DNA from: Streptomyces capitiformicae
GTDB taxonomy: Bacteria; Actinomycetota; Actinomycetes; Streptomycetales; Streptomycetaceae
Direction: 5' to 3'
Length of the DNA: 64,000 bases
Assembly (NCBI RefSeq): GCF_002214185.1
Contig: NZ_CP022161.1
Location: 8,935,486-8,999,485, forward strand
Shown here: positions 1-64,000 of the stretch, piece after piece
How the letters are laid out: every line of letters begins with the position of its first letter
How positions within the stretch are numbered: position 1 is the stretch's first letter
The notes under the pieces: generated by a model
Database searches by the model: none
The model's input: the letters and a program-made list of their open reading frames with translations, nothing else
What the model was told of the DNA's origin: nothing
Position numbers and translations under genes: made by a program

Positions 1-20
1 GGCGCATCAAGAAGCGCGCG

Positions 21-551
21 TTGGTGGACGGTAGTCCGCGTGCGGATGCCGTTCGGACGGTCCATGACCGTTACTGGGCGCGGGAGTTCCGCAGCGCGGT
101 GCTCTACGGCGTATTGCTCTTCGGGGCACTGGTACTGCTCGACTGCGGGTTCGCGCGGCTCACCGCCGTGCGCGCCGGATGGTGGGCCGCGCTCGCCGTG
201 CTGCTCCTGATCATCCTGACGCCGCCGCGGGTGAGTGCGGCTGCCGGCGCACTCGCCGCGCGCGGGCTCGTGACCCACCGCCGGGTGCGGACCGACCGCC
301 TCGCGGCGGTGCGCATATCCGAAGGCGTAAGCCAGCGGGTGATTCTCACGGATACGTCCGGCGGGCGGCTGATGCTGGATCCACGCGTCCTGATCGCCAA
401 CCCGTTGCTGTGGCACCAACTGGATCAAGGTGCACGCCGATCTCTGGAACAGGGGACCCTGCGGTCCGGCACGCCGGTGCTGGAGCGGTTGGGGCGGCGG
501 ATCGACGGCGAGCTGTGCCGCGGAACCCTCCGGGCCTCCGGCATGGAATAG
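21..551 (+). CDS. Membrane protein of unknown function, possibly 5'-partial
   Basis: About 176 residues. Two hydrophobic segments near residues 25-45 and 53-70 suggest a membrane hairpin, followed by a soluble C-terminal half rich in beta-type sequence, which resembles small PH-like (YdbT-type) membrane proteins only in general shape. The start is uncertain: TTG at 21 or GTG at 24. The same frame stays open to the left edge of the window (Arg-Ile-Lys-Lys-Arg-Ala before the TTG), so the gene may begin outside. The family is not recognised. It is convergent with the CBS gene. Confidence 0.55.
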   Translation: MVDGSPRADAVRTVHDRYWAREFRSAVLYGVLLFGALVLLDCGFARLTAVRAGWWAALAVLLLIILTPPRVSAAAGALAARGLVTHRRVRTDRLAAVRISEGVSQRVILTDTSGGRLMLDPRVLIANPLLWHQLDQGARRSLEQGTLRSGTPVLERLGRRIDGELCRGTLRASGME

Positions 552-578
552 CCTGCGCGCCGCAGTGCCCGGATACGG

Positions 579-1055
579 TTACTCGGGGCTCACCACTCCC
601 GCTGCGCCGAGGAGTTCATGCAGCAGGTGAGAAGCCGTGATCACACCCAGCAGATGCGTACCGTCCTTCGCCTTCTCCGCCACCGCCACCAACGGGCTGC
701 GCACCTCCGCCATCAGCGCGGCCACCTCCAGCGCGGTGTCGTCGGGGTCGGCGACCGGCGGCGTGGCCGCCGTGCTGGACAGGCACTCCCCCACGCGGCG
801 GCCGGCCAGCGCCTGGCAGAGCCGGTCGGCGTGCTTCTCGTCGACGACCGCGGCAAGGGTGGGGTCCTCGATCACGTAGGCGGGCACCAGCACTTTGATC
901 ATCTGGGAGGCCGGCAGGATCGCCTTCGGCTCACCCCGCTCGTCGAGTACCAACAGGCCGGGCAGCTTGTGCTCGGCCATCAGCCGGGCCGCGTCCATGG
1001 CGTCGCTGTCGACGCTCACCGTTTCGTATTCGACCGCCAGGTCACGAGCGCGCAC
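579..1055 (-). CDS. Tandem CBS-domain protein
   Basis: 158 residues. Two CBS motifs fill the protein: the first around residues 5-60 (VEYETVSVDSDAMDAARLM, then a LPGLLVLDERGEP strand-turn) and the second around 95-155 (VADPDDTALEVAALMAEV, then a LLGVITASHLL end motif). CBS pairs usually bind adenine nucleotides and regulate partner enzymes or transporters. No catalytic domain is attached. I chose GTG at 1055 because GAGGAG lies about 6 bases upstream; the longer frame to 1196 adds residues unlike a CBS protein. It lies next to a broken permease and a K+ pump operon, so a role in transport regulation is possible but inferred. Confidence 0.75.
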   Translation of the reverse strand: MRARDLAVEYETVSVDSDAMDAARLMAEHKLPGLLVLDERGEPKAILPASQMIKVLVPAYVIEDPTLAAVVDEKHADRLCQALAGRRVGECLSSTAATPPVADPDDTALEVAALMAEVRSPLVAVAEKAKDGTHLLGVITASHLLHELLGAAGVVSPE

Positions 1056-1179
1056 GGCGGGCTCCTCATCTACTGGAAACGTTCCTGTGCTCAGCGTCGT
1101 ACGTATTCCTGGTGTCGGCCAGGCCATTGACGCGAAACATACGCAGCGACCTCGATAAACACGGATCGCTCCCCTCCGA

Positions 1180-3224
1180 TCACCCACCGCGTTCACCCTG
1201 CCGGGACCGACGTGATCCCGGGTGCCTCTCCAGATGTACTGCCGGAGACGGAGGCTCGCCGCGGCGGACGGAGCCGGGAGCGCGGGCGGCCGGGCGGTCG
1301 GCGCGGGCCGAGGACGTCAGCTGCCAGGGGACGCTGGTGACCATCACACCAGGAGTGAAAAGCAGACGGCTCTCGAGCCAGAGGGCCGACTGGTTGTGGA
1401 GGAGGTTCTCCCACCAGTGACCCACCACGTACTCGGGGATGAAGACGGCCACGATGTCGCGCGGGCTCTCGCGCTGGATGGAGCGCACGTAGTCCACGAC
1501 CGGGCGGGTCACCTCCCGATAGGGGGAGTCGAGGATCTTCAGGGGGACCTCGATGCCATACGCCTCCCAGCGGTCGCGCAGCCGGGCCGCCTCGTCGCGG
1601 TCGACCGAGACGGTGAGCGCCTCCAGGTGGTCGGGACGGAAGGAGCGGGCGTACGACAGGGCGCGCAGGGTCGGTTTGTGGATGGTGGAGACGAGGACGA
1701 TCGCGAACACCCGGCTGGGCGGGGCGAGTTCGCCCCTCGGGTCGGTGACCGCGAGTTCGGCGGCGGTGGCGTCGTAGTGGCGGCGGATGCCGCGCATTGT
1801 CACCCACAGCACGATCGCGGCGACGACCGCGAGCCAAGCACCCTGCGTGAACTTGGTGGCCAGCACGATCAGCAGGACCACACCGGTGACCGCCGCGCCG
1901 GTTCCGTTGATCACCCGGGTGATCTTGTGGTGGCGACGCAGGGCGGGGTCGGTCTCGGTACGCAGTTCGCGGTTCCAGTGCCGGACCATGCCCGTCTGGG
2001 AGAGCGTGAAGGAGGTGAACACACCCAGGATGTAGAGGTGGATGAGATTGGTGACGTTGGCCTGGAAGCCGTACAGCAGCAGGCCGGCGACGATCGCGAG
2101 GGCGAGGATGCCGTTGGAGAAGGCGAGACGGTCGCCGCGGTTGTGCAGTTGGCGGGGCAGGTAGCGGTGTTGGGCCAGGATCGAGGCGAGTAGCGGGAAG
2201 CCGTTGAAAGCGGTGTTCGCGGCGAGGATGAGGAAGAGCGCGGTGGCGGCCTGGATGTAGTAGAAGCCGATGCTGTGCTCGCCGCCGAAGACGGCGGCCG
2301 CGACCTGGGCGATGACGGTGCGCTGGGTGTGGCTGTCGCAATTGCCGTCGAGACCGGTCAGGCGGCCTTCGCCACCAGCGCCAGGGTGGTGACCCCGACG
2401 AACATGGTGATGGAGATGGCGCCCATGACCGCCATCGTGGTCGCCGCGTTCTTCGGCTTGGGCTTGCGGAACGCGGGCACCCCATTGGAGATCGCCTCCA
2501 CGCCGGTCAGCGCGGTGCAACCCTGGGAGAAGGCACGCAGCACGAGCATCACCAGCGCCAGTCCGGTCAGATTCGCTTCGTGCGGCTCGGCCGTGATGCC
2601 GTACTTGGCGGACTCGGCGACCGGCGCGTCCCCGACCAGGTAGCGGAACAGCCCGGTCGTGATCATGATGAGGACGCCGCCGACGAACAGATAGGTCGGC
2701 GCGGCGAAGGCCCGCCCTGACTCGCGTACGCCCCGCAGGTTCATGGCGGTGAGCAGCGCGACGAAGCCGAGGGCCATGGCCACACGGTGGTCGGCAAGTT
2801 CTGGGATGGCCGAGATGATGTTGTCGACACCGGAGGCGACGGAGACGGCCACCGTCATGACGTAGTCGACGAGCAGCGAGGCGGCGACCACCAGCCCGGC
2901 CGAGAGGCCCAGGTTGGTGGAGACGACCTCGTACGAGCCACCGCCACTCGGGTAGGTGCTCACCACCTGCCGGTACGAGGGCACCACCACCGTCAGCAGG
3001 ATCACGACGGCAGCCGCGATCCACGGCGTGAAGTGCAGGTAAGCCAGACCGCCGAGGCTGAGGACCAGGAGGATCTCCCGGGTCGCGTACGCCGCCGAGG
3101 ACAGGGGGTCGGACGCGAAGATCGGCAGGGCAAGCCGCTTGGGGAGCAGCGTCTCGTGAAGTTCCTCGCTGCGCTTGGCCCGGCCGATCACCAGGCGTTT
3201 GAGCAGACCGGTCACGTTGAGCAC
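1180..3224 (-). pseudogene. APC-family permease, frameshifted
   Basis: The N-terminal 288 residues (from 3224) are a typical APC-superfamily permease with a cytosolic lead-in (LPIFASDPLSSAAYATRE) and the first six or so membrane helices. They end at a TGA at 2358-2360 right after ALVAKAA. The protein resumes in another frame from about 2354 (RLTGLDGNCDSHTQRTVIAQ), continues through the remaining helices and a cytosolic C-terminal domain, and ends at 1180. Compared with its intact relative at 61910-63865, a short stretch around the break is missing as well as the frame, so a small deletion is likelier than a simple one-base slip. It is divergent from the kdp operon across about 400 bp. A sequencing error cannot be excluded. 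Confidence 0.7.
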
Positions 3225-3625
3225 ACGCGCGAGGTCAAGCCGCGAGGGGGGGTCGCATGGGGAGTGCTGACCCGTCGGTTAGGCGTTAAGGGGCCGTTAG
3301 GGTTTCGCACGATGCGCATAAATGGCGCAAATCGCAAATGAGGGGGCCATGCACCTCGGCGGGCACAGCCCCCAGTGGCAGGTCCGCGGCAGTGCTTTTC
3401 CACGTTTCTTCGCGCGTCGCCAACGGAGGCGGCGATCCAACCCTGACGTCTCGTTCCGCCGCGCGCAGAACGGTGCGGCGCGGGTCGCGCCGTATGGGGT
3501 GCGTCAAAGGTGTACGTGCCTCCGTATGGAAGCCGTTAAGGGCGGTCGAATCCGGTCGAGGCAGCAGGTTTCCTGTTGCGGTCCGATCCTCTTACGGATT
3601 TCCGAACCTCATTCAGGAGCTTGCG
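3225..3625. promoter_or_regulatory. Divergent intergenic region upstream of kdp
   Basis: This 400-bp gap separates the minus-strand permease from the plus-strand kdp operon and should hold both promoters. Three GTTA(G/A)G-type words occur at 3278, 3285 and 3296, just before an AT-richer stretch (3315-3345) that is unusual in this GC-rich DNA; these are candidate regulator or promoter sites. The last 50 bases before the 27-residue ORF resemble the sequence before the duplicate locus at 19329 (a similar CCGAA-CTC-AGGAGCT-CGCGATGGCCGA layout), so part of the leader was duplicated along with the genes. No riboswitch could be assigned. Confidence 0.35.
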
Positions 3626-3709
3626 ATGGCCGACGTGGCCTTCGTCGTCGCCACGATCGCGGTGTTCGCGCTCGTGGCTCTCATCGCCAAGGGGGTGGCG
3701 AAGCTGTGA
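3626..3709 (+). CDS. 27-residue single-helix protein leading the kdp operon
   Basis: 27 residues ([20 protein letters not shown], then a basic tail), essentially one transmembrane helix. AGGAG sits about 8 bases upstream of the ATG. Its stop overlaps the GTG start of kdpF, so the two are probably translationally coupled. A close copy, with the same length and the same overlap, precedes the second kdpF at 19329, which argues that it is a real gene. Its size and topology are like KdpF, the small stabilising subunit of the Kdp pump, so a similar accessory role is plausible but not shown. Confidence 0.6.
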
Positions 3710-3795
3710 CCGCCGAGAACATTGTCGGCTTGGTCGTGGCCGTCGCCCTGCTGGGCTATCTCGTCCTCGCCCTGATCTTCCCGGAGAGGTTCTGA
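3706..3795 (+). CDS. kdpF: KdpF, small subunit of the K+-transporting ATPase
   Basis: 29 residues with a single membrane helix ([20 protein letters not shown]) and the characteristic F-P-E-R-F end. KdpF is a membrane peptide that stabilises the KdpABC complex. Length and sequence fit the family. It starts at a GTG overlapping the previous stop and lies 8 bases before kdpA. Confidence 0.9.
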
Positions 3796-3803
3796 GCCGC
3801 GTC

Positions 3804-5468
3804 ATGAGCCCCGTCCTCGCTGACGTGCTCCTGGTGACCGCGCTGATCGGCGCGCTCGCCCTGGTGCACCGTCCCCTCGGCGACTACATGGCCGCCGTCT
3901 ACTCCTCCAAGAAGCACCTTCGCGTCGAGCGCTGGATCTACCGCTCGGTGGGCGCGAACCCCGACACGGAGATGCGCTGGCCTGCCTACCTGCGTGGGGT
4001 ACTGGCCTTCTCCGCGGTGAGCGTGCTGTTCCTCTACCTGCTGCAGCGGGTGCAGGACAAGCTGCCGCTGTCGCTCGGCTTCAAGCCGATCACCCCGGAC
4101 CAGGCGTTCAACACGGCCGTGTCGTTCGTGTCGAACACCAACTGGCAGTCGTACTCGGGTGAGGCGGCGATGAGCCACGTCACCCAGACCGCCGGCCTCG
4201 CGGTGCAGAACTTCGTCTCCGCCGCTGTCGGCATCGCCGTGGCGGTGGCGCTGGTGCGCGGCTTCGCCCGCTCCCGCACCGGGGACCTGGGCAACTTCTG
4301 GGCGGACCTGGTGCGCGGCGTCGTCCGCATCCTGGTCCCGATCTCCGTGGTCGCCGCCGTGATCCTCATCGCTGCCGGCGCCATCCAGAACTTCGGCGAC
4401 ATCCACACCATCACCACGCTGACCGGCGACAAGCAGGCCATCAGCCCCGGCGCGGTCGCCTCCCAGGAGGCCATCAAGGACCTGGGCACGAACGGCGGCG
4501 GCTTCTTCAACGCCAACAGCGCCCACCCGTTCGAGAACCCCAACGGCTTCACCAACCTGCTGGAGATCTTCCTGCTCCTGGTGATCCCGTTCTCGCTGCC
4601 GCGCACCTTCGGCAAGATGGTCGGCAACGTCAAGCAGGGCTACGCGATCGTCGCCGCGATGGGCATCATCTGGTTCCTCGGCGTGGTCGCGGTGACCTGG
4701 ATCGAGTACGCCCACCCGGGCACCGCCTCGCAGATCGCGGGCGGGTCGATGGAGGGCAAGGAACAGCGGTTCGGCGAGGGCCCGTCGTCGCTGTTCGCGG
4801 TGTCGACGACGATGACCTCGACCGGCTCGGTGAACTCCTTCCACGACTCCTTCCAGGGCCTGTCCGGCGGGGTACTGCTACTGGGCATGATGCTCGGCGA
4901 GATCGCGCCCGGAGGTGTCGGCTCCGGCCTCTACGGCATGCTGATCATGGCGATCATCGCGGTGTTCCTCGCCGGGCTGATGGTCGGCCGCACGCCCGAG
5001 TACCTCGGCAAGAAGATCGGCACCCGCGAGATCAAGCTGGCGGCCTGCTACATCCTCATCACCCCCGCGCTGGTGCTGATCGGCACCGCAGTGGCGATGG
5101 CCCTGCCCGACGGCAAGGACGCCATGACCAACGTCGGGGCGCACGGCTTCTCCGAGGTCCTGTACGCCTACACCTCCGCCTCGAACAACAACGGTTCCGC
5201 GTTCGCGGGCTTCGGCGCCAACACCGAGTTCTTCAACACGACATTGGGCCTGTGCATGGCACTGGGCCGGTTCCTGCCGATGGTGTTCGTGCTGGCGCTG
5301 GCCGGCTCGCTCGCCGAGCAGAAGCCGATCCCCGCCACCGCGGGCACGCTCCGCACGGAGAAGCCGCTGTTCACCGGACTCCTCGTGGGCGCCATCATGA
5401 TCATCACCGGTCTGACGTTCTTCCCGGCCCTGGCGCTGGGCCCGCTGGCCGAGGGGCTGGCGACATGA
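3804..5468 (+). CDS. kdpA: KdpA, K+-translocating channel subunit
   Basis: 554 residues, the normal KdpA length. KdpA is the channel-like subunit of the high-affinity K+-ATPase, related to Trk/Ktr/HKT transporters with four pore loops. Signature loops are visible: [19 protein letters not shown] near residue 228, [11 protein letters not shown] near 335 and [12 protein letters not shown] near 455. About ten hydrophobic helices are present. I chose the ATG at 3804 because the open frame further upstream covers kdpF and non-coding sequence. Its TGA overlaps the kdpB ATG (ATGA), indicating coupled translation. Confidence 0.97.
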
Positions 5469-7603
5469 CCACTCGTATCGACAAGCAAGAGGACCCGATG
5501 TCCACGGTTACCCCGACCCGGGCACCGCACCAGGACGTACCGACCGGACACAAGCCGGCCGAGGGCCGCGTCGGCGCGGGCCTGTTCGACCCCAAGCAAC
5601 TCGTCAAGTCACTGCCCGACGCCTTCCGCAAGCTCGACCCGCGGGTGATGGTCAAGTCCCCCGTGATGTTCGTCGTGCTCATCGGCTCGGTGGTCACCAC
5701 CGTGCTGGCGATCAAGACCCCGGGCGACTGGTTCGGCTGGGTCATCGCCGCCTGGCTGTGGCTGACCGTCGTCTTCGCCAACCTGGCGGAGGCCGTCGCC
5801 GAGGGCCGCGGCAAGGCGCAGGCGGACACCCTGCGCAAGGCCAAGACCGACACCGTGGCGCGCCGACTCGTCGGGGACTCCGAAGAGCGCGTGCCCGGTA
5901 CGGAGTTGAAGGTCGGCGACCTGGTCGTGTGCGAGGCCGGCGACATCATCCCCGGCGATGGTGACGTCGTCGAAGGAGTCGCGTCCGTCGACGAGTCGGC
6001 GATCACCGGCGAGTCCGCGCCCGTCATCCGCGAGTCCGGCGGCGACCGCAGCGCCGTCACCGGCGGCACGAAGGTGCTCTCCGACCGGATCGTCATCAAG
6101 ATCACGACCAAGCCGGGCGAGACCTTCATCGACCGGATGATCAACCTGGTCGAGGGCGCGGCACGGCAGAAGACGCCCAACGAGATCGCGCTGAACATCC
6201 TGCTGGCCTCGCTCACCATCGTCTTCCTGCTCGCGGTCGTGACGCTGAAGCCGTTCGCCATCTACGCGGGCGCCGACAAGCAGACCTCCATGATCGTGCT
6301 GACAGCTCTGCTGGTCTGCCTCATCCCGACCACGATCGGCGCACTGCTCTCCGCCATCGGCATCGCGGGCATGGACCGCCTGGTCCAGCGCAACGTCCTC
6401 GCCATGTCCGGCCGGGCAGTCGAGGCCGCCGGCGACGTCTCGACGCTGCTGCTGGACAAGACCGGCACTATCACCCTCGGCAACCGCCAGGCCGCCGAGT
6501 TCGTGCCAGTGCGCGGCACGACGGAGGCCGAGGTCGCCGACGCTGCCCAACTGTCGTCGCTGGCCGACGAGACGCCCGAGGGCCGCTCCATCGTCGTACT
6601 GGCGAAGCAGAAGTACGGGCTGCGCGAACGCCACCAGGGCGAGCTCGCGCACGCCGAATGGATCGCCTTCACCGCCCAGACCCGGATGTCGGGTGTGGAT
6701 GTCGACGGGCGCAAGATCCGCAAGGGTGCGGCCGGGTCGGTCATCGCCTGGGTGCGGGAGCAGGGCGGGTCGGTCGCCGAGGACGCCGACGAGATCGCCA
6801 ACCGCATCTCGGAGGCAGGCGGTACGCCGCTGCTGGTCGCGGTCCAGGACGACCGGGGCACCCGGATCCTGGGGGTCATCCACCTGAAGGACGTGGTCAA
6901 GGAGGGCATGCGGGAGCGGTTCGAGGAACTGCGCCGCATGGGCATCAAGACCGTCATGATCACCGGTGACAACCCGCTGACCGCGAAGGCCATCGCGGAC
7001 GAGGCCGGAGTCGACGACTTCCTCGCGGAGGCGACCCCCGAGGACAAGATGGCCCTCATCAAGCGGGAACAGGCCGGCGGCAAGCTGGTCGCGATGACCG
7101 GCGACGGTACGAACGACGCACCCGCGCTGGCCCAGGCGGACGTCGGCGTGGCGATGAACACGGGTACGTCGGCCGCCAAGGAGGCCGGCAACATGGTCGA
7201 CCTCGACTCCAACCCGACCAAGCTCATCGAGATCGTCGAGATCGGCAAGCAACTCCTCATCACGCGGGGCGCGTTGACGACGTTCTCCATCGCCAACGAC
7301 GTCGCGAAGTACTTCGCGATCATCCCGGCGATGTTCGCGGTCGCCTACCCGTCACTGGACAAGCTCAACATCATGGGCCTGGCCAGCCCGGAGTCGGCGA
7401 TCCTGTCCGCGGTCATCTTCAACGCGTTGATCATCATCGCCCTGGTGCCGCTCGCCCTGCGGGGTGTGCAGTACCGGCCGATGAGCGCCGACCGGATGCT
7501 GCGCCGCAACCTCGGCATCTACGGCCTCGGCGGGCTGATCGCCCCGTTCATCGGCATCAAGATCATCGACCTGCTCATCTCGCTGATCCCCGGGATCCGG
7601 TGA
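5465..7603 (+). CDS. kdpB: KdpB, P-type ATPase subunit for K+ uptake
   Basis: About 712 residues. It couples ATP hydrolysis to K+ import through KdpA. The P-type motifs are intact: TGES (AITGESAPV) in the actuator domain, the phosphorylation site DKTGTIT, and the hinge motif [15 protein letters not shown]. Membrane helices flank these domains. The start overlaps the kdpA stop as ATGA at 5465. An in-frame ATG at 5498 has a better spaced AAGAGGA and is an alternative that would remove 11 residues. Confidence 0.97.
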
Positions 7604-8220
7604 AGGACATGAACAACTCCGTAACCAACACCGCACGGATGCTGTGGGCGGCCCTGCGCATGCTGCTCGTCCTCACCGTCGTGACCGGCATCCTCTACCC
7701 CCTCGTCGTCACCGGCATCGGCCAACTCGCCTTCCACGACAAGGCCAACGGCTCCATCGTCAAGGCCGACGGCAAGGAGGTCGGCTCCAAGCTGATCGGC
7801 CAAAGCTGGAACATCAAGGGCACCAACAAGCCGGACCCGAAGTGGTTCCAGGGGCGGCCGTCCAACAGCGACTACGACCCGCTGGCCACCGGTTCCAGCC
7901 AGCTGAGCGCCGGCAACCCCGAGCTCGTGAACATGGTGAAGGCAGCCAAGAAGCAGGTCGCCGAGTTCAACGGCGTACCCGAGTCCGAGGTGCCCGCCGA
8001 CGCGGTCACCGGCTCCGCCTCCGCCATCGACCCGGACATCTCCCCGGACTACGCGGACATCCAGGTCAAGCGGGTCGCAGAGGCGAACGGGCTGACCGTC
8101 ACTCAGGTCGAGAAGCTGGTCAAGGACCACACCGACGGCCGCGCCCTCGGCTTCATGGGCGAGCCGCGCGTCAACGTCCTCGAACTCAACATCGCGCTCA
8201 AGGAACTGGCCGACCACTGA
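7600..8220 (+). CDS. kdpC: KdpC, periplasmic-facing subunit of the K+-ATPase
   Basis: 206 residues with one N-terminal membrane helix (about residues 15-38) followed by a hydrophilic domain with the conserved GSKLIGQSW and WFQGRPS segments and the C-terminal [16 protein letters not shown] motif. KdpC is essential for complex assembly and affinity. The GTG at 7600 overlaps the kdpB stop; the ATG at 7609 is an alternative. About 118 bp separate it from kdpE, so the two-component genes may also have a separate signal. Confidence 0.95.
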
Positions 8221-8338
8221 TGCAGTTAGCAGCAGGGACAGCGGCCGGGAGTCGGCAGACCGGAACATCCGGCCCCGTCGGCTCCCGCCGCCGCCCTGAC
8301 GGCCCCGACCCCACCGACGACAGGAAGGCCGCACACCG

Positions 8339-9022
8339 ATGACCCGGGTGCTGGTGGTGGAGGACGATCCACAGCTCGTACGAGCCCTCGTGATCAACAT
8401 GCAAGCCCGCCAGTACGGAGTGGACGCCGCGCCGGACGGCGCCACCGCGCTCCGACTGGCCGCCGCCCGCCAGCCGGACGTGGTGGTGCTCGACCTGGGC
8501 CTGCCCGACATGGACGGCGTCGAGGTGATCAAGGCGCTGCGCGGCTGGACCCGAGTGCCCGTGCTGGTCCTGTCCGCCCGGACGGCGTCCGACGAGAAGG
8601 TCGCCGCCCTCGACGCGGGCGCCGACGACTACATCACCAAGCCGTTCAGCATGAACGAGCTGCTGGCCCGGCTGCGGGCCGCCGTCCGCCGTACCGAGGC
8701 CCTGCCGATGGCACCCGAGACGACGATGGTCACGACGAGCGAGTTCACCATCGACCTGCTGGCCAAGAAGGCCACCAGAGGCGGCCGCGACATCCGGCTG
8801 ACCCCGACCGAGTGGCACCTGCTGGAAATCCTGGTCTGCAACCCCGGCCGCCTGGTCACCCAGAAGCAACTCCTCCAGGAGGTCTGGGGGGCCACCTACA
8901 GCGACAAGACGAACTACCTTCGGGTCTACATGGCCCAGTTGAGACGAAAACTCGAAGCGGACCCCTCCCACCCCCGCTACCTCATCACCGAGCCGGGCAT
9001 GGGCTACCGCTTCGAGTCATGA
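8339..9022 (+). CDS. kdpE: KdpE, OmpR-type response regulator
   Basis: 227 residues. The receiver domain (1-120) has the acidic pair at D9/D10, the phospho-acceptor D52 (VVVLDLGLPDMDG) and the conserved lysine in DDYITKPF. The C-terminal winged-helix domain of OmpR type (about 130-225) includes TPTEWHLLEIL and TNYLRVYMAQLRRKLE. It should activate the kdp promoter when phosphorylated by KdpD. It lies 46 bp before kdpD. Confidence 0.95.
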   Translation: MTRVLVVEDDPQLVRALVINMQARQYGVDAAPDGATALRLAAARQPDVVVLDLGLPDMDGVEVIKALRGWTRVPVLVLSARTASDEKVAALDAGADDYITKPFSMNELLARLRAAVRRTEALPMAPETTMVTTSEFTIDLLAKKATRGGRDIRLTPTEWHLLEILVCNPGRLVTQKQLLQEVWGATYSDKTNYLRVYMAQLRRKLEADPSHPRYLITEPGMGYRFES

Positions 9023-9068
9023 CGCGCTCTCGATCCTCCTGACCACACACGACTTCAGAGACGAGACG

Positions 9069-11621
9069 ATGGGACGCGGCAAGCTCCGGATCTACCTCGG
9101 CGCCGCACCCGGCGTCGGCAAGACGTATGCGATGCTCTCCGAGGCCCACCGCCGCGTCGAGCGGGGCACCGACTGCGTGGTCGCCTTCGTGGAGCACCAC
9201 GACCGGCCGCGCACCGAGGTGATGCTGCAGGGCCTGGAGCAGGTGCCCCGCAAGGAGATCGAGTACCGCGGCACGACGTTCACCGAGATGGATGTGGACG
9301 CGGTGCTGCGGCGCGCCCCCGCCGTGGCCCTCGTCGACGAGCTGCCGCACACCAACATCCCCGGCTCGCGCAACGCCAAACGGTGGCAGGACGTCCAGGA
9401 GTTGCTCGCGGCCGGGATCGACGTCGTATCGACCGTCAACATCCAGCACCTGGAGTCGCTCGGCGACGTCGTCGAGTCGATAACCGGCGTCCGGCAGAAG
9501 GAGACCGTGCCGGACGAGGTCGTGCGGCGAGCGGACCAGATCGAGCTGGTCGACATGTCCCCGCAGGCCCTGCGCCGGCGCATGGCACACGGCAACATCT
9601 ACAAGCCCGACAAGGTCGACGCGGCGCTGTCCAACTACTTCAGGCCCGGCAATCTCACCGCGCTGCGAGAGCTGGCACTGCTGTGGGTGGCCGACCGGGT
9701 CGACGAGTACCTGCAGCAGTACCGCAGCGAGCACCAGGTGTCGAAGATCTGGGGGTCGCGGGAGCGCATCGTGGTCGGCCTCACCGGCGGACCGGAGGGG
9801 AGGACCCTGATCCGGCGCGCCGCCCGGCTCGCGGAGAAGGGCGCCGGCGGCGAGGTCCTGGCCGTCTACATAGCCCGCAGCGACGGGCTCACCTCCGCCT
9901 CCCCCAAGGAGCTGGCCGTACAGCGAACCCTGGTCGAGGACCTCGGCGGCACCTTCCACCACGTCGTCGGCGACGACGTCCCGGTGGCGCTGCTGGACTT
10001 CGCACGCGGGGTGAACGCCACCCAGATCGTCCTCGGGGTGTCACGCCGCAAGGGATGGCAGTACGTCTTCGGACCCGGTGTCGGCGCGACGGTCGCCCGG
10101 GACTCGGGGCCCGACCTCGACGTGCACCTGATCACGCACAGCGAGGCGGGCAAGGGCCGCGGACTGCCCGTGTCCCGGGGCGCGCGACTCGGCAGATCCC
10201 GGCTCATCTGGGGCTGGCTGACCGGTATCGGGGGCCCGGCACTGCTCACGTTGCTGCTGACCCACAGTGACGCCGACCTCGGCCTCACCAACAACATGCT
10301 GCTGTTCCTGACGCTCACCGTGGGGGCCGCACTTCTCGGCGGCCTGCTGCCGTCACTGGCCTCGGCAGCGGTCGGCACCATGCTCCTGAACTGGTTCTTC
10401 ACTCCCCCGGTGCACCGCATCACCATCGCCGATCCCAAGAACATGCTCGCACTGGCGATCTTCATCCTGGTCGCGGCCTCGGTGGCGTCGGTGGTGGACC
10501 TGGCGGCCCGCCGCACCCACCAGGCCGCCCGGCTGCGCGCCGAGTCGGAGATCCTCTCCTTCCTGGCCGGCAACGTGCTGCGCGGCGAGACCAGCCTGGA
10601 AGCCCTCCTGGAACGAGTCCGGGAGACCTTCGCCATGGAGTCGGTCGCCCTTCTGGAACGCAAGAGCGATGTCGAGCCATGGACCTGCGCCGGTCGCGTG
10701 GGCACCGGACGGCCTGTCGAACGGCCCGAGGACGCGGACGTCGACATGCCGGTCGGCGACCACATGGCGCTCGCCCTGTCCGGCCGGGTCCTGCCCGCCG
10801 AGGACCGCCGGGTCCTCGCCGCCTTCGCCGTCCAGGCCGCCGTCGTCCTGGACCGTCAGCGGCTGCAGTCCGAGGCCGACCAGGCCAAGGAACTGGCCGA
10901 GGGCAACCGCATCCGCACCGCGCTCCTGGCCGCCGTGAGCCATGACCTGCGCACCCCGCTCGCGGGCATCAAGGCGGCGGTGACCTCTCTGCGTTCGGAC
11001 GACGTCGAGTGGTCCGAACAGGACCAGGCGGAGCTGCTGGCGGGCATCGAGGAGGGCGCCGACCGTCTCGACCACCTGGTGGGCAATCTTCTGGACATGT
11101 CCCGCCTGCAGACCGGCACACTTGCCCCGCTCATCCGTGAGATCGACGTGGACGAGGTCGTCCCCATGGCGCTGGGCGGCATCCCGGACCCCGAGTCGAC
11201 CGTCGTCCTGGACATCCCCGAAACCCTGCCCATGGTCGCCGTCGACAAGGGTCTGCTGGAGCGGGCGGTCGCCAACATCGTCGAGAACGCGGTCAAGTAC
11301 AGCCCCGACGGCAAGCCGGTCGTCGTATCGGCGAGCGCCCACGCCGACCGGGTCGAGGTCCGTGTCGTGGACCGCGGCCCCGGCGTCCCCGACGAGGCCA
11401 AGGACCGCATCTTCGAACCCTTCCAGCGCTACGGCGACGCCCCGCGCGGCGCCGGGGTCGGCCTCGGCCTGGCAGTCGCCCGCGGCTTCGCCGAGGCCAT
11501 CGGCGGCACCCTCACCGCCGAGGACACTCCCGGCGGCGGCCTCACCATGGTCCTCACCCTGCCGGCGGCGACCAGTCCTCCGTCGGCACGGCCCGGTCTT
11601 CCCGCAACGGCCACCTCGTAG
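9069..11621 (+). CDS. kdpD: KdpD, K+/turgor sensor histidine kinase
   Basis: 850 residues with the full KdpD order. The N-terminal KdpD domain has the Walker-A motif GAAPGVGKT (residues 12-20) and DELPHTN. A universal-stress-like domain covers about 245-365. A four-helix DUF4118 membrane block covers about 380-470. A GAF-like segment follows, then HisKA with AVSHDLRTPL (histidine near 624), and an ATPase domain with the N box (NIVENAVKYS), DRGPGVP and GVGLGLAV. The sensor autophosphorylates and passes phosphate to KdpE. A second KdpD, about as long and very similar throughout, lies at 19742. Confidence 0.96.
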   Translation: MGRGKLRIYLGAAPGVGKTYAMLSEAHRRVERGTDCVVAFVEHHDRPRTEVMLQGLEQVPRKEIEYRGTTFTEMDVDAVLRRAPAVALVDELPHTNIPGSRNAKRWQDVQELLAAGIDVVSTVNIQHLESLGDVVESITGVRQKETVPDEVVRRADQIELVDMSPQALRRRMAHGNIYKPDKVDAALSNYFRPGNLTALRELALLWVADRVDEYLQQYRSEHQVSKIWGSRERIVVGLTGGPEGRTLIRRAARLAEKGAGGEVLAVYIARSDGLTSASPKELAVQRTLVEDLGGTFHHVVGDDVPVALLDFARGVNATQIVLGVSRRKGWQYVFGPGVGATVARDSGPDLDVHLITHSEAGKGRGLPVSRGARLGRSRLIWGWLTGIGGPALLTLLLTHSDADLGLTNNMLLFLTLTVGAALLGGLLPSLASAAVGTMLLNWFFTPPVHRITIADPKNMLALAIFILVAASVASVVDLAARRTHQAARLRAESEILSFLAGNVLRGETSLEALLERVRETFAMESVALLERKSDVEPWTCAGRVGTGRPVERPEDADVDMPVGDHMALALSGRVLPAEDRRVLAAFAVQAAVVLDRQRLQSEADQAKELAEGNRIRTALLAAVSHDLRTPLAGIKAAVTSLRSDDVEWSEQDQAELLAGIEEGADRLDHLVGNLLDMSRLQTGTLAPLIREIDVDEVVPMALGGIPDPESTVVLDIPETLPMVAVDKGLLERAVANIVENAVKYSPDGKPVVVSASAHADRVEVRVVDRGPGVPDEAKDRIFEPFQRYGDAPRGAGVGLGLAVARGFAEAIGGTLTAEDTPGGGLTMVLTLPAATSPPSARPGLPATATS

Positions 11622-11823
11622 GCAGCCGGCCGGCCAGTGGGTCAAATCGACGCACGCCGCCGCAGACCCACTACTGCCTGCGCGCGATGTCAGAGATGCG
11701 TCAAGAACGCGCGCCGGTATGGCCGACCGTGACCGCCAGGGGCCACGCTGGCCCGGTCGGCCGGCACGCCGCAATCTCCATCTCCCGCCCATGGGGACCA
11801 ACCCCACTCCAGCGAGGTGGACC

Positions 11824-13000
11824 ATGAAGAGTTCGTTCCGTGACCGGATCGTCCCGGCCTCCGCCCTGCTCGCGCCACTCGTGGTCGCGCTGGCCCTGGC
11901 ACCGTTCCGCGCCCATCTGTCGTCCGCGAACCTGGCCCTGGTCCTGGTCCTGGTCGTGGTCGTGGTCGTGGCCCTGGCCCTGGCCCTGGCCCTGGCCCTG
12001 GTCGTGGTCGTGGTGGCGGTCGCCGCCCTGGGCAGCCGGGTCGCAGGAGTGCTGGCCGCGCTCTCGGCGGCGGCCTGGTTCGCCCGCGGCGCAGCCGCAA
12101 TCTGATACGGCTTCCTCACTCGCCCCTACCAGCGGTTCACCATCTCCGACGGCGACGACATCACCACCACCCTCCTGCTGCTGGCGGTGGGCGTGGCCGT
12201 GTCCCAACTGGCGGCCCACGCCCGTACGTTGAAGCTGGTCACCGTCACCGACGCGGCACATCTGGCACGGATCCACGAGACTGCCTGCCTAGTACAGGCT
12301 GGTGCCTCGCCGTATGCCGTGGTGGACCAGGTCGGGCAGCAACTCGTCGAGATCCTTGGCCTGCGCGGCTGCCGCTTCGAACACGGCACGCTGCTCGGCC
12401 GGCACCCCCGCCTGGAGCAGGACGGCTCGCTGACCGTCGGGCGCGCCAACTGGGACCTGGACAAGGACGGCTGGCCCGGCGAGGAGATCGAGTTGCGGGC
12501 CTCGGTGGGCGGCCGTTACCTCGGCCGGTTCATGCTCCTGCCAGAGCCCGGCGCCGTACCACCGCCTCTTCAGGCACGCCTGGGGCGTGTTGCGAAAGTC
12601 CCGTCGTCCGCCCGGAGGGCGGGCCGAGCGGCGTCATGGGGGTCCCCCCCCCGCTCGAGCGAAGCCGAGAGTGGGGGAGCGTGCTCTCGGCGTGCCGGGC
12701 GGAAGGCCCCGTAGATGGACTGGATGTACTTGGGCTTTCGCCCGGTGCGGCGGTGGGGGCCCCTCCCGCTCATGGGGCCCCTCCCGCTCATGGGGGCCCC
12801 TCCCGCTCGAGCGAAGCCGAGAGTGGGGGAGAAGCCGAGAGTAGGGGAGAAGCCGAGAGTAGGGGAGAAGCCGAGAGTGGGGGAGCGTGCCAGGCGTCGG
12901 GCGGCAGGCGGGACTTTCGCAACACGCCCTAGTGACCGTAAGCCTCGCCGACCATGTCGGTGCCGCACTCGACACCGCAGGGCCGGTACTCGACCGCTGA
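11824..13000 (+). pseudogene. DUF4118 membrane protein, broken by a stop and an inserted element
   Basis: It begins at an ATG at 11824 with GAGGTGG upstream. The reading frame gives several membrane helices of DUF4118 type, one of them made from a CTGGCC/GTGGTC microsatellite (11937-12010). An in-frame TGA at 12103-12105 interrupts the protein at AAAWF, and the same frame resumes with FLTRPYQRFTISDGDDITTT. The frame is then split by a 351-bp element at 12581-12931. Removing the element and one TA joins QARL to VTVSLADH and restores a clean C-terminus ending at 12998-13000. The protein is a KdpD-like sensor module without a kinase domain and lies directly downstream of kdpD. Confidence 0.75.
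12581..12931. mobile_element. MITE-like element with 21-bp inverted repeats at a TA target
   Basis: The ends are perfect 21-bp inverted repeats beginning GGGCGTGTTGCGAAAGTCCC at 12583 and mirrored at 12909-12929. The flanking dinucleotides are TG on the left (probably a decayed TA) and TA on the right, consistent with TA target duplication as in Tc1/mariner-IS630-type elements. There is no transposase, so it is non-autonomous. The interior has two short tandem arrays: a 16-18-bp unit based on CCCCTCCCGCTCATGGGG (12761-12810) and an 18-bp unit containing GAAGCCGAGAGT (about 12820-12885). It shares interior words with the element at 42861. Confidence 0.75.
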
Positions 13001-13065
13001 GCGGGGTCTTTCACCCTCACCAGCGGCTTCATCCTCACCAACGAGGAGCCCCGGACCTGGCCGAC

Positions 13066-14379
13066 TCATGTCGCCTTCGCACCCACACCTCCGACCAGGG
13101 CTGCGAAGTAGTCACGGTCCCTCCGGTCATTGAGGTTCACCGCCTCGTACTCGTCCCGGGGCCACAGGGGGCGGCCGTCGATCCATGGGACGACGGTGGG
13201 CCCGGCGTCGAGCCAGCCGTGCAGATCGACCGTGCCGACCGCTGGGGGCATACCGCGTCTCGGATGCTTGGGCGTGCCTGGCGGGTTGACTTCCATGGCG
13301 GCTTCCGGCAGATCCTCCGGACCTCCGTGGGCGGCGAAGAGCACCAGGACCAGTCCGTCGTCGAGGCCAGGCAGCAACACGTAGCGTTTGGGTACGGGAA
13401 CGGGCGCCCGGGCTGCCTGCACCAAGCCTCTCACCGCGGGCATCCCCTGAGTAATCATCCGGCGGCCGAACCGGAGTGCGTTGATGCCGGACAGGGCCGC
13501 GAGGATCAGCGGCACCAGGACGTCCTGGTCCTTCGCCAGAAGCCACCACGTCACCACCATCGCGATGGCGAAAGCCGCATTGACCACGGCCGGCCAGACG
13601 TACGAAATCTCCAGTAGGGCAGGCACGCGCCACCAGGGCACGGCACGGATGTCGGGTTCGCGGCGCGGGGCGGTTCCGTCCTCGTCCTCGATCGCCTGCC
13701 GACGGGCCGCTTCGGCCATGGCCGCGTACGACAGGTCCGGCTCCCGGCCTTCGATGAGTTGGTCGTCCACGCCGGCCTGCGGCTGCCGGGGCTGCGGCCT
13801 GTTCAGGAGCCCCTGTCGTTCCGCCGTCAAGACGTCCCTGCGACGGGTCCGCCCAGTTCGAGGGCGGCGTGCCCACAGCAGGTGCTCGCCGCCGGGTTGC
13901 GCGAGCACACCGCCGGTGCGCGCGTCGCCGCACCACCACAGCACGCCTCCGGGGTCGGGGTTGGCCAGGTGGTATCGCGGCTGCAGCGTCCGGACCGACA
14001 GCGGGATCACGTCACCCGTCTGCGGGTGGCGCAGTACCGTACGGGGTTTGCCCTGGGATGAAATGGCCACAGCGGAGCAGGCGATCCATGGGTGGGTGGA
14101 CAAGGACCGCCGCATACGGCGGTAGTTGACGAGGGCCGCCACGCCGACGATGGCGGCGACCGGGCCGCCTCCGACGCAGAAGACGGCGATGTCGTTCAGC
14201 CAGCCGATTCCGGCTTCGTCGGCGGGCGGACCGACCGTCAGCCCGACCATGACGGCCCCGAGGCCGCCTCCGAGCCAGCCCCAGGCGCGCCGGCGGAACC
14301 TGGTGAGAGCAAGCGCCGTCGCGGGATGCGCAATCCCGGTCGTGTGCGCCACTGGGTGTGACTTGCGCAGCGGGCTCAC
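13066..14379 (-). CDS. Multi-pass membrane protein of unknown function
   Basis: 437 residues. Two N-terminal hydrophobic helices (about residues 28-75), a soluble middle section, a second helix pair (about 245-285) and a hydrophilic C-terminal domain ending in DEYEAVNLNDRRDRDYFAAL. The family is not recognised. I chose GTG at 14379 because GGAG lies 6 bases upstream; the longer open frame to 14493 adds a Pro/Arg-rich lead that does not look coding. It is followed 5' by a small membrane-protein gene in the same direction, and the two may form an operon. Confidence 0.6.
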   Translation of the reverse strand: MSPLRKSHPVAHTTGIAHPATALALTRFRRRAWGWLGGGLGAVMVGLTVGPPADEAGIGWLNDIAVFCVGGGPVAAIVGVAALVNYRRMRRSLSTHPWIACSAVAISSQGKPRTVLRHPQTGDVIPLSVRTLQPRYHLANPDPGGVLWWCGDARTGGVLAQPGGEHLLWARRPRTGRTRRRDVLTAERQGLLNRPQPRQPQAGVDDQLIEGREPDLSYAAMAEAARRQAIEDEDGTAPRREPDIRAVPWWRVPALLEISYVWPAVVNAAFAIAMVVTWWLLAKDQDVLVPLILAALSGINALRFGRRMITQGMPAVRGLVQAARAPVPVPKRYVLLPGLDDGLVLVLFAAHGGPEDLPEAAMEVNPPGTPKHPRRGMPPAVGTVDLHGWLDAGPTVVPWIDGRPLWPRDEYEAVNLNDRRDRDYFAALVGGVGAKAT

Positions 14380-14455
14380 TGCTTCTCCATTTGGTCTGTG
14401 ATCCGCCCGACGACCTGGGCGACGTGCGTCGTACGATTCCGGACCCAATCCGGGC

Positions 14456-14815
14456 TCACCACGGCCGCCCAGCGGTGCTGAGCGTCTCATCAAGTTCCTT
14501 CGGCTGAACAGCCCTTCGGTAGAACCACTCCCCCAGCTGCGAGCCGCCCATCAGACCTGCCGCGAACATCAAGAATCCGACCTGCACGACGGCCCCGAGG
14601 AACGCGGCGTCATCGGTATCCAGGCCGCTGTGCTGCAGAAGCGGAACGATCAGGCCGCCGACCCAGATGACCAGCAGAGCGACGCCCCGTACGCGTATGC
14701 CCCACGGAGTGATCCGTCGCCGGACCGACTTGGGCGCCCAGCCGCGCAAAGAGGCGATCGCCAGGGGCAGGGCGAACGCCGACCAGCCGATCGGCCAAAG
14801 CCACAGGAACACCAC
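14456..14815 (-). CDS. Small membrane protein of unknown function
   Basis: 119 residues, about three hydrophobic segments (residues 2-22, 42-62 and 70-92) separated by a short basic loop. It begins at GTG 14815 with GGAG a few bases upstream. The gap to the next gene in the same direction is 76 bp. No known domain was recognised. Confidence 0.5.
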   Translation of the reverse strand: MVFLWLWPIGWSAFALPLAIASLRGWAPKSVRRRITPWGIRVRGVALLVIWVGGLIVPLLQHSGLDTDDAAFLGAVVQVGFLMFAAGLMGGSQLGEWFYRRAVQPKELDETLSTAGRPW

Positions 14816-14905
14816 TCACACTCCACTTCCGGGCCAACCACCCGCGACCACAAGCCCGGGCAGCTCAAGGGCCGCCCGGACTCGCGCCGCTGCTCAATGC
14901 CTATG

Positions 14906-16339
14906 TCAGCCGGTGATCTCGACCTTCCCGTTGGCCTCGGCGGGTGCCGTGGTCGCGGGCTGCGCGCCGCCGGCACGCTGGGTGATGCCCTTCAGTAGCT
15001 CGGCGAGGTCGACTCCCGTCGTGGAGCTGAGGAGTTCGACACCCTGAGCGACGTTGTCGGCGACCGTACGGGAGAGCTGGCTGGCCCCGTCCGTGGAGAT
15101 GACCGTCATCTTGTCCACCGCGCTGAGCGGCTCGGACGCCTTGGCGACCACCTGCGGCAGCACCTCGACGAGCATCTGCAGCACGGCCGCGTCGCCGTAC
15201 TGCGCGAAGGCGTCGGCCTTCTTCCGCATCGCCTCGGCCTCGGCGGCGCCCTTGGCCCCGATCGCGGCGGCCTCCGCCTCACCCTCCAGTCGTACGGCGT
15301 CGGCGAGCGCGGCGCGCTGCGCCTTCTCACCCTCACCGGTCAGCCGGGCCCGCTCGGCCGCCGCCTCGGCCTCCTTGACCAGCGCGATACGACGGCCCTC
15401 GGCCTCCTGCTCGGCCTGGTAGCGGGCGGCGTCGGCGGGCTTGCGGACCTTGGTGTCCAACTCGCGGTCGGTCAGCGCGGCCTGACGTTCGGCGACCTTC
15501 TCCTGCTCGGCCAGGACCTCCTGGTTTCGCGCCGCCTCGGCCAGCGGACCCGCGGCCGCGGCACGCGCCGCCGCCTCGTCGGTCTCGGCCTTGATCTCGG
15601 CCTGCTTCAGGGCGAAGGTCCGCTGCGCGATCGCGATCTCCTCCTCCGCCTTCAACCGGGCCTGCTCGGCGGCACGGCGGGCGACGGCCTCGGCAATGTC
15701 CGCCTCCTGCTTGGCGCGCGCGGCCTCCGGGCGGCCGAGGTCTTCCAGGTAGGAGCCCTCGGTGGTGATGTCCTGGATCTGGAAGGCGTCCAGCACCAGG
15801 CCCTGCCCGGACAGGCTCGCCTCTGCCTCCTCGGCGACCTGCCCGGCGAACGCGGCCCGGTCGCGGATGATGTCCTCCACCGACATCCGGCCCACGATGG
15901 CGCGCAGCGCGCCGGAGAGCACCTCCTGGGTGAAGCCGACGATGCCGTCCTGCTGCATCAGGAACCGCTGGGCCGCCGCGCGGATCGAGTCCTCCGTGCC
16001 GCCGACCTTGACGATCGCGACCCCCTCCAGGTGAGCCTTGACGCCCCGCAGGGTGACCGCGCCGCGCACCGCGACCGGGATGTGCCGGGAGGAGAGGTCG
16101 AGGGTGAACTTCTGCTGCACGAACGGCACGACGAACACCCCGCCGCCGACCACGACCTTCTGCCCGCTGTTGTCGGTGAACACGCGGCCCGTCTCCGGGT
16201 CGGTGGACTTCTTTCCCCGCCGCCCGGTGACGATGAACGCCTCGCTCGGCCCCGCCACCTTGTAGCGGGTGACCACGACTAGACCGAGCAGGACAAGGAG
16301 TGCGACGACTCCGATCACAGCGATCACAACTGGGCTCAT
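14906..16339 (-). CDS. Flotillin-like SPFH membrane scaffold protein
   Basis: 477 residues. An N-terminal membrane anchor (residues 2-24) is followed by an SPFH/band-7 domain (about 25-200, including GPSEAFIVTGRRGKK and VEDIIRDRAAFAGQVAEEA), then a long Ala/Glu/Lys-rich coiled coil (about 205-400) typical of flotillins, and a C-terminal tail. Flotillins organise membrane microdomains and work with NfeD-like partners. One such gene lies just upstream (16443-16958), so the pair forms an operon. I chose the ATG at 16339, which follows GAGGGG; the earlier in-frame ATG lacks a ribosome site. Confidence 0.9.
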   Translation of the reverse strand: MSPVVIAVIGVVALLVLLGLVVVTRYKVAGPSEAFIVTGRRGKKSTDPETGRVFTDNSGQKVVVGGGVFVVPFVQQKFTLDLSSRHIPVAVRGAVTLRGVKAHLEGVAIVKVGGTEDSIRAAAQRFLMQQDGIVGFTQEVLSGALRAIVGRMSVEDIIRDRAAFAGQVAEEAEASLSGQGLVLDAFQIQDITTEGSYLEDLGRPEAARAKQEADIAEAVARRAAEQARLKAEEEIAIAQRTFALKQAEIKAETDEAAARAAAAGPLAEAARNQEVLAEQEKVAERQAALTDRELDTKVRKPADAARYQAEQEAEGRRIALVKEAEAAAERARLTGEGEKAQRAALADAVRLEGEAEAAAIGAKGAAEAEAMRKKADAFAQYGDAAVLQMLVEVLPQVVAKASEPLSAVDKMTVISTDGASQLSRTVADNVAQGVELLSSTTGVDLAELLKGITQRAGGAQPATTAPAEANGKVEITG

Positions 16340-16442
16340 GACAATTCCCCTCAGCCCTCCCAGGGGACGGCAGATCGATGGGTTCACGTGGACGAAAGGG
16401 CACCGCCGACTCGGTGCCGGATGTGTACAGCGGAGCGGTCGA

Positions 16443-16958
16443 TCAGCGTTCCACCAGGCGTACGGAGACCGATGTCTGCGACAGCGTCTCCTCCACCCAG
16501 ATCTCGGCGCCTCGCGCCACCGGGGCGGAACTCTTCGCCGCGAGCTTCACGGGTTGTCCGGCCAGGTGGACCAGTACCTCGCCGTAGCCGCCTGCCGGGA
16601 TGGCGGTGACGACGGAGCCCGAAGCACCGATCAGGTCGTCGTCGCGCGGGGCGGCGCCGGACCGGTCGCTCATCAGGGCACGGCTGAGGCGATAGGCGAG
16701 CCAGCCCGTGCCGACTCCGGCCGGCACGCCGATCACGGTGGCGCCGACGGCACCCACCCCGGTGGTGCCCATGGCGATCGCACCGGAGAAGCCGAGCATG
16801 GAGAGGAACCCGGCGATGACCGGAAGCGACAGCCAGCCGTCGAACAGGCCGTCCAGCACGTCGACACCGTCGAAGAGTCCCTCAAGGACGCCGTCGAAGA
16901 CGAGCGACAGTACGAGGAGTACGACCCCTGCAATGCCCAGACCGAGAAACCAGGCCAT
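16443..16958 (-). CDS. NfeD-like membrane protein, flotillin partner
   Basis: 171 residues. N-terminal membrane helix, a loop with repeated F-D-G units (residues 20-42), a further helical hairpin (about 48-95), then a small beta-barrel (OB-like) domain from about 105 to 171 (GASGSVVTAIPAGGYGEVLVHLAGQ and later strands). This is the layout of NfeD/YqiJ proteins that pair with flotillins. It lies 103 bp upstream of the flotillin gene in the same direction. Confidence 0.75.
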   Translation of the reverse strand: MAWFLGLGIAGVVLLVLSLVFDGVLEGLFDGVDVLDGLFDGWLSLPVIAGFLSMLGFSGAIAMGTTGVGAVGATVIGVPAGVGTGWLAYRLSRALMSDRSGAAPRDDDLIGASGSVVTAIPAGGYGEVLVHLAGQPVKLAAKSSAPVARGAEIWVEETLSQTSVSVRLVER

Positions 16959-17209
16959 CCGCGTTCACCGTCCCCTCCTCGACTCCTTCGTGCCGGTTGA
17001 GCGCATGCTCGCATGTGGACAAGCGCAAGCACATTGCCTTGTTCCGGCAGTCTTCACACGGCTTTGATGCCGTGCTCTTCACATCCCGTCCGGCAGAACA
17101 CACTCAGGTTCGAGCCCCACCCAGTCGCGGGCTGCCGACGCTCCAGTCGCGGGCTGCCGACGCTCCGCGTTGCACACGCCTGCGACTTCTCTCCCCAGCC
17201 CTTGAGTGC
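16959..17209. repeat. Intergenic region with a 22-bp tandem duplication
   Basis: No gene is seen in this 250-bp gap. At 17121-17142 and 17143-17164 the same 22-bp unit (starting CCAGTCGCGGGCTGCC) is repeated exactly, head to tail. The rest shows no convincing hairpin or coding pattern. Confidence 0.5.
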
Positions 17210-18340
17210 TCACCGGCTCTCCGTGCCGCGAAGTGCATGGCGCTGGACGATTCGGGAGATGTCACGTGCGGTGATGATGCCCACCAGGCGCTGCCCGTCG
17301 ATGACGAGGATGCGTATGCCGATGCCCGAGGAGAGCTTTTCGAGTACGTCTTCCAGGAGGTCGTCCGGCGCGCACGTGGCGTTCTGCGGCAACGGTGTCG
17401 CCACGTCCCGCACCCGCAGTGTCTCCCGCTGCTGCGCGGGGACCCGCGCGAGCCGCGCCAGGTTGAGCAGGCCGCTGGGGCGTCCGTCGAAGTCGATCAG
17501 GGGCAGCACCGTGTGGCGGGTCCGCACGACCACATCCGCGATGCACCGCTCCACCGTCAGCCAGTCCTGGCATGCCTCCACGGGACTCGACATGGCATCC
17601 GCCGCTCGCACTCCGCGCAGGGCCGGGGCCATCCGGGCGTGCTGACGTTCCGCGTTGGCGACGATCAGGACGAAGAAGCCGATGACCGCCAGCCACAGGC
17701 CGCTCCACACGCCGTACAGGACGGAGATCCAGCCGACGGCGATCAGCAGCATGCCGAGGACCTGCCCGCTGCGTGCGGCCGCCCGTTCGGCCCGGTCCCG
17801 GTCTCCGGTACGCCACCACATCAGTGCCTGCACGACGCGTCCTCCGTCGAGCGGCGCGGCCGGCAGCAGATTGAACATGGCCAGGACGCAGTTCACCCAG
17901 CCGAGCCAGACCAGGACCGCCGCGGGAACCTCCCAGCCGGAGAGGGCGTCCAGCCCGACACCGGCACCGAGCGCGGCCCCACCGACGGCCAGGCTGGCGA
18001 GCGGCCCGCTCACAGCCACCAGGAAGGCCGCCCCGGCCGCGCGCGGCTTGCCCATCTCGGTCATCCCGCCCAACGCCCACAGCGTGATGCTCTGGACCGG
18101 GATGCCTTTTCGCCGGGCCGCGATCGCGTGCGCGGCCTCATGAGCCAGCAGACTTCCGAGCAGCAGCAGAGCCCCGGCCAGGCCGGCGACCGTGTAGGCG
18201 GCGTTCGACTGGTCCGGAACCCCGGCGGGGAGCGTGCGGCTGCCCAGGCTGTACCCGAACAGCACCACGAGCAGGGGCACGGTCCAGTGGAGGCGCAGCG
18301 GCACCCCGAGCAGGCGTCCCATCCGTACCGAGCCGTTCAT
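17210..18340 (-). CDS. Site-2 protease (M50) with C-terminal CBS domains
   Basis: 376 residues. About six membrane helices. The zinc motif HExxH is seen as HEAAH (about residue 64), and the second metal site as LDGGRV (about 182). The C-terminal CBS pair runs from about 255 to 370 (VEACQDWLTVERCIADVVVR and LVGIITARDISRIVQ). S2P proteases cleave membrane-bound substrates such as anti-sigma factors; the CBS pair suggests nucleotide control. I chose ATG 18340 because GGAG is 6 bases upstream. The frame continues open into the DUF3040 segment upstream. Confidence 0.85.
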   Translation of the reverse strand: MNGSVRMGRLLGVPLRLHWTVPLLVVLFGYSLGSRTLPAGVPDQSNAAYTVAGLAGALLLLGSLLAHEAAHAIAARRKGIPVQSITLWALGGMTEMGKPRAAGAAFLVAVSGPLASLAVGGAALGAGVGLDALSGWEVPAAVLVWLGWVNCVLAMFNLLPAAPLDGGRVVQALMWWRTGDRDRAERAAARSGQVLGMLLIAVGWISVLYGVWSGLWLAVIGFFVLIVANAERQHARMAPALRGVRAADAMSSPVEACQDWLTVERCIADVVVRTRHTVLPLIDFDGRPSGLLNLARLARVPAQQRETLRVRDVATPLPQNATCAPDDLLEDVLEKLSSGIGIRILVIDGQRLVGIITARDISRIVQRHALRGTESR

Positions 18341-18703
18341 CACCATCTCCTGCGGACGGTGTGGGCCCCCTACTGGCAGTGTCCCCCGTACCGGGGTCCC
18401 GACACCGCGTATGGACGGATGCGGCCACAGCGAGGCTCTTCGTCGGTCGGGGCGTGTCGTCGGCAGGGGCGAGGTGACGATGGCCGTGAGGATCAGGGCC
18501 GCCAGGGCGATGATGAGCACCACGGCCGCCTTCCGGCGTCGACTGTGCCGTGCGGCGTCGTCGTCACGACCGTCGGCGTCATCCTGGTTGTGGGAGAACT
18601 GGTCGTTCAGTGCGTCCATCAGCGAGACCAGCTCGGGGTCGTCCCGGGCGAGGTGTCGCTCCATCTCCGCGAGGATGCGCCGGTCGTCCATCGAGGGGTT
18701 CAT
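18341..18703 (-). CDS. DUF3040-type segment lacking its own stop codon
   Basis: From ATG 18703 (AGGTGA upstream) the frame reads MDDRRILAEMERHLARDDPE, the standard start of actinobacterial DUF3040 proteins, then an acidic stretch and one membrane helix (about residues 58-78). These are normally separate proteins of 100-130 residues. Here no stop occurs and the frame enters the site-2 protease, so either the C-terminus was lost by deletion or the two are made as one 497-residue fusion as well as the shorter protease. Confidence 0.55.
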
Positions 18704-18721
18704 ACCGATCACCTGACTCGC

Positions 18722-18943
18722 CTAAGCGGCGCGGGTGCCGCTCTGCGCGCCGTCGGAGGGCCGGAGCGTGTCGACGAGCCGCAGTACCTCCATCGGCAGC
18801 GGGAAGATGCGCGTGGAGTTCCGCTCGCTGGAGAAGCACTCTGCGACGCGCAGCCCCTCCTCGAGGTGCTCGGCGACAACCAGCGTGATGCTGTCGTCGA
18901 TCCGCGTCGCCAGCACAGTCGGAGTCTGCGCCGCGCGCCCTGC
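18722..18943 (-). pseudogene. Remnant resembling the C-terminus of a stomatin-like (slipin) protein
   Basis: The frame ending at 18722 has ERNSTRIFPLPMEVLRLVD, which is like the C-terminal end of slipin/band-7 proteins (N-S-T-x-x-F-P-x-P). No SPFH domain precedes it, so at most the last 40-70 residues remain. Frame and strand match the DUF3040/S2P genes downstream. Identification rests on one short motif. Confidence 0.3.
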
Positions 18944-19328
18944 AGGAGCGGCCAGCGGACACCCCAGTGTGACCAGGAGGACCTGGACAAGCCTCCGGAG
19001 TGGTGAGGGGAGGCGGCTTCGGGGCACAGCACAGTTCCCCTGTTCGCATGCAGCTCCAACGGGCGTCTTAACTCGCGGAGTACCCGCGCGCACCGGCCGG
19101 CCGTCTACCCGAAGTGATCAAACTGCGGTGGAGCCGCCCGGTACTACGCGAAACACACCAGGTGGCGCAGGCCCCTCCTGGCTTCGGCAAGTCGGGCCCG
19201 GCCGCGTCAGGAAAGCGTCAAGGAAGCGGCCAGGGACGAAATAGCCGTGTCAACGGCGGGTTGATCGGCGTTGCGGCGGGGTTACTTCTAGAGGTCCGTT
19301 CCTTCCGAATCTCGTCTAGGAGCTCGCG

Positions 19329-19412
19329 ATGGCCGATGTGGCCTTCGTCTGCGCCACGGTCGCGGTGTTCGCGCTGGCGTCTCTCATCGCCCGGCGGGTG
19401 GGTCGGCTGTGA
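19329..19412 (+). CDS. 27-residue single-helix protein, second copy
   Basis: 27 residues (MADVAFVCATVAVFALASLI and a basic tail), a paralogue of the protein at 3626-3709. It has AGGAGCTCGCG upstream and a stop overlapping the next GTG. It marks the start of the reduced second kdp locus. Confidence 0.55.
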   Translation: MADVAFVCATVAVFALASLIARRVGRL

Positions 19413-19498
19413 GCGCCGAGAACATCGTCGGGCTGGCCGTGGCCGTGGCCCTGCTGGGCTGTCTGATCCGCGCGCTGATCTTTCCAGATAGGTTCTGA
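19409..19498 (+). CDS. kdpF: KdpF-like peptide of the second kdp locus
   Basis: 29 residues, very similar to KdpF at 3706 (ENIVGLAVAVALLG shared) and ending F-P-D-R-F, but the helix carries a C-L-I-R-A change that puts an arginine in the membrane segment. No kdpA, kdpB or kdpC follows, so it has no cognate pump here and is probably drifting. Confidence 0.6.
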   Translation: MSAENIVGLAVAVALLGCLIRALIFPDRF

Positions 19499-19505
19499 GC
19501 ACGGC

Positions 19506-19685
19506 ACGGGGCGGCTGGGCAGCCAGAAGCATCTGCTGCAGGAGGTGTGGGGACCCTCGTACAAGACACACACCGACAACCTGCGGGTCTACGCGACACG
19601 GCCGCGGCGCAAACTGGAGGCAGACCCATCGCATCCACGCCACCTCATCACCGGGCCGGCCATGGGACACCGCGTCGAGAAGTGA
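19506..19685 (+). pseudogene. kdpE: kdpE C-terminal remnant
   Basis: Only the last 59 codons of a KdpE-type regulator remain: TGRLGSQKHLLQEVWGPSY, then DNLRVYATRPRRKLEADPSH, ending at TGA 19683-19685. It aligns with residues 170-227 of the intact KdpE at 8339-9022, with changes (for example ATRPRR for AQLRRK) that suggest decay. It begins within 10 bases of the kdpF stop, so a deletion removed kdpA, kdpB, kdpC, the receiver domain and half the DNA-binding domain. Confidence 0.85.
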
Positions 19686-19741
19686 TCTCCTTGCTGTCCC
19701 GAACCGGCCCGGCGAGCGCAGAACGATCGGAACCCTGAACC

Positions 19742-22306
19742 ATGGCACGCGGCAAGCTACGGATCTACCTCGGTGCGGCGCCGGGCGTCGGCAAGACCTA
19801 CGCCATGCTGTCGGAGGCGCACCGCCGTGTGGAGCGCGGCACCGACTGTGTGGTGGCCTTCGTCGAGCACCACGACCGGCCGCGTACCGAGGTGATGCTG
19901 CACGGCCTGGAGCAGATCCCGCGCCGGGAGCTGGAGTACCGGGGCGCGGTGTTCACCGAGATGGACGTGGACGCCGTGCTGAAGCGCCGGCCGGCCGTCG
20001 CCTTGGTGGACGAGCTGGCCCACACCAACGTGCCGGGCTCCCGGAATTCCAAGCGGTGTCAGGACGTCGAGGAACTGCTGGAGGCCGGGATCGACGTCAT
20101 AACGACCGTCAACATCCAGCACCTGGAGTCGCTCGGCGATGTCGTCGAGTCGATCACCACGGTGCGGCAGCGGGAGACCGTACCGGACGAGGTGGTGCGG
20201 CGCGCCGACCAGATAGAGCTGGTCGACATGTCACCGCAGGCGCTGCGCCGCCGGATGGCGCACGGCAACATCTACAAGCCCGACAAGGTCGACGCGGCCT
20301 TGTCGAACTATTTCCGGCCGGGCAATCTGACCGCGCTGCGGGAGCTGGCGTTGCTGTGGACCGCGGACCGGGTCGACGAGTACCTGCAGCAGTACCGCGG
20401 GGAACACGACATCCGCTCCACCTGGCAGGCCCGCGAGCGGATCGTGGTCGGGCTGACCGGCGGCCCTGAAGGACGGACCCTGCTGCGGCGGGCGGCCCGG
20501 CTGGCGGAGAAGGGCGCGGGCGGCGAGGTACTGGCCGTCTACATCTCCCGCAGCGACGGGCTGACCTCCGCCTCGCCCAAGGAACTCGCCGTACAGCGCA
20601 CCCTGGTCGAGGACCTGGGCGGCACGTTTCACCAGGTCGTCGGCGACGACGTACCGCAGGCGCTGCTGGACTTCGCCCGGAGTGTCAACGCCACCCAGAT
20701 CGTGCTCGGCGTCAGCCGGCGGCGCGCCTGGCAGTACGCCTTCGGGCCCGGGGTGAGTGCCACGGTGGCCCGCGAGTCCGGACCGGACCTCGACGTCCAC
20801 ATCGTCACCCACGAGGAGGCCGCCAAGGGCCGCGGACTGCCGGTGGCGCGCGGCGGCCGGCTCGGCCGCTCCCGCATCATCGCCGGATGGCTGGTCGGTG
20901 TGGTCGGCCCGGTGGTGCTCACCCTGCTGCTCACCTCGGTGTGGAACACCCGGCCCGCCGACGACGGTCCCGGCTTCGCCAACGAGGTGCTGCTGTTCCT
21001 GACCCTGACCGTGGGGGCCGCACTGCTCGGCGGACTGATGCCCGCGCTGGCCGCGGCCACGGCCGGCTCGCTGCTGCTGAACTACTTCTTCACCCCACCC
21101 ACTCACACCTGGATCATCGATGATCCGGCGAACGTCCTCGCCATCATCGTCTTCTTCGCAGTCGGTGTCTCGGTCGCCTCGGTCGTGGACCTGGCCGCCC
21201 GCCGGACCCACCAAGCGGCCCGGCTTCGCGCCGAGTCCGAGACCCTGTCGTTCCTGGCGGGCAGCGTGCTACGGGGCGAGGACGGTCTGGAGGCGCTGCT
21301 GGAGCGGGTGCGGGAGACCTTCGGGATGGAGTCGGTGGCACTGCTGGAGCGGGGCGGCGAGGTCGAGCCGTGGACCTGCGCGGGCAGGGTCGGGACGGCC
21401 CGTCCGATCGAGCGCCCAGTGGACGCCGATGTCGACATGCCGGTCGGCGACCACCTCGTACTCGCCCTGTCCGGGCGGGTGCTGCCTGCCGAGGACCGGC
21501 GTGTGCTGGCCGCCTTCGCCGCTCAGGCCGCCGTCGTCCTGGACCGCCAGCGGCTGAAGCAGGAAGCCGGGCAGGCGCGCGAGCTGGCCGAGGGCAACCG
21601 CATCCGCACCGCGCTGCTCGCCGCCGTCAGCCATGATCTGCGGACCCCGCTGGCCACCATCAAGGCCGCGGTCACCTCGCTGCGCTCCGACGACATCGAA
21701 TGGTCCGAAGAGGACCAGGCGGAACTGCTGGCGAGCATCGAAGAAGGCACCGACCGGCTCGACCACCTGGTGGGCAACCTGCTGGACATGTCCCGGCTGC
21801 AGACCGGCACCGTCACACCGCTGATCCGCGACGTGGACCTGGACGAAGTGGTACCGATGGCCCTCGGCGGCGTCCCCGAAGGCTCCGTCGTCCTGGAGAT
21901 CCCCGAAACCCTGCCGATGGTCGCGGCCGACCCCGGGCTGCTGGAACGGGCCGTCGCCAACGTCGTGGAGAACGCCGTGAAGTACGGCCCGGAGAACGAG
22001 GTGGTGCTGGTCTCCGCCAGCACGCTCGGCGACCGGGTCGAGCTGCGGGTCGTCGACCGCGGCCCCGGGGTGCCCGACGAGGCCAAGGAGAGGATCTTCG
22101 AGCCGTTCCAGCGGTACGGGGATGTGCCTCGCGGCGCGGGAGTCGGCCTGGGCCTCGCGGTCGCCCGCGGCTTCGCCGAGGCCATGGGCGGCACGCTCAT
22201 CGCCGAGGACACCCCCGGCGGCGGTATGACCATGGTCCTCACCCTCAAGAGCACGCCAGGCCGTCCACCTGTACCCCCCGACCTGCCCGCCCACTTCACC
22301 TCGTAA
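19742..22306 (+). CDS. kdpD: Second KdpD sensor histidine kinase, without cognate regulator
   Basis: 854 residues, full length and intact: Walker A GAAPGVGKT, DELAHTN, a universal-stress-like domain, a four-helix membrane block (about 375-475), GAF-like, HisKA with AVSHDLRTPL (histidine near 631) and an ATPase domain (NVVENAVKYG, DRGPGVP, GVGLGLAV). It closely matches the KdpD at 9069 over its entire length. Because its own kdpA-C and kdpE are deleted while this gene has kept every motif, it is probably under selection and may act on the KdpE at 8339; that is inference. Confidence 0.93.
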   Translation: MARGKLRIYLGAAPGVGKTYAMLSEAHRRVERGTDCVVAFVEHHDRPRTEVMLHGLEQIPRRELEYRGAVFTEMDVDAVLKRRPAVALVDELAHTNVPGSRNSKRCQDVEELLEAGIDVITTVNIQHLESLGDVVESITTVRQRETVPDEVVRRADQIELVDMSPQALRRRMAHGNIYKPDKVDAALSNYFRPGNLTALRELALLWTADRVDEYLQQYRGEHDIRSTWQARERIVVGLTGGPEGRTLLRRAARLAEKGAGGEVLAVYISRSDGLTSASPKELAVQRTLVEDLGGTFHQVVGDDVPQALLDFARSVNATQIVLGVSRRRAWQYAFGPGVSATVARESGPDLDVHIVTHEEAAKGRGLPVARGGRLGRSRIIAGWLVGVVGPVVLTLLLTSVWNTRPADDGPGFANEVLLFLTLTVGAALLGGLMPALAAATAGSLLLNYFFTPPTHTWIIDDPANVLAIIVFFAVGVSVASVVDLAARRTHQAARLRAESETLSFLAGSVLRGEDGLEALLERVRETFGMESVALLERGGEVEPWTCAGRVGTARPIERPVDADVDMPVGDHLVLALSGRVLPAEDRRVLAAFAAQAAVVLDRQRLKQEAGQARELAEGNRIRTALLAAVSHDLRTPLATIKAAVTSLRSDDIEWSEEDQAELLASIEEGTDRLDHLVGNLLDMSRLQTGTVTPLIRDVDLDEVVPMALGGVPEGSVVLEIPETLPMVAADPGLLERAVANVVENAVKYGPENEVVLVSASTLGDRVELRVVDRGPGVPDEAKERIFEPFQRYGDVPRGAGVGLGLAVARGFAEAMGGTLIAEDTPGGGMTMVLTLKSTPGRPPVPPDLPAHFTS

Positions 22307-22322
22307 CGGCCTCGGCGGCCGC

Positions 22323-22742
22323 TCACGAGCTCGCGCCGCGGTCCCCACCGGGGGTGATCCGCCGATGCGCGCCCCGGGCGTTGACGAGGCGGGCGATCAC
22401 CGTACCGAGCAGCGCCGCGCCCATCAGGAAGACGAGCCGCCCCGCATCCGGATACCCCTGCCACGCAAGCTCGCCATGTGGCGGCACCGCGAAGCCGTTG
22501 AGGAACAGCCAGCACACCGCGGCGGTGCCCGGCGCCGCGACGAAGCGGGCGCACACTCCCAGCAGCGCCGCCAGGACGCACAGCACCAGCAGGGCGTGCA
22601 GCGGTTCGGCGAGCCCGTTCGCCACGCTGAGCACCCCCACCGTCAGCAGCGCCCCGATGAAGGCCGCCACCCAGACGAAGGGCGTAGGAACAGGCTCGGG
22701 TACCGGCCTGACCGCAGCCCGCAACGGTCGCCACTCCACCAT
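22323..22742 (-). CDS. Small four-helix membrane protein, DUF4118-like
   Basis: 139 residues. Four hydrophobic helices between about residues 20 and 125, with a segment (FVAAPGTAAVCWLFLNGFAV) that recalls the membrane block of KdpD/DUF4118 proteins. I chose the ATG at 22742 with GGAAGGA upstream. It is convergent with kdpD, 17 bp apart. Function unknown; a sensor-accessory role is only suggested by the neighbourhood. Confidence 0.55.
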   Translation of the reverse strand: MVEWRPLRAAVRPVPEPVPTPFVWVAAFIGALLTVGVLSVANGLAEPLHALLVLCVLAALLGVCARFVAAPGTAAVCWLFLNGFAVPPHGELAWQGYPDAGRLVFLMGAALLGTVIARLVNARGAHRRITPGGDRGASS

Positions 22743-22913
22743 GAGCTCATCCTTCCCCGCGTCACCTGCGCTGCTCCCATGACGGCGCCTCCAGGACGGT
22801 TCCGCGCCGGGTGACCGCCCTTTCTTAACGAACTCAGTGCGAGCAAGGCTTCCCTGGACGCGCGACCGGTGGCGAAGGAGCGAAGAGCAGCGATACGGCG
22901 GCTCGCGGTGCAC

Positions 22914-23356
22914 TCAGCTGAGTTCGGCGAACGACTCCACATCGTGGATCTTGCCGGTGACGACGATGACGTCCCCTTTCTGTATGACCGTCTCGGCGGC
23001 GGCGTAGGTGAAGCCCTCGCCCGGCCGCTTGATACCGACGACCGTCACCCCGTACTTGCTGCGCACCTGGCTCTTCGCCAAGCGGCATACCGGTGGAGAC
23101 GGCCGGGGCGACGGACTTACAGCACGAGGATCACGCCCTCGCCGAAGCCGCTCCAGTACGTGCCGGTGTCCACCACGACCAGACCCGTCACGCACACCGC
23201 GGACGTGGAAGTGAACAGCGCCGTCACCACGTTGGCGCTCCGACCGTCCTAGACGGCGACGGGCAGCATCAGCAGTACCGTCCCCAGCAGGATCACGGCA
23301 GCGAAGCCCATGACCACCGTACGAGCGGGATGTGCCGCCAACAGCGAGTGCCACAT
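22914..23356 (-). pseudogene. Collapsed TrkH/TrkA (Ktr-type) potassium uptake remnant
   Basis: From ATG 23356 the frame gives MWHSLLAAHPARTVVMGFAA and LMLPVAV, the first helix of a TrkH/KtrB transporter. An in-frame TAG (23249-23251) follows, then the same frame continues [18 protein letters not shown] and [19 protein letters not shown], the first pore region, and stops at 23117. The rest of the transporter is missing. In another frame the C-terminal TrkA-C domain of the regulatory subunit follows (RSKYGVTVVGIKRPGEGFTY, then KGDVIVVTGKIHDVESFAEL) and ends at 22914. The middle of both genes is deleted. Confidence 0.75.
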
Positions 23357-23474
23357 CCGCCCCGCGCGCCCTGCCACTCCCTGGCCTTCCTGCCTGCCAA
23401 CGTTCCGTCAAGGATCCATCAGCGTCCGGCCAAGATCCAGCGGGCTACCCTAGCCGAGGTCCGCCTCGGTGTAA

Positions 23475-23832
23475 CGGGGCAGGAGAGCGGCCCTGCTGAT
23501 CGGGATGGACACCCCGCAGGTGACACAGGAGCTGCTCACCGTGGGCTTCGACGGGTATGGGTATGACGCCTGCTTCGGTCCGGCCGAGGACGGCGGCTTC
23601 TGGGCGCTCGGGCTGGCCCACCCGGACCCGGCGCTGCTGCGCGGGGTCCCGATGTCGACGCCCACCACCGGCGCCGAGCAGCGCGCCCGGCTCGTCGCCG
23701 CAGGACTGCGCGTGCGCGACCTGCCGCGCCTGAGAGACGTCGACACCGCCGCCGACGCCGAAGCGGTAGCCGCCACAGCGCCACACAGCTGCTCCGCCGC
23801 AGAGCTGACCGGCTCCGGGCGGTCGCCCGCCG
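23475..23832 (+). pseudogene. Remnant of a DUF2064/TIGR04282-type glycosyltransferase
   Basis: The frame begins without a start (in-frame TAA at 23472) and reads LLIGMDTPQVTQELL, YDACFGPAEDGGFWALGL, VPMSTPTTGAEQRARL, a pattern found in the C-terminal half of MobA-like nucleotidyl/glycosyltransferases of the DUF2064 family. The N-terminal half is gone and no stop appears before the methyltransferase gene, so the end has also shifted frame. In related genomes this gene commonly precedes such a methyltransferase and a molybdopterin oxidoreductase; that is recollection, not checked here. Confidence 0.55.
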
Positions 23833-24615
23833 ATGAGCACGGCACACGAGGTGAGAGCGCGGGACACCGCGGAGCACAGCTGGTCCGCTGCCCCCTACGC
23901 CGACGCCCTCCGGACCGGCCACGGACCGCTCTTCCTCCGCCGCAGCGACGGGTGGCTGCTGCCCCTGGACGTCGAGCGGTGGTGCGGGCCCGCCGACGCC
24001 GTGGACCTGCGGATCCTGGACCGGTGCGAGGGTGCCGTGCTCGACGTCGGGTGCGGACCGGGACGACTGGTGGCGGAACTCGCCGCCCGCGGCCGGACCG
24101 CGCTCGGCATCGACATCAGCGAGGCCGCCGTCGCCCATACCCTGGGCCTCGGCGGGCAGGCCCTGTGGCGCTCTGTCTTCGAACCGCTCCCTGGCGAGGG
24201 CCGGTGGAACACCGCCCTGCTCCTGGACGAGAACCTCGGCATCGGCGGCGACCCTCACGCCCTGCTCCGCGGACTGGCCGAACTGCTGCCGGGTGGCCTG
24301 TTGAACGCCGAGACGGTCCCGGTGGACGTGGACGAGCGCATCAACGTCCACATCGTGCGCGGCACCGATGCCTCGGGGACCGCCGGCGCCATGTTCCCCT
24401 GGGCCCGGCTCGGCACCCCGGCGCTGCTCCGGCACGCCCGCCCGCTGGGCTGGCGTACCGTCGATCAGTGGTCGGTCGGCGGCCGCTGTTTCGTCGCCCT
24501 GCCCAACCACAGCCGCAGCACCAACAGCAGCGCCGACCCGCCGAAGAGCACGGCCGTGATCAACAGCCAGCGGGCGAGGAAGCCGTCTCCGGACAGGCCG
24601 GTCGCCGAGGGGTAG
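23833..24615 (+). CDS. Class I SAM-dependent methyltransferase
   Basis: 260 residues. The Rossmann motif I is clear (AVLDVGCGPGRLVAELAARG, about residues 68-87), followed by the acidic ribose-binding position GIDIS. Substrate unknown. The natural C-terminus is probably near GGRCFVALP (about 24507); the last 35 residues are Ser/Pro/Lys-rich and read antisense through the neighbouring gene, so the original stop seems lost. It overlaps the convergent gene by 151 bp. Confidence 0.75.
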   Translation: MSTAHEVRARDTAEHSWSAAPYADALRTGHGPLFLRRSDGWLLPLDVERWCGPADAVDLRILDRCEGAVLDVGCGPGRLVAELAARGRTALGIDISEAAVAHTLGLGGQALWRSVFEPLPGEGRWNTALLLDENLGIGGDPHALLRGLAELLPGGLLNAETVPVDVDERINVHIVRGTDASGTAGAMFPWARLGTPALLRHARPLGWRTVDQWSVGGRCFVALPNHSRSTNSSADPPKSTAVINSQRARKPSPDRPVAEG

Positions 24616-24941
24616 TGGTCCGCCACCCGGCCGCTGATGAGCGGGAACCACACGAGCAGGAGCAGCCCGGACAGAGCAGCCGGCACACGGACGTACAGGG
24701 CCCACTCCCGGCGGCCGGCCGCACCGAGCGACCGTATGACCGCGCGGTCCGCCACCGCGTACAGCGGCAGCAGCACCAGGTCGTGGAGGAGTGCCGCCCC
24801 CACGAACCACACCGCCACCTGGAACCAGTCGTCCGCCAGCAGCCGCACACCCGCATAACCGGCCAACGCGAACGAGCAGGCCAGAAGCAGGAGTTGCAGC
24901 GGGCTGCCCACCTTCGCACGGATGCGCGTCACAGGTCTCAT
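24465..24941 (-). CDS. Four-helix membrane protein next to a molybdopterin oxidoreductase
   Basis: 158 residues with four hydrophobic helices (about 14-34, 42-62, 80-102 and 125-147). It starts at ATG 24941 after GAGGACTTCCG, 11 bp downstream of the molybdopterin gene, so the two are probably cotranscribed. A role as membrane anchor or electron-transfer partner is plausible but no heme-binding pattern is certain. Family not recognised. Confidence 0.6.
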   Translation of the reverse strand: MRPVTRIRAKVGSPLQLLLLACSFALAGYAGVRLLADDWFQVAVWFVGAALLHDLVLLPLYAVADRAVIRSLGAAGRREWALYVRVPAALSGLLLLVWFPLISGRVADHYPSATGLSGDGFLARWLLITAVLFGGSALLLVLRLWLGRATKQRPPTDH

Positions 24942-24952
24942 CGGAAGTCCTC

Positions 24953-26218
24953 TCAGAGGTCGCCGAACGTCATCCGGGCCACCCACTTGGTGTTCAGCAC
25001 GCCGGGAGCGGCGGGGACGATGATGCGGGCCGGGTAGCCGTGGTCGGGGGTGAGCGGCTCGCCGTTGACGTCCAGGGCGAGCAGGGAGCGTGGGTCGCGC
25101 ACCTGGTTGGCGCGCAGGGCCGCCGAGCGGAACGCTCCTCGCCGCTGGAGGGACTCCACCAGGACGTCGGGCGCCGCGTCCGCGTCGTATCCCACCAAGG
25201 CGGCGAGATCCCGCAGCCGTACGCCCCGCCACCACTGGTCGGAGGTCGACCAGCCCTCCACACAGGCGATGGGCAGCGCCGCACTGTGCAGGGGAAGTGC
25301 CAGCAGCTCGGCCCGGCTCAACCGGACGGTCCCGGAGTGCCCCCTGACGACCAGCCGCCACGCCGCGTCGCTCGTCTCGGCGGCGCTGATACCCCGGGAC
25401 GCGGCCGTCTTGTTGATCTGGAAGCCGCCCGGGCCACTGCCCGGATCGGCACCCCCGTGCGGCGCAAGGAGGGCCGTCCGCCGCAGCGGACCGTCGAAGT
25501 TCTGCCCCACGGTCGTCCCGAACAACAGCAGCGAACCACCCCCGACGAACCACAGCGCCCCGCGCCGCGACACGGTGGGCTCCTCAGGCCGCGGGGAGAC
25601 CAGCGGGAAGTCCGGCTCCATACCGGCCTCCTCCTGCGGGCCCTTCCCCTCCCTCATGCGACGCAGATTGCGTACGGCAGCCGGCGCCCGCAGCACCACG
25701 TGAACGACGAACGCGGCGAAGAACACCCAGGCGCCGTAGAAGTGCAGCGGATAGAAGGAACCGGGAAAGACATAATCCAGCTGGACATTGAGCACGCCCG
25801 TCACGAACTCGAACAGCACACCGCCGACGAGGAGCAGCAGGGAGATCCGCTCCAGGGCGTGGGCGAGCGACCGGGCCGGCGGCAGCGCGAACAGCTTGGG
25901 CACCACCGACCACAGTTTGGCCAGCAGGACAGGGACGAGCATGATCCCGAGCGTGACGTGGACGCCCTGGTTGAGCCGGTACAGCCAGTACGGACGCGTC
26001 GGCCAGGCGAAGAGGTAGAAGCCGAGCAGTCCCTTGTCCGGGGTCTTGTCGTTGACCGGCGACAGGTCGGGGTTGTACGCGGCGTAGGACAGCAGCCCGG
26101 TCGCGAACAGCACGGTGATCCCGACGAGCAGCACGACACCGAGGACCGAGGTGAACCACGGACCGCGCAGGGGACTGCGCCAGAATCCGGGGGAGGAAGG
26201 CAGTCGTTGGTCGGGCAT
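24953..26218 (-). CDS. Molybdopterin-dependent oxidoreductase fused to a cytochrome-b-like membrane domain
   Basis: 421 residues. The N-terminal half has four or five membrane helices with conserved histidines in helices (QGVHVTLGIM, PLHFYGAWVFFAAFVVHVV), as in cytochrome b561-type heme proteins. A further hydrophobic segment (RRGALWFVGGGSLLLFG) leads into a sulfite-oxidase-like molybdopterin domain (about 260-421) containing IACVEGWS, the usual site of the Mo-binding cysteine, and GYPARIIVPAAPGVLNTKWV. Predicted extracytoplasmic oxidoreductase passing electrons into the membrane. Substrate unknown. Divergent from the gene at 26333 across 114 bp. Confidence 0.8.
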   Translation of the reverse strand: MPDQRLPSSPGFWRSPLRGPWFTSVLGVVLLVGITVLFATGLLSYAAYNPDLSPVNDKTPDKGLLGFYLFAWPTRPYWLYRLNQGVHVTLGIMLVPVLLAKLWSVVPKLFALPPARSLAHALERISLLLLVGGVLFEFVTGVLNVQLDYVFPGSFYPLHFYGAWVFFAAFVVHVVLRAPAAVRNLRRMREGKGPQEEAGMEPDFPLVSPRPEEPTVSRRGALWFVGGGSLLLFGTTVGQNFDGPLRRTALLAPHGGADPGSGPGGFQINKTAASRGISAAETSDAAWRLVVRGHSGTVRLSRAELLALPLHSAALPIACVEGWSTSDQWWRGVRLRDLAALVGYDADAAPDVLVESLQRRGAFRSAALRANQVRDPRSLLALDVNGEPLTPDHGYPARIIVPAAPGVLNTKWVARMTFGDL

Positions 26219-26332
26219 GTTCCGACGTTAGGCAGGAACGTGCCTGTACAGGGGTGCGCGACCCATGACGAAACTGTGACGTCAGCACCGCGGGCGACCC
26301 TGTTCGACCCCTTCCGCCCTAGCGTTCCGTGT

Positions 26333-27784
26333 GTGATCCGCACCCCGTTCCGCGACCTGGCCGCTGTCCTGGCCGCCGTCCTCCTCGTCGTGGCGGCCGT
26401 CCTGGTCGGTCGGCACCTCCACTTCACCTACGACAACCTGCACGTGGGCTGGCCGCCCCTGTACGCCAACTGGGGCCCCCACGTCGGCCCCGGCACCCCG
26501 GCTGCACTGGTCGTCGCGGTCGGCGTCGTGGCGTACGGCCCGCGCGTGGCCGCCCGGCTGCCGTGGCGCGCGCTGCTGGGCACCGCCTGGGGTGCGGCGA
26601 TGGCGTGGACGTGGTCACTGGCGCTGATCGACGGCTGGCAGCGAGGGATCGCGGTGCGGCTCACGAGCAGGTACGAGTACCTGCAGGTCATCGACCGCTT
26701 CCAGGACATCCCCGCGACACTGCGGGACTTCACCGGACACATCCTGCTCCACTCCCCCGACCACTGGCCCCCGCATGTCGCGGGCCACCCTCCGGCGGCG
26801 ACGGTCACGTTCGTCCTGCTCGACCGGGCCGGGCTCGGCGGCGGGGGCTGGGCCGGAATCTGGTGCATCACCGTCGGCGCATCGGCGTGCGTAGCGATAC
26901 TCGTCGCCGTGCGGGCGCTCGCGGACGAGGCACTCGCGCGCCGGGCGGCGCCGTTCCTGGTTCTGACGCCGGCCGCGGTGTGGATGGGCACGTCCGCGGA
27001 CGGGTACTTCGCGGCGGTCGCCGCCTGGACCATCGCGTTCCTCGCCCTCGCGGTGACCGGACACCGGCCGCGGCTCACCGGCTTCGCCTCCGGTCTCCTC
27101 TTCGGCCTCACCTGCTACCTCTCCTACGGCCTCACCCTCTTCGCCGTGATCGCGGGCGCCGTCCTGCTGCTCGGCGGCCCTCGACGAACCCGGCCCCTGC
27201 CCTACGCCCTCGCCGGAGTCACTGTCGTCCCGCTCGTGTTCACCCTCGCGGGCTTCAACTGGTGGGAGGCGTACCACCTCCTCGTCGAGCGCTATTACCA
27301 AGGGGCCGGCGGCATCCGGCCCTACGGCTACTGGGTGTGGGCCAACCTCGCCTGCACGGTCCTGATCGTGGGCCCGGCGACAGTAGCCGGCCTGCGGCGA
27401 ACCGGCGCCACGTTCCTTGGGTCTCCGGCACGCCTCAAGGCACGTTCTCCCTTCAACGCTCCAGAGACGGGGGTGCGGACAGACGACCGCCACGGCACTC
27501 CCGTACGTGTTGTCTCTCTCCTCCGTCGGCGCGTCGTGCCCCGGGCGGGCTGGTCCGGCACCTCCCCTGACCTCCGCCTCGCCCTGCTGGTCACCGCCGC
27601 ATTCGCTGCTCTGCTCATCGCCGACCTGTCGGGGATGAGCAAGGCGGAGACCGAGCGCATCTGGCTGCCGTTCGCCCTGTGGCTATTGGCCGCAGGCGCG
27701 TTCCTGACCCGCCCCCGGGCCTGGCTCGCGGCGCAGGCCGCGCTCGCTCTGCTTCTGAATCACCTGCTGATGACCGGCTGGTGA
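26333..27784 (+). CDS. Polytopic membrane protein, glycosyltransferase-C-like
   Basis: 483 residues with about ten to twelve hydrophobic helices. An early extracytoplasmic loop (RFQDIPATLRDFTGHILLHS, then WPPHVAGHPPAATVTFVLLD) with conserved acidic and histidine residues resembles the first loop of GT-C lipid-sugar transferases, but no definite family motif is seen. A hydrophilic insert (about residues 360-405) rich in Arg interrupts the helices. I chose GTG at 26333; the same open frame extends far upstream only as antisense of the neighbouring gene. Confidence 0.65.
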   Translation: MIRTPFRDLAAVLAAVLLVVAAVLVGRHLHFTYDNLHVGWPPLYANWGPHVGPGTPAALVVAVGVVAYGPRVAARLPWRALLGTAWGAAMAWTWSLALIDGWQRGIAVRLTSRYEYLQVIDRFQDIPATLRDFTGHILLHSPDHWPPHVAGHPPAATVTFVLLDRAGLGGGGWAGIWCITVGASACVAILVAVRALADEALARRAAPFLVLTPAAVWMGTSADGYFAAVAAWTIAFLALAVTGHRPRLTGFASGLLFGLTCYLSYGLTLFAVIAGAVLLLGGPRRTRPLPYALAGVTVVPLVFTLAGFNWWEAYHLLVERYYQGAGGIRPYGYWVWANLACTVLIVGPATVAGLRRTGATFLGSPARLKARSPFNAPETGVRTDDRHGTPVRVVSLLRRRVVPRAGWSGTSPDLRLALLVTAAFAALLIADLSGMSKAETERIWLPFALWLLAAGAFLTRPRAWLAAQAALALLLNHLLMTGW

Positions 27785-28062
27785 CGGGAGGTGACGGGAG
27801 GTGACAGGTCCCGGCATCCCCATCCCGTAGATCTCTGCCACCCGCTCAAGGAGGCGGTCCGCTGCCGGGCGTCCTGGATCTACTCGGAAGCGTAGGGGTT
27901 GGCCTACCCCAACGGCGGAGAGTGCCCGGGCCGCTGGGGGGAGGAGTTCTCCACGCTGGTACGTGAATGGGGTGAGGTCGTCGGCGAGGCCGGTCAACGA
28001 CGGGCGTGGGACGTGGGGACCTGCCGCTCTGACGGGGTGGCCGAGCCCGCTGCTCCACCCGT
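27785..28062. other. Intergenic region with no clear gene
   Basis: This 278-bp convergent gap begins with a short direct repeat (GACGGGAGGT twice, 27784-27802). On the minus strand a short high-GC3 stretch (about 27830-27900, reading PLRFRVDPGRPAADRLLERV) could be a coding scrap, but it has no start and matches nothing I can name. Confidence 0.3.
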
Positions 28063-29187
28063 TCAGTCGTCGGGCTCCAGGCACACGACGGGAACGCGCT
28101 GGACGAGGTTGTTGGCGAAACCGCCCCGGTTCCAGGGCTGCTCCAGGGGCTGGGTGTGTCCCTCGGCGTCGGTGGCCCGCGCCGTCAGGACATGGTCGCC
28201 GGGGGTGGCCGCCCACGCGAAGCGCCACCGGCCCCAGGCCCAGCGATGCGTGCCCGCCGGCTCGACCTCGGCCTCGCCCCAGCCGAGTCCGCCGTCGGTG
28301 CTGACCTCCACCCGCGTCACCGGCGCCCGCCCCGACCAGGCGCGCCCCTCCAGCGTCAGCGTGCCGGGCCGGACGACCCGTGCCCGGGACATGAAGTCCG
28401 GAAAGCCGGGCGGGACCAGCAGGGCGCGCGGCGCGATCCGGGTGACCGGCTCGCCCTCCTCCTCTGGGTGCCGTCTGAGCCGGTAGGCCACGGACTGCTG
28501 GAACCCCGTGAACGGCCTGTCGGTGACGGTGATGTCGCGCAGCCACTTCACATGCGCCATGCCGTACCAGCCGGGCACCACCAGACGCAGCGGGAGGCCG
28601 TGCTGCGGGGGCAGCGGGGCACCGTTCATCCCGTAGGCGACCAGCACGTCGGACTCCTCGCCGACGGCCACGTCCACGGGGAGGGCGCGCTGGTAGTCCT
28701 GTTCGACGCCGCGCTCCACACCGTGGTCGGCGCCGGTGAAGACGACGTCGACGGCACCGTCCTCGACTCCGGCATCGGCAAGCAGCAGCCGCAACGGTAC
28801 GCCCGTCCACTCCGCGGTGCCGACAGCCTCGACCAGCCACGGCTGACTGACCGGCCGGGGCGTCAGCAGAGCCCGCCCGTTACCCGCGCACTCCAGGGTG
28901 ACGCGGAGGGTGACGGCGGGGTACGCGCGCAGGTCAGCCGGTTCGAAGCTCATGGGACGGCGGACGCGGCCGCCGATGGTCAGCTCCCAGGACTCGTCGC
29001 CGGGGACGTACGGGATGTCGTAGTGCGTGAGGACGTAGTGCAGCCCGGGCGGGGTGACGTCGTAGCGCAGGGCCTCCAGCGGCAGGCCGTGGTTGCGGGT
29101 GGCGAGCGCCAGTTCGTCCCGGCCGATGCCCTCGTCCGGTCCGGCCAGCCGGGCGGATGCGCTCACGTCGCAGAGTCGACGGTCCAT
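28063..29187 (-). CDS. Sulfite-oxidase-family molybdopterin oxidoreductase
   Basis: 374 residues. The first domain (about 25-235) is the oxidoreductase molybdopterin domain with LRVTLECAGNGR, holding the candidate Mo-ligand cysteine, and LPLRLVVPGWYGMAHVKWL. The second (about 255-370) is the Mo-co dimerisation domain with VTRVEVSTDGGLGWGEAEVE. There is no signal peptide, so it is predicted cytoplasmic. I chose ATG 29187 (GTG 29193 is an alternative); the longer frame to 29460 lacks a ribosome site. It is the second enzyme of this family within 4 kb. Confidence 0.85.
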   Translation of the reverse strand: MDRRLCDVSASARLAGPDEGIGRDELALATRNHGLPLEALRYDVTPPGLHYVLTHYDIPYVPGDESWELTIGGRVRRPMSFEPADLRAYPAVTLRVTLECAGNGRALLTPRPVSQPWLVEAVGTAEWTGVPLRLLLADAGVEDGAVDVVFTGADHGVERGVEQDYQRALPVDVAVGEESDVLVAYGMNGAPLPPQHGLPLRLVVPGWYGMAHVKWLRDITVTDRPFTGFQQSVAYRLRRHPEEEGEPVTRIAPRALLVPPGFPDFMSRARVVRPGTLTLEGRAWSGRAPVTRVEVSTDGGLGWGEAEVEPAGTHRWAWGRWRFAWAATPGDHVLTARATDAEGHTQPLEQPWNRGGFANNLVQRVPVVCLEPDD

Positions 29188-29494
29188 GTCCACATTGTCC
29201 GCGTCCGCTCCAAGCCGTGCACGGCGGTATCCGTACCCACCCTGCCCCGCAACACATAGCGCGGGCCGGGGTGGGGCGACAGCGTGCCGAACGTGCGCTG
29301 ATTCCACGGCGCCGCCGCGAACGGTGTGACCGCTGCTTCCCGCCTTCCATGTGAGATCCGCACCAAGGTCCCGCACGGCTGCGCCATCCAACGCCGGCCA
29401 AGGTCTGCTCCGGCGTGCCCATGGCGGCGTCACCGTCCGTGATTCCGCCCAGCCGGTCACCGCCGGATGACGTCACCGAACCGGTGCCGCCTCG
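29188..29494. other. Intergenic region, nothing recognised
   Basis: This 307-bp divergent gap should contain the promoter of the sulfite-oxidase-family gene. I see no convincing hairpin, repeat or conserved coding stretch. Confidence 0.3.
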
Positions 29495-29847
29495 TTGACC
29501 GTCGCCCTCACCCGCACCACCGCGGTCACGCGGCTGCGCCGTCTCGGCGCCGTCGCGCCCCGGCTCGGCGGCGCGCTGCTCCTGGGCGTGGGCGCGACGT
29601 GGCGTACTACGGCTGGTACGAGATCCGCGTCCAGCACGACCCCACCACCCAGGACCCGGTCATCGACGCCGCGGGCACCGTCCAGCGCGCCATCGCCGAG
29701 TTCCTGGACACCCTCGGCACCGCGGCCATCGCCGTCGTCTTCGCGGGGCTGCTGATCACAGTGGCAGCGCTCGCCCGCCGCCGGAGGACCCGCAGGACAC
29801 GTGGTACGGAAACCGGCGGCCGGCAAGCGCCCGGCCGCGCATCCTGA
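29495..29847 (+). pseudogene. Small two-helix membrane protein, frameshifted
   Basis: From TTG 29495 the frame gives a basic N-terminus and a first helix (APRLGGALLLGVGA). Near 29600 the sense shifts to another frame that continues YYGWYEIRVQHDPTTQDPVI, an amphipathic segment and a second helix (AAIAVVFAGLLITVAALA), then an Arg-rich tail to 29847. A one-base change would join the two into a protein of about 116 residues. Family unknown. Confidence 0.45.
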
Positions 29848-30050
29848 AGCGGCCCCGGACAGCTGGAAGTCCGCCGGAGGGCCCGCCTTCTCACAGCCTG
29901 GGCCCGGACCCGCTGTGCGGGCCCAGCCCCAAGGCGCTGCTCTCGGGCTCCCGGGCGGCTCCGGCACGGCCTCGTCGGCGCGCCCCGCTCTTCCCTCGGA
30001 GGGTCGACGAGGCGAGCCGGTGAGCCGGCCCGGGCGAGAGGGCCGAAGCG

Positions 30051-30188
30051 TCAGACGGCGAGGGTGCTGCCGTCGAACCGGCTCAGGGTGAACACCGCGT
30101 CCTCCAGGGTGACTTCCTTCGCCTCGCGCAGCACGCCGATGGCGATCTCCTCACCCAGCCGCACCGCCTCCGTGAAGTCGGTGCCCTG
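30051..30188 (-). pseudogene. C-terminal scrap of an unidentified protein
   Basis: On the minus strand the frame ending at 30051 reads TDFTEAVRLGEEIAIGVLRE, then a VTLEDAVFTLSRFDG strand pair. The codon pattern is strongly coding (GC-rich third positions) and the stop is clean. It begins abruptly where the NRPS fragment on the other strand begins, so a rearrangement junction lies at about 30190. I cannot name the family. Confidence 0.4.
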
Positions 30189-30191
30189 GCA

Positions 30192-31532
30192 GCCCTGGAA
30201 CCGGTGGCGGCGGCCGCAGCGGTGGTCCGCGAGGACCGGCCGGGTGACCGGCAGATCGTCGGCTATCTCGTACCGCGCACCGAGGCAGACGTCGAACCGG
30301 CCGACCTGCGGCGGGAGTTGGCGAAGGCGCTGCCCGGCTACATGGTGCCTTCCGCGCTGGTCGTCCTCGACACCCTCCCACTGACCCCCAACGGCAAGCT
30401 CGACCGGCGTGCCCTGCCCGCCCCCGGCACGAACTCCACCTCTGCCGGCAGGGCTCCCCGGACGCCCTGGGAGGAGAACCTCCGCGGGCTCTTCGCCACC
30501 ATCCTCGACGTCGACCACGTGGGCATCGACGACAACTTCTTCGACCTCGGCGGCCACTCGCTGCTGGCCGCCCGGTTGACCGCCCGGGTACGCGAGGAAC
30601 TGGGTGTCCAGATCGGCCTGCGGGCCCTGTTCGAGACGCCCACCGTGGCCCTGCTCGCGGAGCGGATGAGTGCCGATTCCGGCAACGGATCCTCAGACGG
30701 GCTCGGCCAGTTGCTGCCGCTGCGCACCGGAGGAACCCGTCCGCCGCTGTTCGCCGTACACCCCGGTGGCGGCCTCGGCTGGTGCTACTCCGGGCTGGCC
30801 CGGCACCTGGACCACGACCGGCCGCTGTTCGCACTGCAGGCGCGCGGGCTCGACGGTAACGGCGAACTGCCCACCTCCGTAACCGACATGGCGGCCGACT
30901 ACCTGCGGCTGATCCGCGAGGTGCAGCCCGCCGGCCCGTACCACCTGCTCGGCTGGTCCTTCGGCGGCACGGTGGCGCACGAGATGGCCCGTCAGCTCCA
31001 GGAGGCGGGCGAAGAGGTGGCGCTGCTGGCAATGCTCGACTCGCACCCGACCGGACGCGTCCGGCATGCCGGACAGCCCGGTGCGGCGGAGATCCTCTCC
31101 CTGGCACTGGACGGACTGGGCCTCGACGAGCTGGACGCGCTCGCCGCCACCGCCACCGCCACCGCTCCCGCGGACGCCACGGACGTCCTGGGCGACGGAC
31201 TCCCCGGCGCCCACGCCGTGCTGGAGCTGCTGCGGGAACGCGGCAGCGTACTGGGCGGGCTGGACCCGGTGGCCCTGCGCCGGCTGGTGAAGGTGACCGC
31301 CAACAACATCGCGCTGACCCAGGGCGAGCGGCCGGGCCGCTATCGGGGCCCCGTGCTCTTCTTCGAGGCCCTGCCGGGGCGGGGCGCCGACGGCACCCCA
31401 CTGCCCGACCGGTGGGCCGCGCACGTGGACGGCCCGCTGGAGAACCACCCGCTGGACATCCCGCACAGCCACTTCACCACGCCGGAGGCCCTGGCACAGA
31501 TCGGCCCGATACTCGCCACCCACCTGCGCTGA
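30192..31532 (+). pseudogene. 3' end of a nonribosomal peptide synthetase (A-tail, PCP, TE)
   Basis: The open part begins without a start or ribosome site inside the C-terminal subdomain of an adenylation domain (AAVVREDRPGDRQIVGYLVP, then PLTPNGKLDRRALP with the A10 lysine). A carrier domain follows (DNFFDLGGHSLLA, phosphopantetheine serine), then a type I thioesterase (GWSFGGTVAHEMA, with the GxSxG nucleophile, and a final histidine in IPHSHF). About 440 codons remain of what would normally be over 1,000, so the core of the A domain and everything before it are missing. The surviving PCP and TE motifs are intact. It may be untranslated. Confidence 0.85.
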
Positions 31533-31718
31533 CCGGGGGAGGCGTCGGAGGTGTTTCGCCGAGCCCGGACCCGCTCGACCCCGGTCGCCGGCCTGGGCTC
31601 GGATGGCCCGACCCCGGCTGATCCGGGCCCCGGTCTCGGCCGCGCCACCCCCGCACCCCCGCACCGCCACCTGTCTCCCCGTCCGGCCCGCCGCAGCCGC
31701 CTCCGAACGGAGCCGCCC

Positions 31719-31772
31719 ATGACCCTGCCCCTGCCCCTGCCGCTCGCCCCGTCCCCTGTGGCCCTGCCATGA
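31719..31772 (+). CDS. 17-residue leader ORF coupled to the MFS gene
   Basis: MTLPLPLPLAPSPVALP, preceded by GGAG at good spacing and ending in ATGA that overlaps the start of the transporter. The MFS gene has no good ribosome site of its own, so translation of this leader probably delivers ribosomes to it. A low-complexity product makes a function for the peptide unlikely. Confidence 0.4.
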   Translation: MTLPLPLPLAPSPVALP

Positions 31773-33181
31773 CCACCTTCGTCCTCGTCTGGGCGGGCCG
31801 ACTGGTCACCGCACTCGGGTCCAGCATCTCCGGATTTGCCCTCGGCCTCTGGATCTACCAACAGTCGGGATCCGTCACCCAGTTCGCCACCGGCCTGCTG
31901 CTCGCCTTCGCCCCCGGCATACTGGCCGCGCCGGCCGCAGGGGTCCTGGTGGACCGTCACCGGCGCCGTACCGTGCTGCTCTGTGCGGACGCGGCGGCGA
32001 TGCTGGGCGCCGTGGCCCTGGCTGTCTCCCAGACGACCGGACACCTCGCCGTGTGGCAGGTGTATGCGGTCATCGTCCTGGAGTCCTGCTGCGCCGCATT
32101 CCAGTGGCCCGCACTCGCCGCCGCCGTCACCGGCATGGTCCGGCCGGAACAACGCGGCCGGGCCAGTGCGATGACCCAGACAGCCCTGGCCGCCGCCCAG
32201 TTGCTCGGCCCCATGCTCGCCGCCGTCCTGCTCGAAGTGGGCGGACTGCGCGCCGTACTGGTGGCCGACGTCGTCTCGTTCGGGCTGGGGGTGCTCACCC
32301 TGCTCCTCGCCCGTTTCCCCGAGCTCACCGGCCGGCCGAAGAGCGCCGGGAGCCGCCGGGAACGCCCCGGCTGGCGGGTCGAGTTGACCGAAGGCCGACG
32401 GGAGCTCACCAAACAGCCCGCCCTGAAACGCCTGCTGCGCCTGGTCACCGTCCTCAACGCGGCCGAGGCCATCGCCACGGCCCTGCTACTGCCCCTGGTC
32501 CTCGCCGCCACCCCCGAGGCGGAGCAGACTGCCGCGGTGGCCATGGTCAGCACCGCCGGGGGACTGGGGCTGGCGATCAGCAGCATCGCCCTGTCCGTGC
32601 GGGGCACCCCGCGCCGTCCGCTGCCCTGGGTCACCGTGGCCACCGTCCTCAGCGGGGTCGCGGTCCTACAGGCCGGGTTCTTCCCGCGGCCGGTCCCTCT
32701 GGCAGCAGCCGCCTTCGTCTTCTTCCTCGGCCTGCCGGTGGTCAGCAGCTGTGCCCAGGTCCTCTGGCAGTCCGCGGTGGCCGCGCAGGCCCAGGGCCGA
32801 GTTTTCGCTCTGCGCCGCATGTTCACCCAGGGCGGCATCATGCTGGGCTATCTGGTGGCCGGACCGCTCGCCTCCCACGTCTTCGGCCCGCTGGTAAATC
32901 CCGGCGGACCGCTCGCAGACACCGTGGGCCGCCTCCTCGACACGACCCGCGACCGTGGCAGCGCCCTGCTCCTGTGCTGCACCGGCCTGATCGTGGCCGT
33001 GACCGCCCTGATCGGGCGCCACCACATCGTCACCGCCCTGCCCACCGAGTGCCCGTCCCTCGCCGAGTGCCCGTCGCTCGCCGAGTGCCCGTCATCTACC
33101 GTGGGTCCGCCACCCGCCGACCGGCAGTGCGCGATGAACACGGCCCCGCCCGGACCGGACCGGCCCCCGGCCCGCCCTTGA
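31769..33181 (+). CDS. Major facilitator superfamily exporter
   Basis: 470 residues, about 12 helices. The MFS loop 2-3 motif is seen as GVLVDRHRRRTVLL (about residue 58). It resembles the MFS permeases found beside NRPS genes in actinomycetes (enterobactin-exporter-like, MFS_3). The C-terminal tail carries a tandem E-C-P-S-L-A repeat (33048-33095) and is unlikely to be structured. It follows the NRPS remnant in the same direction and may have exported its product. Confidence 0.8.
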   Translation: MTTFVLVWAGRLVTALGSSISGFALGLWIYQQSGSVTQFATGLLLAFAPGILAAPAAGVLVDRHRRRTVLLCADAAAMLGAVALAVSQTTGHLAVWQVYAVIVLESCCAAFQWPALAAAVTGMVRPEQRGRASAMTQTALAAAQLLGPMLAAVLLEVGGLRAVLVADVVSFGLGVLTLLLARFPELTGRPKSAGSRRERPGWRVELTEGRRELTKQPALKRLLRLVTVLNAAEAIATALLLPLVLAATPEAEQTAAVAMVSTAGGLGLAISSIALSVRGTPRRPLPWVTVATVLSGVAVLQAGFFPRPVPLAAAAFVFFLGLPVVSSCAQVLWQSAVAAQAQGRVFALRRMFTQGGIMLGYLVAGPLASHVFGPLVNPGGPLADTVGRLLDTTRDRGSALLLCCTGLIVAVTALIGRHHIVTALPTECPSLAECPSLAECPSSTVGPPPADRQCAMNTAPPGPDRPPARP

Positions 33182-33255
33182 AGGACACTCCGGACACCCG
33201 CTCGGCCCCCGGCCCGGCCCCAGCCCCACCACCCCTCCAACGAAGCAGAGTCACT

Positions 33256-34215
33256 GTGCTCTTCCGCCCCACCACCGCATCCGACCTCGACCGCTTCCTC
33301 CCCCTGATCGTCGCCGACGAGGCCGGCGGAATCACGGCCGACACCTACACGGCCCGGCTCTCCACCGGCGAGTACCGCCTCGCCCGCACCTGGATCGCGG
33401 AAGACGCCCCCGGCGCCGTGCCGTCGGCCTTAGCCGTCTGGTGGGGCGCCCCGGACGCGGACCTGCCCGGCACTCTCGACGGACTGTTCGTCCATGACTC
33501 CATCCGGTCGGCCGACGAACGTACGGCCCTGGCATCCGGATTGCTCACCACCGCACACGCGGCTTTCGCCGAAGCCGGTGTGGACACAGCGCCCGACTAC
33601 CACCTGACCCTCCCCGGTGACTGGCGCGCCCGGCCCGACTCGGTCGAGACCGTGGCCTGGCGTCAGGAAGCCGCCCGGCTCTCCGGGCTCGTGGTGACGC
33701 TGGAACGGCTGCGCTACGAATGGACACCGTGCACCCGTCTCCCGGAACCCACCGGACGCCTGGCCTTCGTAGCCGAACCCGACGACGAGGTCTTCGTCGA
33801 CCTCCTCCGCCGGGTCCTGACACGCACCCTGGACACCCACTCCCGTAAGGGGGCCGCGAGCATCGGAGCCGACGCACAGGCCCGCCGGGACGTGACGTTC
33901 TACCGCGACACCATGCTGGGGGACCGGTCCTGGTGGCGAGTGGCCCGTACGCCCGACGGCCGACCCGTCGGCTTTGGCCTCCCCTCGCGCAACCACGCCG
34001 TCCCCGTGGTCGGTTACCTGGGTGTGCTGCCCCAACACCGCGGCCGTGGATACGCGGACGACATCCTGGCCGAGATCACCCGGATCCTGGTGACCGAGAC
34101 CACAGCGGAGAAGGTCCGCGCCGAGACCGACCTCACGAACACTCCGATGGCCGCGGCCTTCGAGCGCGTCGGGTACCGCAACGACTCCCGCCGCCTGGTG
34201 TTGTCCGCGCACTGA
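33256..34215 (+). CDS. GNAT-family N-acetyltransferase
   Basis: 319 residues. The C-terminal third is a GNAT fold with the acetyl-CoA loop LGVLPQHRGRGYADDILAEI (about residues 255-275) and N-T-P-M-A-A-A-F-E-R-V-G-Y at the end. The N-terminal half (about 1-170) is probably a degenerate second GNAT-like domain. I chose GTG 33256; the longer open frame upstream is antisense to nothing real but overlaps the MFS gene. Substrate unknown. Confidence 0.75.
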   Translation: MLFRPTTASDLDRFLPLIVADEAGGITADTYTARLSTGEYRLARTWIAEDAPGAVPSALAVWWGAPDADLPGTLDGLFVHDSIRSADERTALASGLLTTAHAAFAEAGVDTAPDYHLTLPGDWRARPDSVETVAWRQEAARLSGLVVTLERLRYEWTPCTRLPEPTGRLAFVAEPDDEVFVDLLRRVLTRTLDTHSRKGAASIGADAQARRDVTFYRDTMLGDRSWWRVARTPDGRPVGFGLPSRNHAVPVVGYLGVLPQHRGRGYADDILAEITRILVTETTAEKVRAETDLTNTPMAAAFERVGYRNDSRRLVLSAH

Positions 34216-34393
34216 GCTCCGAGCGGCTAGGGTCCCACGACGAGTGATCGCACAGTCGTCGAAGCGTGCCGCTCCACAGCGGGTCCGCGTCGAGCACGGG
34301 GGGAAGTCGTGAGTGCAGAGCCCGATTCCGTCACACCCATATCCGCACCGAACGCGCAGGAACTCCACAGTCGGTGACGGCCCGGAGGAGGCG

Positions 34394-34705
34394 GTGGAGC
34401 GCAAGGCGGGGATGCACCACGATCAGCATCAAGCCGCGGGGCGCTACTACATACCGACGTACGCGAAGGTGGAGAAGGACGGCACCGCGGTGCCCCGGTA
34501 CGAGGTGGGCAACGGCCAGGACTCAAGCGTCAAGGACTTCCTTCGCACGTACGACATCACCGCCCGGCCGAAGCGCACCAGCCCGTCCGAGGTGACGTAC
34601 TCCGACCGCTCCGGCGACGTACGGCGAACGTTCACGATCACCTACTACCCGTCGCCCGACCCTGGTGGGTACGACCACGCGCGGATCACCGTCAGAGCCA
34701 GGTGA
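34394..34705 (+). CDS. Hypothetical protein of about 103 residues
   Basis: It starts at GTG 34394 directly after a strong GGAGGAGG. The sequence is hydrophilic with mixed beta-type pattern (RYYIPTYAKVEKDGTAVPRY, then SDRSGDVRRTFTITYYPSP). No signal peptide or membrane helix. Family not recognised. It overlaps the boundary with a methyltransferase scrap. Confidence 0.4.
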   Translation: MERKAGMHHDQHQAAGRYYIPTYAKVEKDGTAVPRYEVGNGQDSSVKDFLRTYDITARPKRTSPSEVTYSDRSGDVRRTFTITYYPSPDPGGYDHARITVRAR

Positions 34706-34805
34706 ACCGACGCGGGCGCATCACTCTCGCTGCTGCGCACAACGCACCACACCGGTTCGAATTCCTCCTACCCGGACGTGAATCGGAAGCTTCCCGCGGC
34801 ACCGT

Positions 34806-35090
34806 GCAGCAGGCCGCAGGCCGGATCGCGGGCCTCCTCAGCCTGGCGCGACGTTACTCGACCTCGGTTCGGGGTGCGGCGGTTCAGCCCGAGCGCTCGC
34901 CGAGCGCTTCGGCTGCCGGGTGGTGGCCCTCAACCTCAGCGAGGAGCACAACCGGCGCCACCGCGCGGCCAACGCCCGCCGCGGACTGGACGGTCTGATC
35001 GAAGTCGTCACCGGCTCCCTCAACCACCTGCCCTACGAGGCGGAGCGCTTCGGGTTCGTCTCACGCGCGAGATGCCGACGGAGCCACTGA
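34806..35090 (+). pseudogene. Fragment of a SAM methyltransferase (glycine/sarcosine methyltransferase-like)
   Basis: In one frame the DNA reads GATLLDLGSGCGGSARALAE, RFGCRVVALNLSEEHNRRHR and DGLIEVVTGSLNHLPYEAERF: motif I, the post-I strand and the start of the motif II region of methyltransferases like those that methylate glycine or sarcosine. It then runs out of similarity and stops at 35088-35090. The N-terminus and the catalytic C-terminal half are missing. The following 130 bp (35091-35222) hold no recognisable gene. Confidence 0.6.
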
Positions 35091-35222
35091 CCATCTGCTG
35101 GATCCCCTGGTCCACCTCGGGCGCGCGCCCCGCGCCCACGACGAACGAGTGCTGTCTCACTGGCACCGCGTCGCCGTGCCTGATCTGGCGGACGCCCAGA
35201 CTTGCACCTCAGGCACCGTCGT

Positions 35223-37127
35223 TCAATCAGCGATATCCACGCCGTACCCGCGTGCGAGGGTGTCGAGGCCGTGGTTGTAGCCCTGGCCGACGGTGCGCAG
35301 GCGCCAGAGTGGACCTCTGCGGTAGATCTCCGCGAGGAGCATGGTGCGTTCGGTTGTGGCGGCGTCCAGGGTGGACCGGGCGATGGGTGCTCCGCTGCTG
35401 CTGGGGGCTGCACCGATTTGGATCGCGCCGACGGCCCCGAAGGTGGCGGCGCCGTCGATGGCCGCGGCGATGACTATTTTGCGGGTCGCGGGCGGCAGGG
35501 ACGCGAGGTCGGCGGCGATGGTCTGTTCGGCGGGGCCGCCGGTGAGGAGCCGCACGGTGCCGACGGGGCTTTCCGGGGCGCCGTAGAAGATGAACTCCTC
35601 GTCCGAAGTGACCTGTTCATCCTCGTCGAGGAGAAAGGCGACGACATCGATCTCGCAGCCGGTCTGCGGAGCCCAGCTGGCCGTGACGTACCACTCGGGC
35701 GCGGGTGTGCCGTGGGGCATGGGCAGGTCGATGACGCCGCCCCTCGGCATCACCTGTGGTGCTTGTGCCCGGACGGGCGTCGTGCCCTGATCGGCGGCTG
35801 TCGGTGCGGTGAGCCAATGCTCGTCGTGCACGGGGAGTTCAAGGGCGGTGATGCGGTTCATGCGGCGGTCCTTCTCGCCACCGGTGAGAAGAACGACGTC
35901 GGTGACACTGGCCGACAGGTTGATGGCCGCGGATCCACCCAGCCGGACGACGTGGGTACGGGCCGCGGCGGCATCGGCATGGATACCGCCGAGCACCAGT
36001 ACCCGGTGGCCCGTCAGCGGCTTGTTCAACGTGCTGGCCGAGTCGCGGGCTTGGCGCGGAGCGGGGACAGATACGTCGGAGGAGGGCGGCGGCAGGACCG
36101 GCACTTCCGGCACAGGTGCAGTGGTGGATTCGGGCTCGGTGGCCCGGACTCGTGCCGTCGCCGGCGCCGCCACCGGGGCGATCACGGCGGAACTGGCCGA
36201 CGCCTCATGCGCTGTCCCGGGTTGTACGTCGGCCAGCAGCCGCAGGAAGGTGTGCTCCTCGATGACCGGCACGCCTTCGGCGGCTGCGCGTCGGGCCTTT
36301 GCCGAAGCGGACGTCGGCTCGTTGGTGACCAGCACGCTGGTGTGCCGACTCACGGAGGTCATCATGTTCAGCCCGGCGGCAACCGCCCGCCCGACCAGCT
36401 CCGCCCGGGCGTGGGCGGTCTCACCGGTTATCGCGATCTTCATCCCCTGCTGGAGCGGCCCGCCGGGAGTCAGCCGCCCCGGATTGCGGTAGGCGCACGG
36501 ACTCTTGGGCGGCTGAGGCGTGAAGTGGGACTCTGCCCGGGGCGGGCAGGCCACAAGCGGCAACGGCAGATCGAGCCGCGCCGCCTCGCGCAGGGACGCC
36601 CGCAGGATCCCGGCCAGCACCCGGGTGTCGTCCAGCGCATCGTGCGCGTTCTGCTGGGGAACACCGTAGTGAGCCGCGAGGGTGCCCAGTTTCATGTCAT
36701 CCGTAGGTGGATCCACCTGGCGGTTGAGGGCCAGGGTGCACAGCCGCTGCGACACTGGGAGCCACATCCGCGCGCGGGCGAACTCGTGCGCCAGAAAGTC
36801 GTAGTCGAACTGGGCGTTGTGGGCGACCAGGACCCGGTCCTGGAGCATCGCCCCGATCCGACCGGCGACCTGGTCGAAGGTCGGCGCACCCTGCAGCCGC
36901 TCGGCGGTCAGCCCGTGCACCTCCACCGGCCCGGGGTCGCAACCCGGATTGAGCAGCGTCGAGAACTCCCCGGTCTGCTCGCCGTCCGGACCGATCGTCA
37001 CCACCGCGACCGACAGGACTCGGTCTCGCCGGGCCATGAGCCCCGAGGTTTCCACGTCGACCAAGGCCCAGTCGTGCGCGTAGTCGCCCCTAGCGGGCAC
37101 GGTGAATGAGGCGGAGGCGAGACTCAT
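35223..37127 (-). CDS. DnaQ-like exonuclease, double BRCT and TerD fusion protein
   Basis: 634 residues with four modules. An N-terminal DEDDh 3'-5' exonuclease (about 18-180): VDVETSG with the D and E, HNAQFDYDFL, and HDALDDTRVL holding the H and last D. A first BRCT (about 228-300: MKIAITGETAHARAELVGRA and SVLVTNEP). A Pro/Ala linker. A second BRCT (about 370-445: HRVLVLGGIHADAAAARTHV, DVVLLTGG). A C-terminal TerD/TerZ-type domain (about 480-634) with the acidic calcium-type loops CEIDVVAFLLDEDEQV and ending YNHGLDTLARGYGVDI. Predicted role: nucleic-acid processing tied to a stress-associated TerD module. It stands alone on its strand; no other ter gene is nearby. Confidence 0.85.
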   Translation of the reverse strand: MSLASASFTVPARGDYAHDWALVDVETSGLMARRDRVLSVAVVTIGPDGEQTGEFSTLLNPGCDPGPVEVHGLTAERLQGAPTFDQVAGRIGAMLQDRVLVAHNAQFDYDFLAHEFARARMWLPVSQRLCTLALNRQVDPPTDDMKLGTLAAHYGVPQQNAHDALDDTRVLAGILRASLREAARLDLPLPLVACPPRAESHFTPQPPKSPCAYRNPGRLTPGGPLQQGMKIAITGETAHARAELVGRAVAAGLNMMTSVSRHTSVLVTNEPTSASAKARRAAAEGVPVIEEHTFLRLLADVQPGTAHEASASSAVIAPVAAPATARVRATEPESTTAPVPEVPVLPPPSSDVSVPAPRQARDSASTLNKPLTGHRVLVLGGIHADAAAARTHVVRLGGSAAINLSASVTDVVLLTGGEKDRRMNRITALELPVHDEHWLTAPTAADQGTTPVRAQAPQVMPRGGVIDLPMPHGTPAPEWYVTASWAPQTGCEIDVVAFLLDEDEQVTSDEEFIFYGAPESPVGTVRLLTGGPAEQTIAADLASLPPATRKIVIAAAIDGAATFGAVGAIQIGAAPSSSGAPIARSTLDAATTERTMLLAEIYRRGPLWRLRTVGQGYNHGLDTLARGYGVDIAD

Positions 37128-37751
37128 GGCGCCAAGGATGATCGGCTATTCACCACTCCTTCAACCCGTATGCCGTTTTGCCCCTGTTTGGAGAATCATC
37201 ACGAGGTCGTCGTGTCCTCGCCCAGCAGGTCGGCGGCGGGTACGCAGCAGTCGTCCAGGACGATGTCGCCTTCGATACCCAGGCGGCGTTCGCCGCCCGC
37301 GTCGGCCGCACCGGCGAAGCGATCGCCGAGTTCACTGCCTCGCGGCTGAGCGCGGTCGGCTGCTCGGCCACGACACCCACACGTCGAGCAGAGCCGGCTG
37401 CAAGGCGCCCACGCCCTGACGGCCGCCCAGCGCGAGGCGGAGACGGCCGCGTAACTGTCCCGGATCCTCGACGACGCCGGGGCCGTCCTCGAACCCACGC
37501 GCCGTCACCTCGCCCTCGCACGCACCCCGCTGACCCCGGTGCCAGGTGGTGTATGCGTCAACTGACGGGAGGACGAGCGGGATGACGGGGCAGACCCGTT
37601 TGCCGCCCTCCCCGGCCGGGGGGACGATGAGAGTGCGCTGCGGCCCACGGCCGGGCCCGGACCTTCTTGGTCGCGCTGGGCGGCCCGCACGCTTCACCGC
37701 CCGGCCCGTGATCCCGCATCCGCGTTCCTGCGACACCCACTGGGAGCCAGG
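37128..37751. other. Degenerate region with coding scraps
   Basis: No intact gene is seen. On the plus strand, 37375-37547 reads VEQSRLQGAHALTAAQREAE, an in-frame TAA at 37452-37454, then LSRILDDAGAVLEPTRRHLA, with a coding-like third-position pattern, so it looks like a broken helical gene. On the minus strand a short open stretch ends at 37199 with GIEGDIVLDDCCVPAADLLG. Neither can be named. Several competing frames are probably chance. Confidence 0.35.
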
Positions 37752-38108
37752 ATGGCGAGAGTTCCGCGCGGCGTGGTCGATGCGCGTTGCAGGCAGGCTG
37801 TCGTGCACGATCACGACGGTGCACTGATGGCACTGGACCTGGAGAACGGCGCACTGCTGTGGCGCCACGGGCCCAGCCTGCGACCGTGCGCGCTGCTCGC
37901 CGGTTCGATCGTGGCCCTGCGGATCAGCCCGGCGCCGACGCTCGTGGTCGTGGTGCTCGACGCCGCGACCGGCGAGGACCGCTGGACTTCGGAGCCGGCG
38001 GGCGAGGACCTGTCGTCCCGACTCGAAGGAGTCGCAGACCCACGTGAACAGAGGTGTCTCACGATCTACGCCGGTACCTTCGTAGCCGACCTTTCGACGA
38101 ACGCGTGA
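37752..38108 (+). CDS. Short PQQ-repeat-like protein
   Basis: 118 residues. The segment ALMALDLENGALLWRHGPS and later VLDAATGEDRWTSEP are two blades of the kind found in PQQ-binding-like beta-propellers, too few for a complete propeller. An ATG with GGGAGCCAGG upstream gives a plausible start, but it could equally be a fragment of a larger gene. It lies 11 bp before the dehydrogenase gene in the same direction. Confidence 0.4.
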   Translation: MARVPRGVVDARCRQAVVHDHDGALMALDLENGALLWRHGPSLRPCALLAGSIVALRISPAPTLVVVVLDAATGEDRWTSEPAGEDLSSRLEGVADPREQRCLTIYAGTFVADLSTNA

Positions 38109-38119
38109 GGCAATGACGA

Positions 38120-39118
38120 ATGCGTGCCATGACCGAATCACCGCGGAGGCTACGTGTCTCCGTCCTCGACGACTACCAGGACGTCGTCCGTACGCTGGAC
38201 TGCTTCGGCGAGCTGGAGGGCCACGACGTCACGATCTGGAACGACTTCGTGTCCGACGTGGACGTGCTGGCCGAGCGCCTGGCCGACGCCGACGTTCTGG
38301 TGCTGCTGCGCGAGCGCACCAAGGTTGACGAAGCACTGCTCAGTCGTCTGCCGAATCTCAAGCTGATCAGTCAGAGCGGCCAGATACCGCACATCGACCT
38401 CGATGCGTGCACCCGGCATGGTGTGATCGTCTCCTCGGCCCTGACCGCACGCCCGTCCTATCCCACAGTGGAGCTCACCTGGGGCCTGATCCTCGCCGCC
38501 ATGCGCGACATCCCGTTCGAGAGCGCCGCGCTGAGGGAGGGCCGCTGGCAGAGCACCGTGGGGCTGGGGCTGCGCGGTCGGACGCTGGGTATCCACGGCT
38601 TCGGCCGGATCGGCTCCATGGTGGCTCAGGTCGGTGTGGCGTTCGGTATGGAGCTGTTGGTCTGGGGCCGGCAGGGCTCGCTGGACCGGGCGAGGGAAGC
38701 GGGCTTCCGGGTTGCCGAGAGCAGGCAGGCCCTGTTCGAGCAGTCGGATGTACTGAGTCTGCATCTGCGTCTGAACGAGGCGACGACCGGTCTGATCGGC
38801 CCCGACGACCTCGCCCTGATGAAGCCGACGGCCCTGCTGGTGAACACGAGTCGGGCGGAGCTGATCCGGCCCGGGGCGCTCGTCGAGGCGTTGCGGGCCG
38901 GCCGGCCCGGCAAGGCGGCGGTCGACGTGTTCGAACACGAGCCGCTGACCGACGCGGACGACCCCCTGCTGCGGTTGCCGAACGCCCTGTGCACCCCGCA
39001 CATAGGCTTCGTCGAGCGCGACAACTACGAGTTCTTCTACGGCAACGCCTTCGACCAGATCATGGCCTTCGCCCAGGGTGAGCCGATCAATGTCCACAAC
39101 CCGGATGTGCTGAGCTAG
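38120..39118 (+). CDS. D-isomer-specific 2-hydroxyacid dehydrogenase family protein
   Basis: 332 residues. NAD-binding Rossmann motif LGIHGFGRIGSMVAQVGVAFG (about 153-173, GxGxxG), catalytic-type residues in LVNTSRAELI (arginine, near 244), the glutamate region VDVFEHEPL (near 276) and the histidine in CTPHIGFVE (near 297). The substrate is not predictable; phosphoglycerate-dehydrogenase-like enzymes share this pattern. The start is ATG 38120 (9 bases after GAGG) or ATG 38129. The TAG stop coincides with the end of a mobile-element remnant. Confidence 0.85.
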   Translation: MRAMTESPRRLRVSVLDDYQDVVRTLDCFGELEGHDVTIWNDFVSDVDVLAERLADADVLVLLRERTKVDEALLSRLPNLKLISQSGQIPHIDLDACTRHGVIVSSALTARPSYPTVELTWGLILAAMRDIPFESAALREGRWQSTVGLGLRGRTLGIHGFGRIGSMVAQVGVAFGMELLVWGRQGSLDRAREAGFRVAESRQALFEQSDVLSLHLRLNEATTGLIGPDDLALMKPTALLVNTSRAELIRPGALVEALRAGRPGKAAVDVFEHEPLTDADDPLLRLPNALCTPHIGFVERDNYEFFYGNAFDQIMAFAQGEPINVHNPDVLS

Positions 39119-39205
39119 ACCCTGTCGTCAAAGTCCGTCGTCCGCCCGGAGGACCGCCCGACTGTCTGCCGCTGGTCCCGCGGTCCTCTAGGGGGTCCCC
39201 CGAAT
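39116..39205. mobile_element. Left-end remnant of a MITE-like element
   Basis: The sequence starts TAGACCCTGTCGTCAAAGTC followed by CGTCGTCCGCCCGGAGG. Its outer part resembles the end of the element at 42861 (GGGCCTGTCGTCA) and its inner part the element at 12581 (AAAGTCCCGTCGTCCGCCCG), so it belongs to the same family. The right end is missing. The remaining gap to 39393 shows nothing else clear beyond a possible promoter for the carbonic anhydrase. Confidence 0.5.
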
Positions 39206-39393
39206 CCGTACGTCGGCATTGATCGCCCCCTTCTCGAGTGAAGTATCGGGGAGTCGGTCGTGCGGCCGTCGCCGTCGGGTGAACATCGGATGTCGCATCG
39301 CTCATGGCAGCCCCACAGCTATCTGCCACAACTGTGCGCCCTCACGATGTCAAACGCTCTAAAGCGGCGGTACGAACTGAAAGCGGAAGACCC

Positions 39394-40167
39394 ATGCACG
39401 GAACTGGACATCTTCAGCGGAGGGCCATCCTCACCGGAGGGCTGGTAGGCACCGCGGCCCTGATCACCGGCTGTTCGTCGAAGACGGAGAGCGCGAAGCG
39501 CGCGAGCACCGAGACGACGGCGGCCGCGGCGAAGGCTTCCTCAGCCGCCGCGAGCGGGCAGCCGGACTCCCCCTGGGCGGCGTTCGCGAGACTGATGGAC
39601 GGCAACAAGCGCTGGGTCGACGGGACGCTTCAGCATCCCGACCGGGACCCCGGCCGCCGCGAGTTCGTCGCCGAGGAGCAGGACCCCTTCGGTGTGATCC
39701 TCTCCTGCATCGACTCCCGGGTGCCGCCGGAGCTCCTCTTCGACACCGGCCTCGGCGACGTCTTCGTGATGCGCACCGGCGGGCAGGTGGTCGACTCGGT
39801 GGTCACCGGGTCGGTCGAGTACGGGCCCATGACGTCGGGAACCCCGCTGATCGTCGTCCTCGGGCACCAGCGCTGCGGTGCCATCAAGGCGGCGTACAAG
39901 GCACTGAAGGAGGGCAAGGAACTGCCCGGCAATCTGCAGGCCATCGCCGAGGCCCTGAAGCCGGCCTACGACGAGACGGCGAAGGGCAAGCATTCCGACC
40001 CGGTCGACGCCATGATCCGCATCCACACCAAGCAGACCTCCGCCGCCCTGCGGTCCAACGCCGACCTTGCCCCGATGGTCAAGAAGGGTGCCCTGGCCGT
40101 GGTCAGCGCCTACTACTCGCTCGACACCGGCCGAGTGGAAGTCCTCACCGGCGCGCCGTCCGCCTGA
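39394..40167 (+). CDS. Exported beta-carbonic anhydrase, lipoprotein-like
   Basis: 257 residues. N-terminal twin-Arg-like RR followed by a hydrophobic segment and a lipobox-like end (GTAALITGC, cysteine about residue 28), then a Ser/Ala/Lys linker (about 29-55). The beta-carbonic anhydrase domain has the zinc/dyad motif SCIDSRVPPE (about 107-116) and the second zinc pair in LGHQRCGA. It converts CO2 to bicarbonate outside the membrane. I chose ATG 39394 with GGAAG upstream; the longer frame to 39304 would bury the signal. Confidence 0.88.
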   Translation: MHGTGHLQRRAILTGGLVGTAALITGCSSKTESAKRASTETTAAAAKASSAAASGQPDSPWAAFARLMDGNKRWVDGTLQHPDRDPGRREFVAEEQDPFGVILSCIDSRVPPELLFDTGLGDVFVMRTGGQVVDSVVTGSVEYGPMTSGTPLIVVLGHQRCGAIKAAYKALKEGKELPGNLQAIAEALKPAYDETAKGKHSDPVDAMIRIHTKQTSAALRSNADLAPMVKKGALAVVSAYYSLDTGRVEVLTGAPSA

Positions 40168-40273
40168 CGACGGCCGTTACCGCCGCGGCCTGTTCGACGA
40201 CGGTGCTCGCCGCGCTTCAAGGGCGCCGGGGTCAGCGGCCTGATCCCGGTGCCCTTGCTGTGGCCCAAGAAGG

Positions 40274-40556
40274 TCAGGCGCCGCCCATGGCGTGCAGGCC
40301 CGCCATGAGGGCCAGGCGGCTGGCGCGGACGTGGTCGCGCATGACACCTTCCGCGCTGTCACCGTCCTTGGCCATGATCAGTTCGAGGACGTTGTGGTGT
40401 TCGCGGTCGGACTGGAGGGGGACGGCCGGGCTGGCTGAGGGAGGTGGTCATGAGGCGGGAGTAGGCGAGTTGGTTCATGAGGATGCGGTGGTGCGCCTCG
40501 AGTTTGGCGTTGTCGGCGCCGGGTGATCAGCAGTTCGTGGAACTCCTTGACGATCC
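40274..40556 (-). pseudogene. GntR-type regulator remnant, FCD domain only
   Basis: Minus-strand pieces in shifting frames read IVKEFHELLIT, then ADNAKLEAHHRILMNQLAYS and RLMTTSLSQPG, then REHHNVLELIMAKDGDSAEG and MRDHVRASRLALM, ending at 40274. These are the helices of the FCD effector-binding domain of FadR-type GntR regulators. The DNA-binding half is absent and at least two frameshifts are present. Confidence 0.6.
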
Positions 40557-41211
40557 GAACTGCCCATCTTCATCGGCGAGTTCGGCGGCCCCGCCGACCA
40601 GTGGGGCGACCCCGACGAGGACACGATGATGGCCACCGCCGAACAGCTCGACCTGGGCTACCTGGCCTGGTCCTGGAGCGGCAACACCGACCCGATCCTC
40701 GACCTGTCGATCGGCTTCGACCCCAACCAGCTCAGCTCCTGGGGTCGCCGCGTCCACCACCAACTCCGTCACGGTGACCGGCCTCACCGCCGGCACCGCG
40801 TACACCTTCGCGGTCTACGCCCGTGACGCGGCCGGCAACCGCTCGCCCCGCTCGGCCCCGGTGAACATCACCACCGAGGACACACCCGGCGGAACCTGCT
40901 CCGTCGTCCACCGCGCCACCAACGAGTGGCCCGGCGGCTTCCAGGGCGAGATCGTCATCCGCAACACCGGCACCACCGCCGTCAACGGCTGGACGCTCGC
41001 CTTCGCCTTCGCCGACGGTCAGACCATCACCAACATGTGGGGCGGAACACCGACCCAGACGGGCGCCGACGTGCGCGTGGCCGCCGCCTCCTACACGGCC
41101 GGCATCCCCGCCGGCGGCTCGGTGACCGTCGGCTTCATCGGGAGCAAAGGTGCCACGAACACCGCCCCGACCGCCTTCACCCTCAACGGCGGTACCTGCG
41201 CCGCCGCCTGA
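40557..41211 (+). pseudogene. 3' remnant of a secreted GH5 mannanase/cellulase with FN3 and CBM2
   Basis: The first part (40557-40745) reads ELPIFIGEFGGPADQWGDPD, with the GH5 nucleophile glutamate in GEFG, and LGYLAWSWSGNTDPILDLSI, the end of a GH5 barrel. After a frame change near 40745-40760, a shortened fibronectin-III unit follows (NSVTVTGLTAGTAYTFAVYA), then a family-2 carbohydrate-binding module (CSVVHRATNEWPGGFQGEIV to LNGGTC, with the usual bracketing cysteines and tryptophans). The 5' two thirds of the gene, including the signal peptide, are missing. Its left edge abuts the GntR remnant. Confidence 0.75.
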
Positions 41212-41396
41212 CAGTCCGTCCCGGTCGGCGGCCTGCGGCGCGCACGGTGGCGCGGGCGGGCGCGTGGAGGCGAACTCGCCATGCTTTCGGGCGTTCCCGC
41301 TGGACCGGCCGAGTGCCGGTGGCTTTGATGGTGGCGGCACGGCCGTCGTGCCGCCACACGTCAACGACGCCGCGTGCGCACCGGAGATGAGCTGCC

Positions 41397-42863
41397 ATGG
41401 TGACCGACCGGTACGGCAACCGCCTGTACGAGTGCACCGCCGAAGCGGCGGGGCATCTGGACCGGGCTGTGGAGGGGCTGCTGTTCTTCCGCCCGGACTT
41501 CCCCGACGCGGTCCAGGACGCCGTCGCGGCGTGCCCGGCCTCGCCCCTGGCCCAGTCGTTCGCGGCCTACCTGGGCGTGCTCGGCACCGAGTCGCGCGAC
41601 GCCGTCGAGGCCCGGCTCCGGTTCGCCGAGTTCAGCGCCGGGCTGGACCACTCGGCGCTGCCGCGCCGCGAGCGGATGCACATGGCGGCGGCGCGGGCCT
41701 GGCTCGGGGGAGACATGGGGCGGGCCGCGCAGGTTCTGGAGGACCTCGTAGTGGAGAGCCCTCGTGATCCGCTGGCCCTGGCGGTGGGCCATCAGCTCGA
41801 CTTCTTCACCGGTGACGCGACCCGGCTGCGGGACAGGATCGGCGGGGCACTGCCCGCCTGGGAGACGGACGATCCCCATCGTGGCCCGCTGATGGGCATG
41901 TACGCCTTCGGCCTGGAGGAGTCGGGCCACTACGACCGCGCCCGGGAAGTGGCCCTCGCCGCCGTCGAGCGAAACCCCCGCGACGTCTGGGCCATCCACG
42001 CCGTGGTGCACGTCCACGAGATGCAGGGGCGGTTCGCCGAGGGCATCGACTATCTCGACGCCCGCCTCGACGACTGGGCGAGCGGCACCCTCCTGACCGT
42101 CCACAACTGGTGGCACTACGCCCTCTACGCGCTGGAGGCGGGCGACACCGACACGGCCACCCGGATCTACGACGCCGTACTGCACCACAAGGACTCGACC
42201 GGGTTCGTCATGGAACTCCTCGACGCCGCGGCCCTGTTGTGGCGGTTCCTCCTCGCCGACCTCGACCAGGACACCCGCTGGCAGACCCTGGCCGACGCGT
42301 GGGCCGAGCGCGCGGACCCGCCGTACTACGCCTTCAACGACGTACACGCCGTCATGGCCTTCGCCGGGGCGGGACGGCTGAAGGCGGCCGACGAGTTCAT
42401 CGCCGAGCGGCGGCGCCGGCTCACCCTGGACGGCACCCGCCCCACCAGCAACCACGTGATGACCGCCGAGATCGGCCTGCCCGTCTGCGAGGCACTGGTC
42501 GCCCACGTCCGCGGGGAGTACCCGGCGGTGATCGACCTGCTCTGGCCGATCCGCCGCCGCGTGCACACCTTCGGTGGCAGCCACGCCCAGCGGGACGCGA
42601 TCCAGCGGACCCTCCTGGAAGCGACCCTGCGCGCGAACCGACACGACCTGGCCCGCCGGCTGCTGGGTGAACGCACGGGCCTGAGCCCCCACAGCCCCTA
42701 CAACTGGCTCGGCCAGGCCCGACTCGCCGACTCCCTGGGCGAGGCGGCCCGAGCGGCCGTAGCCCGCGACACGGCAGCCGAACTGGCCGCTCCCGCCGCC
42801 CGCATGCTGAGCCGGAAACTGCACCGGCCGTACCTGACGACGCCGGGTGCGGCCGACCACTAG
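41397..42863 (+). CDS. TTC38-like tetratricopeptide repeat protein
   Basis: 488 residues, all-helical, with repeats through residues 20-450. The family hallmarks AVVHVHEMQGRFAEGIDYLD and VHNWWHYALYALEAGD (about residues 198-250) match the bacterial tetratricopeptide-38 family. Biochemical role unknown. Start at GTG or ATG of ATGGTGACC near 41397 with GAGATGAGCTGCC upstream. The stop codon TAG at 42861-42863 is formed by the first bases of the adjacent MITE-like element, so the original C-terminus may have been different. Confidence 0.75.
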   Translation: MVTDRYGNRLYECTAEAAGHLDRAVEGLLFFRPDFPDAVQDAVAACPASPLAQSFAAYLGVLGTESRDAVEARLRFAEFSAGLDHSALPRRERMHMAAARAWLGGDMGRAAQVLEDLVVESPRDPLALAVGHQLDFFTGDATRLRDRIGGALPAWETDDPHRGPLMGMYAFGLEESGHYDRAREVALAAVERNPRDVWAIHAVVHVHEMQGRFAEGIDYLDARLDDWASGTLLTVHNWWHYALYALEAGDTDTATRIYDAVLHHKDSTGFVMELLDAAALLWRFLLADLDQDTRWQTLADAWAERADPPYYAFNDVHAVMAFAGAGRLKAADEFIAERRRRLTLDGTRPTSNHVMTAEIGLPVCEALVAHVRGEYPAVIDLLWPIRRRVHTFGGSHAQRDAIQRTLLEATLRANRHDLARRLLGERTGLSPHSPYNWLGQARLADSLGEAARAAVARDTAAELAAPAARMLSRKLHRPYLTTPGAADH

Positions 42864-43097
42864 GGCCTGTCGTCACCTTCCCGTCTGCCCCGCGACGCCA
42901 TGCACGCTCCCCCACGCTCGACTCCGCTCGAGCGGGAGGGGGCCCCACCGCCGCACCGGGCACACACCCGAGTACATCCAGTACGAGGGTGTATGCCCGG
43001 CACGCCGAGAGCACGCGCCTACGCGGACATCAGCCGCTGCCGCGGCGGGCGCGGGGCCGCCCTCCGGGCGACGACGGGAAGGTGACGACAGGCCCTA
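42861..43097. mobile_element. MITE-like element flanked by TA, 23-bp inverted repeats
   Basis: It is 237 bp long including the TA on both sides. The ends are inverted repeats of at least 23 bp starting GGGCCTGTCGTCACCTTCCC (42863) and mirrored at 43073-43095. No transposase. The interior (for example GTACATCCAGTAC and GGCACGCCGAGAGCACGC) matches the element at 12581 in opposite orientation, although their termini differ. The left TA plus G supplies the stop codon of the TPR gene. Confidence 0.8.
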
Positions 43098-43157
43098 GCC
43101 GCTGCGTCATGCCGACCCGGCCCCTGGGCCCGAGCGGGCCGGTGCCGCCGTATCCGG

Positions 43158-44648
43158 TCAGGGGCCGGTGGCCACCCAGTCGAGCCCGTCGTCCGAGGGC
43201 ACCAGCCCACCGGGGCGCAACGGTGTCTCCTCCTCCAACGGCCCGCCGAACACGCCCCGTTCCTGCAGCACCGAGCCCTCCCGGAACGTCTGACGGAAGG
43301 TGGGCGCCTCGTAGAGCGGGTTGCGCAGTCCGTCGGAGTCCGGGAGCCGGCCCACCACCTCGTCGAGATCCGTGGCGGCGGCGGTCAGCCGCGTGCCCAC
43401 CTGCGTGGGACCGGCGAGGGCCGCGTCCCGCGAGGCCAGCCCGCCCACCAGCTCCACGAAGGCCTCCAGCTCCGTCGTCCGGACGTTGGTGACCTTGCGC
43501 GCCTTCCAGAAGTACGACCGCTCGTCCTGGTGCATGTCGTAGAAGGACATCAGGAACTCGTAGAACAGGCCGTACTCGTGCCGGTAGCGGGCCTCGAACT
43601 CCTCGAAGCAGCGGGCCTCGTCCACCGTCCCGGCCAGAGAGGTGTTGATGGACCGGGCCGCGAGCAGCGCGCCGTAACAGGCCAGATGGACCCCGGAGGA
43701 CAGCACCGGGTCGACGAAGCAGGCCGCGTCACCGGCCAGGACCATGCCGGGCCGCCACAGCTGTGACTTCCAGTACGACCAGTCCTTGCGGATCCGGACC
43801 TGGTCGTAGGGCGCCTCGGTGGCCTGGGGCGCCCCGTCGACGAGGTCCCGTATCTCGGGGCACGCGTCGATGAGCCGTCGCCAGGCCGCCGCCGGATCCC
43901 CCTGGACCGCGGCCGTGTTCTCCCGGCTCACCACCGCCCCGACGCTCGTGAGGTCGTCCCGGAGCGGGATGTACCAGATCCATCCCTCGTCGAAGGCCGC
44001 GCAGAAGATGTTGCCGTCGTTCGGCTTCGGCAGCCGCCCGCCCCCGGCGACGTACCCGAAGACCGCGATGTTCCGGAAGAACTCGGAGTACGTCCGCTTC
44101 CCGCCCACGTGCGTATGGATCCGGCTGGTGTTGCCGGAGGCGTCCACGACATACCGGGCCCGGGCCTCGCGCGGCGCGCCGTCCGGGTCGGTCCAGCGCA
44201 CGCCCCTGACCCGTTCCTCGTCGGCGATCACGTCCGAGACACGGCAGCCCTCCCGTACGACCACGCCGATCCGGCGCGCGTTGTCGAGGAGGATCGCGTC
44301 GAACCGGGCCCGCTCCACCTGGTACGCGAACGAGGTGGGGTCGGACAGCCGGGGCGACAGCGCGAAGGAGAACTGCCACGGCTCCCGGTTCCGCCCCCAG
44401 CGGAAGGTGCCGCCCCGCTTGAGTTTGAAGCCCGCCCGGGCCACCTCCTCCTCGACGCCCAGGATGCGGCACACCCCGTGCACGGTGGACGGCAGCAGCG
44501 ACTCGCCGATCTGGTACCGGGGGAACGTCTGCTGGTCAAGCAGCAGTACGCGGTGGCCCCGCAGGGCGACGGCCGAGGCGACGGTCGACCCGGCTGGGCC
44601 GCCGCCCACGACGATCGCGTCGAACTCCTCTACGGCTGTGGCAGTCAC
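43158..44648 (-). CDS. Flavin-dependent halogenase
   Basis: 496 residues. FAD-binding GGGPAG (residues 15-20), [13 protein letters not shown] (43-55), the conserved lysine in [13 protein letters not shown] (K75/K77 region), and the halogenase signature WxWxIP as WIWYIP (223-228). Length and sequence fit the CmlS/CndH subgroup, whose members are thought to act on large or carrier-bound substrates. It needs FADH2 from a separate reductase, which is not in this window. Its ATG overlaps the PKS stop (4 bases), so the two proteins are translationally coupled and probably modify one product. Confidence 0.9.
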
Positions 44649-47600
44649 TGGTCTCCTTGTGCGCTGAGAGGTGAGGGGGAGTCCTGGTGGCCGAGGGAGG
44701 CGAGCCAGGTACGGATCGCGGTCACGGTGGCCGGGGCGTGTTCACCCTGGAGCGAGAAATGGTCGCCCGGGACATCGACGGCGTCGTGGGGGAGCGGCCA
44801 GGACGTCCGCCACGCGTCGCCGTCCGCGCCCGCCGCCATCTCCGGCGTCGGCCGCGTGGCCCGGACCAGCAGGGTCGGCGTGGCGACGGGTTCCGGATCC
44901 CAGTCGAGGAACATGCGCGTGTACGCGCCCATCGCCGCGACGGCGTGGTCGTTGTCACCGGTCGACGGGCCCTCGGCCAAGTGCGGGATCAGGGTGGCCG
45001 GCAGGGCCAGCAGCCAGTCCGTGCCGAAGTTGCCCTGATGGACGAGATAGGTGTCGAGCAGCACTTGGCCGACGGGAGCGGAGCCCAGGGCCTCCAACCG
45101 CCGGGTCAGGACGTGCGCGACGGCGCCGCCCGTGGACGAGCCGACGACCACGAAGGGCCGGTCGCCCACATGCCGCAGCACCGTCTCGGCGTGCGTGCGG
45201 GCCAGTGTCTCCCGGTCCACCGCTACGGCCGTTCCCTCACCGATACCGGGATGCCGCAACTCCAGGACCTCCCGGTCGCCCCGGAAACAGTCGTGGAAAC
45301 GAGCGGCCGTTCCACCGGGGAACGCGGGATGGAAGCCGTTGACGATGACCACTACCGGAGCGTCGCCGGCCCCCTCGGCCCGCCGCAGCGGCGGCAGCGC
45401 GTGCCGCCTACTGTCGGCCGCGCCGAAGGTCGGCACGGCCCAGGAGGCGGAGACCAGCATGTGCATCGCGGCGACCACATGACCGGCCTCGCAGAGCCGC
45501 CGGTAGAGCGAGGACAGGGTCCGCGGTGTTGACTCGTCGATCGATCCGAGGGACTCGGGGGCGTGCTCCGCCGTGGAGTCCTCGGCTGTCGTCGACTGCG
45601 GCAGGTCGAGCAGACCGAGTACGTGCCGGGCCAGACCGTCCGCCGTGTTGTGCTCGAAGATCACGGCGGCGGAGAGCCTGAGCCGTAGCGCGAGGCTCAG
45701 CCGGTTGCGGATCTGGACCGCCATCAGGGAGTCGAAGCCCAACTCGTCGAAGGTTTTGCCGACCGGCAGCGCGTCGGCACTCGGATACCCGAGCACCGCG
45801 GCCACGTCCTCGCGCATCAGCTCCGCGAGCGCGCCTTCGCGTCGCGCGGCGGGCAGCTCCGCCAGCACCTGCCGCCACGCTCCCGGCTCCAGGAGCTCTG
45901 GCTCACCGGGCTGCTGGCCCGGACCGCTGCCGACGGCGGTCTGTCCGGCCTCGGCGACCGGGCGGCGGCGTCGGACCGGCCCACGCATCAGCGGTGGCAG
46001 GGGCCGGGGGCTCTGTGCGGCCCGCAGGGCGGCACGGTCCACCAGGATCGGTGCCGCCACCGGCACACCCTCGCGCATCGCCGCGTCGAAGAGTGCCATG
46101 CCCTGCTCCGTGGAGAGGGCCCGCAGCAGGTCACCGCCGGTCTCGGGGCTCCGCGGCTGCTCACGGAGGTGGGGGGCCGCCATGCCCCCGCCGTGTTCCC
46201 AGGGGCCCCATGCCAGGGAGATCGCGGGCAGGCCCTGTGCGGTGCGGTGGTGGGCGAGGGCGTCCAGGAACGAGTTCGCCGCCGCGTAGTTGGCTTGGCC
46301 CGCCCGGCCCAGCAGACCCGACGCCGAGGAGAAGAGGACGAACGCCGACAGCTCCAGATCCCTGGTCAGCTCATGCAGATGCCAGGCCGTGTCCACCTTC
46401 GGCCGCAGCACCGCCGCCATCCGCTCGGGGGTCAGCGCCGCCAGTACGCCGTCGTCGAGCACCCCGGCCGCGTGCACCACGGCGCCCGGCTCGGGCCGAC
46501 AGCCCTTGACCACCTCGGCCAGCGCCGCCCGGTCCGCCGTGTCGCACGCGACGATCCCGACTTCGGCGCCCAACTCCTCCAGCGTGATGCGGAGTTCCTC
46601 GGCGCCGGGCGCCTCTGGTCCACGGCGTGAGGTGAGCAGCAGATGGCGTACCCCGTACGAGGTGACGAGGTGCCGGGCCAGTTCCGCGCCCAACGCGCCG
46701 GTACCGCCGGTGATCAGCACGGTGCGGAGCGGGTCGAAGGTGCCGGAGGCGGGGCGGCGGCCATCGGTCGCCGCCAGCCGAGGCGCAGCCAACTGGCCTG
46801 TGGCTACACGGAGTTGGGGATCACCGGTGGTCAGGGCCACCGGGAGCAGCCGCAGGGACTCGGGCTGTCCGTCCACGTCGACCAGCACGACGCGTCCGGG
46901 CAGCTCCGCCTGGGCCGCTCGCACCAGCCCCCACACCGCGGCACCGGCCAGGTCCGGCTCCGGCGCGGTGGCGTCCCGCGTCACCACGACCAGGCGGGAA
47001 CCCGGCGTCCGTGGATCGTCCTGCCAGTCCTGGAGGGTTCGCAGTACCCGGTCGGTCAGCAGGCGTACGGCGGCGGGCGGATCGTCATGCGTGGCCGGCC
47101 CGACGGCGGTGACGACGACGGTGTCCGGATCGCGGGTGACCGTCTCGGTGAGCGCGGACAGCGACTCGCGGAGGTTCAGCTCGTCCGGGCCAACCAGCTC
47201 CCAGCGCCGCCCGCTCTCCGCGTGGTGCTCGTGCCCGAGCGACGGCTCGACGGCCTCCCAGTCGAGGCGCAACAGGCCCCGTCGCACCACATCGTGCGCG
47301 GACTCGGCTGCTTCGGCGGGGAGTTCACGGGTGGTCAGCGAGTCCACCCGGGCCACCGGGCGGCCCGCCGGGTCGGCGAGTGTCAGCGCGACCCTGTCCG
47401 GTCCGGCCGGGGCCACCCGTACCCGTACCTCCGACGCGCCTGACGCGTACAGGCGCATGCCGTTCCAGGAGAACGGCACCCGGATCGAGTCGGCCTCGGG
47501 CCCCGCCGCCCCGGCGCCCATCAGCAGCGGGGCGTGTGCCGCCGCGTCCAGCAGCGCCGGATGGATCCCGAACCGGGCGGCGCCCGCCGCCTCGGGCAGC

Positions 47601-50600
47601 CGTACCTCCGCGAACAGTTCGTCGCCGCGCCGCCATGCTGCCCGTACGCCCCGGAAGGCCGGGCCGTAGGCGAGACCGTCCTCCGCGAGGGTGTCGTAGG
47701 CGTCGGTGAGGTCGACTTCGGTCGCGCCCTGGGGCGGCCACACCGTGAGGCCCGTATCCGGCTCAGGTGTCGAGGCCCGTGCCGCCCCGTCGACCAGCTG
47801 CCCCGTCGCGTGCCGGGTCCACGTGGGTTCCGTGTCGTCGTCGACGGGCGTCTCGGGCCGGGAGTGGATGTCGACCGGTCGTCGGCCGGAGCCGTCCGCC
47901 GGGCCCACCACGACCCGGAGATGCACGCCTGTGGCGGCGGGCAGGGCGAGCGGCGCGAGGATCACGAGTTCGTCGAGCGTGCCGCAGCCGGTCTCGTCGC
48001 CCGCACGGACGGCCAGTTCCACGAACACCGTCGCGGGGACGAGGACCGACCCGCCGATCACATGGTCGGTGAGCCATGGATGGGTCGTGGGGGAGAGACG
48101 GCCCGAGAACACGGTCCGGTCGGTGTCCGGCACCGTGAAGGCCGGCCCGAGCAGCGGATGACTGTGCGGGTCCGCCGTGGGGCCGCCCAGGTGGCGCTGC
48201 CCGTCGAGCCAGTACCGCTGCCGTTGGAAGGCGTACGTCGGCAGGTCCACGCGTCGCGTACCGGTGTCCGCGCACACCACGGGCCAGTCGACGCGCACCC
48301 CGCGCACATGGAGCCGCGCCACGGCGGACAGCAGGGTCTCCGACTCGCGCTCGCCCTCACGGGAGGCGGCGGCGAAGAGAGGGCCGGGCCCGTCGTCCGG
48401 GTCGCCGGTCACACACTCCTCGGCCGCGCCGATGAGCGCCGGACGGGGGCCGATCTCCAGGAACGCCGACACCCCACTACCGCCCAGCCACCGCACGGCG
48501 TCGGCGAACCGCACCGGCACCCGGACGTGCCGCACCCAGTACTCCGGGGAGCACAACTCCTCGGCATCGGCGGGACGGCCTGTGACCGTGGAGATCACCG
48601 GGATGCGGGGCGGCCGGAAGGTGAGCCCCTCGGCGACCCGGCGGAAGTCGTCGAGCATCGGCTCCATCAGCGGTGAGTGGAAGGCGTGGCCGACTGCCAG
48701 CCGTACCGTCCTCCGGCCACGCGCCTCGAAGCCGGCGGCGACGGCGAGTACCGCGTCCCGTACGCCGGAGATCACCACCGAGCGCGGCCCGTTGACCGAG
48801 GCGATCGCCACCTGGGGCCCCGCTTCCGTGACCGCCGCGCGAACCTCCTCCTCCATCGCGTGCAGCGCCACCATCGCGCCGCCCTCGGGCAGGGCGTGCA
48901 TCAGCCGGCCACGGGCCGCGACGAGCGTCGCCGCGTCGGCGAGGCCCAGAACGCCGGCGACGTGGGCCGCCGTGAGTTCGCCCACGGAGTGCCCGGCCAG
49001 GAAGTCGGCGCGTACTCCCCAGGACTCCAGCAGCCGGAACAGCGCCACCTCGAAGGCGAACAGTCCCGCCTGGGTGAAGTCCGTACGGTCGAGCAGGGCG
49101 GCCTCCGGCGAACCCGGCTCGGCGGAGAGCGCCACGTCCAGCGGGCGTTCGAGCCGGCCGTCCAGTGCCCGGCAGACGTCGTCGTACGCCGTGGCGAAGG
49201 CGGGGAAGGCCGCCCGCAACCCGGCTCCCATACGGGCGCGTTGGGCTCCCTGGCCGGTGAAGAGGAAGGCCGTACGGAGCCCCGGATCCGCGACCGCCCG
49301 CTCGATGCCGACGCTGCCGGTGCCCCCGGCGAGCGCCTCCAGTGACGCGAGCATCCGCGCCCGGTCGCCGGTCGGCACCATCGCCCGGTGGGTCAGCGCC
49401 GACCGCGACACGGCCAGGGAGGAACCGACGTCGGCCGACGACAGTTCGGGCCGCGCCACAAGATGCTCCGCCAGCCGCCTGGCCTGAGCACGCAAGGCAT
49501 CTTCATCGGCGCCGGAGAGCAGCCAGGGCATCGACAGGGCCGTGGCTTGCGGCGCGGTGCCGGAAGGCGGTGGTGGCGCGGTGCGGGAAGGCGGTGGTGG
49601 CGCGGTGCGGGAAGGCGGTGGTGGCGCGGTGCGGGAAGGCGGTGGTGGCGCGGTGCCGGAAGGCGGTGGTGGCGCGGTGCGGGAAGGCGGTGGTGGCGCG
49701 GTGCGGGAAGGCGGTGGTGGCGCGGTGCCGGAAGGCGGCTGCGGCGCCTCCTCCAGGATCACGTGCGCGTTGGTCCCGCCGATGCCGAAGGCCGACACCC
49801 CGGCCCGGCGCGGACGGGCGGCCGTCGAGGGCCATGGCCGGGCGGCGGTGAGCAGTTCCACCCGGCCGGAGGCCCAGTCGACGTGGGGTGAGGGGGTCTC
49901 GGAGTGCAGGGTCCGGGGCAGTTCCCCGTGCCGCATGGCCTGCACCATCTTGATGACCCCGGCGACCCCGGCGGCCGCCTGGGTGTGCCCGAGGTTGGAC
50001 TTGACCGACCCCAGCCACAGCGGGGGTCGCTCGGGGGTCCGCCCCTGCCCGTACGTGGCGAGCAGGGCAGCCGCCTCGATGGGGTCGCCCAGCGTGGTGC
50101 CCGTGCCGTGCGCCTCCACCGCGTCCACCTCGTCGGGGTGGAGTCCGGCCTCGGTCAACGCCCAGGTGATCAGGCGCTGTTGGGCCTGGCCGTTGGGGGC
50201 CGTGAGCCCGTTGGACGCGCCGTCGGAGTTGACGGCGGAGCCACGCAGCACGGCCAGCACCGGGTGACCGCCTCGCCGGGCGTCGGAGAGCCGCTCCAGC
50301 AGCACCAGTCCGGCGCCCTCCGCCCAGGCGGTGCCGTCCGCCGAGGCCGCGAACGACTTGCAGCGGCCGTCGGGCGACAGCCCCCGCAGCCGGCTGAACG
50401 CGGTGAACGGCTTGGGCGTCGCCATCACGGTGACCCCGCCCGCCAGGGCCAGCGCGCACTCGCCGGAGCGCAGCGCCCGCGCGGCCCAGTGCAGCGCCAC
50501 CAGCGAGGACGAGCAGGCCGTGTCGAGCGTGATCGAGGGCCCGCGCAGCCCGTACACGTAGGAGATCCGGCCGGAGGCCAGACTGCCCGCCGAGCCCAGC

Positions 50601-53002
50601 CCGAGATGCGCCTCCAGGTCGCTGCGGTCGAGGCGGGCGGAGTAGTCGCCGTGCATCACCCCGACGAACACCCCGGTGTCGCTCTCCCGCAATGCGGCCG
50701 GGTCGATGCCCGCCCGCTCCCAGACCTCCCACGACGTCTCCAGCAGCAGCCGCTGCTGCGGATCCATGGCCAGTGCCTCGCGCGGCGAGATCCCGAACAG
50801 CCCCGCGTCGAACTCCGCGGCCCGGTGCAGGAATCCACCGCGGTTCGTGTACGACGTGCCGGGCCGGTCCGGGTCGGGGTCGTGGAGGGCGGACAGGTCC
50901 CAGCCCCGGTCGGTGGGGAAGCCCGAGGTGGCGTCCCGGCCTTCCGACACCAGCCGCCACAGGTCCTCGGGGGAGTGGACGTCACCGGGGTAGCGGCAGC
51001 CCATGGCGACGATCACCACCGGATCGTCGTCGTCCGTGGACCCCGCCGCCCCGGCCCGCAGCCCGGCGTCGGGCATCGTGCCGAAGAGGGTGCTGTGGAC
51101 GTACCGGGCGAGCTCCGCCGGGGTGGGACGGTCGTACACCAGCGTCGAGGGCAGCCGCAGTCCGGTCGCCGCGCCGAGCCGCTCGATCAGCGCGACGGCA
51201 CCGGCGGACGTCAGTCCGAGATCGGTGAACGGGCTCTCGGCGTCCAGCCGTTCGTACGGGACGCCGCCGCACACCTCGGCCGTCTCGGCGAGCACCGCCT
51301 CACGCAGCGCCCGCTCCCGTCCCTCCGGCGGCAGGGACAGCAGCCGCCCCCGCAGGGCACCCTCGTCGGCAGTGGTCGTGGTGGTGGGCCCGGCGACGGG
51401 CCGGGACGGCTCCGGCAGGACCACCGCGTGCCGGGCGATCTTGCCGGACGCCGTACGAGGGACGGCGGCGATCTCATGGATCTCGACCGGCAGCTTGTAC
51501 TCGGCCAGCCGGGTGCGGCACGCGGCCAGTACACGCTGCGGATCGACCCCCTCCGCTCCGGGGACGACGAAGGCCACCGGGACCTCGCCGAGCACCTCGT
51601 GCGCCCGGCCCACGACGACCGCGTCCGTCACACCGGGGCTGTGCAGCAGGGCCTGTTCGACCTCGGTGGGGTGGATGTTCTCGCCGCCGCGGTTGATCAG
51701 TTCACTGACCCGGCCGGTGAGGATCAGATGGCCGTGTGCGACGCGGCGGCCGAGGTCGCCGGTGCGGTACCAGCCGTCCCTCAGCGCCGCCTCGGTTGCC
51801 TCGGGCCGGTTGTGGTAGCCGGTCATGAGGCCCGGCCCCCGCACCCAGATCTCGCCCTCGGCGCCGTCCCCGACATCGTTGCCGGAACGCGGATCGACGA
51901 CCCGTACGTCGACACCCGGGACCGGGGGCCCGCAGGAACCGTCGACCCTGGGGCCGTCCGGCCGGTTCACCGCGATCATGCCGCAGGTCTCGGTGCTGCC
52001 GTACGCGTCGAGCAGGGGCGCGCCCAGCGCCTCCTCCACCGCCCGCCGCAACTCCGGGGAACTCGGCGCACCGGCGACGAGACAGGTCCGCATGCTCGGT
52101 GGCGGCGAGGCGACCGAGGAGTCCTCGGCCGCCGCGGCCACCAGCCGGTGGTAGGTCGCGGGCACCCCGGCGAGCACGGTGAAAGGACCGCCGAGGGACT
52201 CGTGCGGGGCGCGCAGCTCCCGCCACAGGCCGTCCGGCGGGAGGAGTTCGCCGGTGATCCGGGCGCTCGCGCCGACCGCGGTGACACCCAGGATCACGAG
52301 GGAGTGCCCGAAACTGTGGAACAGCGGCAGCGGCCACAGCAGCCGGTCCTCCGCCGAGAGCCCGAAGATCGGGGCGTAGCAGGCGGCCACCGACCACAGG
52401 GCGGCGCGCTGCGTGGACAGCACGCCCTTGGGGCGGTGCGTGGTGCCGGACGTGTAGAGCATCCAGGCCGGCTCGTCGAGGCCGAGGTCGTCCCGGGGCG
52501 CCGGAGCCATAGGGTCGGCGGGTGCCCCGTCGCCCTCCGCCACGGCCCGGAAGAGGACCGTGCCCTCGGGGGCGTCCACGGGAACCGGCCCCGTACCGGT
52601 CAGCAGTACACGCGGACGGGCCTCTCCGGGAGCGGCGAGGCGGTGCAGTCGCGCGAGCTGCGCGGAGTCGGTGACGACGACCGAGGCACCGCTGTCCTGA
52701 AGGAAGTGGGCGAGCTCGGCATCGGAGGAGCGGGGATTGAGGGGCACCCCGATCGCTCCGGCACGGAGGACCGCGAGGACGCTCTCCACCATCTCGACGC
52801 GATTGCCGAGGCAGATCGCGACCCGGTCACCACGTGCCAGCCCCGTACGGGCGAGATACGCGGCCAGCAGCCCGGTACGCCGCTCCAACTCGGCATACGT
52901 GACACCGCGCACGTCGTCGGCGAACGCCACCCGCGAGGGCGCTGCCGCGGCGTGCGCCTTCAGCAGCTCCGGCAGCGGCCGTATCAACTCGTCGTGCTCC
53001 AT
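44645..53002 (-). CDS. Single-module type I polyketide synthase with own starter ligase and thioesterase
   Basis: 2785 residues; ATG 53002 follows GGGAGGCGGCGAC. Approximate domain order: acyl-AMP ligase (1-540; [11 protein letters not shown] near 185, RTASGKIAR near 517); ACP (555-635; serine in LGLTSAG near 597); KS (655-1085; Cys in DTACSSS near 829, EAHGTGT, NLGHTQ); a proline-rich tandem linker (1085-1155); AT (1245-1535; GHSVG near 1337, HAFHSP near 1440, the pattern usual for malonyl-CoA); DH (1610-1900; [10 protein letters not shown] near 1647, LLDAAAH near 1817); KR (2090-2270; GGTGALG, LDD B-type motif near 2182, catalytic YAAAN); ACP (2390-2465; GFDSLMA); TE (2535-2770; GSSTG near 2622, GDHFSL). 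No ER. All key residues are present. One condensation would give an alpha,beta-unsaturated acid; iterative use is possible. Confidence 0.95.
49549..49745 (-). repeat. 24-bp tandem repeat encoding PPPPS(R/G)TA linker units
   Basis: Eight consecutive copies of a 24-bp unit lie in frame inside the PKS gene, encoding A-P-P-P-P-S-R-T or A-P-P-P-P-S-G-T between the KS and the KS-AT linker. The copies are almost identical in DNA (R/G alternation comes from one C/G change), which indicates recent slippage or unequal crossing-over and a likely variable copy number. Confidence 0.9.
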
Positions 53003-53188
53003 GTCGCCGCCTCCCCGGCCCACGAGGGGCCCGCTCCCAACACCGTCGATCTCCTTACGGAGCAACGGAGTTGAGGGTAGGGGGTTCCTGATGGATCTTC
53101 GCGGCGTCGCGACGACCGGCGTTTCGGACCGGCGGGCGGCACGCGGAGGCGCCGCCCGCTCACCTCACCCGTCAACCGGCCCGGCGGC
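53003..53188. promoter_or_regulatory. Upstream region of the PKS-halogenase operon
   Basis: A 186-bp gap between the Nudix-like gene and the PKS, all transcribed leftward. It should contain the operon promoter unless the Nudix gene reads through. The GGGAGG ribosome site lies at about 53010-53016. No specific operator was recognised. Confidence 0.3.
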
Positions 53189-53725
53189 CTACGACAGGCA
53201 GCCCACATGTGCCAGGGCCTGCTTCAGCAGGACTCCCTGGCCGCCCGGCATCTCGCTCTGGACCGACTCCGACGCGGCCTCCTGCGGGCTGAACCACACC
53301 AGGTCGAGCGCGTCCTGCCGGGGACGGCAGTCGCCGGACACCGGGACGATGTACGCGAGGGACACCGCGTGCTGGCGCGGGTCGTGGAACGGCGTGATGC
53401 CCAGCGTCGGGAAGTACTCGGCGACGGTGAAGGGCTGGAGCGCGGCCGGGACCCGGGGCAGCGCCACCGGGCCGAGGTCCTTCTCCAGATGACGCAGCAG
53501 GGCGTCGCGCACCCGCTCGTGGTGCATCACGCGGCCGGAGACCAGCGTGCGGCTGACCGTTCCGTCCGGGCCGATGCGCAGCAGCAGGCCGATGCTGGTG
53601 ACTTCGCCGCTGTCGTCGACGCGCACGGGCACGGCCTCGACGTACAGGATCGGCATCCGGGCGCGCGCCGATTCGAGTTCGTCGGAACTCAGCCAGCCGG
53701 GCGTGGTTTCGGTCAAGTCAGACAT
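53189..53725 (-). CDS. Nudix-hydrolase-like protein (DUF4916 type)
   Basis: 178 residues. It resembles the actinobacterial DUF4916/Nudix-like group (GWLSSDELESARARMPILYV, then VVMHHERVRDALLRHLEKDL region and YFPTLGITPFHDPRQHAVSL). The canonical Nudix box GX5EX7REUXEEXGU is not obvious, so catalytic activity is uncertain. It is followed by the PKS in the same direction and might be cotranscribed; a metabolic link is not shown. Confidence 0.6.
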   Translation of the reverse strand: MSDLTETTPGWLSSDELESARARMPILYVEAVPVRVDDSGEVTSIGLLLRIGPDGTVSRTLVSGRVMHHERVRDALLRHLEKDLGPVALPRVPAALQPFTVAEYFPTLGITPFHDPRQHAVSLAYIVPVSGDCRPRQDALDLVWFSPQEAASESVQSEMPGGQGVLLKQALAHVGCLS

Positions 53726-53816
53726 TGGCTGATCATACTTTCATCGTCATCGGGTGTGCGCGTCGCTCCGATCACACATTCCCGGCTCTCGGCGATCACA
53801 TGCGCCCCGCCGACGA

Positions 53817-54488
53817 TCAGTCGTGGGCGGCCCACATCCCCCGCACATGACCCAGATGCCGGGTCATCACCGCCCGTACGGCGTCCTCGTCGCGGTCGAG
53901 GAGTGCGTCCAGGAGTTCCAGGTGCTCCTGGGCGGAGGACAGCAGCCGGCCGGCCTCGACGAGGGCGGTGAGACCGTAGAGCCGTGAGCGTTTACGCAGG
54001 TCGCCGACCACCTCGACGAGGTGCGCGTTGCCCGCGAGGGCGAGCAGACCGAGGTGGAAGCGGGTGTCGGCCTCGACGTACGCGATGAGGTCCCCGGCGG
54101 CCGCGGCGGCGACGATCTCCCGGGCGGCGGGCCGCAGCGCCTCCAGGGAGACCGGGTCGGCGGTCCCGGCCAGGCCGACGGTGGTCGGGATCTCGATGAG
54201 CGAGCGGAGATGGGTGTACTCGTCGAGCTGCTTCTCGGTGACCTCGGTGACCCGGAACCCCTTGTTGGGCACGGTGTCGACCAGTCCCTCCTTGGCCAGA
54301 TCCAGCATGGCCTCGCGCACCGGTGTCGCCGAGACGCCGAAGCGGGCGGCGAGCGCCGGCGCGGAGTACACCTCGCCCGGCCGCAGCTCACCGGCGATCA
54401 GCGCGGCCCGCAGCGCGTCGGCGACCCGCTCGCGGTAGCTGCGCTTCTTGCCGCCCAGCGTGGGCAGGGCCAGGGCGGACGAGGCCAT
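53817..54488 (-). CDS. GntR-family (FCD) regulator of the hydroxyproline cluster
   Basis: 223 residues. The N-terminal winged helix (about 15-80) includes LRPGEVYSAPALAARFGVSA and TPVREAMLDLAKEGLV, typical of GntR. The FCD domain (about 88-215) has the metal-ligand positions in EADTRFHLGLL and the late histidines in MTRHLGHVRG. It is the last gene of the hydroxyproline cluster and transcribed with it. It probably represses the cluster and responds to hydroxyproline or an intermediate. Candidate sites are at 56463 and 59399. Confidence 0.85.
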   Translation of the reverse strand: MASSALALPTLGGKKRSYRERVADALRAALIAGELRPGEVYSAPALAARFGVSATPVREAMLDLAKEGLVDTVPNKGFRVTEVTEKQLDEYTHLRSLIEIPTTVGLAGTADPVSLEALRPAAREIVAAAAAGDLIAYVEADTRFHLGLLALAGNAHLVEVVGDLRKRSRLYGLTALVEAGRLLSSAQEHLELLDALLDRDEDAVRAVMTRHLGHVRGMWAAHD

Positions 54489-54520
54489 GGGACTCTCCAG
54501 ACAACGAACCGAAAGACGGA

Positions 54521-55522
54521 CTAGAGGACGAAGCCGGCCGGGAACGGGTCGGACGGGTCGAGCAGGTACTGGGCCGTGCCGGTGATCCAGGCGCGGCCGG
54601 TGAAGCTGGGCAGCACGGCCGGTACGCCGGCCACCTCGGTCTCGCCGAGCAGCCGTCCCGTGAACCGGGTGCCGATGAAGGACTCGTTCACGAACTCGGT
54701 GTGCAGCGGCAGTTCGCCCCGCGCGTGCAGTTGTGCCATACGTGCGCTGGTGCCCGTACCGCAGGGTGAGCGGTCGAACCAGCCGGGGTGGATGGCCATC
54801 GCGTGCCGGGAGTGCCGGGCGGTGGCGCCGGGGGCATGGAGGTGGACGTGGTGGACGCCGTGGATCGACGGGTCCTCGGGGTGGACGGGCTCCCCCTCGG
54901 CGTTGATCGCGTCCATCAGGGCCAGGCCCGCCTCGAGGATGTCGTCCTTGCGGGAGCGGTCGAAGGGCAGCCCGAACTGCTCCAGCGGCAGGATGGCGTA
55001 GAAGTTGCCGCCGTACGCGAGGTCATATGTCACCGTCCGCCCGTCGGCGAGTGCGATTTTGCGGTCGAGGCCGACCGCGAAGGACGGCACGTTCTGCAGG
55101 GTGACCGCCTTCGCCGCGCCGTCCTCCACCGCCACCTCGGCCACGACCAGCCCCGCCGGGGTGTCGAGGCGGATCGTGGTCACCGGCTCGACGACCTCGA
55201 CCATGCCGGTCTCGACGAGCACGGTCGCGACCCCGATCGTGCCGTGGCCGCACATCGGCAGATAGCCGGAAACCTCGATGTAGACGACGCCGTAGTTGCA
55301 GTCGGGGCGGGTGGGCGGCTGCAGGATCGCGCCGCTCATCGCCGCGTGCCCGCGCGGCTCGTTCATCAGCAACTGCTTGACGTCGTCGCGGTGTTCACGG
55401 AACCACAGCCGACGCTCGTTCATGGTCGCGCCGGGGATCGTGCCGATTCCGCCGGTGATCACCCGGGTGGGCATGCCCTCGGTGTGCGAGTCGACGGCGT
55501 GCAGGACGAGTTTGCTGCGCAT
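54521..55522 (-). CDS. 4-hydroxyproline 2-epimerase (proline racemase family)
   Basis: 333 residues, the usual length. Both catalytic cysteines are seen: MCGHGTIG (about residue 88) and DRSPCGTGTSA (about 250), which separates epimerases from dehydratases with a Thr or Ser. It interconverts trans-4-hydroxy-L-proline and cis-4-hydroxy-D-proline. I chose ATG 55522; the longer open frame is antisense-like. It lies 25 bp downstream of the DapA-family gene and 32 bp before the regulator gene. Confidence 0.9.
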   Translation of the reverse strand: MRSKLVLHAVDSHTEGMPTRVITGGIGTIPGATMNERRLWFREHRDDVKQLLMNEPRGHAAMSGAILQPPTRPDCNYGVVYIEVSGYLPMCGHGTIGVATVLVETGMVEVVEPVTTIRLDTPAGLVVAEVAVEDGAAKAVTLQNVPSFAVGLDRKIALADGRTVTYDLAYGGNFYAILPLEQFGLPFDRSRKDDILEAGLALMDAINAEGEPVHPEDPSIHGVHHVHLHAPGATARHSRHAMAIHPGWFDRSPCGTGTSARMAQLHARGELPLHTEFVNESFIGTRFTGRLLGETEVAGVPAVLPSFTGRAWITGTAQYLLDPSDPFPAGFVL

Positions 55523-55547
55523 GAGCCGGTCTCCCTTCCCGCCCGAG

Positions 55548-56438
55548 TTACGCGAGCCCCGTCGCGACGGCCTTCTCGGTGGCCGCGCGGATCGCGGCCT
55601 CCTGCTCCGGCAGCAGCTCCACCCGGGGTGGACGACAGCGTCCGCCATGGCGGCCCACGACATCCATGGACAACTTGATGGCCTGCACGAACTCGACCTT
55701 GGAGTCCCAGCGCAGCAGCGGGTGCAGCTGCGCGTAGAGGTGTTTGGCGGTCGAGAGGTCGCCGTCCACCGCCGCGTGGTACAGCTCCACGGTCGCGGCC
55801 GGCAGCGCGTTCGGGTACCCGGCGACCCAGCCCTTGGCGCCCGCCAGCGCGAGCTCCAGCAGGACGTCGTCCGCCCCGATCAACAGGTCCAGTTCCGGGG
55901 CGAGTTCGGCGAGCTGGTAGGCGCGGCGGACGTCCCCGGAGAACTCCTTCACACCCTGGATGTACCCCTCGCCGTACAGCTTGGCCAGCAGCTCGGGGAC
56001 GAGGTCGACCTTGGTGTCGATGGGGTTGTTGTACGCCACGATCGGCACACCCGCCTTCGCGACCTCCGCGTAGTGGGCGAGCACGGAGCGTTCGTCGGCG
56101 CGGTACGCGTTCGGCGGCAGCAGCATCACCGACGCGCAGCCCGCGTCCCGCGCCTGCTCGGCCCAGCGCCGGGACTCGGCGGACCCGTACGCGGCGACCC
56201 CCGGCATCACCCGCGAGCCGCCGATCGCCGCGACCGCCGTCTCGACGACCTTGGCCCGTTCCTCGGGCGTCAGTACCTGGTACTCGCCGAGCGAACCGTT
56301 CGGTACGACACCGTCGCAGCCGTTCTCGACCAGCCAGGCGCAGTGCTCGGCGTACCGGTCGTAGTCGACGGACAGGTCGTCCCGCAGGGGGAGGGCGGTG
56401 GCGACGAGAACGCCGTGCCACGGGCGGTGCTCGGTCAT
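55548..56438 (-). CDS. DapA-family lyase, probable pyrroline-4-hydroxy-2-carboxylate deaminase
   Basis: 296 residues (299 from ATG 56447). TIM-barrel class I lyase of the dihydrodipicolinate synthase family: GSLGEYQVLTPEERAKVVE (the usual G-(S/T)-x-GE segment, about 47-65), the tyrosine in IVAYNNP (about 134) and the Schiff-base lysine in IQGVKEFSGD (about 162). In hydroxyproline clusters this enzyme deaminates the dehydrogenase product to alpha-ketoglutarate semialdehyde. The assignment rests on context plus family. A shared 17-bp motif lies just upstream. Confidence 0.85.
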   Translation of the reverse strand: MTEHRPWHGVLVATALPLRDDLSVDYDRYAEHCAWLVENGCDGVVPNGSLGEYQVLTPEERAKVVETAVAAIGGSRVMPGVAAYGSAESRRWAEQARDAGCASVMLLPPNAYRADERSVLAHYAEVAKAGVPIVAYNNPIDTKVDLVPELLAKLYGEGYIQGVKEFSGDVRRAYQLAELAPELDLLIGADDVLLELALAGAKGWVAGYPNALPAATVELYHAAVDGDLSTAKHLYAQLHPLLRWDSKVEFVQAIKLSMDVVGRHGGRCRPPRVELLPEQEAAIRAATEKAVATGLA

Positions 56439-56462
56439 GAGGGGCATCCCATCTGAGTAGGG

Positions 56463-56479
56463 TGTGACATATTACTGGC
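56463..56479 (+). promoter_or_regulatory. Candidate regulator site upstream of the DapA-family gene
   Basis: TGTGACATATTACTGGC, matching the site at 59399-59415 in 16 of 17 positions. It lies 16-25 bp upstream of the candidate start codons of the lyase gene (minus strand), in the 44-bp gap after the dehydrogenase gene. On the minus strand TAATAT could also serve as a -10 box. Confidence 0.5.
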
Positions 56480-56491
56480 CTCTGTCTGGTC

Positions 56492-57898
56492 TTACCGGGC
56501 CTCTGCCTGGTCGCCGTTCTGATCCGCCAGCACCCCCAGCGGCACCGGCCGTGCGAACGGCCTCCGGCCCACGCTCTCCGGGCACCCGGCGATCCCCGCG
56601 ACGGCGGGCCCGCACACGCGCCCCTGGCACCAGCCCATTCCGGCCCGGGTGAGCAGCTTCACGGTCCGTACGTCCCCGGCGCCCAGCTCGCCGACAGCCT
56701 CGCGGACCGCCCCGGCGGTGACCTCCTCGCACCGGCAGACGACGGTGGCATCCGTGACCTGCTCGGTCCAGTGCGCCGGCGGCGCGTACACGGAGTCGAG
56801 CGTGGCGAAGAACCCCCGTAGCGCCGCACGGGACTTGGCGGCCGCCGCCCACTCCCGCGGGTCGGGATCCCGGCCCCGCAGCCGGGCCGCCGCCGACCGC
56901 CCGGCGATGTGCCCCTCGGCGAGCGCGAGGGCCGCGCCGCCGATGCCGGTGGTCTCACCCGCCGCCCAGACGCCCGGCACGTCGGTGCGCTGCTCCTCGT
57001 CGACGTGGACGTTCGGCCCGATGATCCGGCAGCCGAGCGCCTCGGCGAGGTCGGTGTGCGGCAGCATGCCGTGTCCGACCGCGAGCGTGTCGCAGGGGGT
57101 GCGCCGCTCGGTGCCGGGCCGGACGCGCCCCTCGGCGTCGAGCGCGGCGACGGTCACGGCCGTCAGCCGGTCCGTGCCGTGCGCCTCGACCACGGTGTGG
57201 CGTACCAGCGTCCGCACCCGGCGGCGCAGCAACTCCCTCGCGTACCCGGCGCCTTCGGCCAGCTTGTCCGCCCGGCCCGCCAGCGCCCCGGCCCGTCGTA
57301 CGAGCGCCTTCGGATCCGCCGACTCCACCAGCGCGGCCACCGTGACACCGGCCCCCGCGAGCCCCGTCGCCACCGGCAGCAGCAGCGGACCGGTCCCGGC
57401 GACGACCGCCGTACGGCCCGACACCACGAGCCCGCCCTTGAGCATGGCCTGCGCGCCCCCAGCGGTGACGACGCCGGGCAGGGTCCAGCCGGGGAAGGGG
57501 AGTACCTTCTCGTAGCCGCCCGTCGCGAGGAGGACGGCGTCCGCGTGAACCACGGCCGGCTTCTCCTGCTCGGGGCCGAGCAGCGCGTGCACGGTGAAGC
57601 CCTCGGGTTCCCGCTCGACGCACCAGACGTGGTGGTCCGCCCGGTGGCCGACGCGTCCGGCGGCGATGTACTGATCCAGGCCCTCGCGCAGCCGCCGCCA
57701 GGTCCGCCACTGGTGGTGCAGGGCCTCCGGCCGCCGCGCGCCGAGCCCGGCCGAGGGCTGCCGGTAGAACTGGCCACCGGGAGCCTCCGCGGAGTCGACC
57801 AGCGTGACCCGTACGCCGCGCCCGGCCGCCGCCAGCGCCGCTGCGAGCCCGGCGGGGCCCGCGCCGATCACCGCGAGACGGGGTTCCTCAGCGTTCAT
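56492..57898 (-). CDS. FAD/NAD(P)-dependent oxidoreductase subunit with [2Fe-2S]-binding C-terminus (D-hydroxyproline dehydrogenase-type)
   Basis: 468 residues. Dinucleotide motif AVIGAGPAGLAAALAAAGRG (residues 9-28), a second Rossmann motif (VVAGTGPLLLPVATGLAGAG, about 165) and the FAD-end motif VPGVWAAGETTGIGG. The C-terminal BFD-like domain carries cysteines VCRCEE and GWCQGRVCGP. This matches the alpha subunit of hydrogen-cyanide-synthase-like and D-hydroxyproline dehydrogenase complexes. I chose ATG 57898; it overlaps the ferredoxin-like gene by 11 bp, as expected for a complex. Confidence 0.85.
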   Translation of the reverse strand: MNAEEPRLAVIGAGPAGLAAALAAAGRGVRVTLVDSAEAPGGQFYRQPSAGLGARRPEALHHQWRTWRRLREGLDQYIAAGRVGHRADHHVWCVEREPEGFTVHALLGPEQEKPAVVHADAVLLATGGYEKVLPFPGWTLPGVVTAGGAQAMLKGGLVVSGRTAVVAGTGPLLLPVATGLAGAGVTVAALVESADPKALVRRAGALAGRADKLAEGAGYARELLRRRVRTLVRHTVVEAHGTDRLTAVTVAALDAEGRVRPGTERRTPCDTLAVGHGMLPHTDLAEALGCRIIGPNVHVDEEQRTDVPGVWAAGETTGIGGAALALAEGHIAGRSAAARLRGRDPDPREWAAAAKSRAALRGFFATLDSVYAPPAHWTEQVTDATVVCRCEEVTAGAVREAVGELGAGDVRTVKLLTRAGMGWCQGRVCGPAVAGIAGCPESVGRRPFARPVPLGVLADQNGDQAEAR

Positions 57899-58187
57899 GG
57901 CCCGTCCCCTCCTGGGTGCGGATCGCGTCTCCCGGCCGGACCGGGACCAGACAAGCCCGTTGACCCGGGCGGTCGTTGACCGTGACGAGGCAGTCGAAGC
58001 AGACACCGATGCCGCAGAAGACCCCGCGCGGCCGACCCTCGCCCCGGGTGGTGCGCCAGGACGTGACCCCGGCGGCCCAGAGCGCGGCGGCGACCGTCTG
58101 ACCGGGCAGCGCGTCGATCTCACGACCGTCCAACGTGACGGTGAAGGCGGGCCCCGGTTCCGCTTCCGCGAGTTCCAGCGGGTTCAT
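57888..58187 (-). CDS. [2Fe-2S] ferredoxin-like subunit of the dehydrogenase
   Basis: 99 residues. The cluster motif is CGIGVCFDCLVTVND, then a fourth cysteine in RACLVPV. This small subunit (SoxD/HcnA-like) passes electrons between the two flavoprotein subunits. It overlaps the DadA-like gene by 4 bp (ATGA) and the alpha-subunit gene by 11 bp. Confidence 0.9.
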   Translation of the reverse strand: MNPLELAEAEPGPAFTVTLDGREIDALPGQTVAAALWAAGVTSWRTTRGEGRPRGVFCGIGVCFDCLVTVNDRPGQRACLVPVRPGDAIRTQEGTGHER

Positions 58188-59398
58188 GCCGCGTCCCCCT
58201 CGTCCCCCTCGTCACCTTCGTCACCTTCGTCACCTTCGTAGTCCTCTTCGTGCTCCTCGAACCGGTCCGGCCGGAACGGCGTCAGGTCGAGATCGGGCGT
58301 CTTCCCGCCGAGTACCTGGGCGATCAGCCGCCCGGTGCCGGTGGCGAGCCCGATCCCGGCGCCCTCGTGGCCGCAGGCGTGGAACAGCCCCGGTACCCGG
58401 GGATCGGGCCCGATCGCGGGCAGATGATCGGGCATGTACGGCCGGAAGCCGAGGTACGTCCGCATCGCCCGCACCCGTTCCAGGAAGGGGAACAGCCGGG
58501 TGGCGCCCGCCGCCAGCGCCCTTACGACGGGCAGCGAGAACGACCGGTCGAAGCCGACGCGCTCCCGGCTCGCCCCGATCAGCACCGGCCCGGCGGCCGT
58601 GCCCTCGACGACCGGGGAGGTCTGGAGTGCCGCCGAGTCGCTGGCCACGTCGGCCACGTAGTCGGCGGCGTACACCTTGTGCCGCACCAGGGGCGGGAGC
58701 GGCTCGGTGACGAGGACGAAGCCGCGCCGGGGGAGGACGGGCAGACCGACTCCGGCGAGCGCGGCCAGTTCGCCGCCCCAGGTGCCGGCGGCGTTCACGA
58801 CGGCCGGTGCGTGGATGTCGCCCCGGTCGGTTCTCACGCCGCGTACGGTGCCGTCGGCCGCGCGCAGCACCTCGGTCACGGTGCGGCCGGTGAGCAGACG
58901 GGCGCCGGAGGCCCGTACGAGATGGGCGGCGGCCAGGGTGGGCATGACCTGGGCGTCCTGCGGGTAGTGCACGCCGCCCGCGAGGCCGGGTGCCAAGTGG
59001 GGCTCCAGGTCGGTGAGTTGATGGGCGGCGACGCTTTCCGCCGTGACCCCGGCGGAACGCTGCCCGGCCGCGAAGTCCTCCAGGGCGCCGAGCCCGTCCG
59101 GGGTGGAGGCGACGACGAGGCCGCCCTTCGCCTCGTACTCGAACGCCGGGCCGAGACCCGGCTCGGCGGCCAGCTCGGCCCACAACCGGTTGGACAGCAG
59201 GGCGAGTTCGAGCTCCGGGCCCGGTTCCTTGTCGGAGACCAGGAGGTTGCCCTCGCCGGCGCCGGTCGTGCCGCCCGCCACCGGGCCGCGGTCCACCACG
59301 GTGACGGCCAGCCCCGCCCGGGCCGCGTACAGGGCGCAGGCCGCGCCCACCATTCCCGCTCCGACAACCACGACGTCGCAGGTCAGTCGCTCGGTCAC
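58184..59398 (-). CDS. DadA-like FAD amino-acid dehydrogenase, first gene of the hydroxyproline operon
   Basis: 404 residues. FAD motif VVVVGAGMVGAACALYAARA (about 9-28) and the end motif GLFHACGHEGAGIGLATGTG. DAO/DadA fold; it should be the catalytic subunit that oxidises cis-4-hydroxy-D-proline. The last 24 residues are an acidic repeat of E-G-D units encoded by a 12-15-bp microsatellite (58196-58243), which is probably variable. The GTG start at 59398 directly abuts the 17-bp motif and has no clear ribosome site, so leaderless translation or a downstream start is possible. Confidence 0.85.
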   Translation of the reverse strand: MTERLTCDVVVVGAGMVGAACALYAARAGLAVTVVDRGPVAGGTTGAGEGNLLVSDKEPGPELELALLSNRLWAELAAEPGLGPAFEYEAKGGLVVASTPDGLGALEDFAAGQRSAGVTAESVAAHQLTDLEPHLAPGLAGGVHYPQDAQVMPTLAAAHLVRASGARLLTGRTVTEVLRAADGTVRGVRTDRGDIHAPAVVNAAGTWGGELAALAGVGLPVLPRRGFVLVTEPLPPLVRHKVYAADYVADVASDSAALQTSPVVEGTAAGPVLIGASRERVGFDRSFSLPVVRALAAGATRLFPFLERVRAMRTYLGFRPYMPDHLPAIGPDPRVPGLFHACGHEGAGIGLATGTGRLIAQVLGGKTPDLDLTPFRPDRFEEHEEDYEGDEGDEGDEGDEGDAA

Positions 59399-59415
59399 GC
59401 CAGTACTATGTCACA
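59399..59415 (-). promoter_or_regulatory. Candidate regulator site between the hydroxyproline operon and the FGE gene
   Basis: On the minus strand TGTGACATAGTACTGGC; its core ATGTGACAT (59408-59416) is palindromic around one base. Same motif as at 56463. It touches the operon's start codon, so a bound regulator would block transcription or translation start. On the plus strand TACTAT in the same site could be a -10 box for the gene at 59519. Confidence 0.5.
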
Positions 59416-59518
59416 TGGTGCTGTGCACGGGAATACCGCGAAACCCCGGCGTGCGAGCCGTCGGCGCCGTCGGGCTACCCTGCACGCCCCGGCACAAGTC
59501 ACCTCGAAGGACCACGCG

Positions 59519-60475
59519 ATGGCACACGACAGGCCCTGCTGCGCCCCCGGTCGGGAGCCGGTGGCTGTGCCGTCGGAGGTGCCGAGGGACATGACCTCGG
59601 CTGAACCACAGAAGGCGCGGCACACCGAACGGCTGCTGGAACTCCCCGGCGGCCTTTTCCTCATGGGCACCGAGGACGAGGTCGGCTACCCCGCGGACGG
59701 CGAGGGCCCGGTCCGCGAGGTGGAGCTGAGCCCGTTCCGGATCGCCGCGACGACCGTCACCAACGAACAGTTCGCGGCCTTCGTGGACGCGACCGGCCAT
59801 GTGACGGAGGCCGAGCACTTCGACTTCTCCTTCGTCTTCGAGGGCTTCCTCGCCGACGACCTGCTCGCCCTCTCCCCACGCGTCCCCGGCACCCCGTGGT
59901 GGCGCGGCGTCCGAGGCGCGACCTGGCGGCACCCGGAAGGCCCCGGCTCCTGCGTCGACGCGATCCTCGACCACCCCGTCGTGCACGTCTCCTGGAATGA
60001 CGCGCAGGCCTACTGCGCCTGGTCCGGGACCCGGCTGCCCACCGAGGCCGAGTGGGAGTACGCGGCCCGCGGCGGCCTGGAACAGAAGCGCTATCCCTGG
60101 GGCGACGACCTCGCCCCCGACGGCCGCCCCACCTGCAACATCTGGCGCGGCACCTTCCCCACCCACAACACCGCCGCCGACGGCTACCGCTCCACAGCCC
60201 CCGCCGACGCCTTCGCCCCCAACGGCTACGGCCTCCACAACACCGTCGGCAACGTCTGGGAGTGGTGCGCCGACCACTTCAGCCCCGACTTCCACCGGAC
60301 CGGCCCCCGCGCCGACCCCACCGGCCCCCCGGACGGCCCCTCGCGCGTCATGCGCGGCGGCTCCCACATGTGCCACGCCTCCTACTGCAATCGCTACCGG
60401 GTGGCCGCCCGCTCCTCCAACACCCCCGACAGCTCGGCCGGCAACATCGGCTTCCGCGTCGCGGCGACGCTCTGA
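59519..60475 (+). CDS. Formylglycine-generating enzyme (sulfatase activator)
   Basis: 318 residues, close to the characterised Streptomyces enzyme in length. FGE-sulfatase domain throughout: LPGGLFLMGTEDEVGYPADG, VHVSWNDAQAYCAWSGTRLP, GNVWEWCADHF, and the active-site segment RGGSHMCHASYCNRYRVAAR, which has both redox cysteines (five residues apart), then NIGFRV. It oxidises a cysteine of sulfatases to formylglycine. ATG 59519 follows GAAGGA by 8 bases. No sulfatase gene is in the window. Confidence 0.93.
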   Translation: MAHDRPCCAPGREPVAVPSEVPRDMTSAEPQKARHTERLLELPGGLFLMGTEDEVGYPADGEGPVREVELSPFRIAATTVTNEQFAAFVDATGHVTEAEHFDFSFVFEGFLADDLLALSPRVPGTPWWRGVRGATWRHPEGPGSCVDAILDHPVVHVSWNDAQAYCAWSGTRLPTEAEWEYAARGGLEQKRYPWGDDLAPDGRPTCNIWRGTFPTHNTAADGYRSTAPADAFAPNGYGLHNTVGNVWEWCADHFSPDFHRTGPRADPTGPPDGPSRVMRGGSHMCHASYCNRYRVAARSSNTPDSSAGNIGFRVAATL

Positions 60476-60515
60476 ACAGACGAAGCTCTGAACAGACGAC
60501 GGTCTGAACAGACGA
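60471..60515. repeat. Three direct copies of TCTGAACAGACGA at the FGE stop
   Basis: The 13-bp unit occurs at 60471, 60487 and 60503 with 3-bp spacers. The first copy contains the FGE stop codon TGA, so replication slippage at the gene end is likely. Each copy would add a stop. Confidence 0.7.
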
Positions 60516-60546
60516 ACGCCGATTCACCGGCCCGAGGGAGCGCGGG

Positions 60547-61355
60547 TCAGGCCTTGGTCGTGGACGTCGACCTGTGGACCGCCCTGACCCTGCGGTCGAA
60601 CTCGCGGTTGAGGAACGGCATGAGGACGCCGCCGAACCGGGCCAGCGCCCGCGGGCCCGGAGCCGGGCAGATCATGAAACGCCGCTGATCGATACCCCGT
60701 ACGATCGCCGCCGCGACCTGTTCCGCCGTGAGGGGCTTGTTCGTTCCGCCGACCACCCGGGTCTCCTCCGGCTTCCACCGGTTCTCCTCGGCGAGCTGCG
60801 GGGTGTCCACGTCCGGCGGGAAGACGACACCGACGTGCACCCCGTGCGGTACGAGTTCGGCCCGCAGCGACTCCATCAGCCCACGCACGGCGAACTTGGC
60901 CGGTGCGTACGCGCTGTAGCCGAAGATGCCGAGCAGTCCGGCGGCGGACGACACCGCGACCACGCTGCCGTACCGCGTTCCACCATGCCGGGGGCGACGG
61001 CCCGCAGGGCGTACAGCGTGCCGAAGTAGTCGACCTCCATCATCTACCGGAAGACCTCGTCCGACAGCTCCAGGAAGTGCCCCGGGCGGGCGAGCCCCGC
61101 CGAGGTGATCAGGATGTCGCAGGGCTGCGCCTGTTCCGCCTCCAGTTCGGTGATGGCACGGGTGAGGGCCACCCGGTCGGCCACGTCGACCGCTCGCGAG
61201 GCGGCCGAGACCGTCTTCACGGCCGCCTCCAGGCGTTCCGCTCCCCGTGCGATCAGCGACAGCTTCGCACCACGTGCCGCGAGCAGCCGGGCCGTGGCCA
61301 GGCCGATGCCGCTCGACCCGCCGGTCACGATCACATGGGTCGAACCGACGTCCAG
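60547..61355 (-). pseudogene. Short-chain dehydrogenase/reductase with a stop codon and a frameshift
   Basis: From about 61355 the frame reads STHVIVTGGSSGIGLATARL (TGxxxGIG cofactor motif), CDILITSAGLARPGHFLELS, then an in-frame TAG at 61044-61046. It resumes in the same frame MMEVDYFGTLYALRAVAPGM, shifts frame near 60980, and continues VVAVSSAAGLLGIFGYSAYA with the S-Y-K triad (YAPAKFA) to a stop at 60547. Where homologs start with M-D-V this copy has CTG-GAC-GTC, so the start codon also appears lost. It resembles the 3-ketodihydrosphingosine-reductase-like SDR group. Confidence 0.8.
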
Positions 61356-61395
61356 GGAACGTGTGTTCTGCGCAGTCTCATGGCGAGGAGCGTAC

Positions 61396-61662
61396 TCAGA
61401 GTCCGAGCCCCTGGACCATGTCGTCGACGACGAACCGGCACCGGGGCAGCGGCCGCCGCTCCGACCGCGAGGGCGCCACCACGTCGGGCGGGCCGGCGGT
61501 TCGATCGGCCGACGCCACCGCCGGGCTCGCGGCGAGCCTGCCGGAGAGGACGTCCGCGAGAACAAGGATTCCACCGGTCGGGAAGAAGCCGGTGGGGGAG
61601 ATACCGGCAGAGGAGATGTCGGTTGCGGAGATGTCGGTCGGGGTGGTTTCCGAGGCTTTCAT
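61396..61662 (-). CDS. Hypothetical protein of 88 residues
   Basis: MKASETTPTDISATDISSAG, a low-complexity Thr/Ser/Ile N-terminus with a duplicated T-D-I-S, then a moderately hydrophobic centre (GGILVLADVLSGRLAASPA) and a basic C-terminus. GGAAAGGACC lies upstream of ATG 61662. No family was recognised. It lies just upstream of the broken SDR in the same direction. Small size and repeats make it uncertain. Confidence 0.35.
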   Translation of the reverse strand: MKASETTPTDISATDISSAGISPTGFFPTGGILVLADVLSGRLAASPAVASADRTAGPPDVVAPSRSERRPLPRCRFVVDDMVQGLGL

Positions 61663-61909
61663 GGACCGGTCCTTTCCGTGGGGCGTCCAAGGCTGACGCG
61701 TCCGCCGGTGTCGCAGTTGACGCAACAGTGTCCGATCCCGCTTCAACCCTGGTTATGCGGGCTGATTAACCAACGATGAATGGGAAGGCGGAAGTCGCCC
61801 TCCCGAGCGGCACCCACATCCCGCCCCACATCACGCCCCACATCACCCGCTCGGCCGAGCACCGGGGTGGCCTCTGGGAAGTCGCCCCGTACGCGGGTGT
61901 GATGGCCGC

Positions 61910-63865
61910 ATGACCGACTCCGTGGCCCGCGACCCCCTGCCACCCGCCCCCGATCCACCCGAGTCGTACGGCTACCGCCTCAAGTGCCTCGTCCTGGGCC
62001 CGCCCCTGGTCACCGAGCGGATCGCCAAGGAGAAACTGGACAACCGGACCGCCCTCGGGGTGCTGGCGTCGGACTGCCTCAGCTCCTCGGCGTACGGCAG
62101 CGAGGAGATGCTGCGGGTGCTGGTCCCGGTGGTCGGCGTCGCCGCCTTCACCCTGCTGATGCCGGTGACCGGCGCCATCCTGTTCGTCCTCGTGCTGCTG
62201 ACGCTCTGCTACAGCGACGTCGTCATGATCTACACGCGGGCGGGCGGCAGTTACGTCGTCGCCCGCGAGAACCTGGGACCCGACATCGCCCAGGTCGCGG
62301 CGGTCGCCCTCCTCGTCGACTACGTCGTGACGGTCGCCGTCCAGGTCTCGGCGGGCACGAACGCGATCATCTCCCTCGCCCATCTGATCGGCGACGACTG
62401 GACCGGCATCGACCACCTCCAACTCCCCATCAGCATCGGCGTCGTCCTGCTTCTCGCCTACGGCAACCTGCGCGGACTGCGTGAGGCCGGCCGGATGTTC
62501 GCCCTGCCCGCCTACCTGTTCATGGCGGCCGTGGGGCTGATGCTCGTCATCGGGATCGCCCGCTGGGCCTTCGGCGACCTGCCGCACGCCGACCTCCACG
62601 CGAGCGGCACCGTGCCCGTCGGCACGGCGGGGGACGGCTGGCTGTACGGCGCCTCGCTGTTCATGGTGCTCCGGGCGTTCGCCAACGGCGGCTCGTCCCT
62701 GACCGGCCTGGAGGCGATCTCCAACGGCATCTCCGTCTTCCGGGAGCCACAGGGCCGCAACGCACGCCGCACACTGATCACCATGAGCTGCGTGCTCGGC
62801 GTCCTGGTCCTGGGCGTCTCGGGCCTCGCCCACCTCACCCACGCGACCCCCTACACGGACGGCACCCCCACGGTCATCGCCCAGGAGGCCCACCTCGTCT
62901 TCGGCGGCGACTCGTGGGGCAGCGCGGGCCTGGTCTTCGTCCAGCTGGCCACGGCCGTGATCCTCTACACCGGCGCCAACACCCCCTTCACCGGCTTTCC
63001 GTACCTCGCCAGCTTCGTGGCGGAGGACCGTTTCCTGCCCCGCCCGCTCACCCGCCGGGGACACCGGCTGGCCTTCTCCAACGGCATCATCACCCTCTCC
63101 GCCGTCGCGCTCGCCCTTCTGCTGGTGACCGACGCGAACGTCGACAAGCTCGTCGCGCTCTACGCCATCGGCGTGTTCACCGCGTTCACCATGACCGGCT
63201 CCGGACTCACCGCCCACCATCTGCGGCGCCGCGAACCGGGCCGCACATGGAAGATCGCCGTCAACGCGACCGCCGCGACCGTCTCCGCCGCAGTCGTCCT
63301 GATCTTCGCCGTCACCAAGTTCACCGAGGGCGCCTGGCTGGTCGTGGTCGTCTTCCCCGTCGGCGTCTGGGCCCTGGTCCGCGTCAACCGCGAATACCGC
63401 GCCGAATCGGCTGCCCTGGCGGCCCTCCCGCCGGCCGAACACAGCGACCGCCCCCGCTGGCGACACCACGTGGTCCTGGTCCTCGTCGACGCCTTCGACC
63501 CGGCGGCGTTCCACGCCCTGCGCTACGCCCACGAACTACGCCCGGACGAGGTACGGGCCGTCCACGTCGCCGTCGACACCACCCGCGCCCACCACCTGAC
63601 CCGGCGCTGGCGAGCCACTCACGCCACAGACGTCCCCCTCGAAGTCGTCGACTGCCCCGACCGCCGAGTCGCCCATACCCTGACCCGCCTCGCCACCGAG
63701 ACCACCGCCGACGGCCGCACGGCCCTGACCCTCCTCATCCCACACCGCACCTACCGCACGATCCTCGGCCGCCTCCTCCACAGCGGCACAGCCGAACACC
63801 TGGTCCACACCCTGGAGCAACTCCCATCGGTGGCGGTGACGATCCTGCCGTACCGGGTTCCCTAA
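61910..63865 (+). CDS. APC-superfamily permease with cytosolic C-terminal domain
   Basis: 651 residues. Cytosolic start (NRTALGVLASDCLSSSAYGS), then about 12 helices including YTRAGGSYVVARENLGP and ANGGSSLTGLEAISNG, motifs of the APC amino-acid/cation transporter group. The final 150 residues are a soluble alpha/beta domain (HHVVLVLVDAFDPAAFHALR and VDTTRAHHLTRRW), like a universal-stress-type module. It is the intact relative of the broken permease at 1180-3224. The substrate is unknown; K+ or amino acids are both possible for this group. Confidence 0.85.
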   Translation: MTDSVARDPLPPAPDPPESYGYRLKCLVLGPPLVTERIAKEKLDNRTALGVLASDCLSSSAYGSEEMLRVLVPVVGVAAFTLLMPVTGAILFVLVLLTLCYSDVVMIYTRAGGSYVVARENLGPDIAQVAAVALLVDYVVTVAVQVSAGTNAIISLAHLIGDDWTGIDHLQLPISIGVVLLLAYGNLRGLREAGRMFALPAYLFMAAVGLMLVIGIARWAFGDLPHADLHASGTVPVGTAGDGWLYGASLFMVLRAFANGGSSLTGLEAISNGISVFREPQGRNARRTLITMSCVLGVLVLGVSGLAHLTHATPYTDGTPTVIAQEAHLVFGGDSWGSAGLVFVQLATAVILYTGANTPFTGFPYLASFVAEDRFLPRPLTRRGHRLAFSNGIITLSAVALALLLVTDANVDKLVALYAIGVFTAFTMTGSGLTAHHLRRREPGRTWKIAVNATAATVSAAVVLIFAVTKFTEGAWLVVVVFPVGVWALVRVNREYRAESAALAALPPAEHSDRPRWRHHVVLVLVDAFDPAAFHALRYAHELRPDEVRAVHVAVDTTRAHHLTRRWRATHATDVPLEVVDCPDRRVAHTLTRLATETTADGRTALTLLIPHRTYRTILGRLLHSGTAEHLVHTLEQLPSVAVTILPYRVP

Positions 63866-63884
63866 CAAACAAGGGCCAGGGGGG

Positions 63885-64000
63885 GAGCGCCCCTAAGGGG
63901 CGCGGGGCTGTGCCGATATGCGGCTCCGCCGCGTGGGCGCGACAAGCCACGGACGACCCGCAGCCGACCAACCACGGAAACCCCTACGGCGACAACTCGA
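63885..64000. repeat. Conserved Streptomyces intergenic repeat with hairpin
   Basis: Immediately after the permease a 7-bp stem GCGCCCC/GGGGCGC with a TAA loop (63887-63903) could act as a terminator. The following GCGGGGCTGTGCCGATATGC and GGCTCCGCCGCGTGGGCGCG pattern is, from memory, a sequence found between many genes in Streptomyces genomes. It continues to the window edge. Confidence 0.5.

Follow-up and report, generated by a model that had tools for sequence, protein, structure and literature searches.

Can a polyketide synthase (PKS) gene and a single overlapping halogenase gene form a biosynthetic unit of their own, and if so, what would such a unit make? The question is raised by a locus of Streptomyces capitiformicae, which we analyzed within a window of 64,000 nucleotides (the whole stretch of DNA considered; positions 8,935,486 to 8,999,485 of contig NZ_CP022161.1). 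The sequence-only reading of this DNA had proposed a PKS with the order AL-ACP-KS-AT-DH-KR-ACP-TE that shares a 4-bp overlap with a flavin halogenase, and both proposals held. The two frames are intact at the coordinates given in Table 1, and the Pfam matches in the PKS comprise AMP-binding, two PP-binding stretches, KS, AT, PS-DH/PKS_DH_N, KR and Thioesterase. The PKS stop codon (44645-44647) meets a halogenase GTG start at 44648, and an available start codon would permit the same 4-bp overlap at 21 of the 22 clade-A junction loci, counting candidate starts. The longest PKS open reading frame begins at a TTG at 53065; the ATG at 53002 is consistent with orthologues that align from residue 1. 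Together the two genes span 9.8 kb, with 8.4 kb for the PKS gene, and the unit contains one extension module, with none further at the locus.

Table 1. Features of the PKS-halogenase locus, in window coordinates.
Feature	Position	Strand	Basis
Type I PKS, 2785 aa, AL-ACP-KS-AT-DH-KR-ACP-TE	44645..53002	-	Pfam domains and full-length orthologues
AL, acyl-AMP/CoA-ligase-type loading domain	51413..52960	-	PF00501 and PF13193; motifs YTSGTT, PRTASGK
ACP1, loading carrier, GLTS	51068..51325	-	PP-binding and alignment
Ketosynthase (KS), Cys-His-His	49901..51025	-	PF00109/PF02801; TACSSS, EAHGTGT, NLGH
24-bp tandem repeat, 7.8 copies, coding for the Pro-rich KS-AT linker	49551..49738	.	Repeat analysis and protein
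Acyltransferase (AT), malonyl type, GHSVGE / HAFHS	48293..49267	-	Pfam and motifs
Dehydratase (DH) with HxxxGxxxxP and DxxxH	47306..48160	-	Pfam and alignment
Ketoreductase (KR), B type LDD, NYAAAN	46196..46723	-	Pfam and alignment
ACP2, GFDS	45620..45814	-	Pfam and motif
Terminal thioesterase (TE); Ser in GSSTG, Asp in LLDTY, His in PGDH	44705..45295	-	PF00975 and alignment
Stop/start overlap, 4 bp (GTGA)	44645..44648	-	Both reading frames
CndH-type flavin-dependent halogenase, 496 aa; WIWYIP, K in [18 protein letters not shown]	43158..44648	-	Pfam, CndH alignment, motifs
MITE-like element, perfect 23-bp inverted ends	42863..43095	.	Between halogenase and TPR gene
~10.3 kb segment missing from empty sites L154 and L155	42836..53168	.	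Empty-site comparison

The malonyl-type AT, the B-type KR and the halogenase WxWxIP motif named in the sequence-only reading were all found in the sequence. HAFHS is retained in 36/37 PKS family members; in the 38 clade-A loci, the DH motif HxxxGxxxxP occurs in 37 and, by pattern search, the KR LDD in 35. Across the family (at most 37 members, with lower totals for domains that escaped detection in some of them), the misses were 6 for EAHGTGT, 8 for NLGH, 5 for the DH motif, 7 for KR LDD, 2 for KR GxGxxG, 8/36 for TE GxSxG, 1/33 for ACP1 and 1 each for the AL Lys motif and HAFHS. The inspected KS, KR, DH and AL misses were close variants (EGHGTGT, NIGH, NFGH, VDD), mostly in clade B or distant PKSs. 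Of the 38 clade-A loci, 34 have Ser as the TE nucleophile, whereas 4 (L037, L038, L040 and L119) have Cys, as do all five clade-B loci. Both genes are under purifying selection, with dN/dS values of 0.16-0.33 for the halogenase (five pairs) and of 0.23-0.52, indicating faster evolution, for DH and KR.

The halogenase bears on the substrate class. Its closest solved relative is CndH (PDB 3e1t; 538 bits, E 1.8e-160, residues 4-493 of 496), which it resembles over nearly its whole length and with the same motifs. CndH belongs to the myxobacterial chondrochloren pathway, which is a PKS/NRPS system, whereas the present halogenase is paired with a single PKS gene. The WxWxIP, conserved Lys and Fx.Px.Sx.G motifs are found in 26/26 family halogenases. 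The enzyme groups with CndH and CmlS, contrary to the clustering with non-halogenating monooxygenases that the sequence-only reading had named as a refuting case. CmlS (the chloramphenicol halogenase, PDB 3i3l) belongs to the same superfamily and shares the WxWxIP-type and Lys motifs, but assignment to the CmlS equivalog NF033113 was rejected, as the halogenase scores 276.3 bits against a curated cut-off of 900.

In the excerpts of PMC10377541 and PMC8407142 that we drew on, CndH is a variant B enzyme that works on carrier-bound substrates, and the remaining variant B flavin-halogenase substrates named there are aromatic; our reading of the variant B motifs follows the same portions of PMC8407142, where a table puts CndH under 'aliphatic substrates' and the text suggests a tyrosine analogue. 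By its motifs and full-length similarity, the present enzyme is a flavin-dependent halogenase of variant B and CndH type, and its substrate is predicted to be carrier-bound. Such a halogenase points to an electron-rich aromatic group attached to a carrier protein, a substrate that would not arise from a purely aliphatic polyene.

We tentatively favor, at a little less than an even chance, a self-sufficient two-gene cassette in which a carrier-bound phenolic starter is halogenated and then iteratively extended to an aryl-polyene acid. AL would adenylate a free carboxylic acid, most likely a phenolic one, and load it onto ACP1; the halogenase would chlorinate (or brominate) the carrier-bound ring; KS-AT-DH-KR-ACP2 would add malonyl units, probably more than once, to give conjugated double bonds; and TE would free the halogenated aryl-(poly)enoic acid. 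In strains that lack the halogenase, the product would be the unhalogenated version. In more general terms, a small halogenated unsaturated acid is the probable product of the pair, and a halogenated unsaturated or polyene acid would agree with the domain set. The Ser/Cys switching of the TE nucleophile within clade A is not accounted for by this scheme, and the faster evolution of DH and KR and the dispensability of the halogenase count against it.

The identity of the starter was approached through AL, for which the predicted structure has a mean pLDDT of 75. Examined as a candidate fatty acyl-AMP ligase (FAAL) loading domain, it had CoA-ligase types and NRPS A domains as the best matches listed, and its solved relatives include feruloyl, malonyl, fatty acyl, succinylbenzoate, oxalate, 4-coumarate and benzoate specificities as well as an NRPS A domain, all within 325-265 bits. 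A starter prediction from the AL sequence was dropped because solved relatives of differing specificity score alike, and the phenolic starter is therefore something that we infer.

Whether the module would act more than once was addressed by KS phylogeny, as the sequence-only reading had suggested. The KS forms one dedicated clade (support 99), placed among modular KSs; beyond clades A and B, L041 and L043 have the nearest KSs, and modular KSs come next. The analysis thus defined the clade and did not separate iterative from single-round use. The placement among single-use modular KSs and the presence of one module favor a single round, in which an aromatic acid plus one reduced malonyl unit would give a halogenated aryl-acrylic (cinnamate-like) acid, released by TE. 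We consider this unlikely: an 8.4-kb gene under selection for one C2 unit is costly, which is an argument and not data, and monomodular Streptomyces PKSs elsewhere were reportedly proved iterative in work by Wang and co-workers that appeared in PNAS in 2020. Those monomodular iterative type I PKSs reportedly also have a single reducing module and come from Streptomyces genomes; the PKS described here differs from them by its own loading ligase-ACP and its coupled halogenase. The portions of PMC11563203 consulted describe RerA/RerB of Rhodococcus erythropolis, an iPKS with one reducing module that yields polyenes when expressed together with a single partner protein. RerA/RerB is part of a 46-kb, 39-gene cluster, with an enediyne-iPKS-like KS, tandem ACPs, and a PPTase and TE on the partner, and those portions name no loading ligase or halogenase, unlike the pair studied here. 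PKS8 of Fusarium graminearum is also a stand-alone PKS gene, but it is fungal and makes gibepyrones, according to the part of PMC6225250 consulted.

A distinctly unlikely alternative to the favored aryl-polyene scheme is that an aliphatic starter (fatty or other) is extended iteratively, cyclized to an alkylsalicylate-like ring and then halogenated, to which the resemblance of AL to fatty-acyl ligases, too, would be suited. The KS-AT-DH-KR-ACP order, shared with 6-MSAS-type enzymes, speaks for this route as well. Those enzymes have neither a loading ligase nor a TE; the present PKS falls outside that definition, as it has AL, ACP1 and TE. The complete DH motif, the B-type KR, the presence of TE and the position of the KS among modular KSs argue against this alternative.

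The surroundings of the pair bear on whether further genes take part. Twenty open reading frames were annotated across 23.8-64 kb of the window. One flank of the pair is a TPR protein gene; on the other lie a DUF4916/NUDIX gene and, beyond it, a catabolic set of hydroxyproline type, in which two flavin oxidoreductases are encoded at a distance of 3.5-6.5 kb upstream of the PKS. None of the annotated frames directly adjoining the pair is a PKS gene or a transporter, as had been claimed, and no extra modules are added by the neighbors in the window or in the compared loci. The nearest transporters found were an amino-acid permease (61910-63865, ~9 kb off) and an MFS gene (31769-33181, ~10 kb off), with no sign of linkage to the pair. 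A larger gene cluster was rejected, since the flanks are catabolic or housekeeping genes that vary from locus to locus. No other neighbor is shared by more than 6 of the 24 loci compared. In a separate neighborhood comparison, the simple gene caller used overlooked the halogenases in L032 and L035. The NRPS-code motifs of clade-C neighbors, judged by eye, are what we take to be aromatic.

The extent of the unit was given by empty sites, searched for in 295 genomes sampled from a larger group. In two relatives (L154 and L155), the genes flanking the pair are separated by 42 and 75 bp, so that gain or loss concerns a segment of ~10.3 kb that holds only the pair plus the MITE-like element. The pair has thus been gained or lost as one unit, and either gain in one lineage or loss in the other may account for these sites. 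The MITE-like element is outside the biosynthetic unit. The description of the system as self-contained and unusually compact is strongly supported by these sites and by the pair being the conserved part between loci. Both observations, a unit that moves alone and the lack of a widely shared partner gene, speak against the pair being a fragment of a longer pathway with other genes elsewhere on the chromosome. That possibility, to which we assign a low probability, draws on the cassette having no starter-making genes, so that starter supply must come from outside, and on a second AL-PKS (L148) in the source genome.

PKS orthologues were found in 26 of 392 genomes sampled from the larger group, the halogenase being present in 13 and absent from 13 of the 26; in each genome, the genus searches scored no more than the 3 to 11 top-ranking candidates. 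At least 38 loci belong to clade A, and the same PKS and halogenase layout is seen in 5/5 clade-B loci read. In the genomes sampled, the clade-A halogenase was seen only together with the clade-A ligase (13/13 genomes), and the pair is jointly inherited. Halogenase and AL distances are correlated (r = 0.77, 21 clade-A pairs, 0/2000 permutations; r = 0.64 for AL and KS, which are parts of one gene); vertical inheritance of the two genes would by itself yield such a correlation as well.

The halogenase is dispensable, as its absence from half of these genomes indicates. At least 9 changes in its presence are counted on a PKS tree that omits L045 (frame broken), L097 (partial), L047, L099, L125, L148 and L153, as well as L134, L143, L145 and L146 (taken as the same records as L050, L100, L042 and L033); here L147 was scored as halogenase-present by hand, its halogenase lying on another contig of that genome, and L149 as halogenase-absent, with a different halogenase-like piece at the contig edge. 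Remnants of the halogenase in two genomes prove loss in those two. Relocation of the gene was rejected as an explanation: among 11 PKS-only genomes (7 of clade A and 4 with the distant PKSs L041, L043, L058 and L047), 9 had no match at E 1e-60, and the best halogenase matches in G394 and G401 were of 59 and 58%, whereas in a twelfth genome, which holds the pair, the same search recovered the halogenase as expected. It is very improbable that the PKS is functional while the halogenase acts on another substrate or is decaying, as the repeated changes and the two remnants might suggest, given that the gene is intact here, under purifying selection, overlapping and co-inherited.

Identical architectures exist in many genomes, and none with a known product was found in a limited literature search, in which this PKS-halogenase pair was likewise not recognized as described. 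The kind of PKS and the kind of halogenase are each already known; new are their portable pairing and the repeated loss of the halogenase. It is possible, though doubtful, that the loci represent a widespread, unrecognized 'pocket' class of AL-loaded monomodular PKSs at many unrelated chromosomal sites, some overlapping a CndH-type halogenase gene and others not, in which clade A would make type I PKS-derived halogenated aryl polyenes and the Ser/Cys switch could alter release (e.g. to a strained lactone). Halogenated polyketides usually come from larger clusters. Here two genes appear to suffice. Such a pair is readily expressed in full and offers a clean test of the matching between a halogenase and a one-module PKS. 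Moreover, strains that naturally carry the pair, only the PKS, or halogenase remnants provide a ready comparison for the role of the halogen.

The window lies in a genome of 10.99 Mb that consists of a single contig, and the features considered here are collected in the table. In Pfam searches the polyketide synthase (PKS) matched AMP-binding, PP-binding, KS, AT, DH, KR, PP-binding and Thioesterase domains; the first of these is the acyl-AMP/CoA-ligase-type loading domain (AL), and the two carriers are named ACP1 and ACP2. A full set of catalytic motifs was present, namely Cys-His-His in the KS, GHSVGE and HAFHS in the AT, both ACP serines, HxxxGxxxxP and DxxxH in the DH, LDD and Tyr in the KR, and Ser/Asp/His in the TE, while the halogenase carries WIWYIP, the Lys motif and FVDPVLSSG. 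The KS and AT matches lie 178 bp apart in the window and 13-103 bp apart in the six relatives measured, and 7.8 near-identical copies of a 24-bp repeat lengthen the linker between them as a Pro-rich tract. A second AL-ACP-KS-AT-DH-KR-ACP gene was observed in the same genome (L148, G000:C1:9165000-9184000; AL 54-57% identical), for which no TE match was found.

Features of the window and their positions
Feature	Position	Strand	Length	Remark
ORF	30204-31532			AMP-binding_C, carrier and thioesterase domains
MFS transporter	31769-33181			after the preceding ORF
TPR gene	41397-42863			flanks the pair
MITE-like element	42863-43095			at the 3' end of the TPR gene
Halogenase gene	43158-44648	minus	496 aa
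PKS gene	44645-53002	minus	2785 aa
24-bp repeat	49551-49738			within the KS-AT linker
DUF4916/NUDIX gene	53189-53725			flanks the pair, other side
Hydroxyproline-type catabolic set	53817-59398			upstream of the pair

The closest solved relative of the halogenase was CndH (3e1t), which scored 538 bits over residues 4-493; 8zop (253 bits) and CmlS (238 bits) followed. The literature classes CndH as variant B and has it require a carrier-bound substrate, for which the text of one review proposes a tyrosine analogue while a table there gives "aliphatic" (PMC10377541, PMC8407142).

A scan with one genome per species identified at least 18 Streptomyces loci with an orthologous PKS, whose best segment is 61-74% identical; the halogenase lies directly downstream in 11 of the 18 listed loci and is absent from that spot in seven. 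Of 392 genomes sampled from the genus, 13 carry the halogenase of the family that includes the window's pair (clade A, >=79%) and 26 its ligase domain (>=73%), one of these in partial form; each of the 13 is among the 26. The halogenase of a second clade (clade B, 63-66% identity) was found in 12 of the 392 genomes, in every case beside a PKS end, and all five clade-B loci read at length share the AL-ACP-KS-AT-DH-KR-ACP-TE plus halogenase layout. A FastTree tree built from 266 KS domains joined the 28 of clade A and the five of clade B in one clade (support 99) amid modular KSs. More distant halogenases (clade C; ~60-61% identical, CndH-like) were read at three loci, and in the two annotated (L131, L132) the gene directly follows a one-gene dimodular NRPS with two C, A and carrier domains and a methyltransferase; here, too, a halogenase of this type belongs to a minimal unit. 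Distant stand-alone PKS genes of the same domain order (45% identical) were also observed in S. atratus, Streptomyces sp. sk2.1 and S. iranensis (L041, L043, L058), with no halogenase adjoining the PKS. Another related AL-PKS (L149, G001:C516; AL 64%) has a different, partial halogenase-like stretch nearby (39% over 242 aa) at a contig edge.

Several observations bear on whether the two genes form a unit. No neighbour beyond the PKS and halogenase recurred in more than three of 23 loci compared, and when 24 clade-A loci were compared separately, the commonest extra neighbour was an ABC transporter (6/24). A possible start codon that gives an identical 4-bp overlap is present in 21 of the 22 clade-A loci holding the junction, and in only one of five clade-B loci. 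Across 21 clade-A loci, halogenase distances correlated with those of the AL (r = 0.77), KS (0.66) and AT (0.73), each reached in 0 of 2000 permutations; the AL and KS of one gene gave 0.64 for comparison. Plain vertical descent would produce such correlations too. In five pairs, dN/dS was 0.16-0.33 for the halogenase, 0.17-0.25 for the AL, 0.07-0.23 for the KS, and higher, 0.23-0.52, for the DH and KR; purifying selection acts on both genes.

The genes flanking the pair adjoin each other in two relatives that lack it at this site, with 75 bp between the matches in G248 and 42 bp in G108. This places the gained or lost segment at ~42836-53168, which holds the pair and the MITE-like element. 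The latter has perfect 23-bp inverted ends, and the genome contains 30 occurrences of the end sequence at <=2 mismatches (control, 0). The clade-A PKS of G108 is located elsewhere in its chromosome. In G228, G254 and the L039 record (Streptomyces sp. MA5143a) the pair lies between these flanking genes as it does in the window, and the five entries at this site, the window and G139 included, formed one clade of the PKS tree (support 99). The catabolic set encodes a GntR regulator, a proline racemase/epimerase, a DapA-like protein, and SoxA-like and DAO oxidoreductases. In the ORF at the other end of the table the main AMP-binding domain was not matched in that frame, and this ORF may stem from an NRPS-like gene that is truncated or has a broken frame.

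In a tree of 50 PKSs, 27 of them with a halogenase, well-supported branches force at least nine changes of halogenase presence. We read these as mostly losses, because degraded halogenase pieces remain at the expected place in G108 (L135) and G009 (L137), whose sisters L118 and L122, respectively, carry full-length genes. A search of 11 PKS-only genomes for a relocated halogenase returned nothing above 59% identity at E 1e-60. Many strains thus retain the PKS without its partner, and halogenation looks like an optional step.

The TE nucleophile is Ser in the window's PKS and in 34 of 38 clade-A loci, Cys in the other four (L037, L038, L040, L119), and Cys, within GYCAGG, in all five clade-B loci (L126-L130). 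These five also have Asp/Glu for the Gly of the DH motif and VDD/VAD for the LDD of the KR.

As to product formation, the AL would activate an acid to be carried by ACP1, KS-AT would extend it with malonyl units, KR and DH would create a double bond, and the TE would release the product. The AL has solved relatives of many different specificities, and these score in one range. Judging by its family, the halogenase would most likely act on a carrier-borne electron-rich aromatic ring, and a phenolic starter on ACP1 is suggested for this reason; several rounds of extension are suggested by the cost of the gene and by other monomodular PKSs. The whole scheme, from AL-loaded phenolic starter through carrier-bound halogenation and several malonyl rounds to TE release, is tentative, its probability falling slightly short of even. 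We are more confident that the pair is an autonomous two-gene halogenated-polyketide unit.

Both the kind of PKS and the kind of halogenase are already known, and the most relevant earlier work, Wang et al. 2020, may already include a member of the family. As far as we can tell from the matches listed in the open-licence literature, the portable pairing is apparently new, as are its empty sites and the finding that one half has been lost repeatedly.
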